Shown here: in pieces, positions 1 through 64,000 of the stretch
How the letters are laid out: each line of letters starts with the position of its first letter
How positions within the stretch are numbered: the first letter of the stretch is position 1
Source: Mya arenaria
Lineage: Eukaryota; Mollusca; Bivalvia; Myida; Myidae
Assembly (NCBI RefSeq): GCF_026914265.1
Contig: NC_069125.1
Location: forward strand, 69,518,046-69,582,045
Direction of reading: 5' to 3'
Length of the DNA stretch: 64,000 bases
Made by a program: the position numbers and the translations under genes
The notes under the pieces: generated by a model
Told to the model about the DNA's origin: nothing
Databases searched by the model: none
Seen by the model: only the letters and a program-made list of their open reading frames with translations

Positions 1-904
1 TCCAGTAAAGTAAAAAATACATCTGGCACAATCCCAATGAAGAAATACAGATACAAGATTCATTGAAATGCCATTTGGTAAATACCCAATTCCTGAAAAG
101 ACATATCTGTAGCTCTGGATTAACAGTACATGCACTTATTTTATGGTCTGTCATGGAATCCGGTAGTTGTATGCCCCACATTTTGTTACATAAATTAAAT
201 AAAAAAAACATTATAGACCCTTCCAAGCGTCACCATAAAGACGCACCGTATTGTACACTTAAAACACCATCAGCAGATAGACCCTGGTAACAGCGGTACT
301 AAACTGCCTAGGCGTATTAAATATTTTAAGTATTGACTAAATGTAAATCGCCACCGCGCCTTCCCGGAACAAACGTCCTAATCCTCGGGTTCACGTTGGC
401 CACGGTTATATATTCATGCATGATGGAAAGCTGAACTTGGATTCGTTACGTCATGGTCAACAACATGAAGCCGTGCAGAAGATTGGGCAAGGTATGAGCA
501 ATATGGCAATGGTTTCTGGAGGCTCGTCTGAAATAAACATCACAGACGCGAGCAAACAAAAGACATTTAATTAAAAAGTTACATATGTTATGTTGAAGTT
601 AAGATGACCGGGCTATGGCTCGATTTAAGTATACCGAAAGGTATTTGACAACTATGGATAACATTAAGCTCTATACACACAAATGATGAACTGAAAACAC
701 ACATATATATAGTTTATTATTAACATGTAAAGGCGGTGGGCTGGGCAGGGATTTGAGAAAAAATGTACGGGCTACCTTCTCGGAAGTCGTAGAAGAAAAG
801 GGGAAGTAACAAGGTAAACGCTGACGTCTTTGGATAGATTCTAGAATGATAGACTGGTTATGGTAGTATAGACTTGTATTGTGAAAAGAACTGTGCGTTT
901 GGGT
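1..904. other. Unassigned sequence left of the duplication
   Basis: This stretch lies outside the inverted duplication, whose homology with the right arm begins at about 905. Apart from one open frame at 347-574 (listed separately), I see no recognisable domain, repeat or RNA gene. Short open frames on both strands have no protein-like features that I recognise. Confidence 0.5.
347..574 (+). CDS. Possible terminal exon or gene fragment, unknown product
   Basis: An open frame of 75 codons follows an in-frame TAA at 344-346 and ends at TAA 572-574. The product is hydrophilic and of mixed composition, with HVGHGYIFMHDGKLNLDSLR followed by a Gln/His-rich stretch and a Ser/Gly-rich end. It reads more like protein than the surrounding low-complexity frames, and it is GC-richer than its neighbours. 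I see no good splice acceptor in the right phase directly upstream, and the first internal ATG is 24 codons in. It could be a terminal exon, a fragment of a decayed gene, or chance. I do not recognise the family. Confidence 0.2.
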   Translation: MATAPSRNKRPNPRVHVGHGYIFMHDGKLNLDSLRHGQQHEAVQKIGQGMSNMAMVSGGSSEINITDASKQKTFN

Positions 905-2374
905 AAAGAGAATATTAGACCGCTCTAACAAAAGCCAATATAAAACATTTTATTCAAATCTTATTGAAAAATATGGTGGAAACCTTGTTTTTGAGTGTTA
1001 TTTAAACGACACCTTGATTAACAAAATTTGTTGTGGAAATAAGTTCTTATTTGACATCTTTCATTCCTGGACAGAAGTAAATCAGTTATACCCAAAGATA
1101 CCGACAAATAAAATCATAATATGGAACAACAAACACATTAATAACAACGGTAGCACTTTTTATTACGGAGATTGGTATGATAAAGGTGTACAATTCATAC
1201 AACACATATTTGATTATCGTTCAAAAGACTTTTACAAATTTGAAGATATTAAATATTTATACAATATAAAAAATAACGATTACCTAAAATATTATCAATT
1301 AATAGCCTGTTTGCCTCAGTCAATGAAAGATCAAATGAGAGCTGCTATGCCAATAAACGACTCTCAAGACACGCTAAAACACAAAATCGGAACAAGCAAA
1401 GTAAAACCAAACACATTACTATACTCAATCCAGTTTTATAAAGAAATTCCAGCCAAATAGATGAAAAATGGAAACGGGTCATACCAGATGAATATATAGA
1501 TAACACTTTATGGAAATTAATCTACACATCTTACTATAGATGCACCAATGATGTTACCCTGAGAAGTTTTCAATACAAGTTTATAAACAGAATTATACCT
1601 ACAAACAAATTCTTATACAAGTGTGGAATCTCAAATTCAAGTTTATGTGACTTTTGCGGGGAAAACATCGAAACACAGGAACATTTATTCTGGGAATGTA
1701 GAATAACACAAACTCTGTGGTCTCAAGTAAAAAGAATAATTGATCATAATCCAAACTCGATCAATTTAAACTTAAAAAACATAAGCTTTGGCATCTTTGA
1801 ACAATTACAACATAAGACAATAATAAACTTTTTAATACTGCTAATTAAGTTTTTTATATTTAGCATGAAAAACAGAAACACTATACCAACCTTTACATCC
1901 TTTTTAAACTATGTAAAACTTAGAGAAAAAATAGAGAGCGAAACAGCTCTAGTCAATAACAAAATAAACTTCCATGAAAACAAATGGCATCTGTTGAATA
2001 ACTACATAAATGCATAAGTACCTCCTATCTATTCTATTTCTATTTCTATTATATTCTTTCTATCCTTTCTATCAGTCCAACCCTCCTCCATTATTATGTT
2101 CTCACTCTTTTTTGTTTAAACACTTAAATATTGAAAGATTAAAAAACTGCTTCCTGCATTGGCAGCCACCTATATAGACCTTTTTGTACAATATGTTTTT
2201 GCATGTGATATCACTCATACACCAATACTTAAAAAACAAATATTTTGTTATACAAATAACAAGTACGCTATATAAATGTCTCAATGATATGTATATATAC
2301 ATATATGTTTGCAATGTACTAAGTTGTATAATATTTGTCAATATTGAATAATAAAAAAAAAAAAAAAAAAAAAA
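905..2374 (+). mobile_element. LINE fragment, L1/Tx1-like, 3' end of ORF2 plus tail
   Basis: This is the 3' portion of the same LINE copy seen whole on the other arm. It encodes the ORF2 region downstream of reverse transcriptase, ending in a zinc-knuckle-like stretch (CDFCGE...HLFWECR) at about 1645-1700. The last codons run to a TAA at 2015-2017. A frame change near 1455 breaks the frame. A 3'UTR follows, then AATAATAAAA and a poly-A run at 2349-2372. The 5' edge at 905 is not a normal LINE truncation point. It is the breakpoint of the inverted duplication, because the same LINE continues past this point at 19970-22440. Confidence 0.88.
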
Positions 2375-4500
2375 ACTTTCACTTCAATACGATGAAAATT
2401 AAGTTAGGATGATTATATAGACAAAATGGTTACCATAGCAACAACGATCAACTATAACTCACTTATCGTAATACGTGTGATATAACCAGTCCCTTTTAAC
2501 ATTACCATAACCTTCAACGTGTGTTGGTTATAATTACAAAATACATCTCAATAATTATATGATCTTGCCAAATGTGATAGAAATCAATTACATTGCTGAA
2601 AATCACAGGGAGTTGCTAAAATGCTCATGTAAAATGATGTTTAATAGACCGCTATTAGCTCGTATTGATAATTCTAGGCTTGTTTTGAGTAAATACTGAG
2701 TTTGCCGATTTAGGGACCATCTGGTGTCTAGTGTCTTTAAGTTTATAATGGTAATATGAGAGTGTCAAGAGAAATTAAATTGTGTAAAAATCCCTACAAA
2801 ACAATTAAGATTGATTTCTTAAACATTTGTACACAGCTAATAATTAATTTATGTTCTTACAAATAGGTAAATTTCGAACATATTATAAACTTAAATACAT
2901 ATTGTTAACTTAAATCGATATGGAAATGTTGGTTATTGAATATTGTTATACTGTAATTTTATAACTGTCTCATGTTACTCGCCACAATATGATTCCCGAA
3001 TTACTCTTTTATAAAATAGTAAGAGTTGACATGTGAAGACCTCGTACGGACGGTGGTGTTTTTGCGAAGCTCGTAACCTTTTTTACCATTTTTGTAAAAC
3101 ATATATTGCATTCGTGTCGAAATATCTTGCATTCGTCTCAGAACATAATACAGTTTCAGAAAATGTACAACTTATATACAATTCCTTCAAAAAGAATTGA
3201 CAGTTTAAACCTAAATTCCGACCTACTTTGAGAAGGTAGGCAGTTCATAAACTACTTTGGTTACAATATGCTAGGGGCTTTGTTTGTACCTTTAAGACAG
3301 AAACGCCCAACGTACTTTTTGGCGATAGCTGTTGAACCTCAGTTTTGACTTATATGCGAAGACGGAAAGAAAATAAGACGTTATGTTTAGGATCTTTTTA
3401 AAAATATATTCCTTTTTTGTGAGATTTTTTTTCAGAAAATGGGGAATATCAGAGGTTCTTTTTGGGAAGGAAAACCAGGGTCCGTGGTTTATTTTCTATA
3501 AATACTTTACTCGAGGATTCCGGATAGATTGGACCGTCACATAGCTGGAAAAAATATGCACTTAAATATTACATTTGATGTCAATTTTTTTCAGAAAAAA
3601 ATATTTCAAAATTCGTCTTATTAGTGCCTCTAGTGGGCCCGCCGATTTAACTATAAACCAGTCAAATTCAGGGAAAAGCTCTCAGACAAAATCGAATAAA
3701 TTCATGTTTTTTTTTGTAAACAAAGCGAAGATGTGGCATGAACGGACGTACGGCGATCCGGGAGGGGTATCTGACTTTCTATATTTTGCATGAACTGGCA
3801 TTGACTAAAAGAAGAAGAAGAAGAAAAATAGAAGAAGAAGAAGAATTGATCAATGCCATTGCCTTGATGTGTTCATACATGTAGTCACGGACCTTTGTAA
3901 TTGTGCGAAATAATTTGCTTCAACTATAAATGGTATTATATATTAAAATGAAACATGGCACAAACCCTGCCCCAGTAGTAATGCACATATTTAGCAAACA
4001 ATAGTCTCTGCCATACTATTGAGTAAGACATTTGTTAAAAAAGACATAAGTACTTTTTATACTTAAATGAAACAAATTCATACTGCTTTGTCATACACGC
4101 TTTATGAAAAATTGATCGCCGTTTATCTTTCTTAAGGATAGCTATTGTTTTGTATCATCATACCCAAAAGTGCCTCGTTTGATGGACACGATAGGAACAG
4201 TTAAAATGAAATCTTAAAAGAAGACAAAAAACAGCTGTAATAATTTACCGACATAATGATTGTTTTTATTCTTGCCAGGTAATGAAAATGAAAACGATGT
4301 ATTAACACGTAAAAGTGAAAATGGTTCCAGCAAAAAAACATAGTGATAAACCAACTGCTGCTGAATGCACATTATCCTTTTTTGCATAACAAGTACCTTT
4401 ATATCAAACATGTAATCACCAAAACTAATCCTTATGATAAAGAAAACATATCAACTGTAAAAGGTAGTCATCTAAAACCTGGCATGATTGATCGGATGAC
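2375..4500. other. Noncoding upstream flank of gene A
   Basis: No gene was found. Bases 2375-2740 match arm B (18115-18510). Bases about 2860-3570 match only copy C (inverted, 28980-29830), so arm B lost this piece. A short GAA-rich microsatellite lies at 3808-3846 and is the counterpart of the much longer (TTC)n tracts in arm B and copy C. Confidence 0.7.
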
Positions 4501-4523
4501 TTGCAGTGTTGGTTAAGGAAAGG

Positions 4524-4530
4524 TATAAAA
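4524..4530 (+). promoter_or_regulatory. TATA box of gene A
   Basis: TATAAAA lies 61 bp upstream of the initiator ATG at 4585, which predicts a start of transcription near 4555 and a 5'UTR of about 30 nt. Arm B has the same box on the other strand, and copy C has lost it. A TATA box this close to a small secreted structural gene fits strong, tissue-specific expression (inference). Confidence 0.7.
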
Positions 4531-4584
4531 AGAGTCGGAATGTTTCAGCAGCATTGAGTGGGGCCGTACACCGACGACGTCACG

Positions 4585-6349
4585 ATGAAGTTTCTTATCA
4601 CCGCAATCCTGGGCCTGGCAATCGCCGCATTCGGTATGTAGAGTTTTCTTTCTTAATTTGATCGTATACTAGGCAAAAATATTTCAAAGTCAAATTAAAT
4701 TAAGTGTTTTTATACATAATTATTTGTTATATACTGAGATCATTTTCAGGATTCATATTTTGCCTTATTTCAAAAGGTAGCTCATTGGTGGCGCATGGAT
4801 TATTTTACTTTATCCATTTCAACACATCGGATTATTTGCAGTAAGCGAGGCGACTCCTGGATATTATGGACGCAGCTATGGAATAGGTACGTTAGTCAAA
4901 AACATTGTTCGTTTCATGAATGAAGTGTTGACAAGCCATTTTGTTACATCGTCGAAACATATTTTAGTTAAAACGTATGTACGTTAACACTTTAATAAGT
5001 ACCAGAAATACAGCATATAAACTCGGATAAAAAAAACTAAACCCCATGTATGGTTTTAAGCAAAAATTGAGGTACAGAATTTCCAACTTTAAGACAGCAT
5101 TGAGAATCAGTATAGAGTAAAATTAAAAGTAACGCATTACACCTAACGACAATTTTCAACTCAAAGTTGTTTTATAATCAGGCGGTTACATGGGCGGGGG
5201 CGGTTACGGTGGTGGAATGGGCTCCGGCGGCTATGGAGGTTTCATGGGCGGGGGCGGTTACGGTGGCGGAATGGGCTCCGGCGGCTATGGAGGTGGCATG
5301 GGCGGGATTGGCGGTTACGGTGGCGGAATCGGTTCCGGCGGCTATGGAGGTTACATGAGAGGCATTGGCGGAGGCGGCTACGGTGGCGGAGGCTACGGTG
5401 GCTATGGAGGTGGTGGTTATGGAGGCGGATATGGAAGTGGTATTGGAATGGGTGGTTACGGAGGCGGTGGATATGGTGGCGGAGGCTACGGTGGCTATGG
5501 AGGTTACATGGGCGGGATTGGCGGTTACGGTGGCGGAGGCTACGGTGGCTCTGGAGGTGGTGGTTATGGAGGCGGATATGGAAGTGGTTTTGGAATGGGA
5601 GGTTACGGAGGCGGTGGATATGGTGGCGGTGGATATGGCGGCGGTGGATATGGTGGATTTCGTACGGGTATGTTGATTCCATTATACAGAACAACTGTTG
5701 ATTAAGAACTTACGGTCAAGTAGCCAAACTTCAAAAGCTTTTCCTTACAATATACATTTTCATATACATATTATTCATCTTTCTTTTAAAAAACACGCCG
5801 ACATGATTTCAGTATTTAACATAGGTAGGTTACATGTCATCTCAAACAAGGCATTTTAACCTCAAGACTAATATTATCAAGCAAATAGCAGTATGTAAAA
5901 TGTCAAAACCAAGGTGACCTTGGATGTATGGCGGATAAGTAAGGGCTTTTATCACATCCTTTTTGATATCAGCAAATTATTTTTTTTCAATTTGAAAACA
6001 AACGTTTTTCGAATTTATTAGTGTTAAGAAAGGTTGTAAAAGGCAAATTCGCACAAAAATACGAAAGACATGCATAAAAGAAATCAATGATGCAGTTCAA
6101 TGTTGGAGTTATCGAGTGAAGTATTGAGATCAGCGACGTACTTCTAATTAAATACAATACTCGATACTACGTTCAACAAATATGTACGATCAACTCATAT
6201 ATTTAAAAATGGTGATGCACTTGATACTCACAGGAGCTTACTGCAAATGCCGAAAGAGGTGCAGCTGGAAACAGAAGTTTGTTGGTCGTTGCCCATGGTG
6301 CAAGAAGGGCTGTAAACTTGTGCTCTGCTGCAGAAGGAGGTGGCACTAA
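4585..6349 (+). CDS. Secreted Gly/Tyr-rich repeat protein with cationic 8-Cys tail, copy A
   Basis: I read four coding exons: 4585-4633, 4842-4886, 5182-5667 and 6234-6349 (stop TAA 6347-6349). All junctions are GT-AG, and all coding introns are phase 1. The product is 231 residues. Exon 1 gives a signal peptide (MKFLITAILGLAIAAF), with cleavage plausible near Ala20. Exon 2 gives a short Tyr/Gly linker. Exon 3 gives about 160 residues of GGYGG/GGGMGSGGYGG-type repeats. Exon 4 gives a basic tail with Cys at 197, 199, 203, 213, 216, 220, 225 and 226, ending CCRRRWH. A fifth, untranslated exon starts at 6641. The repeats resemble molluscan shell-matrix or byssal Gly-rich proteins, and the tail resembles no family I can name. 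A role in shell, byssus, mucus or defence is inference. The long antisense frame over exon 3 is a composition artefact. Confidence 0.88.
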
Positions 6350-6640
6350 GCTCCTAGCGACAAGGTAATATATATATACATATATGGTCGAAATCATACC
6401 CATACAAGTAAAACATTATTCCTTTATGTCAGATTTCAGATGGATCTGAGACCATAATGTGTGACGTGCTGTAATATCATTGTTGCTTTGGCGTTTTTCT
6501 TAAATAAGCCTGTTAAAATATGTTAACAGCATAGGGAAACATTGAAATGCTCCTTTGAGATACGAACTACGTTTGTTTTGCTGGAAGTAATGATAATATA
6601 TAAATAATATGCGGTATCAATTGTTTCCTTTTTGTTGCAG

Positions 6641-6735
6641 ACCGGATTGTTTCAAGGACAACGACTTGATTTTCTTTTGTAAATATGTTGAAGTCAAATA
6701 TTAGTAATAAAGCATCGAATTCGCAATGATGTTGT
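6641..6735 (+). other. 3'UTR exon of gene A
   Basis: The fourth intron (about 6365-6640) starts 15 nt after the stop codon and ends in a pyrimidine-rich TTGTTGCAG. The final exon is untranslated and carries the polyadenylation signal. With the donor this close to the stop, the usual 50-55 nt rule predicts no nonsense-mediated decay. The arrangement is repeated in copy B. Confidence 0.65.
6706..6711 (+). terminator. Polyadenylation signal of gene A
   Basis: AATAAA lies in the last exon. Cleavage would be expected 10-30 nt downstream, near 6725-6740. It is conserved in copies B (14077-14082, minus strand) and C (27183-27188, minus strand). Confidence 0.7.
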
Positions 6736-6739
6736 TGTC

Positions 6740-9580
6740 TCGTTGAATACATAAATTCGACAACTGAGTACATTTATGTTACATTTTATAGTAAATTCTG
6801 CCGACCGTTTACAGCTTGTTCTACCGTGTCGTATACTATCTGCATTGTTTTAGGGCGTTTTCGTTTATACCAAACAAGTTTTAGTTCGGCGGTTTGAAGA
6901 CCTGTCTCAAAAGAGTTGCTTGCATGTAGCCATTTCTTCTGCATGTAGCCATTTCTCACTACATTTCTTCAAAACAATGATACAACAGAAGGTCGTTTAC
7001 CTGTTTAAACTTAATATTGTTTTATCACACTTGTTGGATCATGTCCGCCAAGATGTGTTGTGGCTTTTGAAAGTGTGCTAGTTTTCAGATAGAACGATAC
7101 TGCCTACGTAGGGGGTTTCGATAGTTTTAAAATCAAGATTCGTTTTTCGTTAAACAAACGATAAAACTGGTTTTCATTTAATTCAAAATTGTCACAAGAA
7201 ATACACAGTTCGTGAAACCAATATAAAACCAAAACTATTTTGTTACCAACAAACACGCCCTAACAAAGCATAAACTAAGAATTAAGAACATGCGAAAGAA
7301 TTGATGAAATCAATCAGATTTTGTTTCGCCCCATTTAATGCAGACGATCTACCAGAATGCACCTTAAGTTAAAGGTTAAAATGCACTCTTAAGAGTATAG
7401 CGCGATACTAAAAGCTGCCCAAAGGCGATAACACATAATGCCCAAAGGCGGCGATTATACATTCTGCCCAAAAGAAATCATACATTCTGCCCAAAGGCGA
7501 TAATACATTCTGCTAAAAGGCGATAATACATTCTGCCCAAAGGCGATAATACATTATGCCCAAAGGTTATAATGACATTTCATTGTCAATACTTCAAAAC
7601 TAAATGAAAATAGCTTTGATGAACGATGAAGTAAGCTCCGGTGCTTGCTTACGTAATGCAACTATTGTACATTGTTTTGAACAGACACCTGCCCCGAGTC
7701 CAATAAAGTCTAACAACCTCTCACGTTAGCAAACTGTTTTGTTTCCCTATTTTATCGCAGAACACACTGCAAGCGGGGAAACAAATTGCAACCGTTAAAT
7801 CCAAACACGTATTGGAAGCCTGAACTGAACATAGGGCTGATAATACGATGCTGGAGAAAATGTATGGACAAGCCATTATATTATTATACAATGGAAAACA
7901 ACCGAGAAAATCCCTGAAGACATAACATTAACGCAGACCCTGTGAATGCGAAAGGTTCAATACCTAACACGTACTTTACTAAAATGTGTAACGTCACAAA
8001 AGAAAAAAATAACATATAGATTAGGATATTTGACAAATTAGTGTTGGGATAAACGCCATTAAAGGCTATAAGATATGTTTTATGTTTAACAACTGAATGC
8101 ACAATCGTTAACATCAATGAGAGTGAGGACGTTCCACTCATTACAATTACAGGACCTTATTTTCATGTTTCGCGATCGATCTCTGCTCTTTCAAAAACAA
8201 AAGATCTTAACATGACAATACACTTTTAGATATTTATAATCCATGACGAGATTAATAAAGCACCTGATTAACGTCGTACAGAAACTGGTTCAATGGATAT
8301 AAGAAAGCGGTATGGATTGTCATCAATGCGAGTTTCTCATAGACTGAATCATTCATACTATAAAGAAAAGCCGTGGAGAGAATGTTATTTAAATAACAGA
8401 ACAGAAATGTGTTTTGCATTTAGAACGAACATGTTCATTGCCTTACCTATTATACATAAACGACAGTGATTCTTCTTTGGGGGTTGCTGTTTTAATCTTT
8501 AGTTGCCTTCTCAACCTCGCGCATAAATAAATATCGTTTAAATAGCTTGGTGGCTATCAAAACATTTTCTTTAAGAACATGTAAGATGCGAGTCCTAATC
8601 TTAGTCATTTTCCTAACTAATGTAGCTCACTATACTGCTGTACTCCTTTCTTAAATACTTTGTTTTCATTGGCTCGTTTCACCTATATTTTAATTTGGCA
8701 GTAATTCAGCTTTTAATAATATTGAAAATGACTAGAAGACGTGTAGTATGATTATCGTTCCTGGTAAGCTCTCGTTTCATTAAAGGATCTTTAGATCTGT
8801 TATCAACGATCCAAACGTGCGATCACTTCATAGAATCAGAAATCATGTGTTATCATTTATGTTTCGAAACCATTTCTAAGATTAAAGACATAACATAAAG
8901 ATTGTTTAAATTTGTGAATAAAACTTTAAAGACACGAGGCAATGACTCAGACGACAATGAACTAGAGACGAAAACATATACAAACACCACAAACAGACAA
9001 CTAACTCATCAAAATAGCTTTACCGATAAATGATGGGATTACCGCCTTGGAACGGCCAGTGAAACACTATTTAAGGTATAAACAACGATAAATGACTTTT
9101 TTTTTAAAAATTCGTTAAGTTAATATTGATCTTAATGGAAAATACCTTAGCTTAACTGTTTCGATAAATTTGGATTCGATTCTTGAATTGGTAATTCCCG
9201 TGTTTGTTGATAAGCCCATGAAATAGTTATGTATTACAAGGCAGCCGTTAAGATTTAACCATTACATGTTCCTGTCACAGCACTATAAATGATATGGGCA
9301 TATTTGAGAAAGATGACTCGCGCAACGGATAGTATAACAACAGCAAAGCTACGATGTCGATGGTGTCGCGAGAACGATTATAATAGCAGTACTTTAAGAG
9401 TAGACCACATGCATTAGAAATGCAACAAATAAAATAGATGTTGATATGCTGACTTTTTGCATATATAATGAGAACATAAATACCTGCCTGTGTAGGATAA
9501 GACGCTTATGCAGACGAATGTAAGAGAAACCGCCAGATCAACGATACGCTCGACCTAAATCAGTTTCGTTACCAACTATT
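6740..9580. other. Noncoding 3' flank of gene A
   Basis: No gene was recognised. The stretch is mirrored almost base for base at 11144-13985 and, more diverged, at 24360-27160. It holds a 22-bp minisatellite (7416-7571). An 85-codon minus-strand frame at 8141-7884 recurs in copy C as 86 codons but is broken in copy B, and the differences change amino acids freely, so I do not call it a gene. Confidence 0.6.
7416..7571. repeat. Minisatellite, ~22-bp unit, copy A
   Basis: About seven imperfect units of the type CCCAAAGGCGATAATACATT lie downstream of gene A. The same array is at 13147-13327 in arm B and at 26443-26585 in copy C, with different unit numbers and variants. Confidence 0.85.
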
Positions 9581-9938
9581 GACAGTCCGAGTTTTTGCTA
9601 CAGGTATCGCCGCATTTCAATCGACATTAAAGAAATAGTTGAGAGCTAATCAAAAGGCTTTAGTACTTCCCATTATAAAATATTTTACCGGCAGATTAAT
9701 TACTAATCAATGTTAATGCATAATTAATTAAGAACTAATTAATATACATCTCAAATATTTCTTTAGAAATGGAAACTTATTTTTTGAAGACTCAGTTGAT
9801 AAAATCATATCATAGTTAGCGTTGATCGAAAGACAACGCTTTTTTAATGCGAAATGTGTATAAATACTATCATTGATATGTATTCGTTATGTCGATTGAA
9901 ATGCGGCGATACCTGTAGCAAAAACTTGGACGGTCAAT
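9581..9938. mobile_element. MITE-like element with ~45-bp terminal inverted repeats
   Basis: The left end (about 9583-9628, TTTTTGCTACAGGTATCGCC core) is the reverse complement of the right end (about 9890-9936). Some 260 bp of AT-rich DNA lies between them, with no coding capacity. The element sits exactly at the inner edge of arm A. Its interior (9649-9770) recurs at 24236-24356, at the edge of copy C. The superfamily is not clear from the ends. Confidence 0.65.
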
Positions 9939-11135
9939 TAGGGCTGCCATGATACTCAAAGACCGTATCGCGGTATATCGCGATACAAGAGCAGCGTATC
10001 GCGATACGTACCGCGATATTTTTGTGTATTAATAATATTGTTTCGAATTGGAACATTTTTATTCAAAACAGCAAACTGCTTAAACAATTCATAGATATGA
10101 TGATATCATATGTTGACTAGAACATATCTAACTAAAAACAGATGAACCAAACAAAACAACAAAACCATCACGGAGTTCAAAACTTCTATATCATTTCAGT
10201 CTTTAACTTTGGACTAGAAATATGTACACAATTAACACTAAGACCACACATAGTAATTAGACTGTCTCAAGTCCTTTGCTACTTAGTCACATTTCTGACA
10301 GTTTACTTACAAAAGAGTTACAAATTCTGCAGACAACGACATTATCAACAATTGCCTTTGTTTTCAAGCAACGCCTGAGTCCAAAATGTTCCAATATATC
10401 ACTTTTACCTTTCTGGTTGCGAATGACTTCAAATTCATCTTTATTATTATTTTTATCACTCATGACGAAGTTGTTTATATTTCGCTCCTTGTCAGTGAAT
10501 GCTTTAAAATTAAATCTCCATCGCACTGATCTCCCTTGATAAAAAGTCCAAAACCCGGGCTACTGTACAGGTTTTTTGCAAAAAAAGTGGAACGCCATAT
10601 CCAACAGAAAATGTTAAGTTTTATTTTTTAAACTGAATAATTTTTTTTCCTGTACTGCGGTTTTAATAGTGAAACAGTGTCATTTCATTTATGTCCTTAA
10701 ACAAATCGTGCACAATAGATCTATAACATATTAAAATATGTGGTAAATTCACTGTGAAAGAAATGAAACATCTGTTATTATCTATATTCGGCTTATTGTT
10801 TATCAATATGTAACTATAATGAAACAAAACTATTAACTGTTATGTTTAATAACCATACTATAAACTGTAAGAAAACACAAAATTGATCGGTAACAAATTG
10901 ATCGGTACGATGAACGGCGATCCGGAGACCCGGGTTTTAGGGATATTGCATGCCCTACATGAATGGAACACTATCTAACAGCAATATATTATTAAATCTG
11001 CACACGTCAATTTTTTCATAATCCAAACTATGAAAAGACCGATAAGTTTTCAAAATTGAATTTGAATGGCAAAAACCCGGTACGCTAATGTTGTACCGCG
11101 GTACGATTTTTTTTGCTTCGTTTGCTTCAGCACTA
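9939..11135 (-). mobile_element. hAT-like DNA transposon remnant
   Basis: The ends read TAGGGCTG and, inverted, TAGTGCTG. They are flanked by the imperfect 8-bp repeats CGGTCAAT (9931-9938) and CTGTGAAT (11136-11143), as expected of hAT insertions. On the minus strand an open frame at 10526-10287 encodes a start like a BED zinc finger (SDILEHFGL...VVCRICNSFV), the N-terminal DNA-binding part of hAT transposases and ZBED proteins. The frame stops soon after, and I see no catalytic domain, so this is a decayed or internally deleted copy. Several GTACCGCG/TATCGCGATA palindromes lie near both ends. This element and the adjoining MITE form the whole palindrome centre. Confidence 0.6.
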
Positions 11136-11143
11136 CTGTGAAT

Positions 11144-14070
11144 ACATGTAGTTGGAAACGAAACTGATTTAGGTCGAGCGTATCGTTGATCTGGCGGTTT
11201 CTCTTATATTAATCTGCATAAGCGTCTTATCCAACACAGGCAGGTATTCATGTTCTCATTAGATATTCAAAAAGTCAGCATATCAACATCTATTTTATGC
11301 GTTGCATTTCTAATGCATGTGGTCTACTCTAAAAGTACTGCTATTATAATCGTTCTCGCGACACCATCGACATCGTAGCTTTGCTGTTGTTATACTATTC
11401 GTTGCGCGAGTCATCTTTCTCAAATATGCCCATATCATTTATAGTGCTGTGACAGGAACATGTAATGGTTAAATCTTAACGGCTGCCTTGTAATACATAA
11501 CTATTTCATGGGCTTATCAACAAACACGGGAATTACCAATTCAAGAATCGAATCCAAATTTATCGAAACAGTTTAGCTAAGGTATTTTCCATAAAGATAA
11601 GTATTAACTGAACCATGAATTTACCAAAAAAGTCATTTATCGTTGTTTATACCTTAAATAGTGTTTCACTGGCCGTTCCAAGGCGGTAATCCCATCATTT
11701 ATCGGTAAAGCTATTTTGATGAGTTAGTTGTCTGTTGTTGGTGTTTGTATATGTTTTCATTTCTAGTTCATTGTCGTCTGAGTCATTGCCTCGTGTCTCT
11801 AAAGTTTTATTCACAAATCTAAACAATCTTTATGTTATGTCTTTAATCTTAGAAATGGTTTCGAAACATAAATGATAACACATGATTTCTGATTCTATGA
11901 AGTGATCGCACGTTTGGATCGTTGATAACAGATCCAAAGATCCTTTAATGAAACGAGGGCTTACCAGGGACAAATTTCCAACTACACGTCTAGTCATTTT
12001 CAATATTATTAAAAGCTGAATTACTGCCAAATTAAAATATAGGTGAAACGAGCCAATGAAGACAAAATATTTAAGAAAGGAGTACAGCAGTATAGTGAGC
12101 TACTTTAGTTAGGAAAATGACTAAGATTAGGACTCGCATCTTACATGTTCTTAAAGAAAATGTTTGATAGCCACCAAGCTATTTAAACGATATTTATTTA
12201 TGCGCGAGGTTGAGAAAGCAACTAAAGATTAAAACAGCAACCCCCAAAGAAGAATCACTGTCGTTTATGTATAATAGGTAAGGCAATGAACATGTTCGTT
12301 CTAAATGCAAAACACTTTTCTGTTCTGTTATTTAAATAACATTCTCTCCACGGCTTTTCTTTATAGTATGAATGATTCAGTCTATGAGAAACTCGCATTG
12401 ATGACAATCCATACCGCTTTCTTATATCCATTGAACCAGTTTCTGTACGACGTTAATCAGGTGCTTTATTAATCTCGTCATGTATTATAAATATCTAAAA
12501 GTGTATTGTCATGTTAAGATCTTTTGTTTTTTGAAAGAGCAGAGATCGATCGCGAAATATGAAAATAAGGTCCTGTAATTGTAATGAGTGGAACGTCCTC
12601 ACTCTCATTGATGTTAACGATTGTGCATTCAGTTGTTAAACATAAAACATATCTTATAGCCTTTAATGGCGTTTATCCCAACACTAATTTGTCAAATATC
12701 CTAATCTATATGTTATTTTTTTCTTTTGTGACGTTACACATTTAAGTACATGTTAGGTATTGAACCTTTCGCATTCACAGGGTCTGCGTTAATGTTATGT
12801 CTTCAGGGATTTTCTCGGTTGTTTTCCATTGTATAATAATATAATGGCTTGTCCATACATTATCTCCAGCATCGTATTATCAGCCCTATGTTCAGTTCAG
12901 GCTTCCAATACGTGTTTGGATTTAACGGTTGCAATTTGTTTCCCCGCTTGCAGTGTGTTCTGCGATAAAATAGGGAAACAAAACAGTTTGCTAACGTGAG
13001 AGGTTGTTAGACTTTATTGGACTCAGGACAGGTGTCTGTTCAAAACAATGTACAATAGTTGCATTACGTAAGCAAGCACCGGAGCTTACTTCATCGTTCA
13101 TCAAAGCTATTTTCATTTAGTTTTGAAGTATTGACAATGAAATGTCATTATAACCTTTTGGCAGAATGTTTAATCGCCTTTGGGCATAATGTATTATCGC
13201 CTTTGGGCAGAATGTATTATCGCCTTTTAGCAGAATGTATTATCGCCTTTGGGCAGAATGTATGATTTCTTTTGGGCAGAATGTATAATCGCCTTTGGGC
13301 ATTATGTGTTATCGCCTTTGGGCAGCTTTTAGTATCGCGCTATACTCTTAAGAGTGCATTTTAACCTTTAACTCAAGGTGCATTCTGGTAGATCGTCTGC
13401 ATTAAATGGGGCGAAACAAAATCTGATTGATTTCATCAATTCTTTCGCATGTTCTTAATTCTTAGTTTATGCTTTGTTAGGGCGTGTTTGTTGGTAACAA
13501 AATAGTTTTGGTTTTATATTGGTTTCACGAACTGTGTATTTCTTGTGACAATTTTGAATTAAATGAAAACCAGTTTTATCGTTTGTTTAACGAAAAACGA
13601 ATCTTGATTTTAAAACTATCGAAACCCCCTACGTAGGCAGTATCGTTCTATCTGAAAACTAGCACACTTTCAAAAGCCAAAAATGGCGGACATGATCCAA
13701 CAAGTGTGATAAAACAATATTAAGTTTAAACAGGCAAACGACCTTCTGTTGTATCCTTGTTTTGAAGAAATGTAGTGAGAAATGGCTACATGCAGACGAA
13801 ATGGCTACATGCAGAAGCTCCATCATATTGATTAAGCTGTACATAAAACCATTCATTTGTTACTTCAAGCAACTCTTTTGAGACAGGTCTTCAAACCGCC
13901 GAACTAAAACTTGTTTGGTATAAACGAAAACGCCCTCAAACAATGCAGATAGTATACGACACGGTAGAACAAGCTGTAAACGGTCGGCAGAATTTACTAT
14001 AAAATGTAACATAAATGTACTCAGTTGTCGAATTTATGTATTCAACGAGACAACACCATCATTGCGAATT
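11144..14070. other. Noncoding 3' flank of gene B
   Basis: No gene was recognised. It mirrors 6740-9580, including the minisatellite. It carries a segment of about 50 bp near 13810-13860 that arm A has lost and that copy C partly keeps. Confidence 0.6.
13147..13327. repeat. Minisatellite, ~22-bp unit, copy B
   Basis: About eight units of the type TTTGGGCAGAATGTATTATCGCC, inverted relative to the arm A array. Confidence 0.85.
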
Positions 14071-14076
14071 CGATGC

Positions 14077-14082
14077 TTTATT
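14077..14082 (-). terminator. Polyadenylation signal of gene B
   Basis: AATAAA on the minus strand, in the untranslated last exon that starts at 14147. Confidence 0.7.
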
Positions 14083-14146
14083 ACTAATATTTGACTTCAA
14101 CATATTTACAAAAGAAAATCAAGTCGTTGTCCTTGAAACAATCCGG

Positions 14147-14432
14147 TCTGCAACAAAAAGGAAACAATTGATACCGCATATTATTTATATATTATCATTA
14201 CTTCCAGCAAAACAAACGTAGTTAGTATCTCAAAGGAGCATTTCAATGTTTCCCTATGCTGTTAACATATTTTAACAGGCTTATTTAAGAAAAACGCCAA
14301 AGCAACAATGATATTACAGCACGTCACACATTATGGTCTCAGATCCATCTGAAATCTGACATAAAGGAATAATGTTTTACTTGTATGTGTATGATTTCGA
14401 CCATATATGTATATATATATATATATATTACC
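14147..14432 (-). other. 3'UTR intron of gene B
   Basis: Exon 4 ends at 14432, just past the stop codon, and the untranslated exon begins at 14147. The intron contains a (TA)n tract at about 14408-14430 that is longer than in arm A. Confidence 0.6.
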
Positions 14433-14446
14433 TTGTCGCTAGGAGC

Positions 14447-16211
14447 TTAGTGCCACCTCCTTCTGCAGCAGAGCACAAGTTTACAGCCCTTCCTGCACCA
14501 TGGGCAACGACCAACAAACTTCTGTTTCCAGCTGCACCTCTTTCGGCATTTGCAGTAAGCTCCTGTGAGTATCAAGTGCATCACCATTTTTAAATATATG
14601 AGTTGATCGTACATATTTGTTGAACGTAGTATCGAGTATTGTATTTAATTAGAAGTACGTCGCTGATCTCAATACTTCACTCGATAACTCCAACATTGAA
14701 CTGCATCATTGATTTCTTTTATGCATGTCTTTCGTATTTTTGTGCGAATTTGCCTTTTACAACCTTTCTTAACACTAATAAATTCGAAAAACGTTTGTTT
14801 TCAAATTGAAAAAAAATAATTTGCTGATATCAAAAAGGATGTGATAAAAGCCCTTACTTATCCGCCATACATCCAAGGTCACCTTGGTTTTGACATTTTA
14901 CATACTGCTATTTGCTTGATAATATTAGTCTTGAGGTTAAAATGCCTTGTTTGAGATGACATGTAACCTACCTATGTTAAATACTGAAATCATGTCGGCG
15001 TGTTTTTTAAAAGAAAGATGAATAATATGTATATGAAAATGTATATTGTAAGGAAAAGCTTTTGAAGTTTGGCTACTTGACCGTAAGTTCTTAATCAACA
15101 GTTGTTCTGTATAATGGAATCAACATACCCGTACGAAATCCACCATATCCACCGCCGCCATATCCACCGCCACCATATCCACCGCCTCCGTAACCTCCCA
15201 TTCCAAAACCACTTCCATATCCGCCTCCATAACCACCACCTCCAGAGCCACCGTAGCCTCCGCCACCGTAACCGCCAATCCCGCCCATGTAACCTCCATA
15301 GCCACCGTAGCCTCCGCCACCATATCCACCGCCTCCGTAACCACCCATTCCAATACCACTTCCATATCCGCCTCCATAACCACCACCTCCATAGCCACCG
15401 TAGCCTCCGCCACCGTAGCCGCCTCCGCCAATGCCGCTCATGTAACCTCCATAGCCGCCGGAACCGATTCCGCCACCGTAACCGCCAATGCCGCCCATGC
15501 CACCTCCATAGCCGCCGGAGCCCATTCCGCCACCGTAACCGCCCCCGCCCATGAAACCTCCATAGCCGCCGGAGCCCATTCCACCACCGTAACCGCCCCC
15601 GCCCATGTAACCGCCTGATTATAAAACAACTTTGAGTTGAAAATTGTCGTTAGGTGTAATGCGTTACTTTTAATTTTACTCTATACTGATTCTCAATGCT
15701 GCCTTAAAGTTGGAAATTCTGTACCTCAACTTTTGCTTAAAACCATACATGGTTTAGTTTTTTTTATCCGAGTTTATATGCTGTATTTCTGGTACTTATT
15801 AAAGTGTTAACGTACATACGTTTTAACTAAAATATGTTTCAATGATGTAACAAAATGGCTTGTCAACACTTCATTCATGAAACGAACAATGTTTTTGACT
15901 AACGTACCTATTCCATAGCTGCGTCCATAATATCCAGGAGTCGCCTCGCTTACTGCAAATAATCCGATGTGTTGAAATGTATAAAGTAAAATAATCCATG
16001 CGCCACCAATGAGCTACCTTTTGAAATAAGGCAAAAAATGAATGCCTGAAAATGATCTCAGTATATAACAAATAATTATGTATAAAAAACACTTAATTTT
16101 ATTTGACTTTGAAATATTTCTGCCTAGTAAACGATTAAATTAAGAAAGAAAACCCTACATACCGAATGCGGCGATTGCCAGGCCCAGGATTGCGGTGATA
16201 AGAAACTTCAT
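14447..16211 (-). CDS. Secreted Gly/Tyr-rich repeat protein with cationic 8-Cys tail, copy B
   Basis: Minus-strand coding exons are 16211-16163, 15952-15908, 15614-15129 and 14562-14447, with exon lengths equal to copy A (49, 45, 486 and 116 nt with stop) and the same phase-1 GT-AG junctions. The product is also 231 residues. I see only a few replacements from A: Ser for Arg in the YM(R/S)GIG segment of exon 3, and Arg for Lys in the WCKK stretch of the tail. All eight tail cysteines are kept. The gene converges with copy A across the palindrome. Both copies look functional, so recent duplication or gene conversion is likely. Function is as for copy A and is inferred. Confidence 0.88.
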
Positions 16212-16265
16212 CGTGACGTCGTCGGTGTACGGCCCCACTCAATGCTGCTGTAACATTCCGACTCC

Positions 16266-16272
16266 TTTTATA
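16266..16272 (-). promoter_or_regulatory. TATA box of gene B
   Basis: TATAAAA on the minus strand, at the same distance from the ATG (16211) as in copy A. The base context differs by a single A/G downstream of the box. Confidence 0.7.
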
Positions 16273-17306
16273 CCTTTCCTTAACCAACACTGCAAGTCAT
16301 CCGATCAATCATGTCAGGTTTTAGATGACTACCTTTTACAGTTCATATGTTTTCTTTATCATAAAAGAAAGGAATTGAATGTTTTGGTGATTACATGTTT
16401 GATATAAAGGTACTTGTTATGCAAAAAAGGATATTGTGCATTCAGCAGCAGTTGGTTTATCACTATGTTTTTTGCTGGAACCATTTTCACTTTTACGTGT
16501 TAATACATCGTTTTCATTTTCATTACATAGCAAGAATAAAAACAATCATTATGTCGGTAAATTATTACAGCTGTTTTTTGTCTTCTTTTAAGATTTCATT
16601 TTAACTGTTCCTATCGTGTCCATCAAACGAGGCACTTTTGGGTATGATAATACAAAATAATAGCTATCTTTAAGAAAGATAAACGGCGATCAATTTTTAA
16701 ACAATGTCATAAAGCGTGTATGTGAAAGCAGTATGAATTTGTTAAATTTTTAAATATAAAAAGTACTTATGTCTTTTTTAACAAATGTCTTACTCAATAG
16801 TATGGCAGAGACTATTATTTGCTAAATATGTGCATAACTACTGGGGCAGGGTTTGTGCCATGTTTCATTTTAATATATAATACCATTAATAGTTGAAGCA
16901 AATTATTTCGCACAATTACAAAGGTCCGTGACTACATGTACGAACACATCAAGGCAATGGCATTGATCAATTCTTCTTCTTCTTTTTCTTTTTCTTCTTC
17001 TTCTTCTTCTTCTTCTTCTTCTTCTTCTTCTTCTTCTTCTTCTTCTTCTTCTTCTTCTTCTTCTTCTTCTTCTTCTAGTCAATGCCAGCTCATGCAAAAT
17101 ATAGAAACTCCCGGATCGTCGTACGTCCGTTCATGCAACATCTTCGCTTTGTTTACAAAAAACATGAATTTATTCGATTTTGTCTGGGAGTTTTTCCTGA
17201 ATTTGATTGGTTTATAGTTAAATCGGCGGGCCCACAACAGGCACTAATAAGACGAATTTTGATATAAAATTTTCTGTATACTTGCTTCTAATTGCACTCC
17301 TTATAA
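16273..17306. other. Noncoding upstream flank of gene B with (TTC)n tract
   Basis: No gene was found. It matches 3570-4520 of arm A inverted. A (TTC)n microsatellite occupies about 16973-17076. It creates long poly-Ser and poly-Arg frames, which I do not treat as coding. Confidence 0.75.
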
Positions 17307-18116
17307 AACAAGAGCCGTCGTAAGACAGCGCGCTCGACTACGCCGCTTTGACTTAGAATACAATAACGATGTAATAATACCAAGTTTGGTCTCTATGTCA
17401 AACCTAACTAAAATTATTCGATACATAAGGTGACTTTGATGCTGCCCTCCCACCAGCCTGCCCAAACAATGACGCAAGTCATTCAAATAACTTGATTTCC
17501 CATTCTGAAAATGTGGTTAAGAATATACAAATATGCCTTTCAAAGGAAATTAAAAAGATAAAATCAAGGGCCATAATTTGTATTTAGGCTTAAAACGTAG
17601 TTATGTTTCTTGTTGTAAGATGGTCGTTAATAATTTTGAATTTTATTAAGTGCATTTAATAAACGGTATATAAGTGTTTTTATTAAAATCCCAACTTGCC
17701 CTTAACGTTTACTTGCCTAAAACTTTAACCTAAGTCAATCAGGGGCCATAACTTGTATTAAGAATATGGAGTTATGTAACCTCATTGAGTGATGGTCCTG
17801 AACAATTGTGTGAAGTATTAATACAATTGAATGAAGGGTATAGAAGTTATTAAACAATATCCCAACCTGCCCTAAAACTTTAACCTAAGTTCCATAGTCA
17901 ATCAGGGGCCATAATTTGTATAAAAGATAATATGGAGTTATCTAGCCTCATTATGTGATGGCTCTGAACATCTGTGTGAAGTATTAAGTCAATTGAATGA
18001 ATGGTATTGGAGTTTTAAGTGAAAATCCCAACTTGCCCTAAAACTTTAACCTAAGTCAATCAGGGGCCATAACTTGTATTTAGGATAATATGTAGTTATG
18101 TAACCTCATTGTGTGA
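17307..18116 (-). mobile_element. Helitron-like nonautonomous element with ~160-bp tandem monomers
   Basis: Read on the minus strand it starts TCACACAATGAGG. It contains about four degenerate monomers of some 160 bp, each with a GGCCATAA(C/T)TTGTAT core (plus-strand cores near 17570, 17745, 17907 and 18065). It ends in AAAGCGGCG...GAGCGCGCTGTC with a hairpin and CTCTTGTT. The same 3' terminus occurs at 55464-55509 and 57231-57275. A 5' TC, a 3' hairpin near the end and central tandem monomers fit Helitron/Helentron-derived 'pearl'-type elements of bivalves (family knowledge; assignment inferred). Arms A and C lack it. Confidence 0.6.
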
Positions 18117-18520
18117 CTAGACACCAGATGGTCCCTAAATCGGCAAACTCAGTATTTACTCAAAACAAGCCTAGAATTATCAATACGAGCTAATAGCGGT
18201 CTATAAAACATCATTTTACATAAGCATTTTAGCAACTCCCTGTGATTTTCAGCAATGTAATTGATTTCTATCACATTTGGCAAGATCATATAATTATTGA
18301 GATGTATTTTGTAATTATAACCAACACACTTTGAAGGTTATGATAATGTTAAAAGGGACTGGTTATATCACACGAATTACGATAAATGAGTTATAGTTGA
18401 TCGTTGTTGCTATGGTAACCATTTTGTCTATATAATCATCTTAACTTCATAGATATTATGATAATTGTAAACTGATTATTTTAGTTAAATCAATTTTCAT
18501 ATAATTGAATTGAAAGTTTT
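18117..18520. other. Noncoding stretch between Helitron-like element and LINE
   Basis: Matches 2375-2735 of arm A inverted, with an extra stretch of about 60 bp near 18450-18510. No gene was seen. Confidence 0.7.
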
Positions 18521-18529
18521 TTGTTGTTT

Positions 18530-21500
18530 TTTTATTATTCAATATTGACAAATATTATACAGCTTAGCACATTGCAAACATATATGTATATATACATATC
18601 ATTGAGACATTTATATAGCGTACTTGTTATTTGTATAACAAAATATTTGTTTTTTAAGTATTGGTGTATGAGTGATATCACATGCAAAAACATATTGTCC
18701 AAAAAGGTCTATATAGGTGGCTGCCAATGCAGGTAGCAGTTTTTTAATCTTTCAATATTTAAGTGTTTAAACAAAAAAGAGTGAGAACATAATAATGGAG
18801 GAGGGTTTGACTGATAGAAAGGATAGAATGAATAGAATAGAAATAGAAATAGAATAGATAGGAGGTATTTATGCATTTAAGTTGTTATTCTTCAAGTTTA
18901 TTTTGTTATTGACTAGAGCTGTTTCGCTCTCTATTTTTTCTCTAAGTTTTACATAATTCAAAAAGGATGTAAAGGTTGGTATAGTGTTTCTGTTTTTCAT
19001 GCTAAGTATAAAAAAAACTTCATTAGCAGTATTAAAAAGTTTATTATTGTCTTATGTTGTAATTGTTCAAAGATGCCAAAGCTTATGGTTTTTAAGTTTA
19101 AATTGATCAAGTTTGGATTATGATCAATTATTCTTTTTACTTGAGACCACAGATTTTGTGTAATTCTACATTCCAAGAATAAATGTTCCTGTGTTTCGAT
19201 GTATTCCCCGCAAAAGTCACATAAACTTGAATTTGAGATTCCACACTTGTATAAGAATTTGTTTGTATGTATAATTCTGTTTATAAGTTTGTATTGAAAA
19301 CTTCTCAGGGTAACATCATTGGTGCATCTGTAGTAAGATGTGTAGATTAATTTCCATAAAGTGTTATCTATATGTTCATCTGGTATGACCCGTTTCCATT
19401 TTTCATCTATTTGGCTGGAAGTTTCTTTATAAAACTGGATTGAGTATAGCAATGTGTTTGGTTTTACTTTGCTTGTTTCGATTTTGTGTTTTAGCGTGTC
19501 TTGAGAGTCGTTTATTGGCATGGCAGCTCTCATTTGATCTTTCATTGACTGTGGCAAACAGGCTATCGATTGATAATATTTTAGGTAATCGTTATTTTTT
19601 ATATTGTATGAATATTTAATATCTACAAATTTGTAAAAGTCTTTTGAACGATAATCAAATATGTGTTGTATGAATTGTACACCTTTATCATACCAATCTC
19701 CGTAATAAAAGGTGCTACCGTTGTTAATAATGTGTTTCTTGTTCCAAATTATGATTTTATTTGTCGTTATCTTTGGGTATAACTGATTTACTTCTGTCCA
19801 GGAATGAAAGATGTCAAATAAGAACTTATTTCCACAATAAATTTTGTTAATCAAGGTGTCGTTTAAATTACACTCAAAAACAAGGTTTCCACCGTATTTG
19901 TCAATAAGGTTTGAATAAAATGTTTTGTATTGGCTTTTGTTAGAGCGGTCTAATATTCTCTTAACCCAAGACGCTTTAATTGAATTAACAAGTTTATATA
20001 TGTCAGGTACTTTCTGACCTCCATGTTCGTATTCTTGTATAAGTAAATTTCGTTTTATTTTATCAGGTTTGTGATCCCATATAAAGTTAAATATATCTTT
20101 GTTTATATCGTCAAGGATATGTTTTTGCGGGTTTGGTAGAACAGTTAATGGATATATAATTTTTGGCAGTGCAAATGTTTTTATAACTGTCACCTTGCCA
20201 AGAAGAGTGAGTTTTCTGTGATGCCAACTTTTGAGACGATTTTTGAAATTTTGTAATTAAGGGAGAAAATTGAGGTCTAGGAAGCTATTTTCAACATTTG
20301 TGAAATTTATACCAAGTGTTTTTGCTTGGTTCGATGTCCATATGAATTTCTTTTCTGGCAAGTAAGTTAAAATCGAGTCTTGCATTTTTCCTGCTCTGAA
20401 TATGATTGACTTTTTAGTGTTCGGTTTAAACCAGATATATGTCCCAACTCATCTATTGTATTGACTAGAGCGGTAAAAGATTTTTCGGTACCCTCATTTT
20501 TTTTTATAAGTCGCGTCATCGGCAAACAGTGATTGTTTGATCTCAATATTGTATATATGTAGGCTAACAATGTCCGTTTTGTTCTGTATAGCGTTGGAGA
20601 GTATATCGATACAAATAATAAATATATAAGAAGAGAATGGGCAACCTTGTCGTACTTCTCTTTCAATTTTCATCTCCTCAGAAAAATATCCATTGTTGAT
20701 GATTATACTACTGATATCATTATAAAACAGTTAAACCCATTTAATCAATTCCGCACCAAAATTAAAATGACGTAAACAGTTTAACATGAACGAATGTTCT
20801 AGGCTATTGAAGGCCTTCCCAAAGTCAGCAAAAAATAAAATTCCTGGTGTGTTTGTTTTGTTTAAGTAAGATATACATTCATCTATCAGTCTAACGTTTT
20901 CTTCTATATATCTAGATTTTATGAAACCAGTTTCGAAGGGGCTTATTATTGATGGAAGTATACATTTTATTCTGTTCGCTATGGCTTTTGTGGCAACTTT
21001 GTAGTCTACATTCAATAAGCTGATCGTCTCCAGTTAGATAAACAATCTGAGTCTTTACCAGGTTTTGGAATGAGAGGAATAATACCTTGTTTTCGGAGTA
21101 GAGATAAATGTCCTGATGTAAACGACGTATTCAATGAGTTTGTGTAGTGGTGTTTTAAGTTGTTCCAAAATGTTACATAAAACTCACTTAAAATCCGTCT
21201 GATCCTGGACTTTTGTTGTTTTTCATTTCGTTAAGTGCTTTAAAACATTCATGTTCTGTTAAGAGGCCTTCACATGATAACATTTGTTCGTTGTTTAATT
21301 TGGTTGTTGAGTAGTCTAATAAAGATGAATCAGGTCTAAAAAGGGTGTTTTTCTTGTATAAATTAGAATACATGGTGTAAAATTTGTATTGTTCATTAAC
21401 TATTTCCTTTTGACATATTGTAATTTTATTATTAATGTTAAGTTTATGCATTGTTTTCATTTCTGCTCTTCTCGTTTCGAGGTTTGAAAAGTATGCTGTA

Positions 21501-22440
21501 TTTTTTTCATTGTTTTCTATATGAACAGCTTTTGATCTAAGAAATGAACCATTGACACGTTTTGATATCATTTCGTTAAGCTCAGCTTTTAATGACGATA
21601 TTTGTTCTGTTATTTCATCAACATTTATATTTTGTAATTCCAGTTTTATTTCGAGTTTTGCGATGCTGTCAATTATTTCTTTTTCTTTTGCATTTGTAGT
21701 TTTTTTTAGTTTTGATGAATATGTTATCGTAGTGTTTCTGATATTTCATTTTAATATGTCCCATAAAGTTACTGGGTTTGCGTCTTCATTTGTATTCAAA
21801 GTATCTGTGATTGTATTTTCAATTATTTCTTTGTAGTCAGGCATGAACAGTAAGCTATTGTTTAATTTAAAATATCCTGGTCCACGTTTGTTTTCAATTG
21901 TATGCCATGTATCAATTAAATTATAAGTTTCGTTCCTACTTGCAATAAAAGTCCGACATCGATTATGTCTATTTTGCTTGTTGTTCTTCTTATCTAATCT
22001 TGCATCAATAGTGGTGTTAAAATCGCCACCTATTATAATGCGTTTGTCAGAGTTATTATGTATAAATTCTTGCAGACTTTTGAAAATTTTATATCGTCTG
22101 TATTTGGTCCATATATATTAATAATGATATACTCTTTAGAGTTGATTGAGAGTTCAATTGCCAATATTCTTCCTGTTTTGAGTTTGATATGTTTTAATTT
22201 CACCAAAAGTATAGTTTGGATGAATAAGAATTCCAACACCTTCACTGTTTGTCGAGACACCAATAAAAACAAACACTTTTCCATTCTTTTTCCCACTGTT
22301 CCTTGTATTTATCATGAAAATGTACTTCTTATAAAAAATAGAACGTCGCATTTGTTCTTTTAACCAATGGAAAATTTGCACCCTTTTTTCTTTATTACCT
22401 TGTCCTCTGACATTAATAGTACATATAGTGGTATCCATAT
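18530..22440 (-). mobile_element. L1/Tx1-like LINE, ORF2 nearly complete but broken
   Basis: On the minus strand the element begins with an AP-type endonuclease (MDTTICTINVRGQGNKEKR, 22438 down; INIYGPNTDD near 22100). The linker holds KNNKSPGSDGF near 21190-21220. The reverse transcriptase has FADFGKAFNSLEH at about 20800-20830 and an LFADDA catalytic box near 20510-20540. A 398-codon frame at 20193-18997 covers the thumb and C-terminal region, with a CDFCGEY...HLFLECR zinc-knuckle. The 3'UTR runs to an A-rich tail near 18530. Frame changes separate these parts, so it cannot make ORF2 protein now. I see no ORF1 upstream of 22440. The WVKRILD and IRRNLL-type downstream motifs favour the Tx1-like branch of L1. 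Confidence 0.88.
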
Positions 22441-24235
22441 TGAGATGGTAATGATGATTGGTGCATAAATACCCCCATTTTGATTGTAGAGTAGATAACG
22501 TTTTTACTTAAAGATAAATAATTGACTGATCTGAATTGCATGTGTAACTGCAAGATATCTATACTAAGCGGAGTTAATCTATATCGAAATATCTTTTTTA
22601 AAAAGGGAAATAAGTACTCTGTAAATATCTAAGTTTTGGGTTTACGTTATGTAATGGTTTGCGTCATTTACCTAGAAAACGCTTTTGTTTTTGTTGTTCG
22701 ATTAATTATCAAAAAGTAACATATATTTTAGGTAAGATCATCTAAGTTTAGATTAATGCAAACATGATTGTTTAACAAGTTAGTACAATTACATTTCATT
22801 TGACATATTAACATCATTATACACAATGTTGTCTTAGCGAATCTAATTCACATCAATGTTAGCATACAACTTAAGTGTGGTTTTACATCTATGATATGTA
22901 CATAAAATACCCTGATTTCCAAAAAGTTACATATACAATCAATGCAAGAGAGGGTTATACAGATGCGAGTAATGATAGTATATCTCACAATATATGCTAA
23001 AACAATTTTGTATTTTCTTCAAAAGGAAATGAATTGTTACACTATTATTAAAATATCCCGTGAAAGTTTGCCTTGCACCAAAGTAATGCCTTGTTTTAAA
23101 CTTGAAGATAAAATGTTAAATGATCTATTTTATCATTTGTACATGTTTGACATATTTGAAGTTTCTGCTATTCCTTTATTTACTAATATATGTTTGAGAT
23201 GCTTGAAACACAGTTGATAACCAAGCCTTAGTCTAAGGGACATGAACCTATACGCAATTTAACATTTATTTAATAAAACAAAATAATGACTAAAAACTGC
23301 ATTTACATGAAAACAACACCATTATTTTAATTTTATTTTAAAGAAACGGTTGCCATGGCAACCATATTTGAAATATATTGTCACGAGAAGGCTACAAGTT
23401 TAACTAACCATTTTCAGTTTAATATACTAACATCGCATTTATGTGAACGTTTGCCTTTCACCAAGTGATGCCTTCTTTCAAAAGTGGAAATGAATTGTTA
23501 ATTGATCTTTTATATCATCAGTATGTGTAAAACACGCTTGATGTCTCCTTAACTCCTATATCAACTAGTACAAAATGTATATAAGTTCTATGCTTAATCA
23601 TTAAGAATTTCAATTTTCGTGGGTTTTCAAAGTGCCGACTATTGTAGCTTATCCGATACACACTCCCTGCGTCCGATTTTGCGTCGACAATGCATCAGCC
23701 AATGAGGTTGTATTCCAAGTCAGATTTGATGATCTGAAGGAGTACCTTAATGCTTACGAAGGGCTCGTTTGCTACGCTCACTTAGCCCATTCTTAATCAT
23801 TAAGATTTTACTGATGCCATCTACCTATTACATTAAAACAAAGAAACGATTTGAGCATGAGAGAATTCTACCTCACACTCTCTTGCAGCGGGTTTAATTT
23901 GCATGCCGAATAGATTATTTCATTGTAATGAAATGGTATCATTTTATCCTTTAAATCAATCAAACATTTCCTAGAAAATACAAATTAAACGTTTTAATAA
24001 ATGTGTTTTTCACACATGAATATTCAATGTTAAACACTTTTGGATCTTCAGAAAGTAAATGTCAATAGGTTTTTACTTCATGATAAAGCACATTTCATAT
24101 CGTCTTGGTACCAGCCCGTCATCCTAGCTATGATCTAGGGATGATATAGTGTCTCGGGGTAATAATGGTGATATGGTATTTGCCATAAAATAATCAATGC
24201 ATTGTATACTTAAGTGCATCTTATTGTATATATCC
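22441..24235. other. Unassigned intergenic stretch
   Basis: No gene was recognised. An internal direct repeat pairs about 23030-23190 with 23430-23575 (both with TTTGCCTT.CACCAA and GATC(T)TTTTATATCAT-like cores), suggesting two diverged copies of an unnamed repeat. A GC-richer block at 23630-23790 has no open frame of note. Confidence 0.5.
23030..23575. repeat. Diverged direct repeat pair, ~390 bp apart
   Basis: Bases 23030-23190 and 23430-23575 share the order GGAAATGAATTGTTA, TTTGCCTT(G/T)CACCAA, ATGCCTT and TATCAT with moderate divergence. No target-site duplications were visible. Confidence 0.5.
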
Positions 24236-24356
24236 AGCAAATCAAAAGGCTTTAGTACTTCCCATTATTAAAGATTTTACCATCATATTATTTACAATAC
24301 AATGTTGATGCATTATTAAGAACTAATTGATACACCTCTCAAATATTTGTTAGTGA
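24236..24356 (+). mobile_element. Fragment of the MITE found at the palindrome centre
   Basis: AATCAAAAGGCTTTAGTACT onward matches 9649-9770, in the same orientation, with point differences and no terminal inverted repeats. It directly precedes the first base homologous to arm B (about 24366). Confidence 0.65.
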
Positions 24357-24407
24357 TGCATCATTTGTGTCGCGACACCATCGACATCGTAGCTTTGCTG
24401 TTGTTAC

Positions 24408-24782
24408 TAGTGTTGGGAATCGGTTGCAATTTTACTATCGATGATCGGTTCCACTCAATTAACCGATTATCGTCAGTACAATCGGTTTTTAAAATACTAG
24501 ATAGTACCTGAGTTGTTGTTTTATTCATGTACAGTATTAAACTCTTAATCATTATATGCATATACCTTATGTCTATGATTGAAGTTATAAAGTGCTGTTG
24601 TATAAAAAATAGTTCATTTTCTTGCTCATTGTGGCTTTCATCAGCCTTTTTGTTAAAGATAACATCTGAACAATTACTAATTTTTTTTCGATAATCGATT
24701 ATAGGTTAATACTATCGATTGTCGCCGATTTCAGGCCAAACCAATCGATTTTCGTTTATAATCGATCATCATAACATCACTA
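24408..24782. mobile_element. hAT-type MITE, 375 bp
   Basis: It starts TAGTGTTGGGAATCGG and ends in the complement of TAGTGATG. It is flanked by GTTGTTAC (24400-24407) and GTTGCTAC (24783-24790), an 8-bp target duplication with one mismatch. Arm B has the unoccupied site (GCTGTTGTTATAC near 11390). The interior is full of ATCGATT-type repeats and has no coding capacity. Confidence 0.8.
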
Positions 24783-24790
24783 GTTGCTAC

Positions 24791-27160
24791 ACTATCTTCT
24801 CAAATATGCCCATTTATGGTGCTGTGATAGGAACATGTAATGGTTAAATCTTAACGGCTTCCGTGTAATGCATAAATATTTCATGGGCTTATCCACAAAC
24901 ACGGAAATTACCAATTCAAGAATCGAATCCTAATTTCTCAAAACAGTTAAGCTTAGGTATATTTTCCATTCAGATAAATATTAACATAACCATGAATTTA
25001 CCAAAAAAAGTCATTTATCGTTGTTTATACCTTAAATAGTGTTTCACTGGCCGTTCCAAGGCGGTAATCCCATCATTTATCGGTAAAGCTATTTTGATGA
25101 GTTAGTTGTCTGTTGTTGGTGTTCCTATATGTGTATGTAATGTTAATACGTTTGTGTTTCTAGTTCATTGTCGTTTGAGTCATTACCTTGTGCCTCTTAA
25201 AATGTATTGACACTTTTGAACAATCTTTATTATATGTCTTTAATCTTAGCAAGTGTTTCGAAACAAAAATGATAACATCACAGGATTTCTGATTCTATAA
25301 AGTGATCGCACGTTTGGATCGTTGCTAACAAATCCAAAGATCCTTTAATGAAACGAGGGCCTACCAGGGACGATATTCATACTACACCTCTAGACATTTT
25401 CAACTTTATTAAAAATAAATTTTGCCAAATTAAAATATTAGGTGTAACGAGCCAATGAAAACAAAGTATTTAAGAAAGGAGTACAGCAGTAAAGTGAGCT
25501 ACTTTAGTTAAGAAAATAACTTAGGTTAGGACTCGCATTTTACATGTTCCTAAAGAAAATGTTATGATAGCCGCCAAGCTATTTAAACGATACTTATTTA
25601 TTGGCGAGGCTGAAGAGGCAACTGAAGATTGAAACAGCAACTCCCAAAGAAGAATCACTGTCGTTTATGTATAACAGATAAGGCAATGAACATGTTTATT
25701 CTTAATGCAAAACACATTTCTGTTATGTTATTTGGATAACATTCTCTCCACGGCTTTTCTTTTTAGTATGAATGATTCAGTCTATGAGAAACTCGGATTG
25801 ATGACAAACTAAACCGCTTTCTTATATACATTGAAAAACTTTTTGTACGAGGCTAATTAGGTGCTTCAATAATCTCGTCATGGATGGTAAATATCGAAAA
25901 GTGTACAGTCATGTTACGATTGTTTGTGTTTGAAAGAGCAGAGATCGATTGCGAAACATAAGGTCCTGTAATTGTAATGAGTGGAACGACTTCACTCTCA
26001 TTGATGTTAACGATTGTGCATTCAGTTGTTAAACATAAAGCATATCTTATAGCCTTTAATGGCGTATATCCCACCACTAATTTGTCAAATATTCTAATCT
26101 ATATGTTATTTTTTTCTTTTGTGACGTTACACTTTTTCGTAAAGTGCATGTTAAGTATTGAACCTTTCGCCTTTACTGGGTTGGCGTTAATGTTATGTCT
26201 TAAGGGATTTTCTAGGGTTTTTTCAATTGTATATTAATATAATGCCGTGTCAATACATTTTCTCCAGCATCGTATTATCAGCCCTGTGTTCAGTTCAGGC
26301 TTACAATAGGTGTTTGCAGTTACCGTTAGCAATTTGGTTCCCCGCTTGCAGTGTGTGCTGCGATAAAATGGGGAAACAAAGTAAAACAGTTTGCTAACAT
26401 GAGAGGTTGTTAGACTTTATTGGACTCAGGACAGGTGTCATTATAAGCTTTGGGCAGAATGTATTACCGACTTTGGGCATAATGTATCATCGCCTTTGGG
26501 CATAATGTATCATCGCCTTTGGGCATAATGTATTATCGCCTTCTGGCAGAATGTATTATCGCCTTTGGGCATTATGTGTTATCGCGCTGCACTCTTAAGA
26601 GTGCATTCTGGTAGATCGTCTGCATTAAGTGGCGCGAAATAAATTATTGACTTCATCAATTCTTACGCGCGTTCTTAATGCTAAATTTATGTTTTCTTAG
26701 GGCGTGTTTTTTGGTAACAAAATATATTTGGTTTTATATTGGTTTCACGAACTGTGTATTTCTTGTAATAATTTTAAATTAAATGAAAACCAGTTTATCG
26801 TTTGTTTAACGAAAAACGAATGTTGATTTTTAAAACTTTCGAGAACCCCTCCGTAGGCAGTTTTGTCGGTTTGTTCTATCCGAAAACTAGTCCACTTTCA
26901 AAAGCCACAACACAACATGGCGGACATGATCCAACAATTGTGATAAAACAATATTCAGTTAAAACAGACAAACGACCTGCTGTGGTATCATTGTTTTGAA
27001 GAAATTTAGTGAGAAATGGCTACATGCAGAAGCTCCATCATATTGATAAACTTTTACATAAAAACAAGTTTGGTATAAACGAAAACGCCCTAAGACAATG
27101 CAGATAGTATACTACACGGTAGAACAAGCTATAAACGGTCGGCAGAATATATTTTAACAC
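24791..27160. other. Noncoding 3' flank of pseudogene C
   Basis: Diverged homologue of 11400-13985. It contains a short version of the 22-bp minisatellite. Open frames at 25977-26237 (plus) and 26077-25853 (minus) overlap each other and show no constraint relative to the other copies. Confidence 0.6.
26443..26585. repeat. Minisatellite, ~22-bp unit, copy C
   Basis: About six units of the TTTGGGCATAATGTATTATCGCC type, matching the arrays in arms A and B. Confidence 0.85.
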
Positions 27161-27164
27161 ACCA

Positions 27165-27680
27165 TCATTGCGAATTCGATGCTTTATTATTAATATTTGA
27201 CTTCAACATATTTACAAAAGAAAATCGAGTCGTTGTCCTTGAAACAATCCGGTCTGCAACAAAAAGGGAAACAATAGATATCGCATGTTATTTATATGTT
27301 CTCATAACTTCTAACAAAACAAACGTAATTCGTATCTCCACGGAGCATTTCAATGTTACCCTATATTGTGAACATATTTTTAACAGGCTTATTTAAGAAA
27401 AACGCCAAAGCAACAATGATATTGCAGCACGTAACACAGTATCGTCTGAGATCCATCTGAAAGCTGTTAACTTATCATCATTTTCATTTTTCTGACATAG
27501 AAAATGTATTACTTGTTTGGGTATGATTTCGACCGTATATATATATTACCATGTCGCTAGGAGCTTAGTGCCACCTCCTTCTGCAGCAGAGCACAAGTTT
27601 ACAGCCCTTCTTGCATCATGGGCAACGACCAACAAACTTCTGTTTCCAGCTGCACCACTTTCGACATTTGCAGTAAGCTC
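27165..27680 (-). pseudogene. Remnant of the Gly-rich/8-Cys gene, copy C: last coding exon and 3'UTR exon only
   Basis: Exon 4 survives at 27680-27565 on the minus strand, with its acceptor AG and its normal TAA (27567-27565). The untranslated exon with AATAAA also survives (27188-27183). A TGG codon of the tail has become TGA (27618-27616), which would remove the last five cysteines' context after the fourth. An Arg has become Trp earlier in the tail. The signal-peptide exon, linker exon, Gly-rich exon and TATA box are absent: sequence matching 14856 of arm B is joined directly to sequence matching about 16291, at about 27982. This is a clear host pseudogene. Confidence 0.85.
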
Positions 27681-27689
27681 CTGTTGCAT

Positions 27690-29832
27690 GTCGAGTTAGT
27701 ACATTACTATTCGTTTAAATATATGTGTTGATCGTACATATTTGTTGAACGTAGTATCGAGTATTGTATTAAATTAGAAGTATGTCGCTGATCTCAATAC
27801 TTCTTCACTCGATAACTCAAACATTGAACTGCATTATTGATTTCTTTTATGCATGTCTTTCGTATTTATGTGCGAATTTGCCTTTTACAACCTTTCTTAA
27901 CACTAATAAATTCGAAAAACGGTTGTTTCCAAAATTGAAAAAGAATAATTTGGTGAAAAAAGGATGTGATAAAAGCCCTTACCGCAAGTCATCTGATCAA
28001 TCATGCAAGGTATTAGATAATTCCGTTTTGCAATTGATATGGGTTTTTTATCACAAAAGAAAGGAATTGAATGTCAAGTCGTCTAACGATTAGTTTTGGT
28101 TATGTTTGATATAAAGATACTTGTTATGCAAAAATAAATAAAGTGCATGCAGAAGCATATGGTTAATCACTATGTTTATTGCTGGGACCATTATAATCAC
28201 TTTACCGTGTTAATACATCGTTTTTATTACCATTACCTTGCAAGAATAAAAACAATCATTATGTCGGTACATTATTACAGCTGTTTTTGTCTTCTTTTTA
28301 TATTTCATTTTAACTGTTCCTATCGTGTCCATCAAACGAGGCACTTTTGGTTATGATGAGAGCAGTATGAATTTTGTTTCATTTAGATGTAAAAAGTACT
28401 AATGTTTTTTTAACAAATGTCTTACTCAACAGTATGGCAAGGATTACTATTCGCTGAACATGTACGTAATTACTGGGGCAGGGTTTGTGCCATGTTTCAT
28501 TTCAATAATAATACCTTTTAAAGTTGAAGCAAAATATTTGCACAATTACATAGGTCCGTGATTACATGTATGAAGACATCAAGGCAATGGCAATAATAAA
28601 TTATTTTTATTTTTCTTCTCCTTCTCCTCCTCCTTCTCCTCCTCCTCCTCCTCCTTCTTCTTCTTCTTCTTCTTCTTCTTCTTCTTCTTCTTCTTCTTCT
28701 TCTTCTTCTTCTTCTTCTTCTTCTTCTTCTTCTTCTTCTTCTTCTTCTTCTTCTTCGTGTTTTATAATTGACCGGATTTCCGAGACGGTTTGGGTTTTCC
28801 GAATGTCAATGCCAGCTAATGCTGAATATAGAAAGTCAAATACCCCACCCGGATCGTCTTTTGTTTACAAATAAAAAACATGTAATTATTCCATTTTGTC
28901 TGGATGGAGTACCTTCATTTTGATTGGCTTATAGTTAAATCGGCGTGCCTACGAGAGAATTTTCTGGATACTTACTTCTAATTACACTCCTTATAAAAAA
29001 CGACAACAAATGTAATATTTAAGTGCAAAATATGAAATTATTTTGAAAAATATTTTTAAAACATTATATGTTTTCATTCATTTATCTTCTAAAGAGTCAA
29101 ATTCCCCCGTTGCGAGCCCCTCGTAATTTCCAGTTATGTGACGTATCCATCTTACCGGAATCCTTAATAAGTATTTATAGAAAACAAACGACGGACCCTG
29201 GTTTTTCTTTCAAAAAACAATGCCTCTGATATTCCCCATTTTCAGAAGAAAATCCCGAAGAAAAAGCAATAAATTTTTAAAAGACTCTAAACAAAACGTT
29301 TCATTTCCTATTTTTCTACCATTTTATTCATTACACACAAGATTTGATTGGTCTGCAATCTGAGTAATTTGTCTTCGCATCTAGGTCAAAACTGAGGTTC
29401 AACACCTATCGCTAAAAAGGTACGTTGGGCGTTTCTGTCAAGGTACAAACAAAGCCCCTAGAGCATATTGTAACCAAAGTAGTTTATGAACTGCCTACCT
29501 TCTCAAAGTAGGTCGGAATTTAGGCTTAAACTGTCAATTCTTTTTGAAGGAATTGTATATAAGTTGTACATTTAACTTAATTATGTATTGGGACGAATGC
29601 AAGATATTTCGAGAAAATTTGGTTAAAAAAGGTAGGTTACGAGCTCCACAAAAACGCCACCCTCTGTACGAGGTATTCACATGTCAACTTTAACTATCTT
29701 ATAAAATAATAATTACTGCATCATTTTGTGACGTGCAACATGATACAGTTATAAAATTACAGTATGTACGCAAGACAAATTATTCAATAACGAATATTTC
29801 CATATCGATATACAATACGTACTTAAATTTAT
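27690..29832. other. Noncoding remainder of copy C
   Basis: No gene was found. It includes the deletion junction (about 27982), a CTC/TTC-rich microsatellite at about 28617-28756, and 28980-29830, which pairs with 2860-3570 of arm A inverted. Confidence 0.7.
28617..28756. repeat. (TCC)n/(TTC)n microsatellite
   Basis: Pure TTC units follow a CTCCTCC-type start. The counterparts are 16973-17076 in arm B and the short 3808-3846 in arm A. Confidence 0.9.
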
Positions 29833-31045
29833 ACACACCTGTATGGTGTAGAACATACCCACACCTGTATGATGTAGAACATCCCCACACCTGTATGGTG
29901 TAGAACATACCCACACCTGTATGGTGAAAACATACTCACATCTGTATGGTGTAGAACATACTCACATTTGTATAATCTAGAACATACTCACACCTGTATG
30001 GTGTAGAACATACCCACACATGTATGGTGCAGAGTATACTCACCCATGTATGGTGTAGAACATACTCACACCTGTATGGTGTAGAACATACCCACACCTG
30101 TATGGTGCAGAGTATACCCACAACTGTATGATGTAGAACATACTCACACCCGTATGGTGCAGAACATACTCACACCTGTATGGTGTAGAACATACCTACA
30201 CTTGTATGGTGCAGAATATACACACACCTGTATGGTGTAGAACATACTCACATCTGTATGGTGTAGAACATACTCACACCTATATGGTGCAGAACATACT
30301 CACATCTGTATGGTGTAGAACATACCCACACCTGTATGGTGTAGAACATACCCACACCTTTATGGTGTAGAACATACTCACATCTGTATGGTGTAGAACA
30401 TACCCACACCTGTATGGTGTAGAACATACCCACACCTGTATGGTGTAGAACATACCCACACCTGTATGGTGTAGAACATACCCACACCTGTATGGTGTAG
30501 AACATACCCACATCTGTTTAATATAGAACATATTCACACCTGCATTGTTTAGAACATACCCACACCTGTATGGTGTTATACCCGCGCATGTATGGTGTTG
30601 AACATACTCACACCTGTTTTGCGTAGAACATACTCACATCTGTATGGCGTAGAACATACCCACACCTGTATGATGTAGAACACACCCACACCTGTATGGC
30701 GTAGAACATACCCACATCTGTATGATGTAGAACATACTCACACCTGTATGATGTAGAACATACCCACATCTGTATGGCGTAGAACATACCCACACCTGTA
30801 TGATGTAGAACATACCCACACCTGTATGGCGTAGAACATACCCACACCTGTATGATGTAGAACATACCCACACCTGTATGATGTAGAACATACTCACATC
30901 TGTTTAATATAGAACATATTCACACCTGCATTGTTTAGAACATACACACACCTGTATGGTGTTATACCCGCGCATGAATGGTGTTGAACATACTCACACC
31001 TGTTTTGCGTAGAACATACTCACCTCTGTATGGTGTAGAAAATAC
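29833..31045. repeat. Minisatellite array, 26-bp unit
   Basis: About 45 units of the type CACACCTGTATGGTGTAGAA plus CATACC. Substitutions alternate (GGTGT, GGCGT or GATGT; CCCAC or CTCAC), giving local sub-blocks. A block of about 360 bp, with a distinctive GTTTAATATAG...TGCATTGTTTAG...GCGCATG series at about 30505-30620, recurs at 30900-31020. The unit is not a multiple of 3, so the repetitive open frames are not evidence of coding. Confidence 0.93.
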
Positions 31046-31600
31046 GACAAAATGATAACATTGCGAAAATATTTGATAAATATTTAAAGTAAAATTGCAA
31101 AAATGGATGTCCCGAAATGTGGTCAAACAACAAAAATATTCGATATATGAAATGCTTACATACAAGTTTACTCATTACATGTATTTAGTTTTGACGATTT
31201 GGATTGCATTTGAAGTTCGCAAATGGAGTATTTGTATTTAATAAGAGGAACTGATTCTGGAAAACACATTTAACATATGAAATGCATCCTTAAATATTTA
31301 CTTATTATTTAGTTTTGAGACTTCAGAGTGCATCTTATGCATGCAAATATAGAAATTATACTCAATAAGACTGATTAGAAAACAACATTTAATGGCTTTT
31401 GTTGTTAAATTGATCGGCGTAAATTGGCCAATTGTACAGGTCGCATGATTGGACTTGTAACGATAGTATCAGACAATTTATTAACAGTCAAACAATTAAA
31501 TTATTTCTACCTTTGCTGTATATACTGAACGCAAAATCAAATACTGATTATCTTATACAGAGGGGTTGGTAACATATATAATCAATGTACTTAATCTCAT
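31046..31600. other. Unassigned spacer between two minisatellite systems
   Basis: AT-rich unique sequence with no gene seen. Two similar stretches (31145-31230 and 31275-31350, both with TACATGTATTTAGTTTTGA or TTACTTATTATTTAGTTTTGA cores) suggest a diverged direct duplication. Confidence 0.5.
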
Positions 31601-33880
31601 GCATATTTATAGAGGTGCAATCAAATGAAACATCCCTTATGTAAAGAAGAGCAATCACAGATAACATGCCTTATGTAAAGAGGCACAATCACATATAACG
31701 TGCCTTATGCAAAGCGGCGCAATCACATGTAACGTGCCTTATGCAAAGCGGCGCAATCACATGTATCATGACATATGCAGAGAGGCGCAATCACATGTAA
31801 TATGGCTTATGCACAGAGGCACAATTACATGTAATATGACTTATGCAAAGCGGCGCAATCACATGTAACGTGCCTTATGCAAAGCGGCGCAATCACATGT
31901 AACGTGCCTTATGAAAAGCGGCGCAATCACATGTAACGTGCCTTATGCAAAGCGGCGCAATCACATGTATCATGCCTTATGCAAAGAGGTGCAATCACAT
32001 GTAACGTGCCATATGCGAAAAGACGCATTTACATGTTTCATGCCTTATGCAAAGAGGCGTAATCACATGTAACATAACTATGCAAAGAGGCGTAATCACA
32101 TGTATCATGACTATGCAAAGAGGCGCAACCACATGTATCATGACTATGCAAAGAGGCGTAATCACATGTGTCATGACTATGCAAAGAGGCGTAATCACAT
32201 GTATCATGACTATGCAAAGAGGCATAATCACATGTATCATGACTATGCAAAGAGGCACACATGTATCATGACTATGCAAAGAGGCGCAACCACATGTATC
32301 ATGACTATGCAAAGAGGCGCAACCACATGTATCATGACTTATGCAAAGAGGCGTAATTACATGTATCATGACTTTTGCAAAGAGGCGCAACCACATGTAT
32401 CATGACTATGCAAAGAGGCGCAATCACATGTATCATGACTTATGCAAAGAGGCGTAATCACATGTATCATTCCTTATGCAAAGAGGCGTAATCACATGTT
32501 TCATTCCTTATGCAAAGAGGCGCAATCACATGTATCATGACTATACAAAGAGGCGTAATCACATGTATCATTCCTTATGCAAAGAGGCGAAATCACATGT
32601 TTCATTCCTTATGCAAAGAGGCGCAACCACATGTATCATGACTTATGCAAAGAGGCGTAATCACATGTATCATGACTTATGCAAAGAGGCGCAACCACAT
32701 GTAACATGACTTTTGCAAAGAGGCGCAACCACATGTATCATGACTTTTGCAAAGAGGCGCAACCATATGTATCATGACTTTTGCAAAGAGGCGCAATCAC
32801 ATGTATCATGACTATGCAAAGAGGCGTTATCACATGTATCATTCTTTATGCAAAGAGGCGCAACCACATGTAACATGACTTTTGCAAAGAGGCGTAATCA
32901 CATGTATCATGATTATGCAAAGAGGCGTAATCACATGTATCATGACTATGCAAAGAGGCACACATGTATCATGACTATGCAAAGAGGCGCAACCACATGT
33001 ATCATGACTATGCAAAGAGGCGCAACCACATGTATCATGACTTATGCAAAGAGGCGTAATCACATGTATCATGACTTTTGCAAAGAGGCGCAACCACATG
33101 TATCATGACTATGCAAAGAGGCGCAATCACATGTATCATGACTATGCAAAGAGGCGTAATCACATGTATCATTCCTTATGCAAAGAGGCGTAATCACATG
33201 TTTCATTCCTTATGCAAAGAGGCGCAATCACATGTATCATGACTATACAAAGAGGCGTAATCACATGTATCATTCCTTATGCAAAGAGGCGAAATCACAT
33301 GTTTCATTCCTTATGCAAAGAGGCGCAACCACATGTATCATGACTTATGCAAAGAGGCGTAATCACATGTATCATGACTTATGCAAAGAGGCGCAACCAC
33401 ATGTAACATGACTTTTGCAAAGAGGCGCAACCACATGTATCATGACTTTTGCAAAGAGGCGCAACCATATGTATCATGACTTTTGCAAAGAGGCGCAATC
33501 ACATGTATCATGACTATGCAAAGAGGCGTTATCACATGTATCATTCCTTATGCAAAGAGGCGCAACCACATGTAACATGACTTTTGCAAAGAGGCGTAAT
33601 CACATGTATCATGACTTTTGCAAAGAGGCGTAATCACATGTATCATGACTTTTGTAAAGAGGCGCAACCACATGTATCATGACTTATGCAAAGAGGCGTA
33701 ATCACATGTTTCATTCCTTATGCAAAGAGGCGCAACCACATGTATCATTTCTATGCAAAGAGGCGCAATCACATGTTACGTGCTTTATGCAAATAGGCGC
33801 AATTACCTGTAACGTGCCTTATGCAAAGAGGCGCAATCACATGTAACGTGCCTTATGCAAAGAGCCGCATTCATATACAA
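31600..33880. repeat. Minisatellite, 33-34 bp unit (ATGCAAAGAGGCGCAATCAC type)
   Basis: About 67 units of ATGCAAAGAGGCGYAATCAC followed by ATGTATCATGACTT or similar. In the 32040-32340 part the unit is 33 bp, which leaves frames open on both strands (an 11-residue period). That is a by-product of unit length. A 702-bp segment is duplicated inside (see findings). Confidence 0.93.
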
Positions 33881-34890
33881 CAAGACGTATACATAGAGGT
33901 GCACTCACTTGCAACATGACGTGTAAATAAAGGTGCAATTACATCAAACATTACTTTTACAAAGAAGTCCAACCACTTGCAACATGACTTGTACATATTG
34001 GAGCAAGAACATACAACATGACATATACACAGAAGTGCAATAACATGGAGCATGCCTTGTAAAAGGTGGTACATGTAACATGCAACATGAATTGAAATTA
34101 GAGGTGAAATCACATGCAACATGGCGTATACATTGAGACACATTTACATGCAACATGACATACATAGAGGTGCCAGCACTCAAAACATGATTACATAGGG
34201 GCGAAATCACATGCAACCTGAAGTATTAGTCGAGGTGCCATCAAACACAATATGCATAAACATAGAGGCGCAATCGCATGCAACATGACTTGTATAAAGA
34301 GGTGTCATCACATGGACCACGCCTTTCACATAAAGGTGCAATAACATGGAACATGCCTTCCACATAGAGGTGCCATCACACAGACCATGCCTTCCACCTA
34401 GAGGTACCATCACATGGAACATGCCTTCCACATAGAGGTGCCATCACATGGAACATGCCTTCCACACAGAGGTGCCATCACATGGAACATGCCTTCCACT
34501 TAGAGGTGCCATCACATGGAACATGCCTTCCACACAGAGGTGCCATCACATGGAACATGCCTTCCACATAGAGGTGCCATCACATTGATCATGCCTTCTA
34601 AACAGAGGTTCCATCACATGGAACATGCCTTCCACATAGAGGTGCAATCACATTGATCATGCCTTCTAAACAGAGGTTCCATCACATGGAACATGCCTTC
34701 CACATAGAGGTGCAATCACATTGATCATGCCTTCTAAACAGAGGTTCCATCACATGGAACATGCCTTCCACGCAGAGGTGCCATCACAGGGATTATGATT
34801 TTGACATAGAGTTGAAATCACATAGAACATGCCTTCCACATGGAAGTGCCATCGCATGGAACATGCCTTCCACACAGATGTGCAATCATT
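33880..34890. repeat. Minisatellite, degenerate then 34-bp unit (CCACATAGAGGTGCCATCAC type)
   Basis: From 33880 to 34290 the units are scattered and poorly conserved. From 34290 to 34890 a homogenised sub-block of about 17 units reads TTCCACATAGAGGTGCCATC plus ACATGGAACATGCC. Confidence 0.88.
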
Positions 34891-36230
34891 ATGACTTAGT
34901 CACAGTGGGTGCAATCACATGCATCATGCCTTAGTCACAGTGGGTGCAATCACATGCATCATGACTTAGTCACAGTGGGTGCAATCACATGCATCATGAC
35001 TAAGTCACAGTGGGTGCAATCACATGCATCAGGACTTAGTCACAGTGGGTGCAATCACATGCATCATGACTAAGTCACAGTGGGTGCAATCACATGCATC
35101 ATGACTTAGTCACAGTGGGTGCAATCACATGCATCATGACTTAGTCACAGTGGGTGCAATCACATGCATCAGGACTTAGTCACAGTGGGTGCAATCACAT
35201 GCATCAGGACTTAGTCACTGTGGGTGCAATCACATGCATCAGGACTTAGTCACTGTGGGTGCAATCACATGCATCAGGACTTAGTCACAGTGGGTGCAAT
35301 CACATGCATCAGGACTTAGTCACTGTGGGTGCAATCACATGCATCAGGACTTAGTCACTGTGGGTGCAATCACATGCATCAGGACTTAGTCACAGTGGGT
35401 GCAATCACATGCATCATGACTAAGTCACAGTGGGTGCAATCACATGCATCAGGACTTAGTCACAGTGGGTGCAATCACATGCATCAGGACTTAGTCACAG
35501 TGGGTGCAATCACATGCATCAGGACTTAGTCACTGTGGATGCAATCACATGCATCAGGACTTAGTCACTGTGGGTGCAATCACATGCATCAGGACTTAGT
35601 CACAGTGGGTGCAATCACATGCATCATGACTAAGTCACAGTGGGTGCAATCACATGCATCAGGACTTAGTCACAGTGGGTGCAATCACATGCATCAGGAC
35701 TTAGTCACAGTGGGTGCAATCACATGCATCAGGACTAAGTCACAGTGGGTGCAATCACATGCATCAGGGTTTAATCACATGCATCATGACTAAGTCACAG
35801 TGGTTGCAATCACATGCATCAGGACTTAGTCACAGTGGGTGCAATCACATGCATCACGACTTAGTCATTGTGGGTGCAATCACATGCATCATTAATTAGT
35901 CACAGTGGGTGCAATCACATGCATCATGACTTAGTCACAGTGGGTGCAATCACATGCATCAGGACTTAGTCACAGTGGGTGCAATCACATGCATCAGGAC
36001 TAAGTCACAGTGGGTGCAATCACATGCATCAGGACTTAGTGACAGTGGGTGCAATCACATGCATCAGGACTAAGTCACAGTGGGTGCAATCATATGCACC
36101 AGGACTTAGTCACAGTGGGTGCAATCACATGCATCATGACTAAGTCACAGTTGGTGCAATCACATGCATCAGGACTTAGTCACAGTGGGTGCAATAACAT
36201 GCATCAGAACTAAGTCCCTGTGGAAGAACA
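34890..36230. repeat. Minisatellite, 35-bp unit (GACTTAGTCACAGTGGGTGC type)
   Basis: About 38 highly uniform units of GACTTAGTCACAGTGGGTGC plus AATCACATGCATCAG. The block is sharply bounded. Few variants exist (CTGTGG, TAAGTC, ATCATG), and they are shared between units, a sign of recent homogenisation. Confidence 0.94.
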
Positions 36231-36840
36231 CACACTTTCATGCAACATGATTTATCCATAGAGAGGAACTCACAAGCAACATGATTTATTAATAGAGGTA
36301 CAATCGCATGCAACATAAATTGTAAATAGAGGGGTTATTCAAGGAGCATGGCTTGATCATAGAGGGGCAGTCACATGCAACATGACTTATTAATAGAGAT
36401 CCAACCACATAAAACATTACTTATACATAGAGGTGCAATCATATGTTACATGGCTAGTACATACAGGCGCAATCTCATGCAACATGACTTGTACATGGAG
36501 GGGCAATCACATGCAACATGACTTGTACATGGAGGGGCAATCACATGCAACATGACTTGTACATGGAGGGGCAATCACATGCAACATGACTTATAAGTAT
36601 AGGTACAATCACATGCAAAATGAATTATACATAGCAATTTGACTAATACATAAAGGCGCAACAATGCACATGAAAAATGACTTATACATAGAGGCGTATT
36701 CATAAGGAACATGACTTGGTTATAAGGGCGGAAACACATGCAACATGAAATATACCTAGTGTCGCAACGATATGGAACATGACGACTGGAAAGATACGTA
36801 ACCACATGCGCAATCACATGCAACATAGTTGGGCTACTGT
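36230..36840. repeat. Degenerate minisatellite edge, 34-35 bp units
   Basis: Irregular units with the shared core ATCACATGCAACATGACTTR TACATRGAGG. Four near-identical units at 36470-36595 form a small fresh expansion. Confidence 0.8.
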
Positions 36841-37548
36841 ATGTTTTTATCTTATAAACACGATTCTTTTATTTGGGCTGTACGTTCCGTTGCATAATTA
36901 TTTCGAGGTAAGTACTAAAATCAAGTTTTAATTTGATATTGAATGATGGGCTCTACGCATTACGAATGAATTTACATCGATTTTTTTCACAAATTAAATA
37001 TCATTATCAGATATTCATACTACAGCTCTAGTATTTAACTGTCTATGATTTCATTAAACGTCTTTACCTGTATAAATCCCTGCACCGACAGGAAGCAGTA
37101 TTCAAACATTTATAAACATAATGATGCATAATAATACTCTGAAACTTTTCATAAGAAAAGGTTTTCGAAACTGAAATCCGTCCCGAAAACCTTTGTGTGA
37201 ACATTCATGATAAATCACATGATAATCAGCTTTCATCCAACGACAACGTAATCCTTTAATATTAATTGCAAAGCAGTGATTATTGAAGCAGAAGCTGGGA
37301 ATCGCCGACCAATGTAAACGAGAACATTAATAGTGCAGACACGGCAATTTATGACTATTTTATCGTTTATTTTCGTAGGGCGTATCGCTTATTCAGCAGT
37401 TTCTAATACATTCGTCTGCATAAATAAAGTTTCTTATCCTGCACAAGAACGTATTTGTGTACTCAATTCATAAAAAAGGCACACTTGAGAAAAGCAACAT
37501 CTAGGTGCGTTCAATCATCACGTCATTGATACTTTTTATTGCATCATT
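36840..37548. other. Unique stretch inside the minisatellite domain
   Basis: No gene was found. The part at about 37375-37470 (GGGCGTATCGC, TCGTCTGCATAA, CTTATCC.GCAC) has the same order of short words as 11170-11250 of arm B, so it may be a very diverged relative of the duplicon edge. Confidence 0.4.
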
Positions 37549-39268
37549 AGGCCACACCAAATTGATATTTCGTTCCGCGGATTTACCGCTCCTATTTTTT
37601 TGAAAATGTAAAAAAAATATTTTTATTTTTTTGTTCGCCCGCTCCTCCATTTTGATAGCCAAGCAGCTTTTTTATAGGTAATAATTTATTAAAAGGCTAA
37701 AAATAATCTAGTATAATTTTTCCACGCTAGTTTTCGTGTTTTTGTAAAGGGAAGTTACCGATGCGTAGTGTTTTTATACTGTATCGATCGGTTTAGCATG
37801 GGTTTCAATTAATTCAATCAAAATGGCGGCTTCCGGTATAAACAATGTGGCTCGAAGTTTGGAAATCAAATCTTATTTTTGACAATAAATATGTTTTGAG
37901 CATGCTTGAAGTCATTGTTGATCGTCTCATGCACTAAAGGATCATTATTTAAAGCAATCATTATGCAATAAAGCATGTGTATCTGAGACTGGTAGCGATT
38001 ATATTACGTAATTAGTGACTCGTTTTGAATAGGAATCGGAATGATTAACTTAGAACTATTTTATTCAAGTCATAATACAAGGGACCAAAGTTTTACCTCA
38101 TTACGACGATGCTGAAGATGACAGGTCAACTTAACTGGAGCATGAGTCATTGTTTGGTCCAAATTGATGTATCAAGCTCATTTTTGATCAAATTCTGACA
38201 TAACAACAGTTTTCAACAAATATCTTTTCACAAATGGCGATATAAACACTGGTCTGGATATACCTTAACATAAGTAAATTAAGCTTAAGTTTATCACCTT
38301 ATATTTTGTTTTTATTTGCAGCATAATCCAGGATTGTAATGCACTTGTCAATTGTAACCACTGCCCCGCCCACCCCTCGCCCTTGTTCCAGGGGTATACC
38401 GGGGACAGCAGAGGCAATTGGCTGTGTTTTTACCTTTCAGGTGGCCCCGCAGTGCCTAGTGAATGTGGTTTTGTCTTCATTGTGAACATAGTCGGGAATG
38501 GGCCTCACATAGGTATTTGGGGTTACGGGGCCATTTGGCAGGGATTTTACTAGCAGTGCGTCCCTGCATGTCGGGTATTTAACCCGGGTTTTGAGAGACC
38601 GGAAGTCAAAGTCCCCGCTATTCCGGACTTAGGGGGGGGGGCATATACAATTGGCTGGTGCATAAAAACATCTAAATAACAAAAAAAAGTACTCTGAAAA
38701 AAAACCTTGTTTTTTTTGTTTTAATAAGCACACGCATTGCATTTCCTGTGATAATAAAAACAAAATTTAGTTTATGTTATATGGAGTCTGATGTTCGATG
38801 ATGCCTGTGTAAGTGATCATTTTTTTACAAATCCAAATTCAATCCTAAGTAATGTCTAAATACAGTTGCATATGATGTTAAACTGATTCAGGTAGAATTA
38901 TATAAGTCGTTTCAAACTTTTTACTAAAAGCAGGGTTATTTATTATTATGAATGATCGTCATATTAAAGTACGTTTTAATCATAAAAGAAATTAGAATTT
39001 TCCATATAATGTTTGTAAAATGTATTCCGACATTTTCCCAATGTCCATTAGAGGTTCAGTTCAAGATGGCAATAAAATAGGTTTAAGGGAAATTATTTTG
39101 AACAATCTTTCTTATTTATATTGAATATAAGGAAAAATATATTTTTCGCTCTTCGCTCGCTTCGGTTTTTATGAAAACTGCCAAAAAAAATAATTATTTT
39201 ATTCGCTCGCTCGCTCCAATTTTTTTTGGCAAAAATCCGAGGAACTAAACATTAATTTGGTGTGGCCT
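37549..39268. mobile_element. Nonautonomous DNA transposon, PIF/Harbinger-like ends
   Basis: Ends GGCCACACCAAATTGATATT and the complement of GGCCACACCAAATTAATGTT start inverted repeats that extend with GCTC-rich, T-rich similarity for about 80 bp. TTA flanks both ends, the 3-bp target usual for PIF/Harbinger. I find no transposase frame. A second inverted-repeat element is nested at about 38350-38657. The right end has been copied by a later segmental duplication (41213). Confidence 0.65.
38350..38657. mobile_element. Nested GC-rich short element with CAATTGTA ends
   Basis: It starts CAATTGTAACCACTGCCCC and ends G-run...GCATATACAATTG, giving short inverted termini. The interior is much GC-richer than the host element (CCCCGCCCACCCC, CCCGGGTT). 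No open frame was seen. The superfamily is unknown. Confidence 0.45.
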
Positions 39269-40521
39269 TACTTATACATAGAGAAGCTATCACATCGAAC
39301 AAGTCTTTTACATTTAAAGTGCAATAAAATGCAATGTGATGATGACTTAAACATAAACATAAAGCACGCAATCACATACAACATGACTTGTACATAGAGG
39401 GCGCCATCACATGCAACTTGACTTGTACATAGAGGGCGCAATCACATGCAACATGACTTGTACATGGAGGGCGCCATCACATGCAATTTTACTTGTACAT
39501 AGAGGGTTCCATCACATGTACCATGACTTGTACATAGAGGGCGCCATAACAAGCAACATGAATTATATATATATAGAGGGCGCCATTACATGCAACATGA
39601 CTTGTACATAGAGGGCGCAATAACAAGCAACATATATTAAATATAGAGGGCGCCATTACATGCAACATGACTTGTACTTAGAGGGCGCCATCACATGCAA
39701 CATAACTTGTTCATAGAGTGCGCCGTCACTTGCAACATTACATGTACATAAAGGGCGCCATCACATGCAACATTACTTGTACATAGAGGGCGCAATCACA
39801 TGCAACATGACTTGTACATACAGGGCACCATAACATGCAACATGACTTGTACATAGAGGGCGCCATCACATGCAACATGACTTATACATAGAGGGCGCAA
39901 TGACATGCAACATGAATAGTACATAGAGGGCGCCATCACATGCAATATGACTTATACATAGAGGGCGCAATCACATGCAACATGACTTGTTCATACAGGG
40001 CACCATAACATGCAACATGACTTGTACATAGAGGGCGCCATCACATGCAACATGACTTATACATAGAGGGCGCCATCACATGCAACATGAATAGTACATA
40101 GAGGACGCCATCACATGCAACATGACTTATACATAGAGGGCGCAATGACATGCAACATGACTTGTACATAGAGGGCACCATCACACCCAACATGAATTAT
40201 ACATAGAGGGCACCATCACATGCAACATGACTTATACATAGAGGGCGCCATCACATGCAACATGAATAGTACATAGAGGGCGCCATCACATGCAACATGA
40301 CTTATACATAGAGGGCGCAATGACATGCAACATGACTTGTACATAGAGGGCACCATCACACCCAACATGAATTATACATAGAGGGCACCATCACATGCAA
40401 CATGAATAGTACATAGAGGGCACAATCACATGCAACATGACTTGTACAAAGAGGGCGCCATCACATGCAACATGACTTGTACATCGAGGGCGCCATCACA
40501 TGCAACATTCACAAAGAACAT

Positions 40522-40607
<86 letters not shown>

Positions 40608-41212
40608 TATATATATATATATATAATGGGCGCAATCACATGCAGCATGACTTAAACATAACGGCGCCTTAACATGCGATATGAATTAAACATAGAGGCG
40701 TAATCACATGCAACATGACTTATACATAGGGAGGTTATCACATGCAACATCACTTATTTATAGAGGGTGCAATCACATCAAACATGACTTATACATAAAG
40801 GGGCAATCACATGCAATATGACTTATACATAGACAAACTATCATGAGTTTTACATAGAGGCGCAATCATATGCAATATGAGTAAAACATAGAGGGAGCAA
40901 TCATATTGAATGCGACTAATACGTAAATGAGCAATCACATGCAATATGACCTATACATGGCGGCGCTTTCACATGCAATATGACTTATTCATAGGGCGCA
41001 TTCACAAAGAGCATCACTTATTCATACAGGACGCAATCACTCGTAACATGACTTATACATATAAAAACAATCACATGCAACATGACTTAGACATCGTGGC
41101 TCATTTACACGGAATATCACTTATTCATACAAGACGCATGCAGCAAGACTAATTCATAGGGGACACTAGCACATGAAACATGACTTATACATAGAGGTAC
41201 ACTCACAAGAAC
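39269..41212. repeat. Minisatellite, 35-bp unit (CATAGAGGGCGCCATCACAT type), first copy of a 1.97-kb duplication
   Basis: Units of ACTTGTACATAGAGGGCGCC plus ATCACATGCAACATG. A five-unit (about 175 bp) higher-order repeat is visible around 40085-40415. A (TA)n microsatellite lies at 40525-40623, and units beyond it are irregular. The whole stretch from 39241 recurs from 41213. Confidence 0.92.
40525..40623. repeat. (TA)n microsatellite
   Basis: Almost pure TA with one GA interruption near the end. The same interruption is present in the duplicate at 42492-42595. Confidence 0.95.
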
Positions 41213-42488
41213 TAAACATTAATTTGGTGTGGCCTTACTTATACATAGAGAAGCTATCACATCGAACAAGTCTTTTACATTTAAAGTGCAATAAAATGCA
41301 ATGTGATGATGACTTAAACATAAACATAAAGCACGCAATCACATACAACATGACTTGTACATAGAGGGCGCCATCACATGCAACTTGACTTGTACATAGA
41401 GGGCGCAATCACATGCAACATGACTTGTACATGGAGGGCGCCATCACATGCAATTTTACTTGTACATAGAGGGCGCCATCACATGTACCATGACTTGTAC
41501 ATAGAGGGCGCCATAACAAGCAACATGAATTATATATATATAGAGGGCGCCATTACATGCAACATGACTTGTACATAGAGGGCGCCATAACAAGCAACAT
41601 ATATTAAATATAGAGGGCGCCATTACATGCAACATGACTTGTACTTAGAGGGCGCCATCACATGCAACATAACTTGTTCATAGAGTGCGCCGTCACTTGC
41701 AACATTACATGTACATAAAGGGCGCCATCACATGCAACATTACTTGTACATAGAGGGCGCAATCACATGCAACATGACTTGTACATACAGGGCACCATAA
41801 CATGCAACATGACTTGTACATAGAGGGCGCCATCACATGCAACATGACTTATACATAGAGGGCGCAATGACATGCAACATGAATAGTACATAGAGGGCGC
41901 CATCACATGCAATATGACTTATACATAGAGGGCGCAATCACATGCAACATGACTTGTTCATACAGGGCACCATAACATGCAACATGACTTGTACATAGAG
42001 GGCGCCATAACATGCAACATGACTTATACATAGAGGGCGCCATCACATGCAACATGAATAGTACATAGAGGGCGCCATCACATGCAACATGACTTATACA
42101 TAGAGGGCGCAATGACATGCAACATGACTTGTACATAGAGGGCACCATCACACCCAACATGAATTATACATAGAGGGCACCATCACATGCAACATGACTT
42201 ATACATAGAGGGCGCCATCACATGCAACATGAATAGTACATAGAGGGCGCCATCACATGCAACATGACTTATACATAGAGGGCGCAATGACATGCAACAT
42301 GACTTGTACATAGAGGGCACCATCACACCCAACATGAATTATACATAGAGGGCACCATCACATGCAACATGAATAGTACATAGAGGGCACAATCACATGC
42401 AACATGACTTGTACAAAGAGGGCGCCATCACATGCAACATGACTTGTACATCGAGGGCGCCATCACATGCAACATTCACAAAGAACAT

Positions 42489-42578
<90 letters not shown>

Positions 42579-43182
42579 TATATATATATATATATAATGG
42601 GCGCAATCACATGCAGCATGACTTAAACATAACGGCGCCTTAACATGCGATATGAATTAAACATAGAGGCGTAATCACATGCAACATGACTTATACATAG
42701 GGAGGTTATCACATGCAACATCACTTATTTATAGAGGGTGCAATCACATCAAACATGACTTATACATAAAGGGGCAATCACATGCAATATGACTTATACA
42801 TAGACAAACTATCATGAGTTTTACATAGAGGCGCAATCATATGCAATATGAGTAAAACATAGAGGGAGCAATCATATTGAATGCGACTAATACGTAAATG
42901 AGCAATCACATGCAATATGACCTATACATGGCGGCGCTTTCACATGCAATATGACTTATTCATAGGGCGCATTCACAAAGAGCATCACTTATTCATACAG
43001 GACGCAATCACTCGTAACATGACTTATACATATAAAAACAATCACATGCAACATGACTTAGACATCGTGGCTCATTTACACGGAATATCACTTATTCATA
43101 CAAGACGCATGCAGCAAGACTAATTCATAGGGGACACTAGCACATGAAACATGACTTATACATAGAGGTACACTCACAAGAA
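41213..43182. repeat. Second copy of the 1.97-kb minisatellite duplication
   Basis: It starts GAACTAAACATTAATTTGGT, the terminal part of the transposon at 39240-39268, and then repeats the array almost base for base at an offset of 1967-1972. Offsets change across the (TA)n tract, which is a few bases longer here (42492-42595). Confidence 0.93.
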
Positions 43183-44540
43183 ACATAGCTAATTCAAAGA
43201 GGGCGCAATTACATGCAACATGGCTTATTCACATACGGCGTAATCACATGCAACATGACTTATACATGGAGAGGCATTCTCAAGGACCATGACTTATTCA
43301 CAGAGGGCGCAATTACATGCAACATGGCTTACACATAGAGTGGCAATCACATACAGAGTGACCTATATATAGAGGGGCAATCACAACCAACATGTCTATT
43401 AAATAGAGGGCGCAATCACTCCAACATGACTTATACATAGACACCCTACCACATGCAACTAGAGTTTTACGTAGAGGTGCTATCACATGCAACATGACTA
43501 AACAATTTAGGGTGCAATCATATTGAATACGACCTATACGTTTAGGGGATAATCAAATGCAATATGACTTATACTTACCTGCGCTATCACATGCAACATG
43601 ACTTATACATAAAGGGCGCAATCAGATGCAACATAAATTATTCATAGGGCGCATTCACGAAGAACATAACTTTTCAATAGAAGGCACATGAAACATGACT
43701 CTTAAATATCGGCGCCAACATGACTTATATAAGAGGGCGCAATCACATCCAACATGACTTATAAATAGTAGCGCATTTACATGCAACAGGACTTATACAT
43801 AGAAGCCCTACCACATGCAACTTGAGTTGTACGTAGAGGCGTATTCAAAAGAAACATGGCTAATACAAAGAGGTCGCAATCAGATGCAACATTCCTTATA
43901 CATAAAGGCGCATTCACAAGGAACATGACTTATACATAAAGGCGCATTCACAAGGAACATGACTGATACATACAGGCGCATTCACAATAACATGACTTAT
44001 ACATAAAGGCGCATTCACAAGGAACATGACTGATACATACAGGCGCATTCACAATAACATTCCTTATACATAAAGGCGCATTCACAAGGAACATGACTTA
44101 TACATACAGGCGCATTCACAATAACATTCCTTATACATAAAGGCGCATTCACAAGGGACATGACTTATACATAAAGGCGCATTCACAAGGAACATGACTT
44201 ATACATAAAGGCGCATTCACAAGGAACATGACTTATACATAAAGGCGCATCAGATGAAATATGAACTTATACATAGATGCGTAATAACATGCATCATGAC
44301 TTATAAGTAGAGGGGCAATCACTAGGAAGATGATTTATTCATACAGGTAATAATCACATTTAACATGACATATATATAGAGGGGCAACCACATGCAACAT
44401 GGCTTATACATGTACATAGAATTGAAATCACATGCAAAATAGCTTATACATAGATAGGTATTCACATGAAACACGACTTATTTATAATAGGCGCAATCAC
44501 ATGAAACATGACTAAAACATAAAAGTGCAATCACATGCAA
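43183..44540. repeat. Degenerate 34-35 bp minisatellite with a CGCATTCACAAGGAACATGA sub-block
   Basis: Irregular units are followed at 43905-44245 by about ten units of GGCGCATTCACAAGGAACAT plus GACTTATACATAAA (34 bp, some shortened to CACAATAACAT). 44245-44540 is again irregular. Confidence 0.85.
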
Positions 44541-46610
44541 CATGACTTATACATAGAGGCGTGATCACATACAACCTGACTTATACATAGAGGCGTGATC
44601 ACATCTAACCTGACTTATACATAGAGGCGTGATCACATCTGACCTGACTTAAACAAACAGGCGTGATCACATCCAACCTGACTTATACATAGAGGCGTGA
44701 TCACATCCAACCTACCTTATACATAGAGGCGTGATCACATACAACCTGACTTATACATAGAGGCGTGATCACATCCAACCTGACTTATACATAGAGGTGT
44801 GATCACATCCAACCTGACTTATACATAGAGGTGTGATTACATCCAACATGACTTATACATAGAGGCGTGATCACATCCGACCTGACTTATACATAGAGGT
44901 GTGATTACATCCAACATGACTTATACATAGAGGCGTGATCACATCCAACCTGACTTATACATAGAGGCGTGATCACATCCAACCTGACTTATACATAGAG
45001 GTGTGATCACATCCAACCTGACTTATACATAGAGGCGTGATCACATCCAACCTGACTTATACATAGAGGCGTGATCACATACAACCTGACTTATACATAG
45101 AGGCGTGATCACATCCAACCTGACTTATACATAGAGGTGTGATCACATCCAACCTGACTTATACATAGAGGCGTGATCACATCCAACCTGACTTATACAT
45201 AGAGGCGTGATCACATCCAACCTGACTTATACATAGAGGTGTGATTACATCCAACATGACTTATACATAGAGGCGTGATCACATCCGACCTGACTTATAC
45301 ATACAGGCGTGATCACATCCGACCTGACTTATACATAGAGGCGTGATCACATCCGACCTGACTTAAACAAACAGGCGTGATCACATCCAACCTGACTTAT
45401 ACATAGAGGCGTGATCACATCCAACCTGACTTATACATAGAGGCGTGATCACATCCAACCTGACTTATACATAGAGGCGTGATCACATCTAACCTGACTT
45501 ATACATAGAGGTGTGATCACATCTAACCTGACTTATACATAGAGGTGTGATCACATCTAACCTGACTTATACATAGAGGTGTGATCACATCCAACCTGAC
45601 TTATACATAGAGGCGTGATCACATCCAACCTGACTTATACATAGAGGCGTGATCACATCCGACCTGACTTATACATAGAGGTGTGATCACATCCGACCTG
45701 ACTTATACATAGAGGCGTGATCACATCCAACCTGACTTATACATAGAGGTGTGATCACATCCAACCTGACTTATACATAGAGGCGTGATCACATCCAACC
45801 TGACTTATACATAGAGGCGTGATCACATCCGACCTGACTTATACATAGAGGCGTGATCACATCCAACCTGACTTATACATAGAGGCGTGATCACATCCAA
45901 CCTGACTTATACATAGAGGCGTGATCATATCCAACCTGACTTATACATAGAGGCGTGATCACATCCAAGATGACTTATACATAGAGGTGTGATCACATCC
46001 AACCTGACTTATACATAGAGGTGTGATCACATCCAACCTGACTTATACATAGAGGCGTGATCACATCTAACCTGACTTATACATAGAGGCGTGATCACAT
46101 CTAACCTGACTTATACATAGAGGCGTGATCACATCCAACCTGACTTATACATAGAGGTGTGATCACATCCAACCTGACTTATACATAGAGGTGTGATCAC
46201 ATCTAACCTGACTTATACATAGAGGTGTGATCACATCCAACCTGACTTATACATAGAGGTGTGATCATATCCAACCTGACTTATACATAGAGGCGTGATC
46301 ACATCCAAGATGACTTATACAGGCGTGATCACATCCGACCTGACTTATACTTAGAGGTGTGATCACATCTAACCTGACTTAAACATACAGGCGTGATCAC
46401 ATCCAACCTGACTTATACATAGAGGCGTGATCACATCCAACCTGACTTATACATAGAGGCTTGATCACATCCAACCTGGCTTATACAATGAGGCGTGATC
46501 ACATCCAACCTGACTTATACATAGAGGTGTGATCACATCCAATCTGACTTATACATAGAGGCGTGATCACATCCAACATGACTTATACAATGAGGCGTGA
46601 TCACATGCAA
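44540..46610. repeat. Minisatellite, 34-bp unit (GGCGTGATCACATCCAACCT type)
   Basis: About 60 highly uniform units of GGCGTGATCACATCCAACCT plus GACTTATACATAGA. Each unit carries the palindrome TGATCA. Variants (GGTGTG, CATCTAACC, CCGACC, CCAACATG) are shared by non-adjacent units, which indicates block-wise copying. Confidence 0.94.
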
Positions 46611-48180
46611 CATGACTTAAACATAGATGCGCTTTCACATGCTATATGACTTATATATAGAGGCACACTCACATGAAACATGACTTATATCTAGAGGCAC
46701 ACTCACATGCAACATGACTTATACATAGAGGCACAATCACATGCAACATGACTTATACATAGAGGCACAATCACATGCAACATGACTTAAAAATAGAGGC
46801 ACAATCACATGCAACATGACTTAAACATAGAGGCACAATCACATGCAACATGACTTATACATAGAGGCACAATCACATGCAACATGACTTAAAAATAGAG
46901 GCACAATCACATGCAACATGACTTAAACATAGAGGCACAATCACATGCAATATGACTTAAACATAGAGGCACAATCACATGCAACATGACTTATACATAG
47001 AGGCACAATCACATGCAACATGACTTATACATAGATGCGCATTCACATGCTATATGACTTATATTTAGGGGGCGAAACTTCATGCAAAATGACTAATACA
47101 TAGATGCGCATTCACAAAGATCATGATTTATTCTTAGAGCGGACAATCACTTGCAACATGACTTATACATAGAGGGCGCAATCAGATGCAACATGAATTA
47201 TTCACAGGGGACATTCACAAAGAACAAAACTTTTCAATAGAGGGCAAACTCACAAGAAACATCACTTATTCATAAAGGGTGCAATCACATGGAACATGAC
47301 TAATACATAGAGGCACATTCACATTCAATAAAACGTAAACATAGAGGTGCTTTCCCAAGGAACATGACTTATTCATAGAGGGTGCAATCACATGCAATAT
47401 GACTTATACATAGAGGCGCATTCACATTCAACAAAACGTATACATGGAGGTGCATTTCCAAGGAACATGACTTATTCATAGAAGGCGCAATCACATGCAA
47501 CATTGCTTACACATGGAGACACATTCTCAAGGAACATGACTTATACATAGAACTATCAAATGCAACATGACTTATTTATAGAGAGGCAATCTCATGCAAC
47601 ATGTTTTATATAAAGACACGCATTCTTAATTAACATGACTTATTCATAGAATCACTATTACATGCAACATGACTAATTCATGGAGGGCGCAATCACATGC
47701 AACATCACTTATACATAGTGGCGCATTCACATCAAATATGACTTATACATAGAATCACTATAACATGCAACATGACAAATTCATAGAAGGGCAATTACAT
47801 CAAACATGACTTATACATAGATGCGCATTCACATCAAACATGAATTATACATTCACAAGGAACATGACTTATTTACAGATGGCGCAATCAAATGCAAAAT
47901 GGCTTATTCATAGAGGAGTATTCAAATCCAACATGACTTATACATACATGTGCAATCACATGCAACATGACTTATACATAGACGCGCTATCACATGCATC
48001 ATTAGTTCTACCTGGAGACGCAACCACATGCAACATGACTTACATATAGACGCGCTATCACATGCAACATGACTTGTACTTAGAGGTGCAATCACATGCA
48101 ATATGACTTACACATAGCGCTGCTATCACATGCAACATGAGTTGTACGTAGATCAAAATGTAGCGCATTCACTAGCAACA
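46610..48180. repeat. Minisatellite, 34-bp unit (GAGGCACAATCACATGCAAC type), then degenerate edge
   Basis: A uniform block lies at about 46690-47035, followed by increasingly irregular units to 48180. Typical units are ATAGAGGCGCATTCACAT or GGCGCAATCACATGCAACAT. The array fades out near TGACGTCGCAACCC. Confidence 0.85.
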
Positions 48181-49551
48181 TGACGTCGCAACCCAGTTCG
48201 ACAAGACACAGATCATGAGAAAAGCATCCTATCTTAATATTTTATTTATAATATGCCTTACTATTTCTTATTTTCTATTTTACATTTTCAATTTGATCCA
48301 ATAAAAATTATCTGTCAAATTATGATATATGAAATAGCTGGCGCGTATGAGTATATCACGTACTTTTTTGTATTGACGCGAAGGGTGGCTACTCCAGCAA
48401 AACAAGTCAGCAGTCACCTAATCCACTTTACTGAGCATAATAACAGAAATTATATCTCAGCAAAAATGCTTAAGCGAAAGAAATTAAATGTCACACCACA
48501 AAAAACTACAAACATAAACAGTTCTATTTGTGCGAGTATAAGCTAATCGTCTTTTCTTATTCACCCGTAACGCGGCCATTTCACCAACATGGTCGAAAGA
48601 AAATTAACGTATGATTTTTTAACCATCGTTATATGCAATAAAAGAGAGAAGATCGTTGACCAATCTCTATTACTATCTATGATGCGAATTCACCTTTTTT
48701 TGTTCTTCTCACATTGATGGTAATGTTACATTTCAACATATTCGAATTAGCAACCAGTAGACTAGATTCTAGATAGATCGGAAGTGTTCTCAGCTGAGAG
48801 AAAAAGTTTTTCGTCCCCTTCCCAATTTTTTTTTGAATATCATGCTCCTGGATATTAACATGTTGCTGGAGTTTTGAGTAAAATAAGGTGATGTTATGTA
48901 TCTAATATAGGCAGGTTTCCCCAGAATTGTTTTGTGACGCGAACGTTGTTCTTAGACTACTTACTGTTCTAACTTGGTACGGGATCAGAAACCGACGGTA
49001 TGGTGATTCGGATTTTTCAATACGGACAGCTTTATTTTTATTGTTGAATATGGAAAAGGAAATAAATAAGTACATAAGAAACTCTTTTATTAAATCAGAT
49101 GAGAACACTTCGGATCTATCCAATAAACATAAGCAGCTCGCGAACACAAAAAATAAAAAGAATTTGATAATTATCATTATCGATATTGATAGCGATTGAC
49201 GCACGAACTTTCCTCAGTTCGGTAAATAATGACCGTCATTAAAACGAATATTCGACCATGTTGTTAAACTGGCCGCGTTTCGTCTGAACTAGCAACTACG
49301 ATTTGGTAATACACGTAAAATGTAGGACCGTTTATGTAGTAGCAAATTATAGCAAACAGTATAAAATACTCTTTCTTCTGATAAGAGATTTTCTACGGTC
49401 TAAAGCTGCCTTGCCATTATTTGGTTGCACAAGTAGTCAAAAATAACCACACGATTGGAAATTATCAAAGTTTTTGCGACATGGAATTGAAACCAAGATT
49501 GTGCCTGCCTTGTTCTCTATGAATTCAACTGTACCCCAGCCAATGAGGAAA
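48181..49551. other. Unassigned stretch
   Basis: No gene was recognised. Open frames at 48253-48546 and 48927-49199 (plus) are AT-driven, with hydrophobic or Lys/Ile-rich ends and no recognisable domain. The second has a nearly equal antisense frame (49204-48902). I treat both as unsupported. Confidence 0.5.
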
Positions 49552-52500
49552 CACAAGTCAAGTCAAGAGTTTATTTTGTAAATAATGGCCTCCGGCCCGA
49601 TATACATTTCAAAATAGTAAACATCATACGTAATGCTTTAAGTTGTGTCATAGCACATTTATACATGAGATGAAAAAGTGAACAAAAGTGTAACTATTCG
49701 TATTCCTAGATACAACTCATAAGATGAAATATGTACACTGCTAATTTTCGTATTGTGTTAAAGTCATTTGTGGATAGTAGGGCATAAAAACTATTCAGAT
49801 CATCACCAGATTCATACCAATTTAACAAATATTGGTTCCTTATATATGTATATTTTTTACAACGAAAAAAGGCATGGTATTCACAATCAATTTCAGATAT
49901 ATTATTGTTCAGTAGACAGTAATTGCATAATCTATCATGCGAAGCAATGCTTAATTGCCTTCCACGTTCAATATGCAAATCATGATTAGAACATCTAAAT
50001 TTAGCATATGTAATTTTATGTTTTAGTAGCATCTCTATCAACAAATATCGTTAGATGTTAAGTAAACTCTTAAAGTGGCTGTAGTGGTAACATCGGCTGG
50101 CATTACTCACATGATCGTGCCAAGTTTGAGTAAAACAGTCAATTATTCTGTCTCTAAACATTTTAACAAATAAATTAAAATCACCAATATCTTGTGATAT
50201 CCAAGCATATCCAAAGCCATTAGTAAAAAGAAGACTTTTTACTTTGGTAGCCCAACAGATCCTTCCCGCATCATCTAGGGACTTTAACATTATGTAACAT
50301 TTCCTTGGATACCTTCCAGATGGCATAGATAATAATTTACATCAATACCTTATACAATTTGTAAAATACCATACAAGTATTCGTAGTTTTTCTTACATGT
50401 AAAAATTGTCTACAAAATTTATTTTGAATCATTTCAATTGTTTGGCTATACTCATATCCCCATACTTGGGAGCCATAACATAGTATTGGCTTAATCATAG
50501 TATCCAAAATCTTGAAAAGAACTTCAGCTGGAAAATAACCAAATGGTTTTTGATAGTTTTTCAAAGCAAAAATCGCCTTTTGTGCCTGAGAAGCTAGTTT
50601 AACATGAGTTGAACTCCAGGACAACTGTGGAGTAAACAACAATCCCATATATTTGAATACAGAAGTATTTTTAATTGACTGTCCTCGATATAACCATTTT
50701 TCATTAATTTTTCACTATTTGAGACTTTGACACAAGAGGTTAGATAAGAATACATTAATTTCAGAACTCTTAAGGATTTTCCAAACACACCTTTTCTCTA
50801 TAAGGATGAAAACAACTTAACATGGTTAACTTTATCAAATGCCTTACGGATATCGATATACGAACAATAAAAACGGCCACCTTTCTTGGAAAGGTACTTT
50901 TGAGTCATTGCTTGTAGACAAAAAACATTGTCAACAGCTGAAAAACCCCGACGAAAACCAGCCTGAGATTTATCAATTTTCTGATTTTCTTCGGCACAGT
51001 CATACAATCGTTTATTAATTACACCGGAGAAAACTTTATATAATGTGTTCGTTATAGAAATGCCTCTATAATTTCCAGGTATATTGCAAGGACCAGACTT
51101 TTGCATTGGCGTAATAATACTGATGCCCCACGAAACGGGAAAATTACCTGTTTCTAGTATTTTATTAAACAAAAGCAAAAGAACTGGTGCAATATCAGCA
51201 AGTGTGTTTTTATAAAATTCCGCCGGAATACCATCAAGTCCACAACTTTTACCATTTATCAGTTTTGATATGGACAGTTTATTCTCATGTAATGTAAACA
51301 GGTCATTAAGCGAGCTCGCCGTTTCATCGGCATATGCATGATCATTTCAAATATAAGGATCAACAACATGAGAGTCTTCAACAAATAAAAGACTACGAAA
51401 ATACTGGAAGCATTCCTCACTAGATATACTAGAGTCTATAGCTTTAATGGGCTTACTCTTCTTTAGAACTTTCCAAAACGAACTGGGATTATATTTACTA
51501 TTTACTAACGCCAATCTATTCGAACGTTGATACTCGTAAAGTTTTCTGTCACAACAATTCTTAAAATAATTTCGCCTGTCTTTATAAATCCGGAGATCTG
51601 ATGCTAAGTAAGTTACTCGTAAGTTAGAAACATATCGAAACTTCTGCAACATGCAGCTGCCCGCTTCCTGATATAAGGAAGTAATATAATTTACAGCAGA
51701 GTTTACATTCGTGCCTAAGGACCCAATCAGTGATTCATACTGGGTCTCTAACAAGTCTCTAAATTTAAATAAAAAATCATCCTTTACAGAACTGCGCCAA
51801 CGGAATTTCTTAATTGAGCCCTGCAAACTTACATCAGTGTTCTGTTCATTATCATGTAAAATCATTGGAAACTCAAAAACACATGTAATAGGAAATGGTC
51901 TGAATCATCTCTTTCTAAGACCTTCAAATCTTTGATATACTGAAATAACGTGGAAGACGCGACCATATAATCAACAACACTAGCACCATCATTTGAAAAA
52001 CATGTAAAATCGCCATCTTTATCACCAGGAAAGCGACCGTTCAAAAAATGAATATCAAAGATGCAACACATATTAACGAGAGATTTCCCATAGTTATTAC
52101 CTCGTAAAATATCCTTATTATTACGATGATTATCAAATGTACTACCATCATAATCAGTATTACCAAAAATATAATACAGATTGTCGAGCGGTATATAATC
52201 CAAAAAGTTTTTACATCTACTGTTCATGTCACCTGACAAATATAACATTGCATTAGGATAATCATATATGATGTTTTCTAAGTGATTATACATATCATTT
52301 ATACCATTTTTCTCAGGTCTATCATTGTAATAACAAGATCCCTCAGGAGATATATACGTAAAATACATTATTATATCTTTGCAATTATAAATGGAGGAAG
52401 ACTTGAAGAATAAAAGAATACAATTTTCAAAATGGTTATACATTTGCTGTATCGATATCAATTTGTGTAAAGTCATTAAATTCTACCTTAACCATATTCC

Positions 52501-53803
52501 ATGTTTCACAGATATGTATAATGTCATAGGTACTTAAGTACTTGATGACATCTGCATTTTCATAATATTTATTTAATCCGCAGATGGTCCACGATATAAT
52601 CTTTTCAATTCATTGTCACTATTTTGTAAGCCTCCGCCTAATCCCTATGCATAGGAATATTCGTCATCATCGGTAGTCCTCGGAATGCCCTCGATTGGTT
52701 GGTTTGCGTCATGTGACTGACCGTTGTCAACGCTACCGTTACCGCGCTGACTTCCGACCAATCGATGTTCACGAATCATACGCTCACCCAGAATTTTTCG
52801 ATGCCGTTTCACACGATCAGAGTAGTCTTGTTGAATTGAGCAATTAGAATTTGGATTAGATTTAAGAACATTTGTAGCACGATTAAGTAAAGTTTGACAA
52901 TCCTTAAAGCGAACAAAACGTGCTATTATTGTACATGTATTACTATCATTGGACCTAAGCCGGTGAGCACGATCGATATCAATCTGGTCCGATTCTTCCC
53001 CAAGGGTTGTTTTGAGAAAATATCTTAGTTTTTGCTCGGGCACAGACCATTGCTAATTTATTTTGCCACCATTGAATCTCAAGTTATTTCTCCTGGAGTT
53101 ATTTTCATATTGGTCAAGTTTATTCTGCATTTGAAACATTTTAAAGAGCAACATTGTCAAGTTTTAATTTTTCATAGTCTAATTTTAAATCATTAACGGT
53201 CGACAAAACAGAATCAATTTTGGAGTTCATGCTGTTTATATCTTATGAAACACGTGCATTCTGAGCTATTAAATCATGTTTCATATCCCTTAAAAAGTCA
53301 AACATGTCTGTACCCTGGTGTATACGTTCATAATCTTGCGCAGGCTGTGGTGACCGATCCAGTTGGTGCTGGGGACCCGGGGAGGTGTAGTTCGGGGGAC
53401 GGCCCTGAGAGGGCGAAGCTTGCTGTCTAGGTTGACTAGATGATACTGTAAAGGAGGATATGGACGTTTGGTGCGTAGCACGACCATGGGCTATCTGGGC
53501 CTCGCCCGACCCGGGTCCGGCGTAGGGGGTCCGTCCGACTGGGACACTCTGACTATCGCTACAGGCGGCTGCCTGGCTTCTTGCTGAAGTAGATTTACGG
53601 GAACCGTCAGCTTTATGAGGCCCCGGATTCCTTTCAACGACTCCACAAACGATCAACAACGCCACCAAACACGTGGTTATGTAGAAAGCCAATCTCCATT
53701 TACGTCCCACATGATCATACAACACATTTAAACAAAAAATTGACTTGCTAGGTTGAGAAAAACATCCTATTTTAATCCTCCACTGGTCAATACTAATCCC
53801 CAT
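49552..53803 (-). mobile_element. APE-type LINE with 2A-like leader and ORF1/ORF2, broken
   Basis: Minus-strand order: a 186-codon frame with a 2A-like motif (53803-53243); an ORF1 part with an RRM-like IDRAHRL...IIARFVRFKD stretch (53043-52645); endonuclease with GDMNSR, VVDYM and SDHFLL (52476-51862); a linker (51865-51347); reverse transcriptase N-terminal half with NYRGISITN, QAGFRRGFSAVDN and DIRKAFDKVNH (51178-50798); the thumb (GLLFTPQLSW, 50648-50337); and a Cys/His-rich C-terminus (50326-49706). The 3' end is a short (TCAAG)n-type tail at 49553-49569 rather than poly-A. The clade is uncertain (CR1/L2/Nimb-like). Frame changes and an internal RT deletion make it inactive. Confidence 0.85.
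53243..53803 (-). CDS. LINE 5' frame with hydrophobic leader and 2A-like motif
   Basis: This 186-codon frame begins MGISIDQWRIKIG. It has a hydrophobic stretch (about residues 36-53, FYITTCLVALLIVCG) running directly into VVERNPGP (residues 55-62, 53641-53618). The rest is Ser/Pro/Gln-rich and ends in DMFDFLRDMKHDLIAQ, which looks like the start of an ORF1 coiled coil. 2A peptides (consensus D-V/I-E-x-N-P-G-P) make the ribosome skip the last Gly-Pro bond. They are known at the N-terminus of ORF1 in several invertebrate LINEs, some preceded by signal-like sequence. Here the usual Asp is Val, which may weaken the activity. Confidence 0.7.
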   Translation of the reverse strand: MGISIDQWRIKIGCFSQPSKSIFCLNVLYDHVGRKWRLAFYITTCLVALLIVCGVVERNPGPHKADGSRKSTSARSQAAACSDSQSVPVGRTPYAGPGSGEAQIAHGRATHQTSISSFTVSSSQPRQQASPSQGRPPNYTSPGPQHQLDRSPQPAQDYERIHQGTDMFDFLRDMKHDLIAQNARVS

Positions 53804-54265
53804 TGTCAGTTTAGTCAGTTATTCACAAAATTTCATAAATTTTCTCGAGTACTGGATAAACATACCGCCATCTTATCAAGGGACACAACTCCAATTCCCA
53901 CGATTGTTTATGAAGTCACTCAACAGAAAAGAGTTCAATCCTTCATCAAAATCTCTGGTAAGATTTGAAAATGGAAAATATCACTTTTGAACTTTGCTCC
54001 ACCGAGTCAAACTAAAAGGGACAGGGTCAAAGATTTATTTATTTTACATGGCAATGTTTGTTATTTAAAATTAACATACTCGTATGAACAATTTTTTTAA
54101 TAACAACTGGAATATAATCAAATAAATACGTGGCGCGCGCCCCTCAAATTTACAACGTTTACATTGCTATGTCAATTTCGAAGAGTAGAATACACCTAAA
54201 CGAATCATTTCAGGCTAAACATTATAAGCTCGACTATTCGAAGAATAAGGAGAGCTATACTACTC
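53804..54265. other. Likely LINE 5'UTR and flank
   Basis: Directly upstream of the LINE reading frame (minus strand). The exact 5' end is not visible, and no gene was seen. Confidence 0.4.
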
Positions 54266-55509
54266 ACCCTGGCGTCGGCGTCGGCGGTGGCGTCGGCGTT
54301 GGCGTCACACCTTGGTTAAAGTTTTGCATGTAAGCACCTTTAAGTCATTATCTCACTAAATACATCAGTTATTGCATTGAAACTTTTGATATAAATTCCC
54401 AACTATCTAACCTACTAAATTAATGAAATTAGATAACAATTATTTGAATATAATGCAAATTATAGGCCTTTATTATTCGACTTAAAAATTCTGGTTAAGG
54501 TTTTGCGTGTAAGCACACATAGGTTAATATCTCAGCAATTACTTGAGGTATTGCATTGATACTTGACACAATGGTACTCAACCATCCAACCTACTAAATT
54601 AACCAAGTTAGATAACTCTAGTTTGCATTAAAAGCAAATTATTGCCCTTTATTATTCGACTTAGAAATTCTGGTTAAGGTTTTGTAACCACATTTAAGTC
54701 AATATCTCAGCAAATCATGTATTGCATTGAAACATTAGATATGTATTCCCAGACAACACTTTTTTGAATATAATGCAAATTATTGGCCTTTATTATTTGA
54801 CTTAGAAATTCTGGTTAAGGTTTTGCATGTAAGCACACATAGGTTAATATCGCAGCAAGTACTTCATGGATTGCATTGAGACTTTATACAATGGTACTCA
54901 ACCATCCAATCTACTTAAATAACCAAGTAAGATAACTCCAGTTTGCATTAAATTAAAATAAGGCCCCTTTTTCATTCGACATAGAATTTCTAGTTAAGGC
55001 TTTGCATGTAACCACTTTTAAGGCAATACCCCAGCGAATACATCATGTATTGCATTGAAACTTTACACACAGGGTCCCATCTATTAAACCTTCTTATTTA
55101 ATCAAGTAAGATAACTCTATCTTTTATAATATATAATTTTTGCCCCTTTATTATGCGACTTAGAAATTCTGGTTAAGGTCTTGCATTTTAGCACACATAG
55201 GATAATATCTCAGCAACTATTTGATGTATTGCATTGAGACTTTATACAATGGTATTCAACCACCCAACTTAATTAAAACCAAGTTAGATAACTGTATTTT
55301 GCAAATAATGGCCCTTTATTATTAGACTTAGAAATTCTCGGTAATATTTTGCATGGAACCACATTTATGTTAATATCTCAGCACACCATGTCAATTGCAT
55401 TGAAATCTAATCTAACAGTGATCCATGCATGTTTCGCCAAAACTTTTCAATCCTTACATTGAAAAGCGGCGGATTAGTCGAGCGCGCTGTCTCTGTGACA
55501 GCTCTTGTT
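54266..55509 (+). mobile_element. Helitron-like nonautonomous element with 150-180 bp tandem monomers
   Basis: It begins with a GGCGTC-type microsatellite (54268-54306). Seven monomers follow, spaced 152-180 bp, each starting near ATTCTGGTTAAGGTTTTGCA (54310, 54489, 54667, 54819, 54987, 55165, 55331). It ends AAAGCGGCGGATTAGTCGAG and CGCGCTGTC-CTGT-GACAGC hairpin (55487-55503) with CTCTTGTTT. The terminus is shared with the elements ending at 17307 (inverted) and 57275. No coding capacity. This fits the 'pearl'/Helentron-derived class of bivalves by layout; the assignment is inferred. Confidence 0.65.
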
Positions 55510-57275
55510 TGAGGAACGACGCTCTGACCCCCTCCCCACTAGCGATGGCATAAACACATTTTTAACAATACGCAATTTACCGTTCACAGGCTGACTCAAA
55601 CCCTATATTGATGGAGAACCAACAACAGAAAATCCGACTTCAGCTCTTAACATGGGGTACTTAGTTTCAGAAGCTACTCTTTTAAGAGTATCACTAAATT
55701 TTGCATCAGAGAAACAGATGTGTTGCCTCGGCATCATATAAGTTAATAGCGACAGAAATACTAAATACAGTGTGTGTGATGACTATCAATGGCACGAGGG
55801 TGATGAATGTAAATCAACGTAGTGCATAAATTTCCAGAGAAAAATATTTGCAAAAAAACGTCCTAAAATTGTCAATTTAACACAAACATTAACATAGTGG
55901 AACTAAGTCATAAGTATGTGTACGTCATCTTGTAAAGACTCTTTCGCACGAACAGCATGTATCATGGATTGTTCTGAAATCTTTATTCAACGACCATTCA
56001 GATTAAAGGCACGTGCTCTGACTTGGAATAATTATTAAAAAAAATAAACATCATAGCAAACACCTGGCTGACTGTGGAATTTGAAAATTAGAAATATTTT
56101 ATACTTTATTCATTTCCATTTTTATTTGCAGAAATATTAAAACAAGAAAAACCAGAAATACATTTCTAGACAGCATTTTGAACAGCTTTTAATGAACTTA
56201 CAGCACATATATTGAAATTACTGAAAATCGTGACACTGAATGTTAGTAATGCACAGAGTTTCTGGTAAGCTGTTGTCAGCTCAAATCGTCTGAAATCATG
56301 CTTATCTGCCAGTCGAATATGTAAATGTTTAAATTAATGGACCAGATCTGTGGTAAAATACTGTCTATAAAGTCCTGACCAAACGGGACATCTACCACTA
56401 TTTGATTGTCTACAGTCCATACAACAAATTTTCAAAGGAATGTTTTAGTACAGAACAAGGTCATTTGCACCTTAGGGTGATATCAAATTTTACCCTTAAG
56501 GCTCAAATATGCCGTCCCATTATTGTCCAAATAAGTGTCATATCTACCGGAATTCACAAGTTCTTGATCGCGTCTCAAAGGACACTTGCTTTCAAGTATT
56601 GTGTGATATCATGACCTGCAGTAAGATACTGTTCATCTGATCTAACAAGACTTCCTGATCTCAGATACTGACAATCAACTCGTATCTTTAAACAACTTTT
56701 GTGCAATTGGTTCATATCTATTTCCATGCCAACTCGTTGCATGGTGTGCAGGAAGGAAGAACAGGACTTTCAGGAGTGGAGATGTCATGACATCCCTGTT
56801 CAAGATGTTTATCTGCTGTTGTTTTTCTTGAGCTGTTAAAATTTTGTTCAGCATTGATCCCTTACATTCCCACAATGACATCACGGTACATTTGTTTGCA
56901 CATTTTTGAATGTCATAATGAGACAGAAATTGTAGTGGTTTGGAATCTTTATCATCAAATGTTGTTTGTTTTTATGAACTTTAACATTGTCTTCAAGCTC
57001 CTCATGACAATCTAGTACCGTAGAAGCACCAAGAGTCAGGATTAATGTTACTGTTTCTACAAATAGAAAAACAGTGGAAACTGAATCTCACAACAAGGGC
57101 TGAAGTTCTTCTGTCGGTCACTGAAAACCTGGATTTTTCGCATTGCAGCGTTTCTTGATTACTTTGAATTTGACTTTTTTAATGCTTTTGACAGGCACTT
57201 ATTACATCATTATTGTATTATTTTCTAGTACAAAGCGGCGAATAGTTGAGCGCGCTGTCTTACGACAGCTCTAGT
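55510..57275 (+). mobile_element. Possible second Helitron-like element, 5' limit unknown
   Basis: The 3' terminus is clear: AAAGCGGCGAATAGTTGAGC followed by GCGCTGTC-TTAC-GACAGC (57254-57269) and CTCTAGTT. No tandem monomers are seen upstream. A minus-strand frame (56884-56675) with WECKGSMLNKILTAQEKQQQ looks protein-like but I do not recognise it, and the reading frame does not continue. The interior may be a decayed gene or unrelated DNA. Confidence 0.4.
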
Positions 57276-57899
57276 TAATGTACGCAATCGATAAAATCGT
57301 AAACCTCAAAAACCTTTCTTTCAAAAATTGGCCATTTTCTCATCTACTACGATTTACAGTACAATTCGGTATTGCATTTAAACAAATGCATATCAGACTA
57401 CATTGCTATTCAGCTAATCCCCTCCAGGTAAAATACTTACGAATACTGTGTGAATCGCTCATTACTAAAGTTTATCGGAGACCAAACATGACACCTCCAA
57501 GACTATTTATGTCAATAAATAAACACTATCTTTATTATAAGATATATTTTATTTTTGAATAGCACAAAACATGTAACATACAAACGACAAGTCCACTAAG
57601 CTGCCGACCAACTTGACGGTAATGGCATGCGTACTTTCTACGTTAATTAAAACATTAAATATCTAATAAAACAGACGGAAACAAATTCTGAGCGCGGTAA
57701 ACAACGGCTGAAGTTATGCTTACTTTTAAAGTACAGAATATTGTTCAAATTCACAAAATGTCATTTTTTTGTTTAACTGATAACAAATTAGATTTTGAGG
57801 ACATTTGGGCACAACGGCCAAAACAACAAATATGCCCAACTAGGCTAAAAATGACCTTATTATATATGCCCAACGGCTCAACATAAAAAATGGTTCAGC
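57276..57899. other. Unassigned stretch
   Basis: No gene was recognised. Near 57800-57890 a loose repeat of ATATGCCCAAC and GGCTCAAC-type words may be part of the 3' end of the DIRS/Ngaro-type fossil that follows. Confidence 0.4.
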
Positions 57900-60800
57900 G
57901 GCTTAACCAATCGTAGAAAGCCATAGACTTGTCGTAAAATAATTAAAACAAATGAATGCTCTGTATGCAATAGAAGGCCATGAAAGCGCCGACACTGCCA
58001 AAACATTAAAAACTGAGCCATTCTTATAACAATGAACACTTCTAAATTGGTAAAATCTCTTCTTCAAGGGTTCGGTTTGCCGTAAGGCGCAAAATACTGA
58101 TATTCTGGCTACACTTAAGGCATTGCCGGCGTCTGAAAGATGCACCCCATTCGTTTCCAAGTAGGATTTTGTAATTTTATGGGTTAAATAACGTCTCCCA
58201 TCTTATTCCTTACACCGCAGTTTATTCTACGCCGGGTGTTTTCCATTGCATTTTTGTTAAGTGAATGTGGCCATTGAGTTCATGATAGTATTTGGGAAAA
58301 AATATTTTGTAAAAGGGAGCAATAGTTTTAAAGGTATACATTTCATCAAGCGTATTTGAGATGCCTACAGTTTTAAATACTCCTAAGTCATTTCGACCAC
58401 AGTGAGCTATAAGAATTGCCGGAGCATCTGAAACTGTCTCTTCCATTACTCTTATATTGTTTTCTTAATCAAACTCAAGCCCCCAAATACCAGCAACCAT
58501 ACATTCAGTTGTAGTAACTTCACGGTAAGTCCACGGTGTCTAGCAAAAGTGAATTCCCCATTTACGATGAAAGAACCCACCACCCAAACGTCAGTCGTCT
58601 GTCCTAAGCCCGATACCAGAACATCATAAATTACCTATTAACAATAAATTCATACATTTATGAAAATACCGGCATTTCAATAATTGATTCTATTCGGATA
58701 CATATTTTATATGTATCTGAACGCCAGCGTCCGGTCGACATGATTCTACGTGTGTCTATGTCATACATAGGATTAGCTGCTAATGTCGCCGCGCCAATGC
58801 GGAAAAGAATGGGCTGGACTTTTTCTAGTTTACCCCTAACATTTCAACACAGCTGAGCTCTAGATAGTGGCTTGCCCTCTAGGTGGCATAAAAACGGACC
58901 GTTGACTGGTGGCCTACGTTGCATATAACTATGAACGGCTTCTCCTGGACAAACTGTGTGTATGTACAAGGAGAATGGCCTACCCCTTTGTTCCTGGTCC
59001 GTATTGGACCCTCTAAACACAATAGTCATAAAAGTTTTGAATGGATCAATTGCGAGGTCGTAAACGGATACTACCCTATTTGCATAGTCAGATTTTGTAA
59101 TAATTATCTCCCCTATCCTGAAAACAACATGAAAAGCTAGTGCACAGGCAGCGGTAAACAAACTACTTTCATATAAGTTAAAGCATTGAAACTTACCTTT
59201 GGGAGTATCTGTTTAAACATATTAAATGTTATAGGTAAATGGACTTGGTTTGATGTATCTGACTTTTGAAACCCGACTAGGACGTTTGCAATTACACATT
59301 ACACATAACTATTCGTTACATGTGTTTCCCCTTCAATATTTATACAAAAAAGATACAGAAACAAGCTCGGTAGCAAAAAGTTTAAACATAAACCCGGTTT
59401 AATGGCACTGGGCAAACGCCAAAGACATAGAACACAAAATCACAAACAAGAAACATAGAAGAACAGCACAAAACTCCACAAACAGCACAGTGCATACATA
59501 CTATATAATAAAAAATAGGTATGTTTATCAAGAATTGTTAGGTACCGCCTTGGAACTGTCAATTTTGCATTTCCAGCCAAAAAGTGTTATGTACAGTCTT
59601 TCATTGCGGTATACTATACCTTCTAGTGACAAGGAGTACAGAGTGGCCAAGTTTCGGACACGCCATGCATACGTCTAAATCCTTCAAATTTATTAAGGCC
59701 TGCTTGATACGATTGAAATGTTTTGGCAGATGTAGATTTATCAACTTGCCTTGCAGTTTCACTTCGGATGTCGTCGATAAAAAAGCTTCGGGAATTGATC
59801 TGTCTGGCCTTTTGCCTTTTTACTGCTCTGAATCTGCTTTACTGTTTGCGAGAAATAGCACCAGCAAAACAATTTTCTTAAGAAATGTGAACGGCCTTAA
59901 GGACAATTTTGTGCATCATGACAAGTAAAACAAATCAACGAACTAATCCCATTAATCGCTTTGATTTCGAGGTTCGATTTTTTATTGCTGATGTTAGTCC
60001 CACATTGTCAATTTTTAATATTATTTTCTTGTTTTCGAGTTTGGGACGCTATAAAAACATTACCAATAATTTTGGAATCATTTGTAAGAAAGTGGTATCA
60101 ATATTTATGCGAAAAGCTACAGAAACAAGCCCAGTAGCAAAAAGTTTAAACATAAACCCGGTTTAGTGGCACTTGGTTAACGTCAAAGAGATAACATAAA
60201 ATCACAAACAAGAAACATGGAAGAACAGCACAAAACTCCACAAGCAGCACAGTGCATACATACTGTATATAAAAAAACTAGGTACTTTACTTTTACAAAC
60301 AATACTTCAGAGTATCTCCAGCTCTGAGGCCAGGCAAAGAAAGACAAAAAATCGTTCAAGAAGCAACCACTTACCAATTTGACACTGCCTGCACTATCAG
60401 TAAATAATTGACAAGATTTTCAAGCCAATGATCATTATGGATATATGATAGGCCGTTTAAGTCAGACATGAATAGAAGCCATATTGAAAGGTCCTCCCTC
60501 ATTTCTCGTTCATTTTTTGTGTTATGCTGTGTTCTTTTGAACACTCGTACATCATAAAATCGCATTAAAAGCTCTGTTAGGCCTTATTGCCTGTGAGATG
60601 AAACTAAGCTTTCCGAATAAAGACTGTAATGTTTTAGAGTAAATTTCGCCATAACGCTTTCAATTAAATTATCTAGCTCTATTAGCTTTGAAAATGGAAT
60701 TCGAATTACAATTCCCTTGGAATCAATTTCGAGACCAAGTAAAACGAGTTTATTGGTGGGGCCAACATTTTTCTCTTCGTCGAATGGTATTCCTAGTTCA

Positions 60801-61090
60801 TCACAGATGAAGTTGAACGATTTTACCAAAAGTTCGTAATCTTTCGTTTCATTTGATCCACCAAAATTGTAATCATCTAAATAATGATCTTAAGTTTTCG
60901 ACTTCGATATGTGAGAGACGAGCAAATGAAATAAATGTTGAAAAAAATCAAAATGATATTGTGCAGAACTTGCCCCCATTGGGTAGCATAAATCTACATA
61001 ATATTCATATTTTACTATTTTGAAAATCACAGGGGTTAATAGGTTAAAATCGAAATGAGGATTTTATATCGCGTTTTGGCATTTTGGATT
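57900..61090 (-). mobile_element. DIRS/Ngaro-type tyrosine-recombinase retrotransposon fossil
   Basis: Minus-strand order of parts: DIRS-type reverse transcriptase (about 61000-60584; DLCYPMGASS, YLDDYNFGG and LVLLGLEIDSKGI), an RNase H-like region (about 60565-60371), tyrosine recombinase (about 59161-58660; FRIGEIII, and a GRWRSDTYK stretch near its end), then an SGNH-hydrolase-like part (about 58600-57903; HCGRNDLG and GVHLSDAGN). The layout matches DIRS-order elements, some of which (notably Ngaro types) carry an SGNH-type frame. The copy is broken in several places and looks old. No gag-like part was recognised. The ends are uncertain. Confidence 0.75.
59345..60290. repeat. Direct repeat pair of ~170 bp, 765 bp apart
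   Basis: 59345-59515 and 60110-60285 share AGCAAAAAGTTTAAACATAA, ACCCGGTTTA, CACAAACAAGAAACAT and GAACAGCACAAAACTCCACA in the same order, with about 10% differences. The pair lies between the RNase H and recombinase parts of the fossil. It could be terminal repeats of an element inserted there, or part of the fossil's own repeats. Confidence 0.6.
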
Positions 61091-61199
61091 TTTTATCCTA
61101 ATTCAAACACCATGTGCATTACATCATCAAAAGAAAATAAGAGACAGTTTCAATTGATTCCTCGATACCCGCTTGCTCCTAAATGGCGGACAAAAATAA

Positions 61200-64000
61200 A
61201 TTTTGTTTCGATTAATTTCGTCTTGTTATAACATATGAACGGCAGTTAAGCCTGAACAGACAGTTCTTCCGGATCACAAACAACAAGTTATATTATAGTT
61301 GCACTTGAGTTGTTCCAACTGTGCAATATTGGGAAAATGGGCCCAAGTGGAAAGCAAAATGAACTTTCATCAGAGGAGATTGAGGCAAATGAACGCTAAA
61401 TAAGACCTAATTGAAAGGAAGCTGGTCATGGTAAGTGGTTCCCTCAAAGATTTGTGAAATTACCGGAATTTGAAAAGTCCAAAAGTAATATTCGTGTTTC
61501 TAGGTACCGTGATGATGCTCTTGAGCAATACTCTCGGAGGAAAAACATCAGGTTGCATAATGTCAGAGAAAATGAGGGAGAAAATTTACTTGTATTGAGT
61601 ATCGTAAATGTGGCCAAGTCATTCAAGGACAACGAAGACACCCCAGATGTAAGTCCTGATAATCTTTTTACTAAGATATACAGAAGTGTTTGTCATCGTG
61701 TAGGCAGTACAGCCCATGGAAGAAATTATGCTATGAAGCCAAGACAGACTGTGGTGCGTTTCATTAGTCGGCAAAGTATCCAGTCAAGTGATCTGAAAGC
61801 ACTTGGCTTGGAAGATCAAGGCTAGGAAGAGGAGGATGATGTTGAGAACGATGATGTTGTGAATTATGAACCTATAGACGATAGTCATGTTATCTCATCT
61901 TAGATTGATATAAATTCTAGTCATAATTTAAATGATCATGCATATTGTAAAAGTTTTGATTGTAAAACTCTGAAATTTGTTTGTTTGAGTGTTTGTGGTA
62001 TCTCGAAACTACGTTTCCCTGATTTTTGAGAATTTTATGTTAAAATATGATATTATTTGTTTAACTGAGACAAAGATGATTTCGATAACGTGGATGTTAG
62101 TGATTTTAAATTCCAAGATGTTCACAGAATTGGAGGCTTAAAGAAGTCTGGTGGAATAGGCGATTTTGTCAAAGATTATTTATGGAAATATGTTAAATTT
62201 GTTGATTGTAACAATGAAAATTGTTTGTGGTCTGAATTTGATAGTAAGCTTTCAAATGAAAAATGTATGTTTGGTGTAATTTATATACCACCTGAAACTT
62301 CTTTCTATTCCTCTGTTGATATATTTCATAAGTTAGAGAGTGATATTATTGATCTTAAAGCTGAGGGTTACAGCATATATGTCTTCTTGGAGAATTCAAT
62401 GTGAATTGAATAGGAATAATCTTGAAGTATTAGGCTTTGTGACAGATCGTCACTCAGATGACAACGTTTGCAATAATTACAGGTAAAGTTTTATTGAACT
62501 TTGTAAAACTCTTGATGTTCACATTGTAATTGGTAGATTAGGCAGTGATGTATTCATTGGCAAAACCACATGTAAGAAGGTTAGTGTTATTGACTATCTT
62601 GTATTGTCACCTTGCTTGTTTCCAAAAATCGATAAGTTTGACATCCTTCTATTTGATCCTATATTGTCAGATGTTCATAATCCTGTTAGTTTTAATTTTA
62701 TATTTAATAGTCAAGTACATATAGGACATTGTTGCAGTAATGCTAAGACTGATAATAATAGGGCTCCTATTTATATGTGGTCAAACGATAAATTCTCCGA
62801 TTTTTTTGCAAGTGTTAGTCGTGACGAATTAAGTCGAATATGTACTGGCATTGATAATGCTTGTAATGACATTAATATGTGTACAAACAAACTTGTCAAT
62901 GATATTTCTAAAATCAGTGGAGTCGTTTTAACAGACGCTGAATGTAATGGCAATCTTATACTTAACAAGGTTCGGTCTGGTAATAAAAAGAAGCATAAAG
63001 TATACCATGGTTTGATAATAATTATAAGGCTAAACAAAAACAATATCATGAAAGCAAAAGTAAATATAAAAGGGTTAATTCGAATCATAATTTCGATGAG
63101 TTAAAGGCTGCAAGCAAAGAATATAAAAAATCCCTCAATAAAAAGTTTAAATTTATCATAAAGGCGTTGAGAAAAAAGTGAGGAATTTTGAAAAAAAAAA
63201 AAAAAAAGCAGGCGGGAAAAGAGAAATACTTAATAAGATTTCATTGCAAACTTTTTATGAACATTTTAAAGATCTCAATAGTGATAAACTGATATTAGTG
63301 AATATAATATTTTGTTAAATGAGCATTTTACGGTCAAGGAAATTGAAAAAGCTAGTAGTAAAATCAAGAATTACAATGCATGTTCACCTGAGGACAATAT
63401 ATTAAATGGATATATAAAGTACTTAAAACAGGAAATGTTTCCTATATATTGTAAATTATTTAATTTACTATTAAATTCTGGTCAAGTTCCTGATTTTTGG
63501 TGTGTTGGATTTATCCTTCCAATCTATAAAAATAAGGGTAATCCTGATGATCCAGACAATTATAGAGGGATAACAATATTAAGTTGTTTGGGGAAACTGT
63601 TTACTTCAGTCATAAATGATAAAATCAATGGCTTTTTAGAAGATTCAAATTTGCTAATTGAGGAACAAGCGGGTTTTCGTGCAAAGTATGGTACTGTTGA
63701 TCATATTTATACTCTCAAGATGTTGGTAGACTTTTACTCAAAAAAGAAACGAATTTATTGTTCATTTATTGACTACCGTAAGGCGTTCGACTGTGTTGAT
63801 ATAACTGCTTTATGGATGAAGTTACTGAATTGACAATATTGACGGGAAAATTTGAAACTAATATTCAATATTTATCAGAAGGCCAAATATTTTGTAAAGG
63901 TAATGGGGAGCTGTCCAATACGTTCAGTAGTACTCTAGGGGTACACCAGGGTGAAAATCTTTCGCTAATTCTTTTTTCACTATTTCCTTATGATCTAGTT
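61200..64000 (+). mobile_element. APE-type LINE, ORF1 and 5' part of ORF2, runs off the window
   Basis: ORF1 (about 61338-61825) holds an RRM-type stretch (DALEQYSRRKNIRLHNVREN at 61511-61570) typical of L1-like ORF1 proteins. ORF2 follows: endonuclease pieces from about 62040 (DVSDFKFQDV, GVIYIPPETS), VIDYLVLSP near 62590 and SDVHNPVSF near 62670; then reverse transcriptase from 63312, with YKNKGNPDDPDNYRGITILS, EEQAGFRAKYGTVDH and DYRKAFDCVD. After 63833 the frame shifts and GVHQGENLS-type sequence continues to the window end. There are several stops and frame changes, so the copy is inactive. The clade resembles the LINE at 49552-53803, but the two are clearly different families. Confidence 0.82.

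Follow-up and report, generated by a model that had tools for sequence, protein, structure and literature searches.

The window, a stretch of 64,000 nucleotides from the clam Mya arenaria (NC_069125.1, 69,518,046 to 69,582,045; positions below are counted from its first base unless another contig is named), carries on its forward strand a gene, here called A (4585-6349), whose four coding exons splice into a protein of 231 residues, from the ATG at 4585 to the stop, with GT/AG borders at each junction and every intron in phase 1. Exon 1 (4585-4633; 49 nt, ending in phase 1) encodes the signal peptide MKFLITAILGLAIAAF, 16 residues of hydrophobic character, from which the product is judged to be secreted; a coding exon 1 of 49 nt recurs in all 11 intact genes of the family described below. 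Exon 2 (4842-4886; 45 nt) encodes VSEATPGYYGRSYGI, within which the signal peptide is perhaps cleaved after VSEA. Exon 3 (5182-5667; 486 nt, 162 codons) is made up of Gly/Tyr(/Met) repeats, and exon 4 (6234-6349) encodes a Lys/Arg-rich tail with eight cysteines, followed by the stop. A further intron begins 15 nt past the stop and leads to an untranslated exon (6641-6735; 3' end approximate) with an AATAAA at 6706, which is conserved in copies B and C. Upstream of the gene lies a TATA box (TATAAA, 4524-4529); each of the 11 intact genes has a TATA 57-70 nt ahead of its start codon. A TGACTT element of putative function (4497-4502) precedes the box, and in 8 of the 11 genes such an element starts 23-27 nt before it; the element occurs in the alpha and gamma groups, is absent in the two beta genes and is altered in L012. 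The four exons and the 231 residues are those proposed in a first-pass annotation of this DNA, and comparison with the paralogues places its junctions correctly to the base; the TATA box, the intron after the stop, the 3' untranslated exon, the inverted duplicate B and the degenerate copy C are additions to it.

The tail of gene A comprises 38 residues, with one His, no Asp or Glu, and a cysteine spacing of C-x-C-x3-C-x9-C-x2-C-x3-C-x4-C-C; this spacing and the 13 Lys/Arg had been given in the annotation and prove exact on recount. A loose form of the cysteine frame occurs in none of 100 single-base shuffles of the window. Throughout the family the tails hold 11-13 Lys/Arg and no acidic residue. 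In all 11 intact genes, the 12 residues preceding the tail contain neither a dibasic nor an R-x-x-R site, so that release of the tail as a free peptide does not appear to be favoured; the earlier suggestion of an antimicrobial head freed by proteolysis is weakened in the cleavage step, and in that step only, as the predicted fold of the tail resembles defensins.

Gene A sits in one arm of a palindrome and an intact copy, B (14053-16211, minus strand), in the other. Copy B has its exons at 16211-16163, 15952-15908, 15614-15129 and 14562-14447 (coding span 16211-14447) and its 3' untranslated exon at about 14148-14053; its protein, likewise of 231 residues, differs from that of A at two of them, one in the repeats of exon 3 and one in the tail. 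The arms (899-9578 against 19969-11149) align in five collinear pieces that are 88-98% identical, interrupted by a gap near 2.7-3.6 kb. Taken in bins of 500 bases, they are 98.8-100% identical in the seven bins across 5.0-8.5 kb; of the other 12 bins, seven stand at 96-98% and five, at the ends and around the gap, at 54-85%. This near-identical core over the gene, set against the more diverged flanks, suggests that gene conversion has homogenised the core of A and B. The third copy, C (27159-27680, minus strand), is degenerate: exons 1-3 are missing, the tail exon (27680-27565) contains a TGA, and the 3' untranslated exon follows at about 27254-27159.

(GAA)n tracts of very unequal length lie at the same place upstream of all three copies (about 3810-3846, 16970-17080 on the minus strand and 28620-28760 on the minus strand; limits set by eye). 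Long minisatellites with 26-bp and 34-bp units, the latter in a 102-bp higher-order arrangement, fill 29834-31045, 31611-36594 and 39367-48152. Fragments of non-LTR retrotransposons, with zf-RVT and RVT_1 matches, are found at 18997-20256 (minus), 50798-51346 (minus) and 63288-63833 (plus). An open frame at 53243-53818 (minus) without a Pfam match has the stretch GVVERNPGP, which we take to resemble a 2A-type peptide, ahead of a retrotransposon-like frame. Two further frames (58844-59212 and 60584-60889, both minus) have no Pfam match at 0.01 and, by eye, are presumably a recombinase and a reverse transcriptase of DIRS type.

A search of the genome (1,216,080,610 bases in 18 contigs, the locus counts being lower bounds) with the tail as query finds at least 14 loci at E ≤ 0.001, and at E 10 the same 14, a distant pair on contig C1 and a weak match on C10; a gamma tail as query recovers the same 17 places. 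The C10 match (E about 1.5) was judged to be due to chance. The loci form three groups: alpha, with copies A, B and C of the window, two loci on C4 (69.514 and 69.607 Mb) and one on C15; beta, with three loci, all on C12; and gamma, with five loci on C4 (69.39-69.46 Mb). Eleven of the 14, that is A, B and nine paralogues elsewhere in the genome, are intact from ATG to stop, with a signal exon, one to three exons bearing Gly/Tyr repeats, and a tail exon with all eight cysteines; their introns are in phase 1 and every internal exon is a multiple of 3 nt, the splice sites of the paralogues having been picked by eye under the phase-1 rule, with more than one possible acceptor for exon 3 of L009 and L015. 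The remaining three, copy C, L016 and L019, are degenerate: exons 1-3 of L016 were not found within the stretch examined, L019 has a changed start codon and a Trp in place of one tail cysteine, and a stop or the loss of a cysteine inside the tail is seen in two of the three.

Judged by these loci, gene A is a member of a multigene family, which is probably a lineage-specific set of silk-like secreted matrix proteins of a clam. The order proposed at the outset for a single gene, a secreted Gly/Tyr repeat protein ending in a basic eight-cysteine tail, holds in all 11 intact genes. In 11 of its 14 genomic copies the tail exon follows a signal exon and Gly/Tyr exons, so that comparison gives no support to the possibility that it is part of another gene. 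That the first-pass annotation merely joined a low-complexity frame to an unrelated cysteine-rich one is scarcely credible when 11 paralogues share both order and phase and when the tail exon is conserved while the introns have diverged. The proteins contain 48-54% Gly and 8-19% Tyr, have a pI of 9.4-9.6, and in their mature form hold 2-8% of Met, Leu and Ile together. The gamma genes have repeats such as GGFGGMSGGYGGG, and gene A has GGYGGGM/GGYMGG. The motif PCKGK-x-C (x being H, Y, W or M) directly follows the signal in nine of the 11 and is absent from the pair A and B; if cleavage of the signal after residue 20 is assumed, all 11 mature chains have an even number of cysteines (8 or 10).

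The divergence of introns and flanks around the tail exon is substantial. Over its 116 positions, exon 4 is identical to that of A at 112 in L015, 106 in L009, 112 in L016 and 113 in copy C. In these four, the closing stretch of intron 3 agrees with A at 185/271, 172/271, 217/289 and 268/289 positions, and the 3' flank at 262/384, 265/405, 385/469 and 406/441, respectively. At the protein level, 22 of 37 columns are invariant in an alignment of 13 of the 14 tails (copy C being omitted for its stop), and the eight cysteines are kept in all 11 intact genes. A codon comparison (18 chosen pairs among 14 tails, over 34 codons) points the same way: the five gamma genes vary at eight of the codons, always synonymously, with 22 of the 102 sites synonymous, and their tail protein is identical; in other pairs, dS and dN are 1.22 and 0.08 for A and L017, 1.80 and 0.21 for A and L011, and 0.63 and 0.20 for L017 and L011. 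The comparison indicates that the tail is under purifying selection. Two pairs depart from this, A and L009 with seven nonsynonymous changes to one synonymous, and A and B with one to none, and would speak against a frozen structural end as assumed in the explanation preferred below; the degenerate copies C and L016 differ by 3.5 nonsynonymous and 0.5 synonymous changes.

The distant matches on C1 belong to one apparent gene (L029; C1:21463500-21473400, minus strand), which has three eight-cysteine modules near 21.4681-21.4689 Mb: an exon with phase 1 at both ends carries one of them, and the exon after it, the last, carries the other two. The gene yielded no Gly/Tyr part, and no exon 1 could be identified with confidence in the 12.5 kb upstream of the modules. 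The double module as query gives 12 other matches, all of them tail loci (E 1.3e-4 to 0.6), and the next five matches of the first module are gamma tails (E 0.03-0.1); two matches of the latter on C14 (E 2.9 and 7.5) were judged to be due to chance. When the C1 modules are shuffled with their cysteines fixed and compared to four tails, 0 to 8 per 1000 reach the real score. Tails and modules share the signature C-x-C-x3-C-x3-Q-x0,1-[FI]-x-G-x-C-P-x-C-x2-4-C-x4,5-C-C, as read from an alignment (A3) of 11 tails and the three modules, omitting copy C as well as L013 and L014, whose tail proteins equal that of L012. Its tandem occurrence on C1, where no Gly/Tyr part was found, shows the tail to be a separable domain; it is an exon-borne unit that is joined to silk exons via phase-1 introns. 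The modules on C1 hold only 2-6 Lys/Arg and one Asp each (counted by eye), so that the strong charge is a property of the tails joined to silk.

For this domain, neither Pfam nor NCBIfam offers a family that fits (searched with the window tail, the 13 tails and the C1 modules), and together with the sequence searches of the PDB this agrees with the earlier failure to name one. Pfam Defensin_RK-1 matches one of the 13 tails at E 2.9 and the window tail not at all. The double module matches zf-Di19 at E 0.035, which at 14.8 bits against a cut-off of 27.5 was judged to be due to chance. In the PDB, beta-defensin 104, the same molecule as human beta-defensin 4 (HBD4), appears in all three sequence searches made with the alpha tail or with tail profiles: as second match of the alpha tail (E 2.8 for the whole sequence, 8.4 for the single stretch), as the only match of the first profile (5.5 and 79), and as first match of the second (0.32 and 1.4). 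To give a scale, the core of beta-defensin 104 finds another beta-defensin, spheniscin-2, at E 0.33. No defensin appeared in PDB searches with three tails shuffled at fixed cysteines, which gave chance matches down to E 0.45, nor in those with the gamma tail, one C1 module or the double module. Directly compared to beta-defensin 104, such shuffles gave 0, 1, 0 and 37 of 1000, counts that are biased in that this chain had been preselected as the best match in the whole PDB.

Structure prediction with the 13 close tails yields a weak AlphaFold model (pLDDT 66.4, pTM 0.33); with the C1 modules added, it rises to pLDDT 77.7 and pTM 0.44, with three short strands. Foldseek returns 20 PDB matches at E up to 10, none at 0.001, of which ranks 1-15 are all alpha- or beta-defensins, ranks 16-19 sirtuins and rank 20 a big defensin; human beta-defensin 4 stands first (E 0.082, prob 1.00, TMq 0.68, rmsd 1.8 over 35 columns). 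This likeness comes from one AlphaFold model, which may simply reflect the local likeness to beta-defensin 104. The beta-defensin / trans-defensin superfamily has the six-cysteine frame C-x4-8-C-x3-5-C-x9-13-C-x4-7-CC, with disulfides C1-C5, C2-C4 and C3-C6; the tail does not follow this frame. Permuted-WAP and conotoxin frames were weighed as other candidates and dropped. A defensin-like fold of the tail is a lead, and a rather unlikely one. It is likewise rather unlikely that a domain of defensin fold, widened by an extra disulfide, came by the joining of exons to stand at the end of silk-like proteins of shell or skin in clams, where it would either provide the structural polymer with a charged, disulfide-locked end or arm the material against microbes.

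The same model allows a different reading of the whole protein, as an immune effector in which a defensin-like tail would act against microbes and the Gly/Tyr part would be a carrier or second active region; as its model matches defensins, the tail might just as well be an immune peptide. Antimicrobial proteins that are both glycine-rich and cysteine-rich, such as the crustins and hyastatin, are known from arthropods. Besides the recurrence of beta-defensin 104 in the sequence searches and the defensins at ranks 1-15, with HBD4 first, a strong positive charge, membership in a multigene family and a G-x-C motif would suit such an effector. None of the matches is significant, though, the single-stretch E-values are weaker still and chance matches of one shuffled tail reach E 0.45; the gamma tail and the C1 modules find no defensin by sequence, no processing site precedes the tail in any intact gene, and a silk region of 160 residues with GGY repeats is unusual in a peptide precursor. 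Many immune peptides vary, unlike the tails of the five gamma genes, which are identical. We consider an immune effector improbable.

We think it rather probable instead that the family encodes structural matrix proteins of the mantle, periostracum or ligament, which would work like the KRMP of pearl oysters with the order of the regions reversed and another cysteine frame. The Gly/Tyr region would assemble on chitin and have its tyrosines cross-linked by quinone tanning, as has been put forward for KRMP-3. Held by up to four disulfides, the tail would form a compact unit, a charged chain end that might anchor the protein to acidic glycoproteins, the mineral surface or neighbouring chains; where PCKGK-x-C provides a second short, basic cysteine pair at the N-terminus, both ends would have a grip. 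The likely site is the mantle edge, that is the periostracum, the siphon sheath, the outer shell layer or the ligament. Cross-linking and the binding of chitin or mineral are inferred by analogy to KRMP-3, an analogy drawn from descriptions of these proteins.

Two further readings were considered. The proteins might form an abductin-like Gly/Met/Tyr elastomer of the inner hinge ligament or siphon sheath, with the tails as the ends of a covalent network; the repeats GGFGGMSGGYGGG and GGYGGGM/GGYMGG resemble those of abductin, and the low share of Met, Leu and Ile in the mature chains argues against it. Met-rich insoluble proteins are described from the pearl-oyster ligament (PMC7591529). We regard such an elastomer as quite improbable, and it differs from the preferred matrix protein in site more than in working. 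A byssal or other foot adhesive protein is very improbable: the family is Gly/Tyr-rich, basic, secreted and multigene, traits that also occur in byssal proteins, but nothing in the sequence indicates the foot, and adults of Mya arenaria are not known to have a byssus.

A search of a collection of papers by the letters of the tail and N-terminal motifs and by description gave no account of the protein; members may be listed elsewhere without a name. The consulted parts of PMC5105077 and PMC8905726 contain nothing on this protein. As far as could be seen, the conserved eight-cysteine module is new, and so are its position at the end of a silk and its repetition in tandem on C1. Accounts of silk-like shell proteins usually rest on the repeats, whose evolution is too rapid to be traced; this family is marked by a small, strongly conserved cysteine module, which a profile can trace in other bivalves and which can be produced by itself for testing. 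With the triple module on C1 the domain is seen in another setting, which makes growth of the mantle secretome by exon joining directly testable. A defensin-like fold, if true, would link immune proteins to structural proteins of the shell.

Among known systems, the minicollagens of cnidarian capsules, in which a short structural repeat has a Cys-rich domain at each end and disulfides of these domains lock the wall, offer an analogy of working alone, their repeat being collagen and their cysteine frame another. Abductin of the scallop ligament resembles the family by description, with Gly-rich repeats containing aromatic and Met residues; we know of no cysteine tail in it. With the alpha- and beta-defensins of vertebrates and the big defensins the tail would share the three short strands predicted for it, and with beta-defensin 104 it shares the spacing C-x3-C-x9-C and a CC end; it differs in having eight cysteines instead of six, with an extra pair in the last loop, in a first cysteine displaced relative to the defensin frame, in its place C-terminal to a silk, and in the lack of a significant score. 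Shematrins are known to have short basic ends only.

The remaining comparisons are with shell proteins, and are likewise by description, within the parts of the sources consulted. Silk-like, fast-evolving families of mantle proteins are a known kind (PMC4944945, PMC4897951). The shematrins and shematrin-like proteins of pearl oyster and zebra mussel are mantle-expressed and basic, with Gly-rich GnY arrays (PMC9210306), and in the zebra mussel six shematrin-like transcripts bearing Gly-n-Tyr repeats rank with the most mantle-specific ones (PMC9210306); the clam proteins have the same long GnY arrays and basic character, with secretion judged from the hydrophobic exon 1, and are set apart by the eight-cysteine tail, of which the passages on shematrins make no mention (PMC9210306). 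Perlinhibin of abalone nacre, a small Cys-, His- and Arg-rich shell mini-protein, resembles the tail alone in composition (PMC6003135), and is a free mini-protein without fusion to a silk part. Also close are the KRMPs of pearl oysters, which are secreted, basic (predicted pI 9.5-9.8), multigene and lineage-specific (PMC4498902, PMC3191542, PMC4897951) and, like the proteins described here, combine one basic, cysteine-bearing region with one Gly/Tyr region; in KRMP-3 the latter binds chitin and the former alters the growth of CaCO3 (PMC4498902). In KRMPs the basic region, with six conserved cysteines (PMC3191542), comes first and the Gly/Tyr region last, whereas in the clam a far longer Gly/Tyr region comes first, and the Cys-rich basic region, with its eight cysteines, is C-terminal in all 11 intact genes, nine of which also carry PCKGK-x-C in front.
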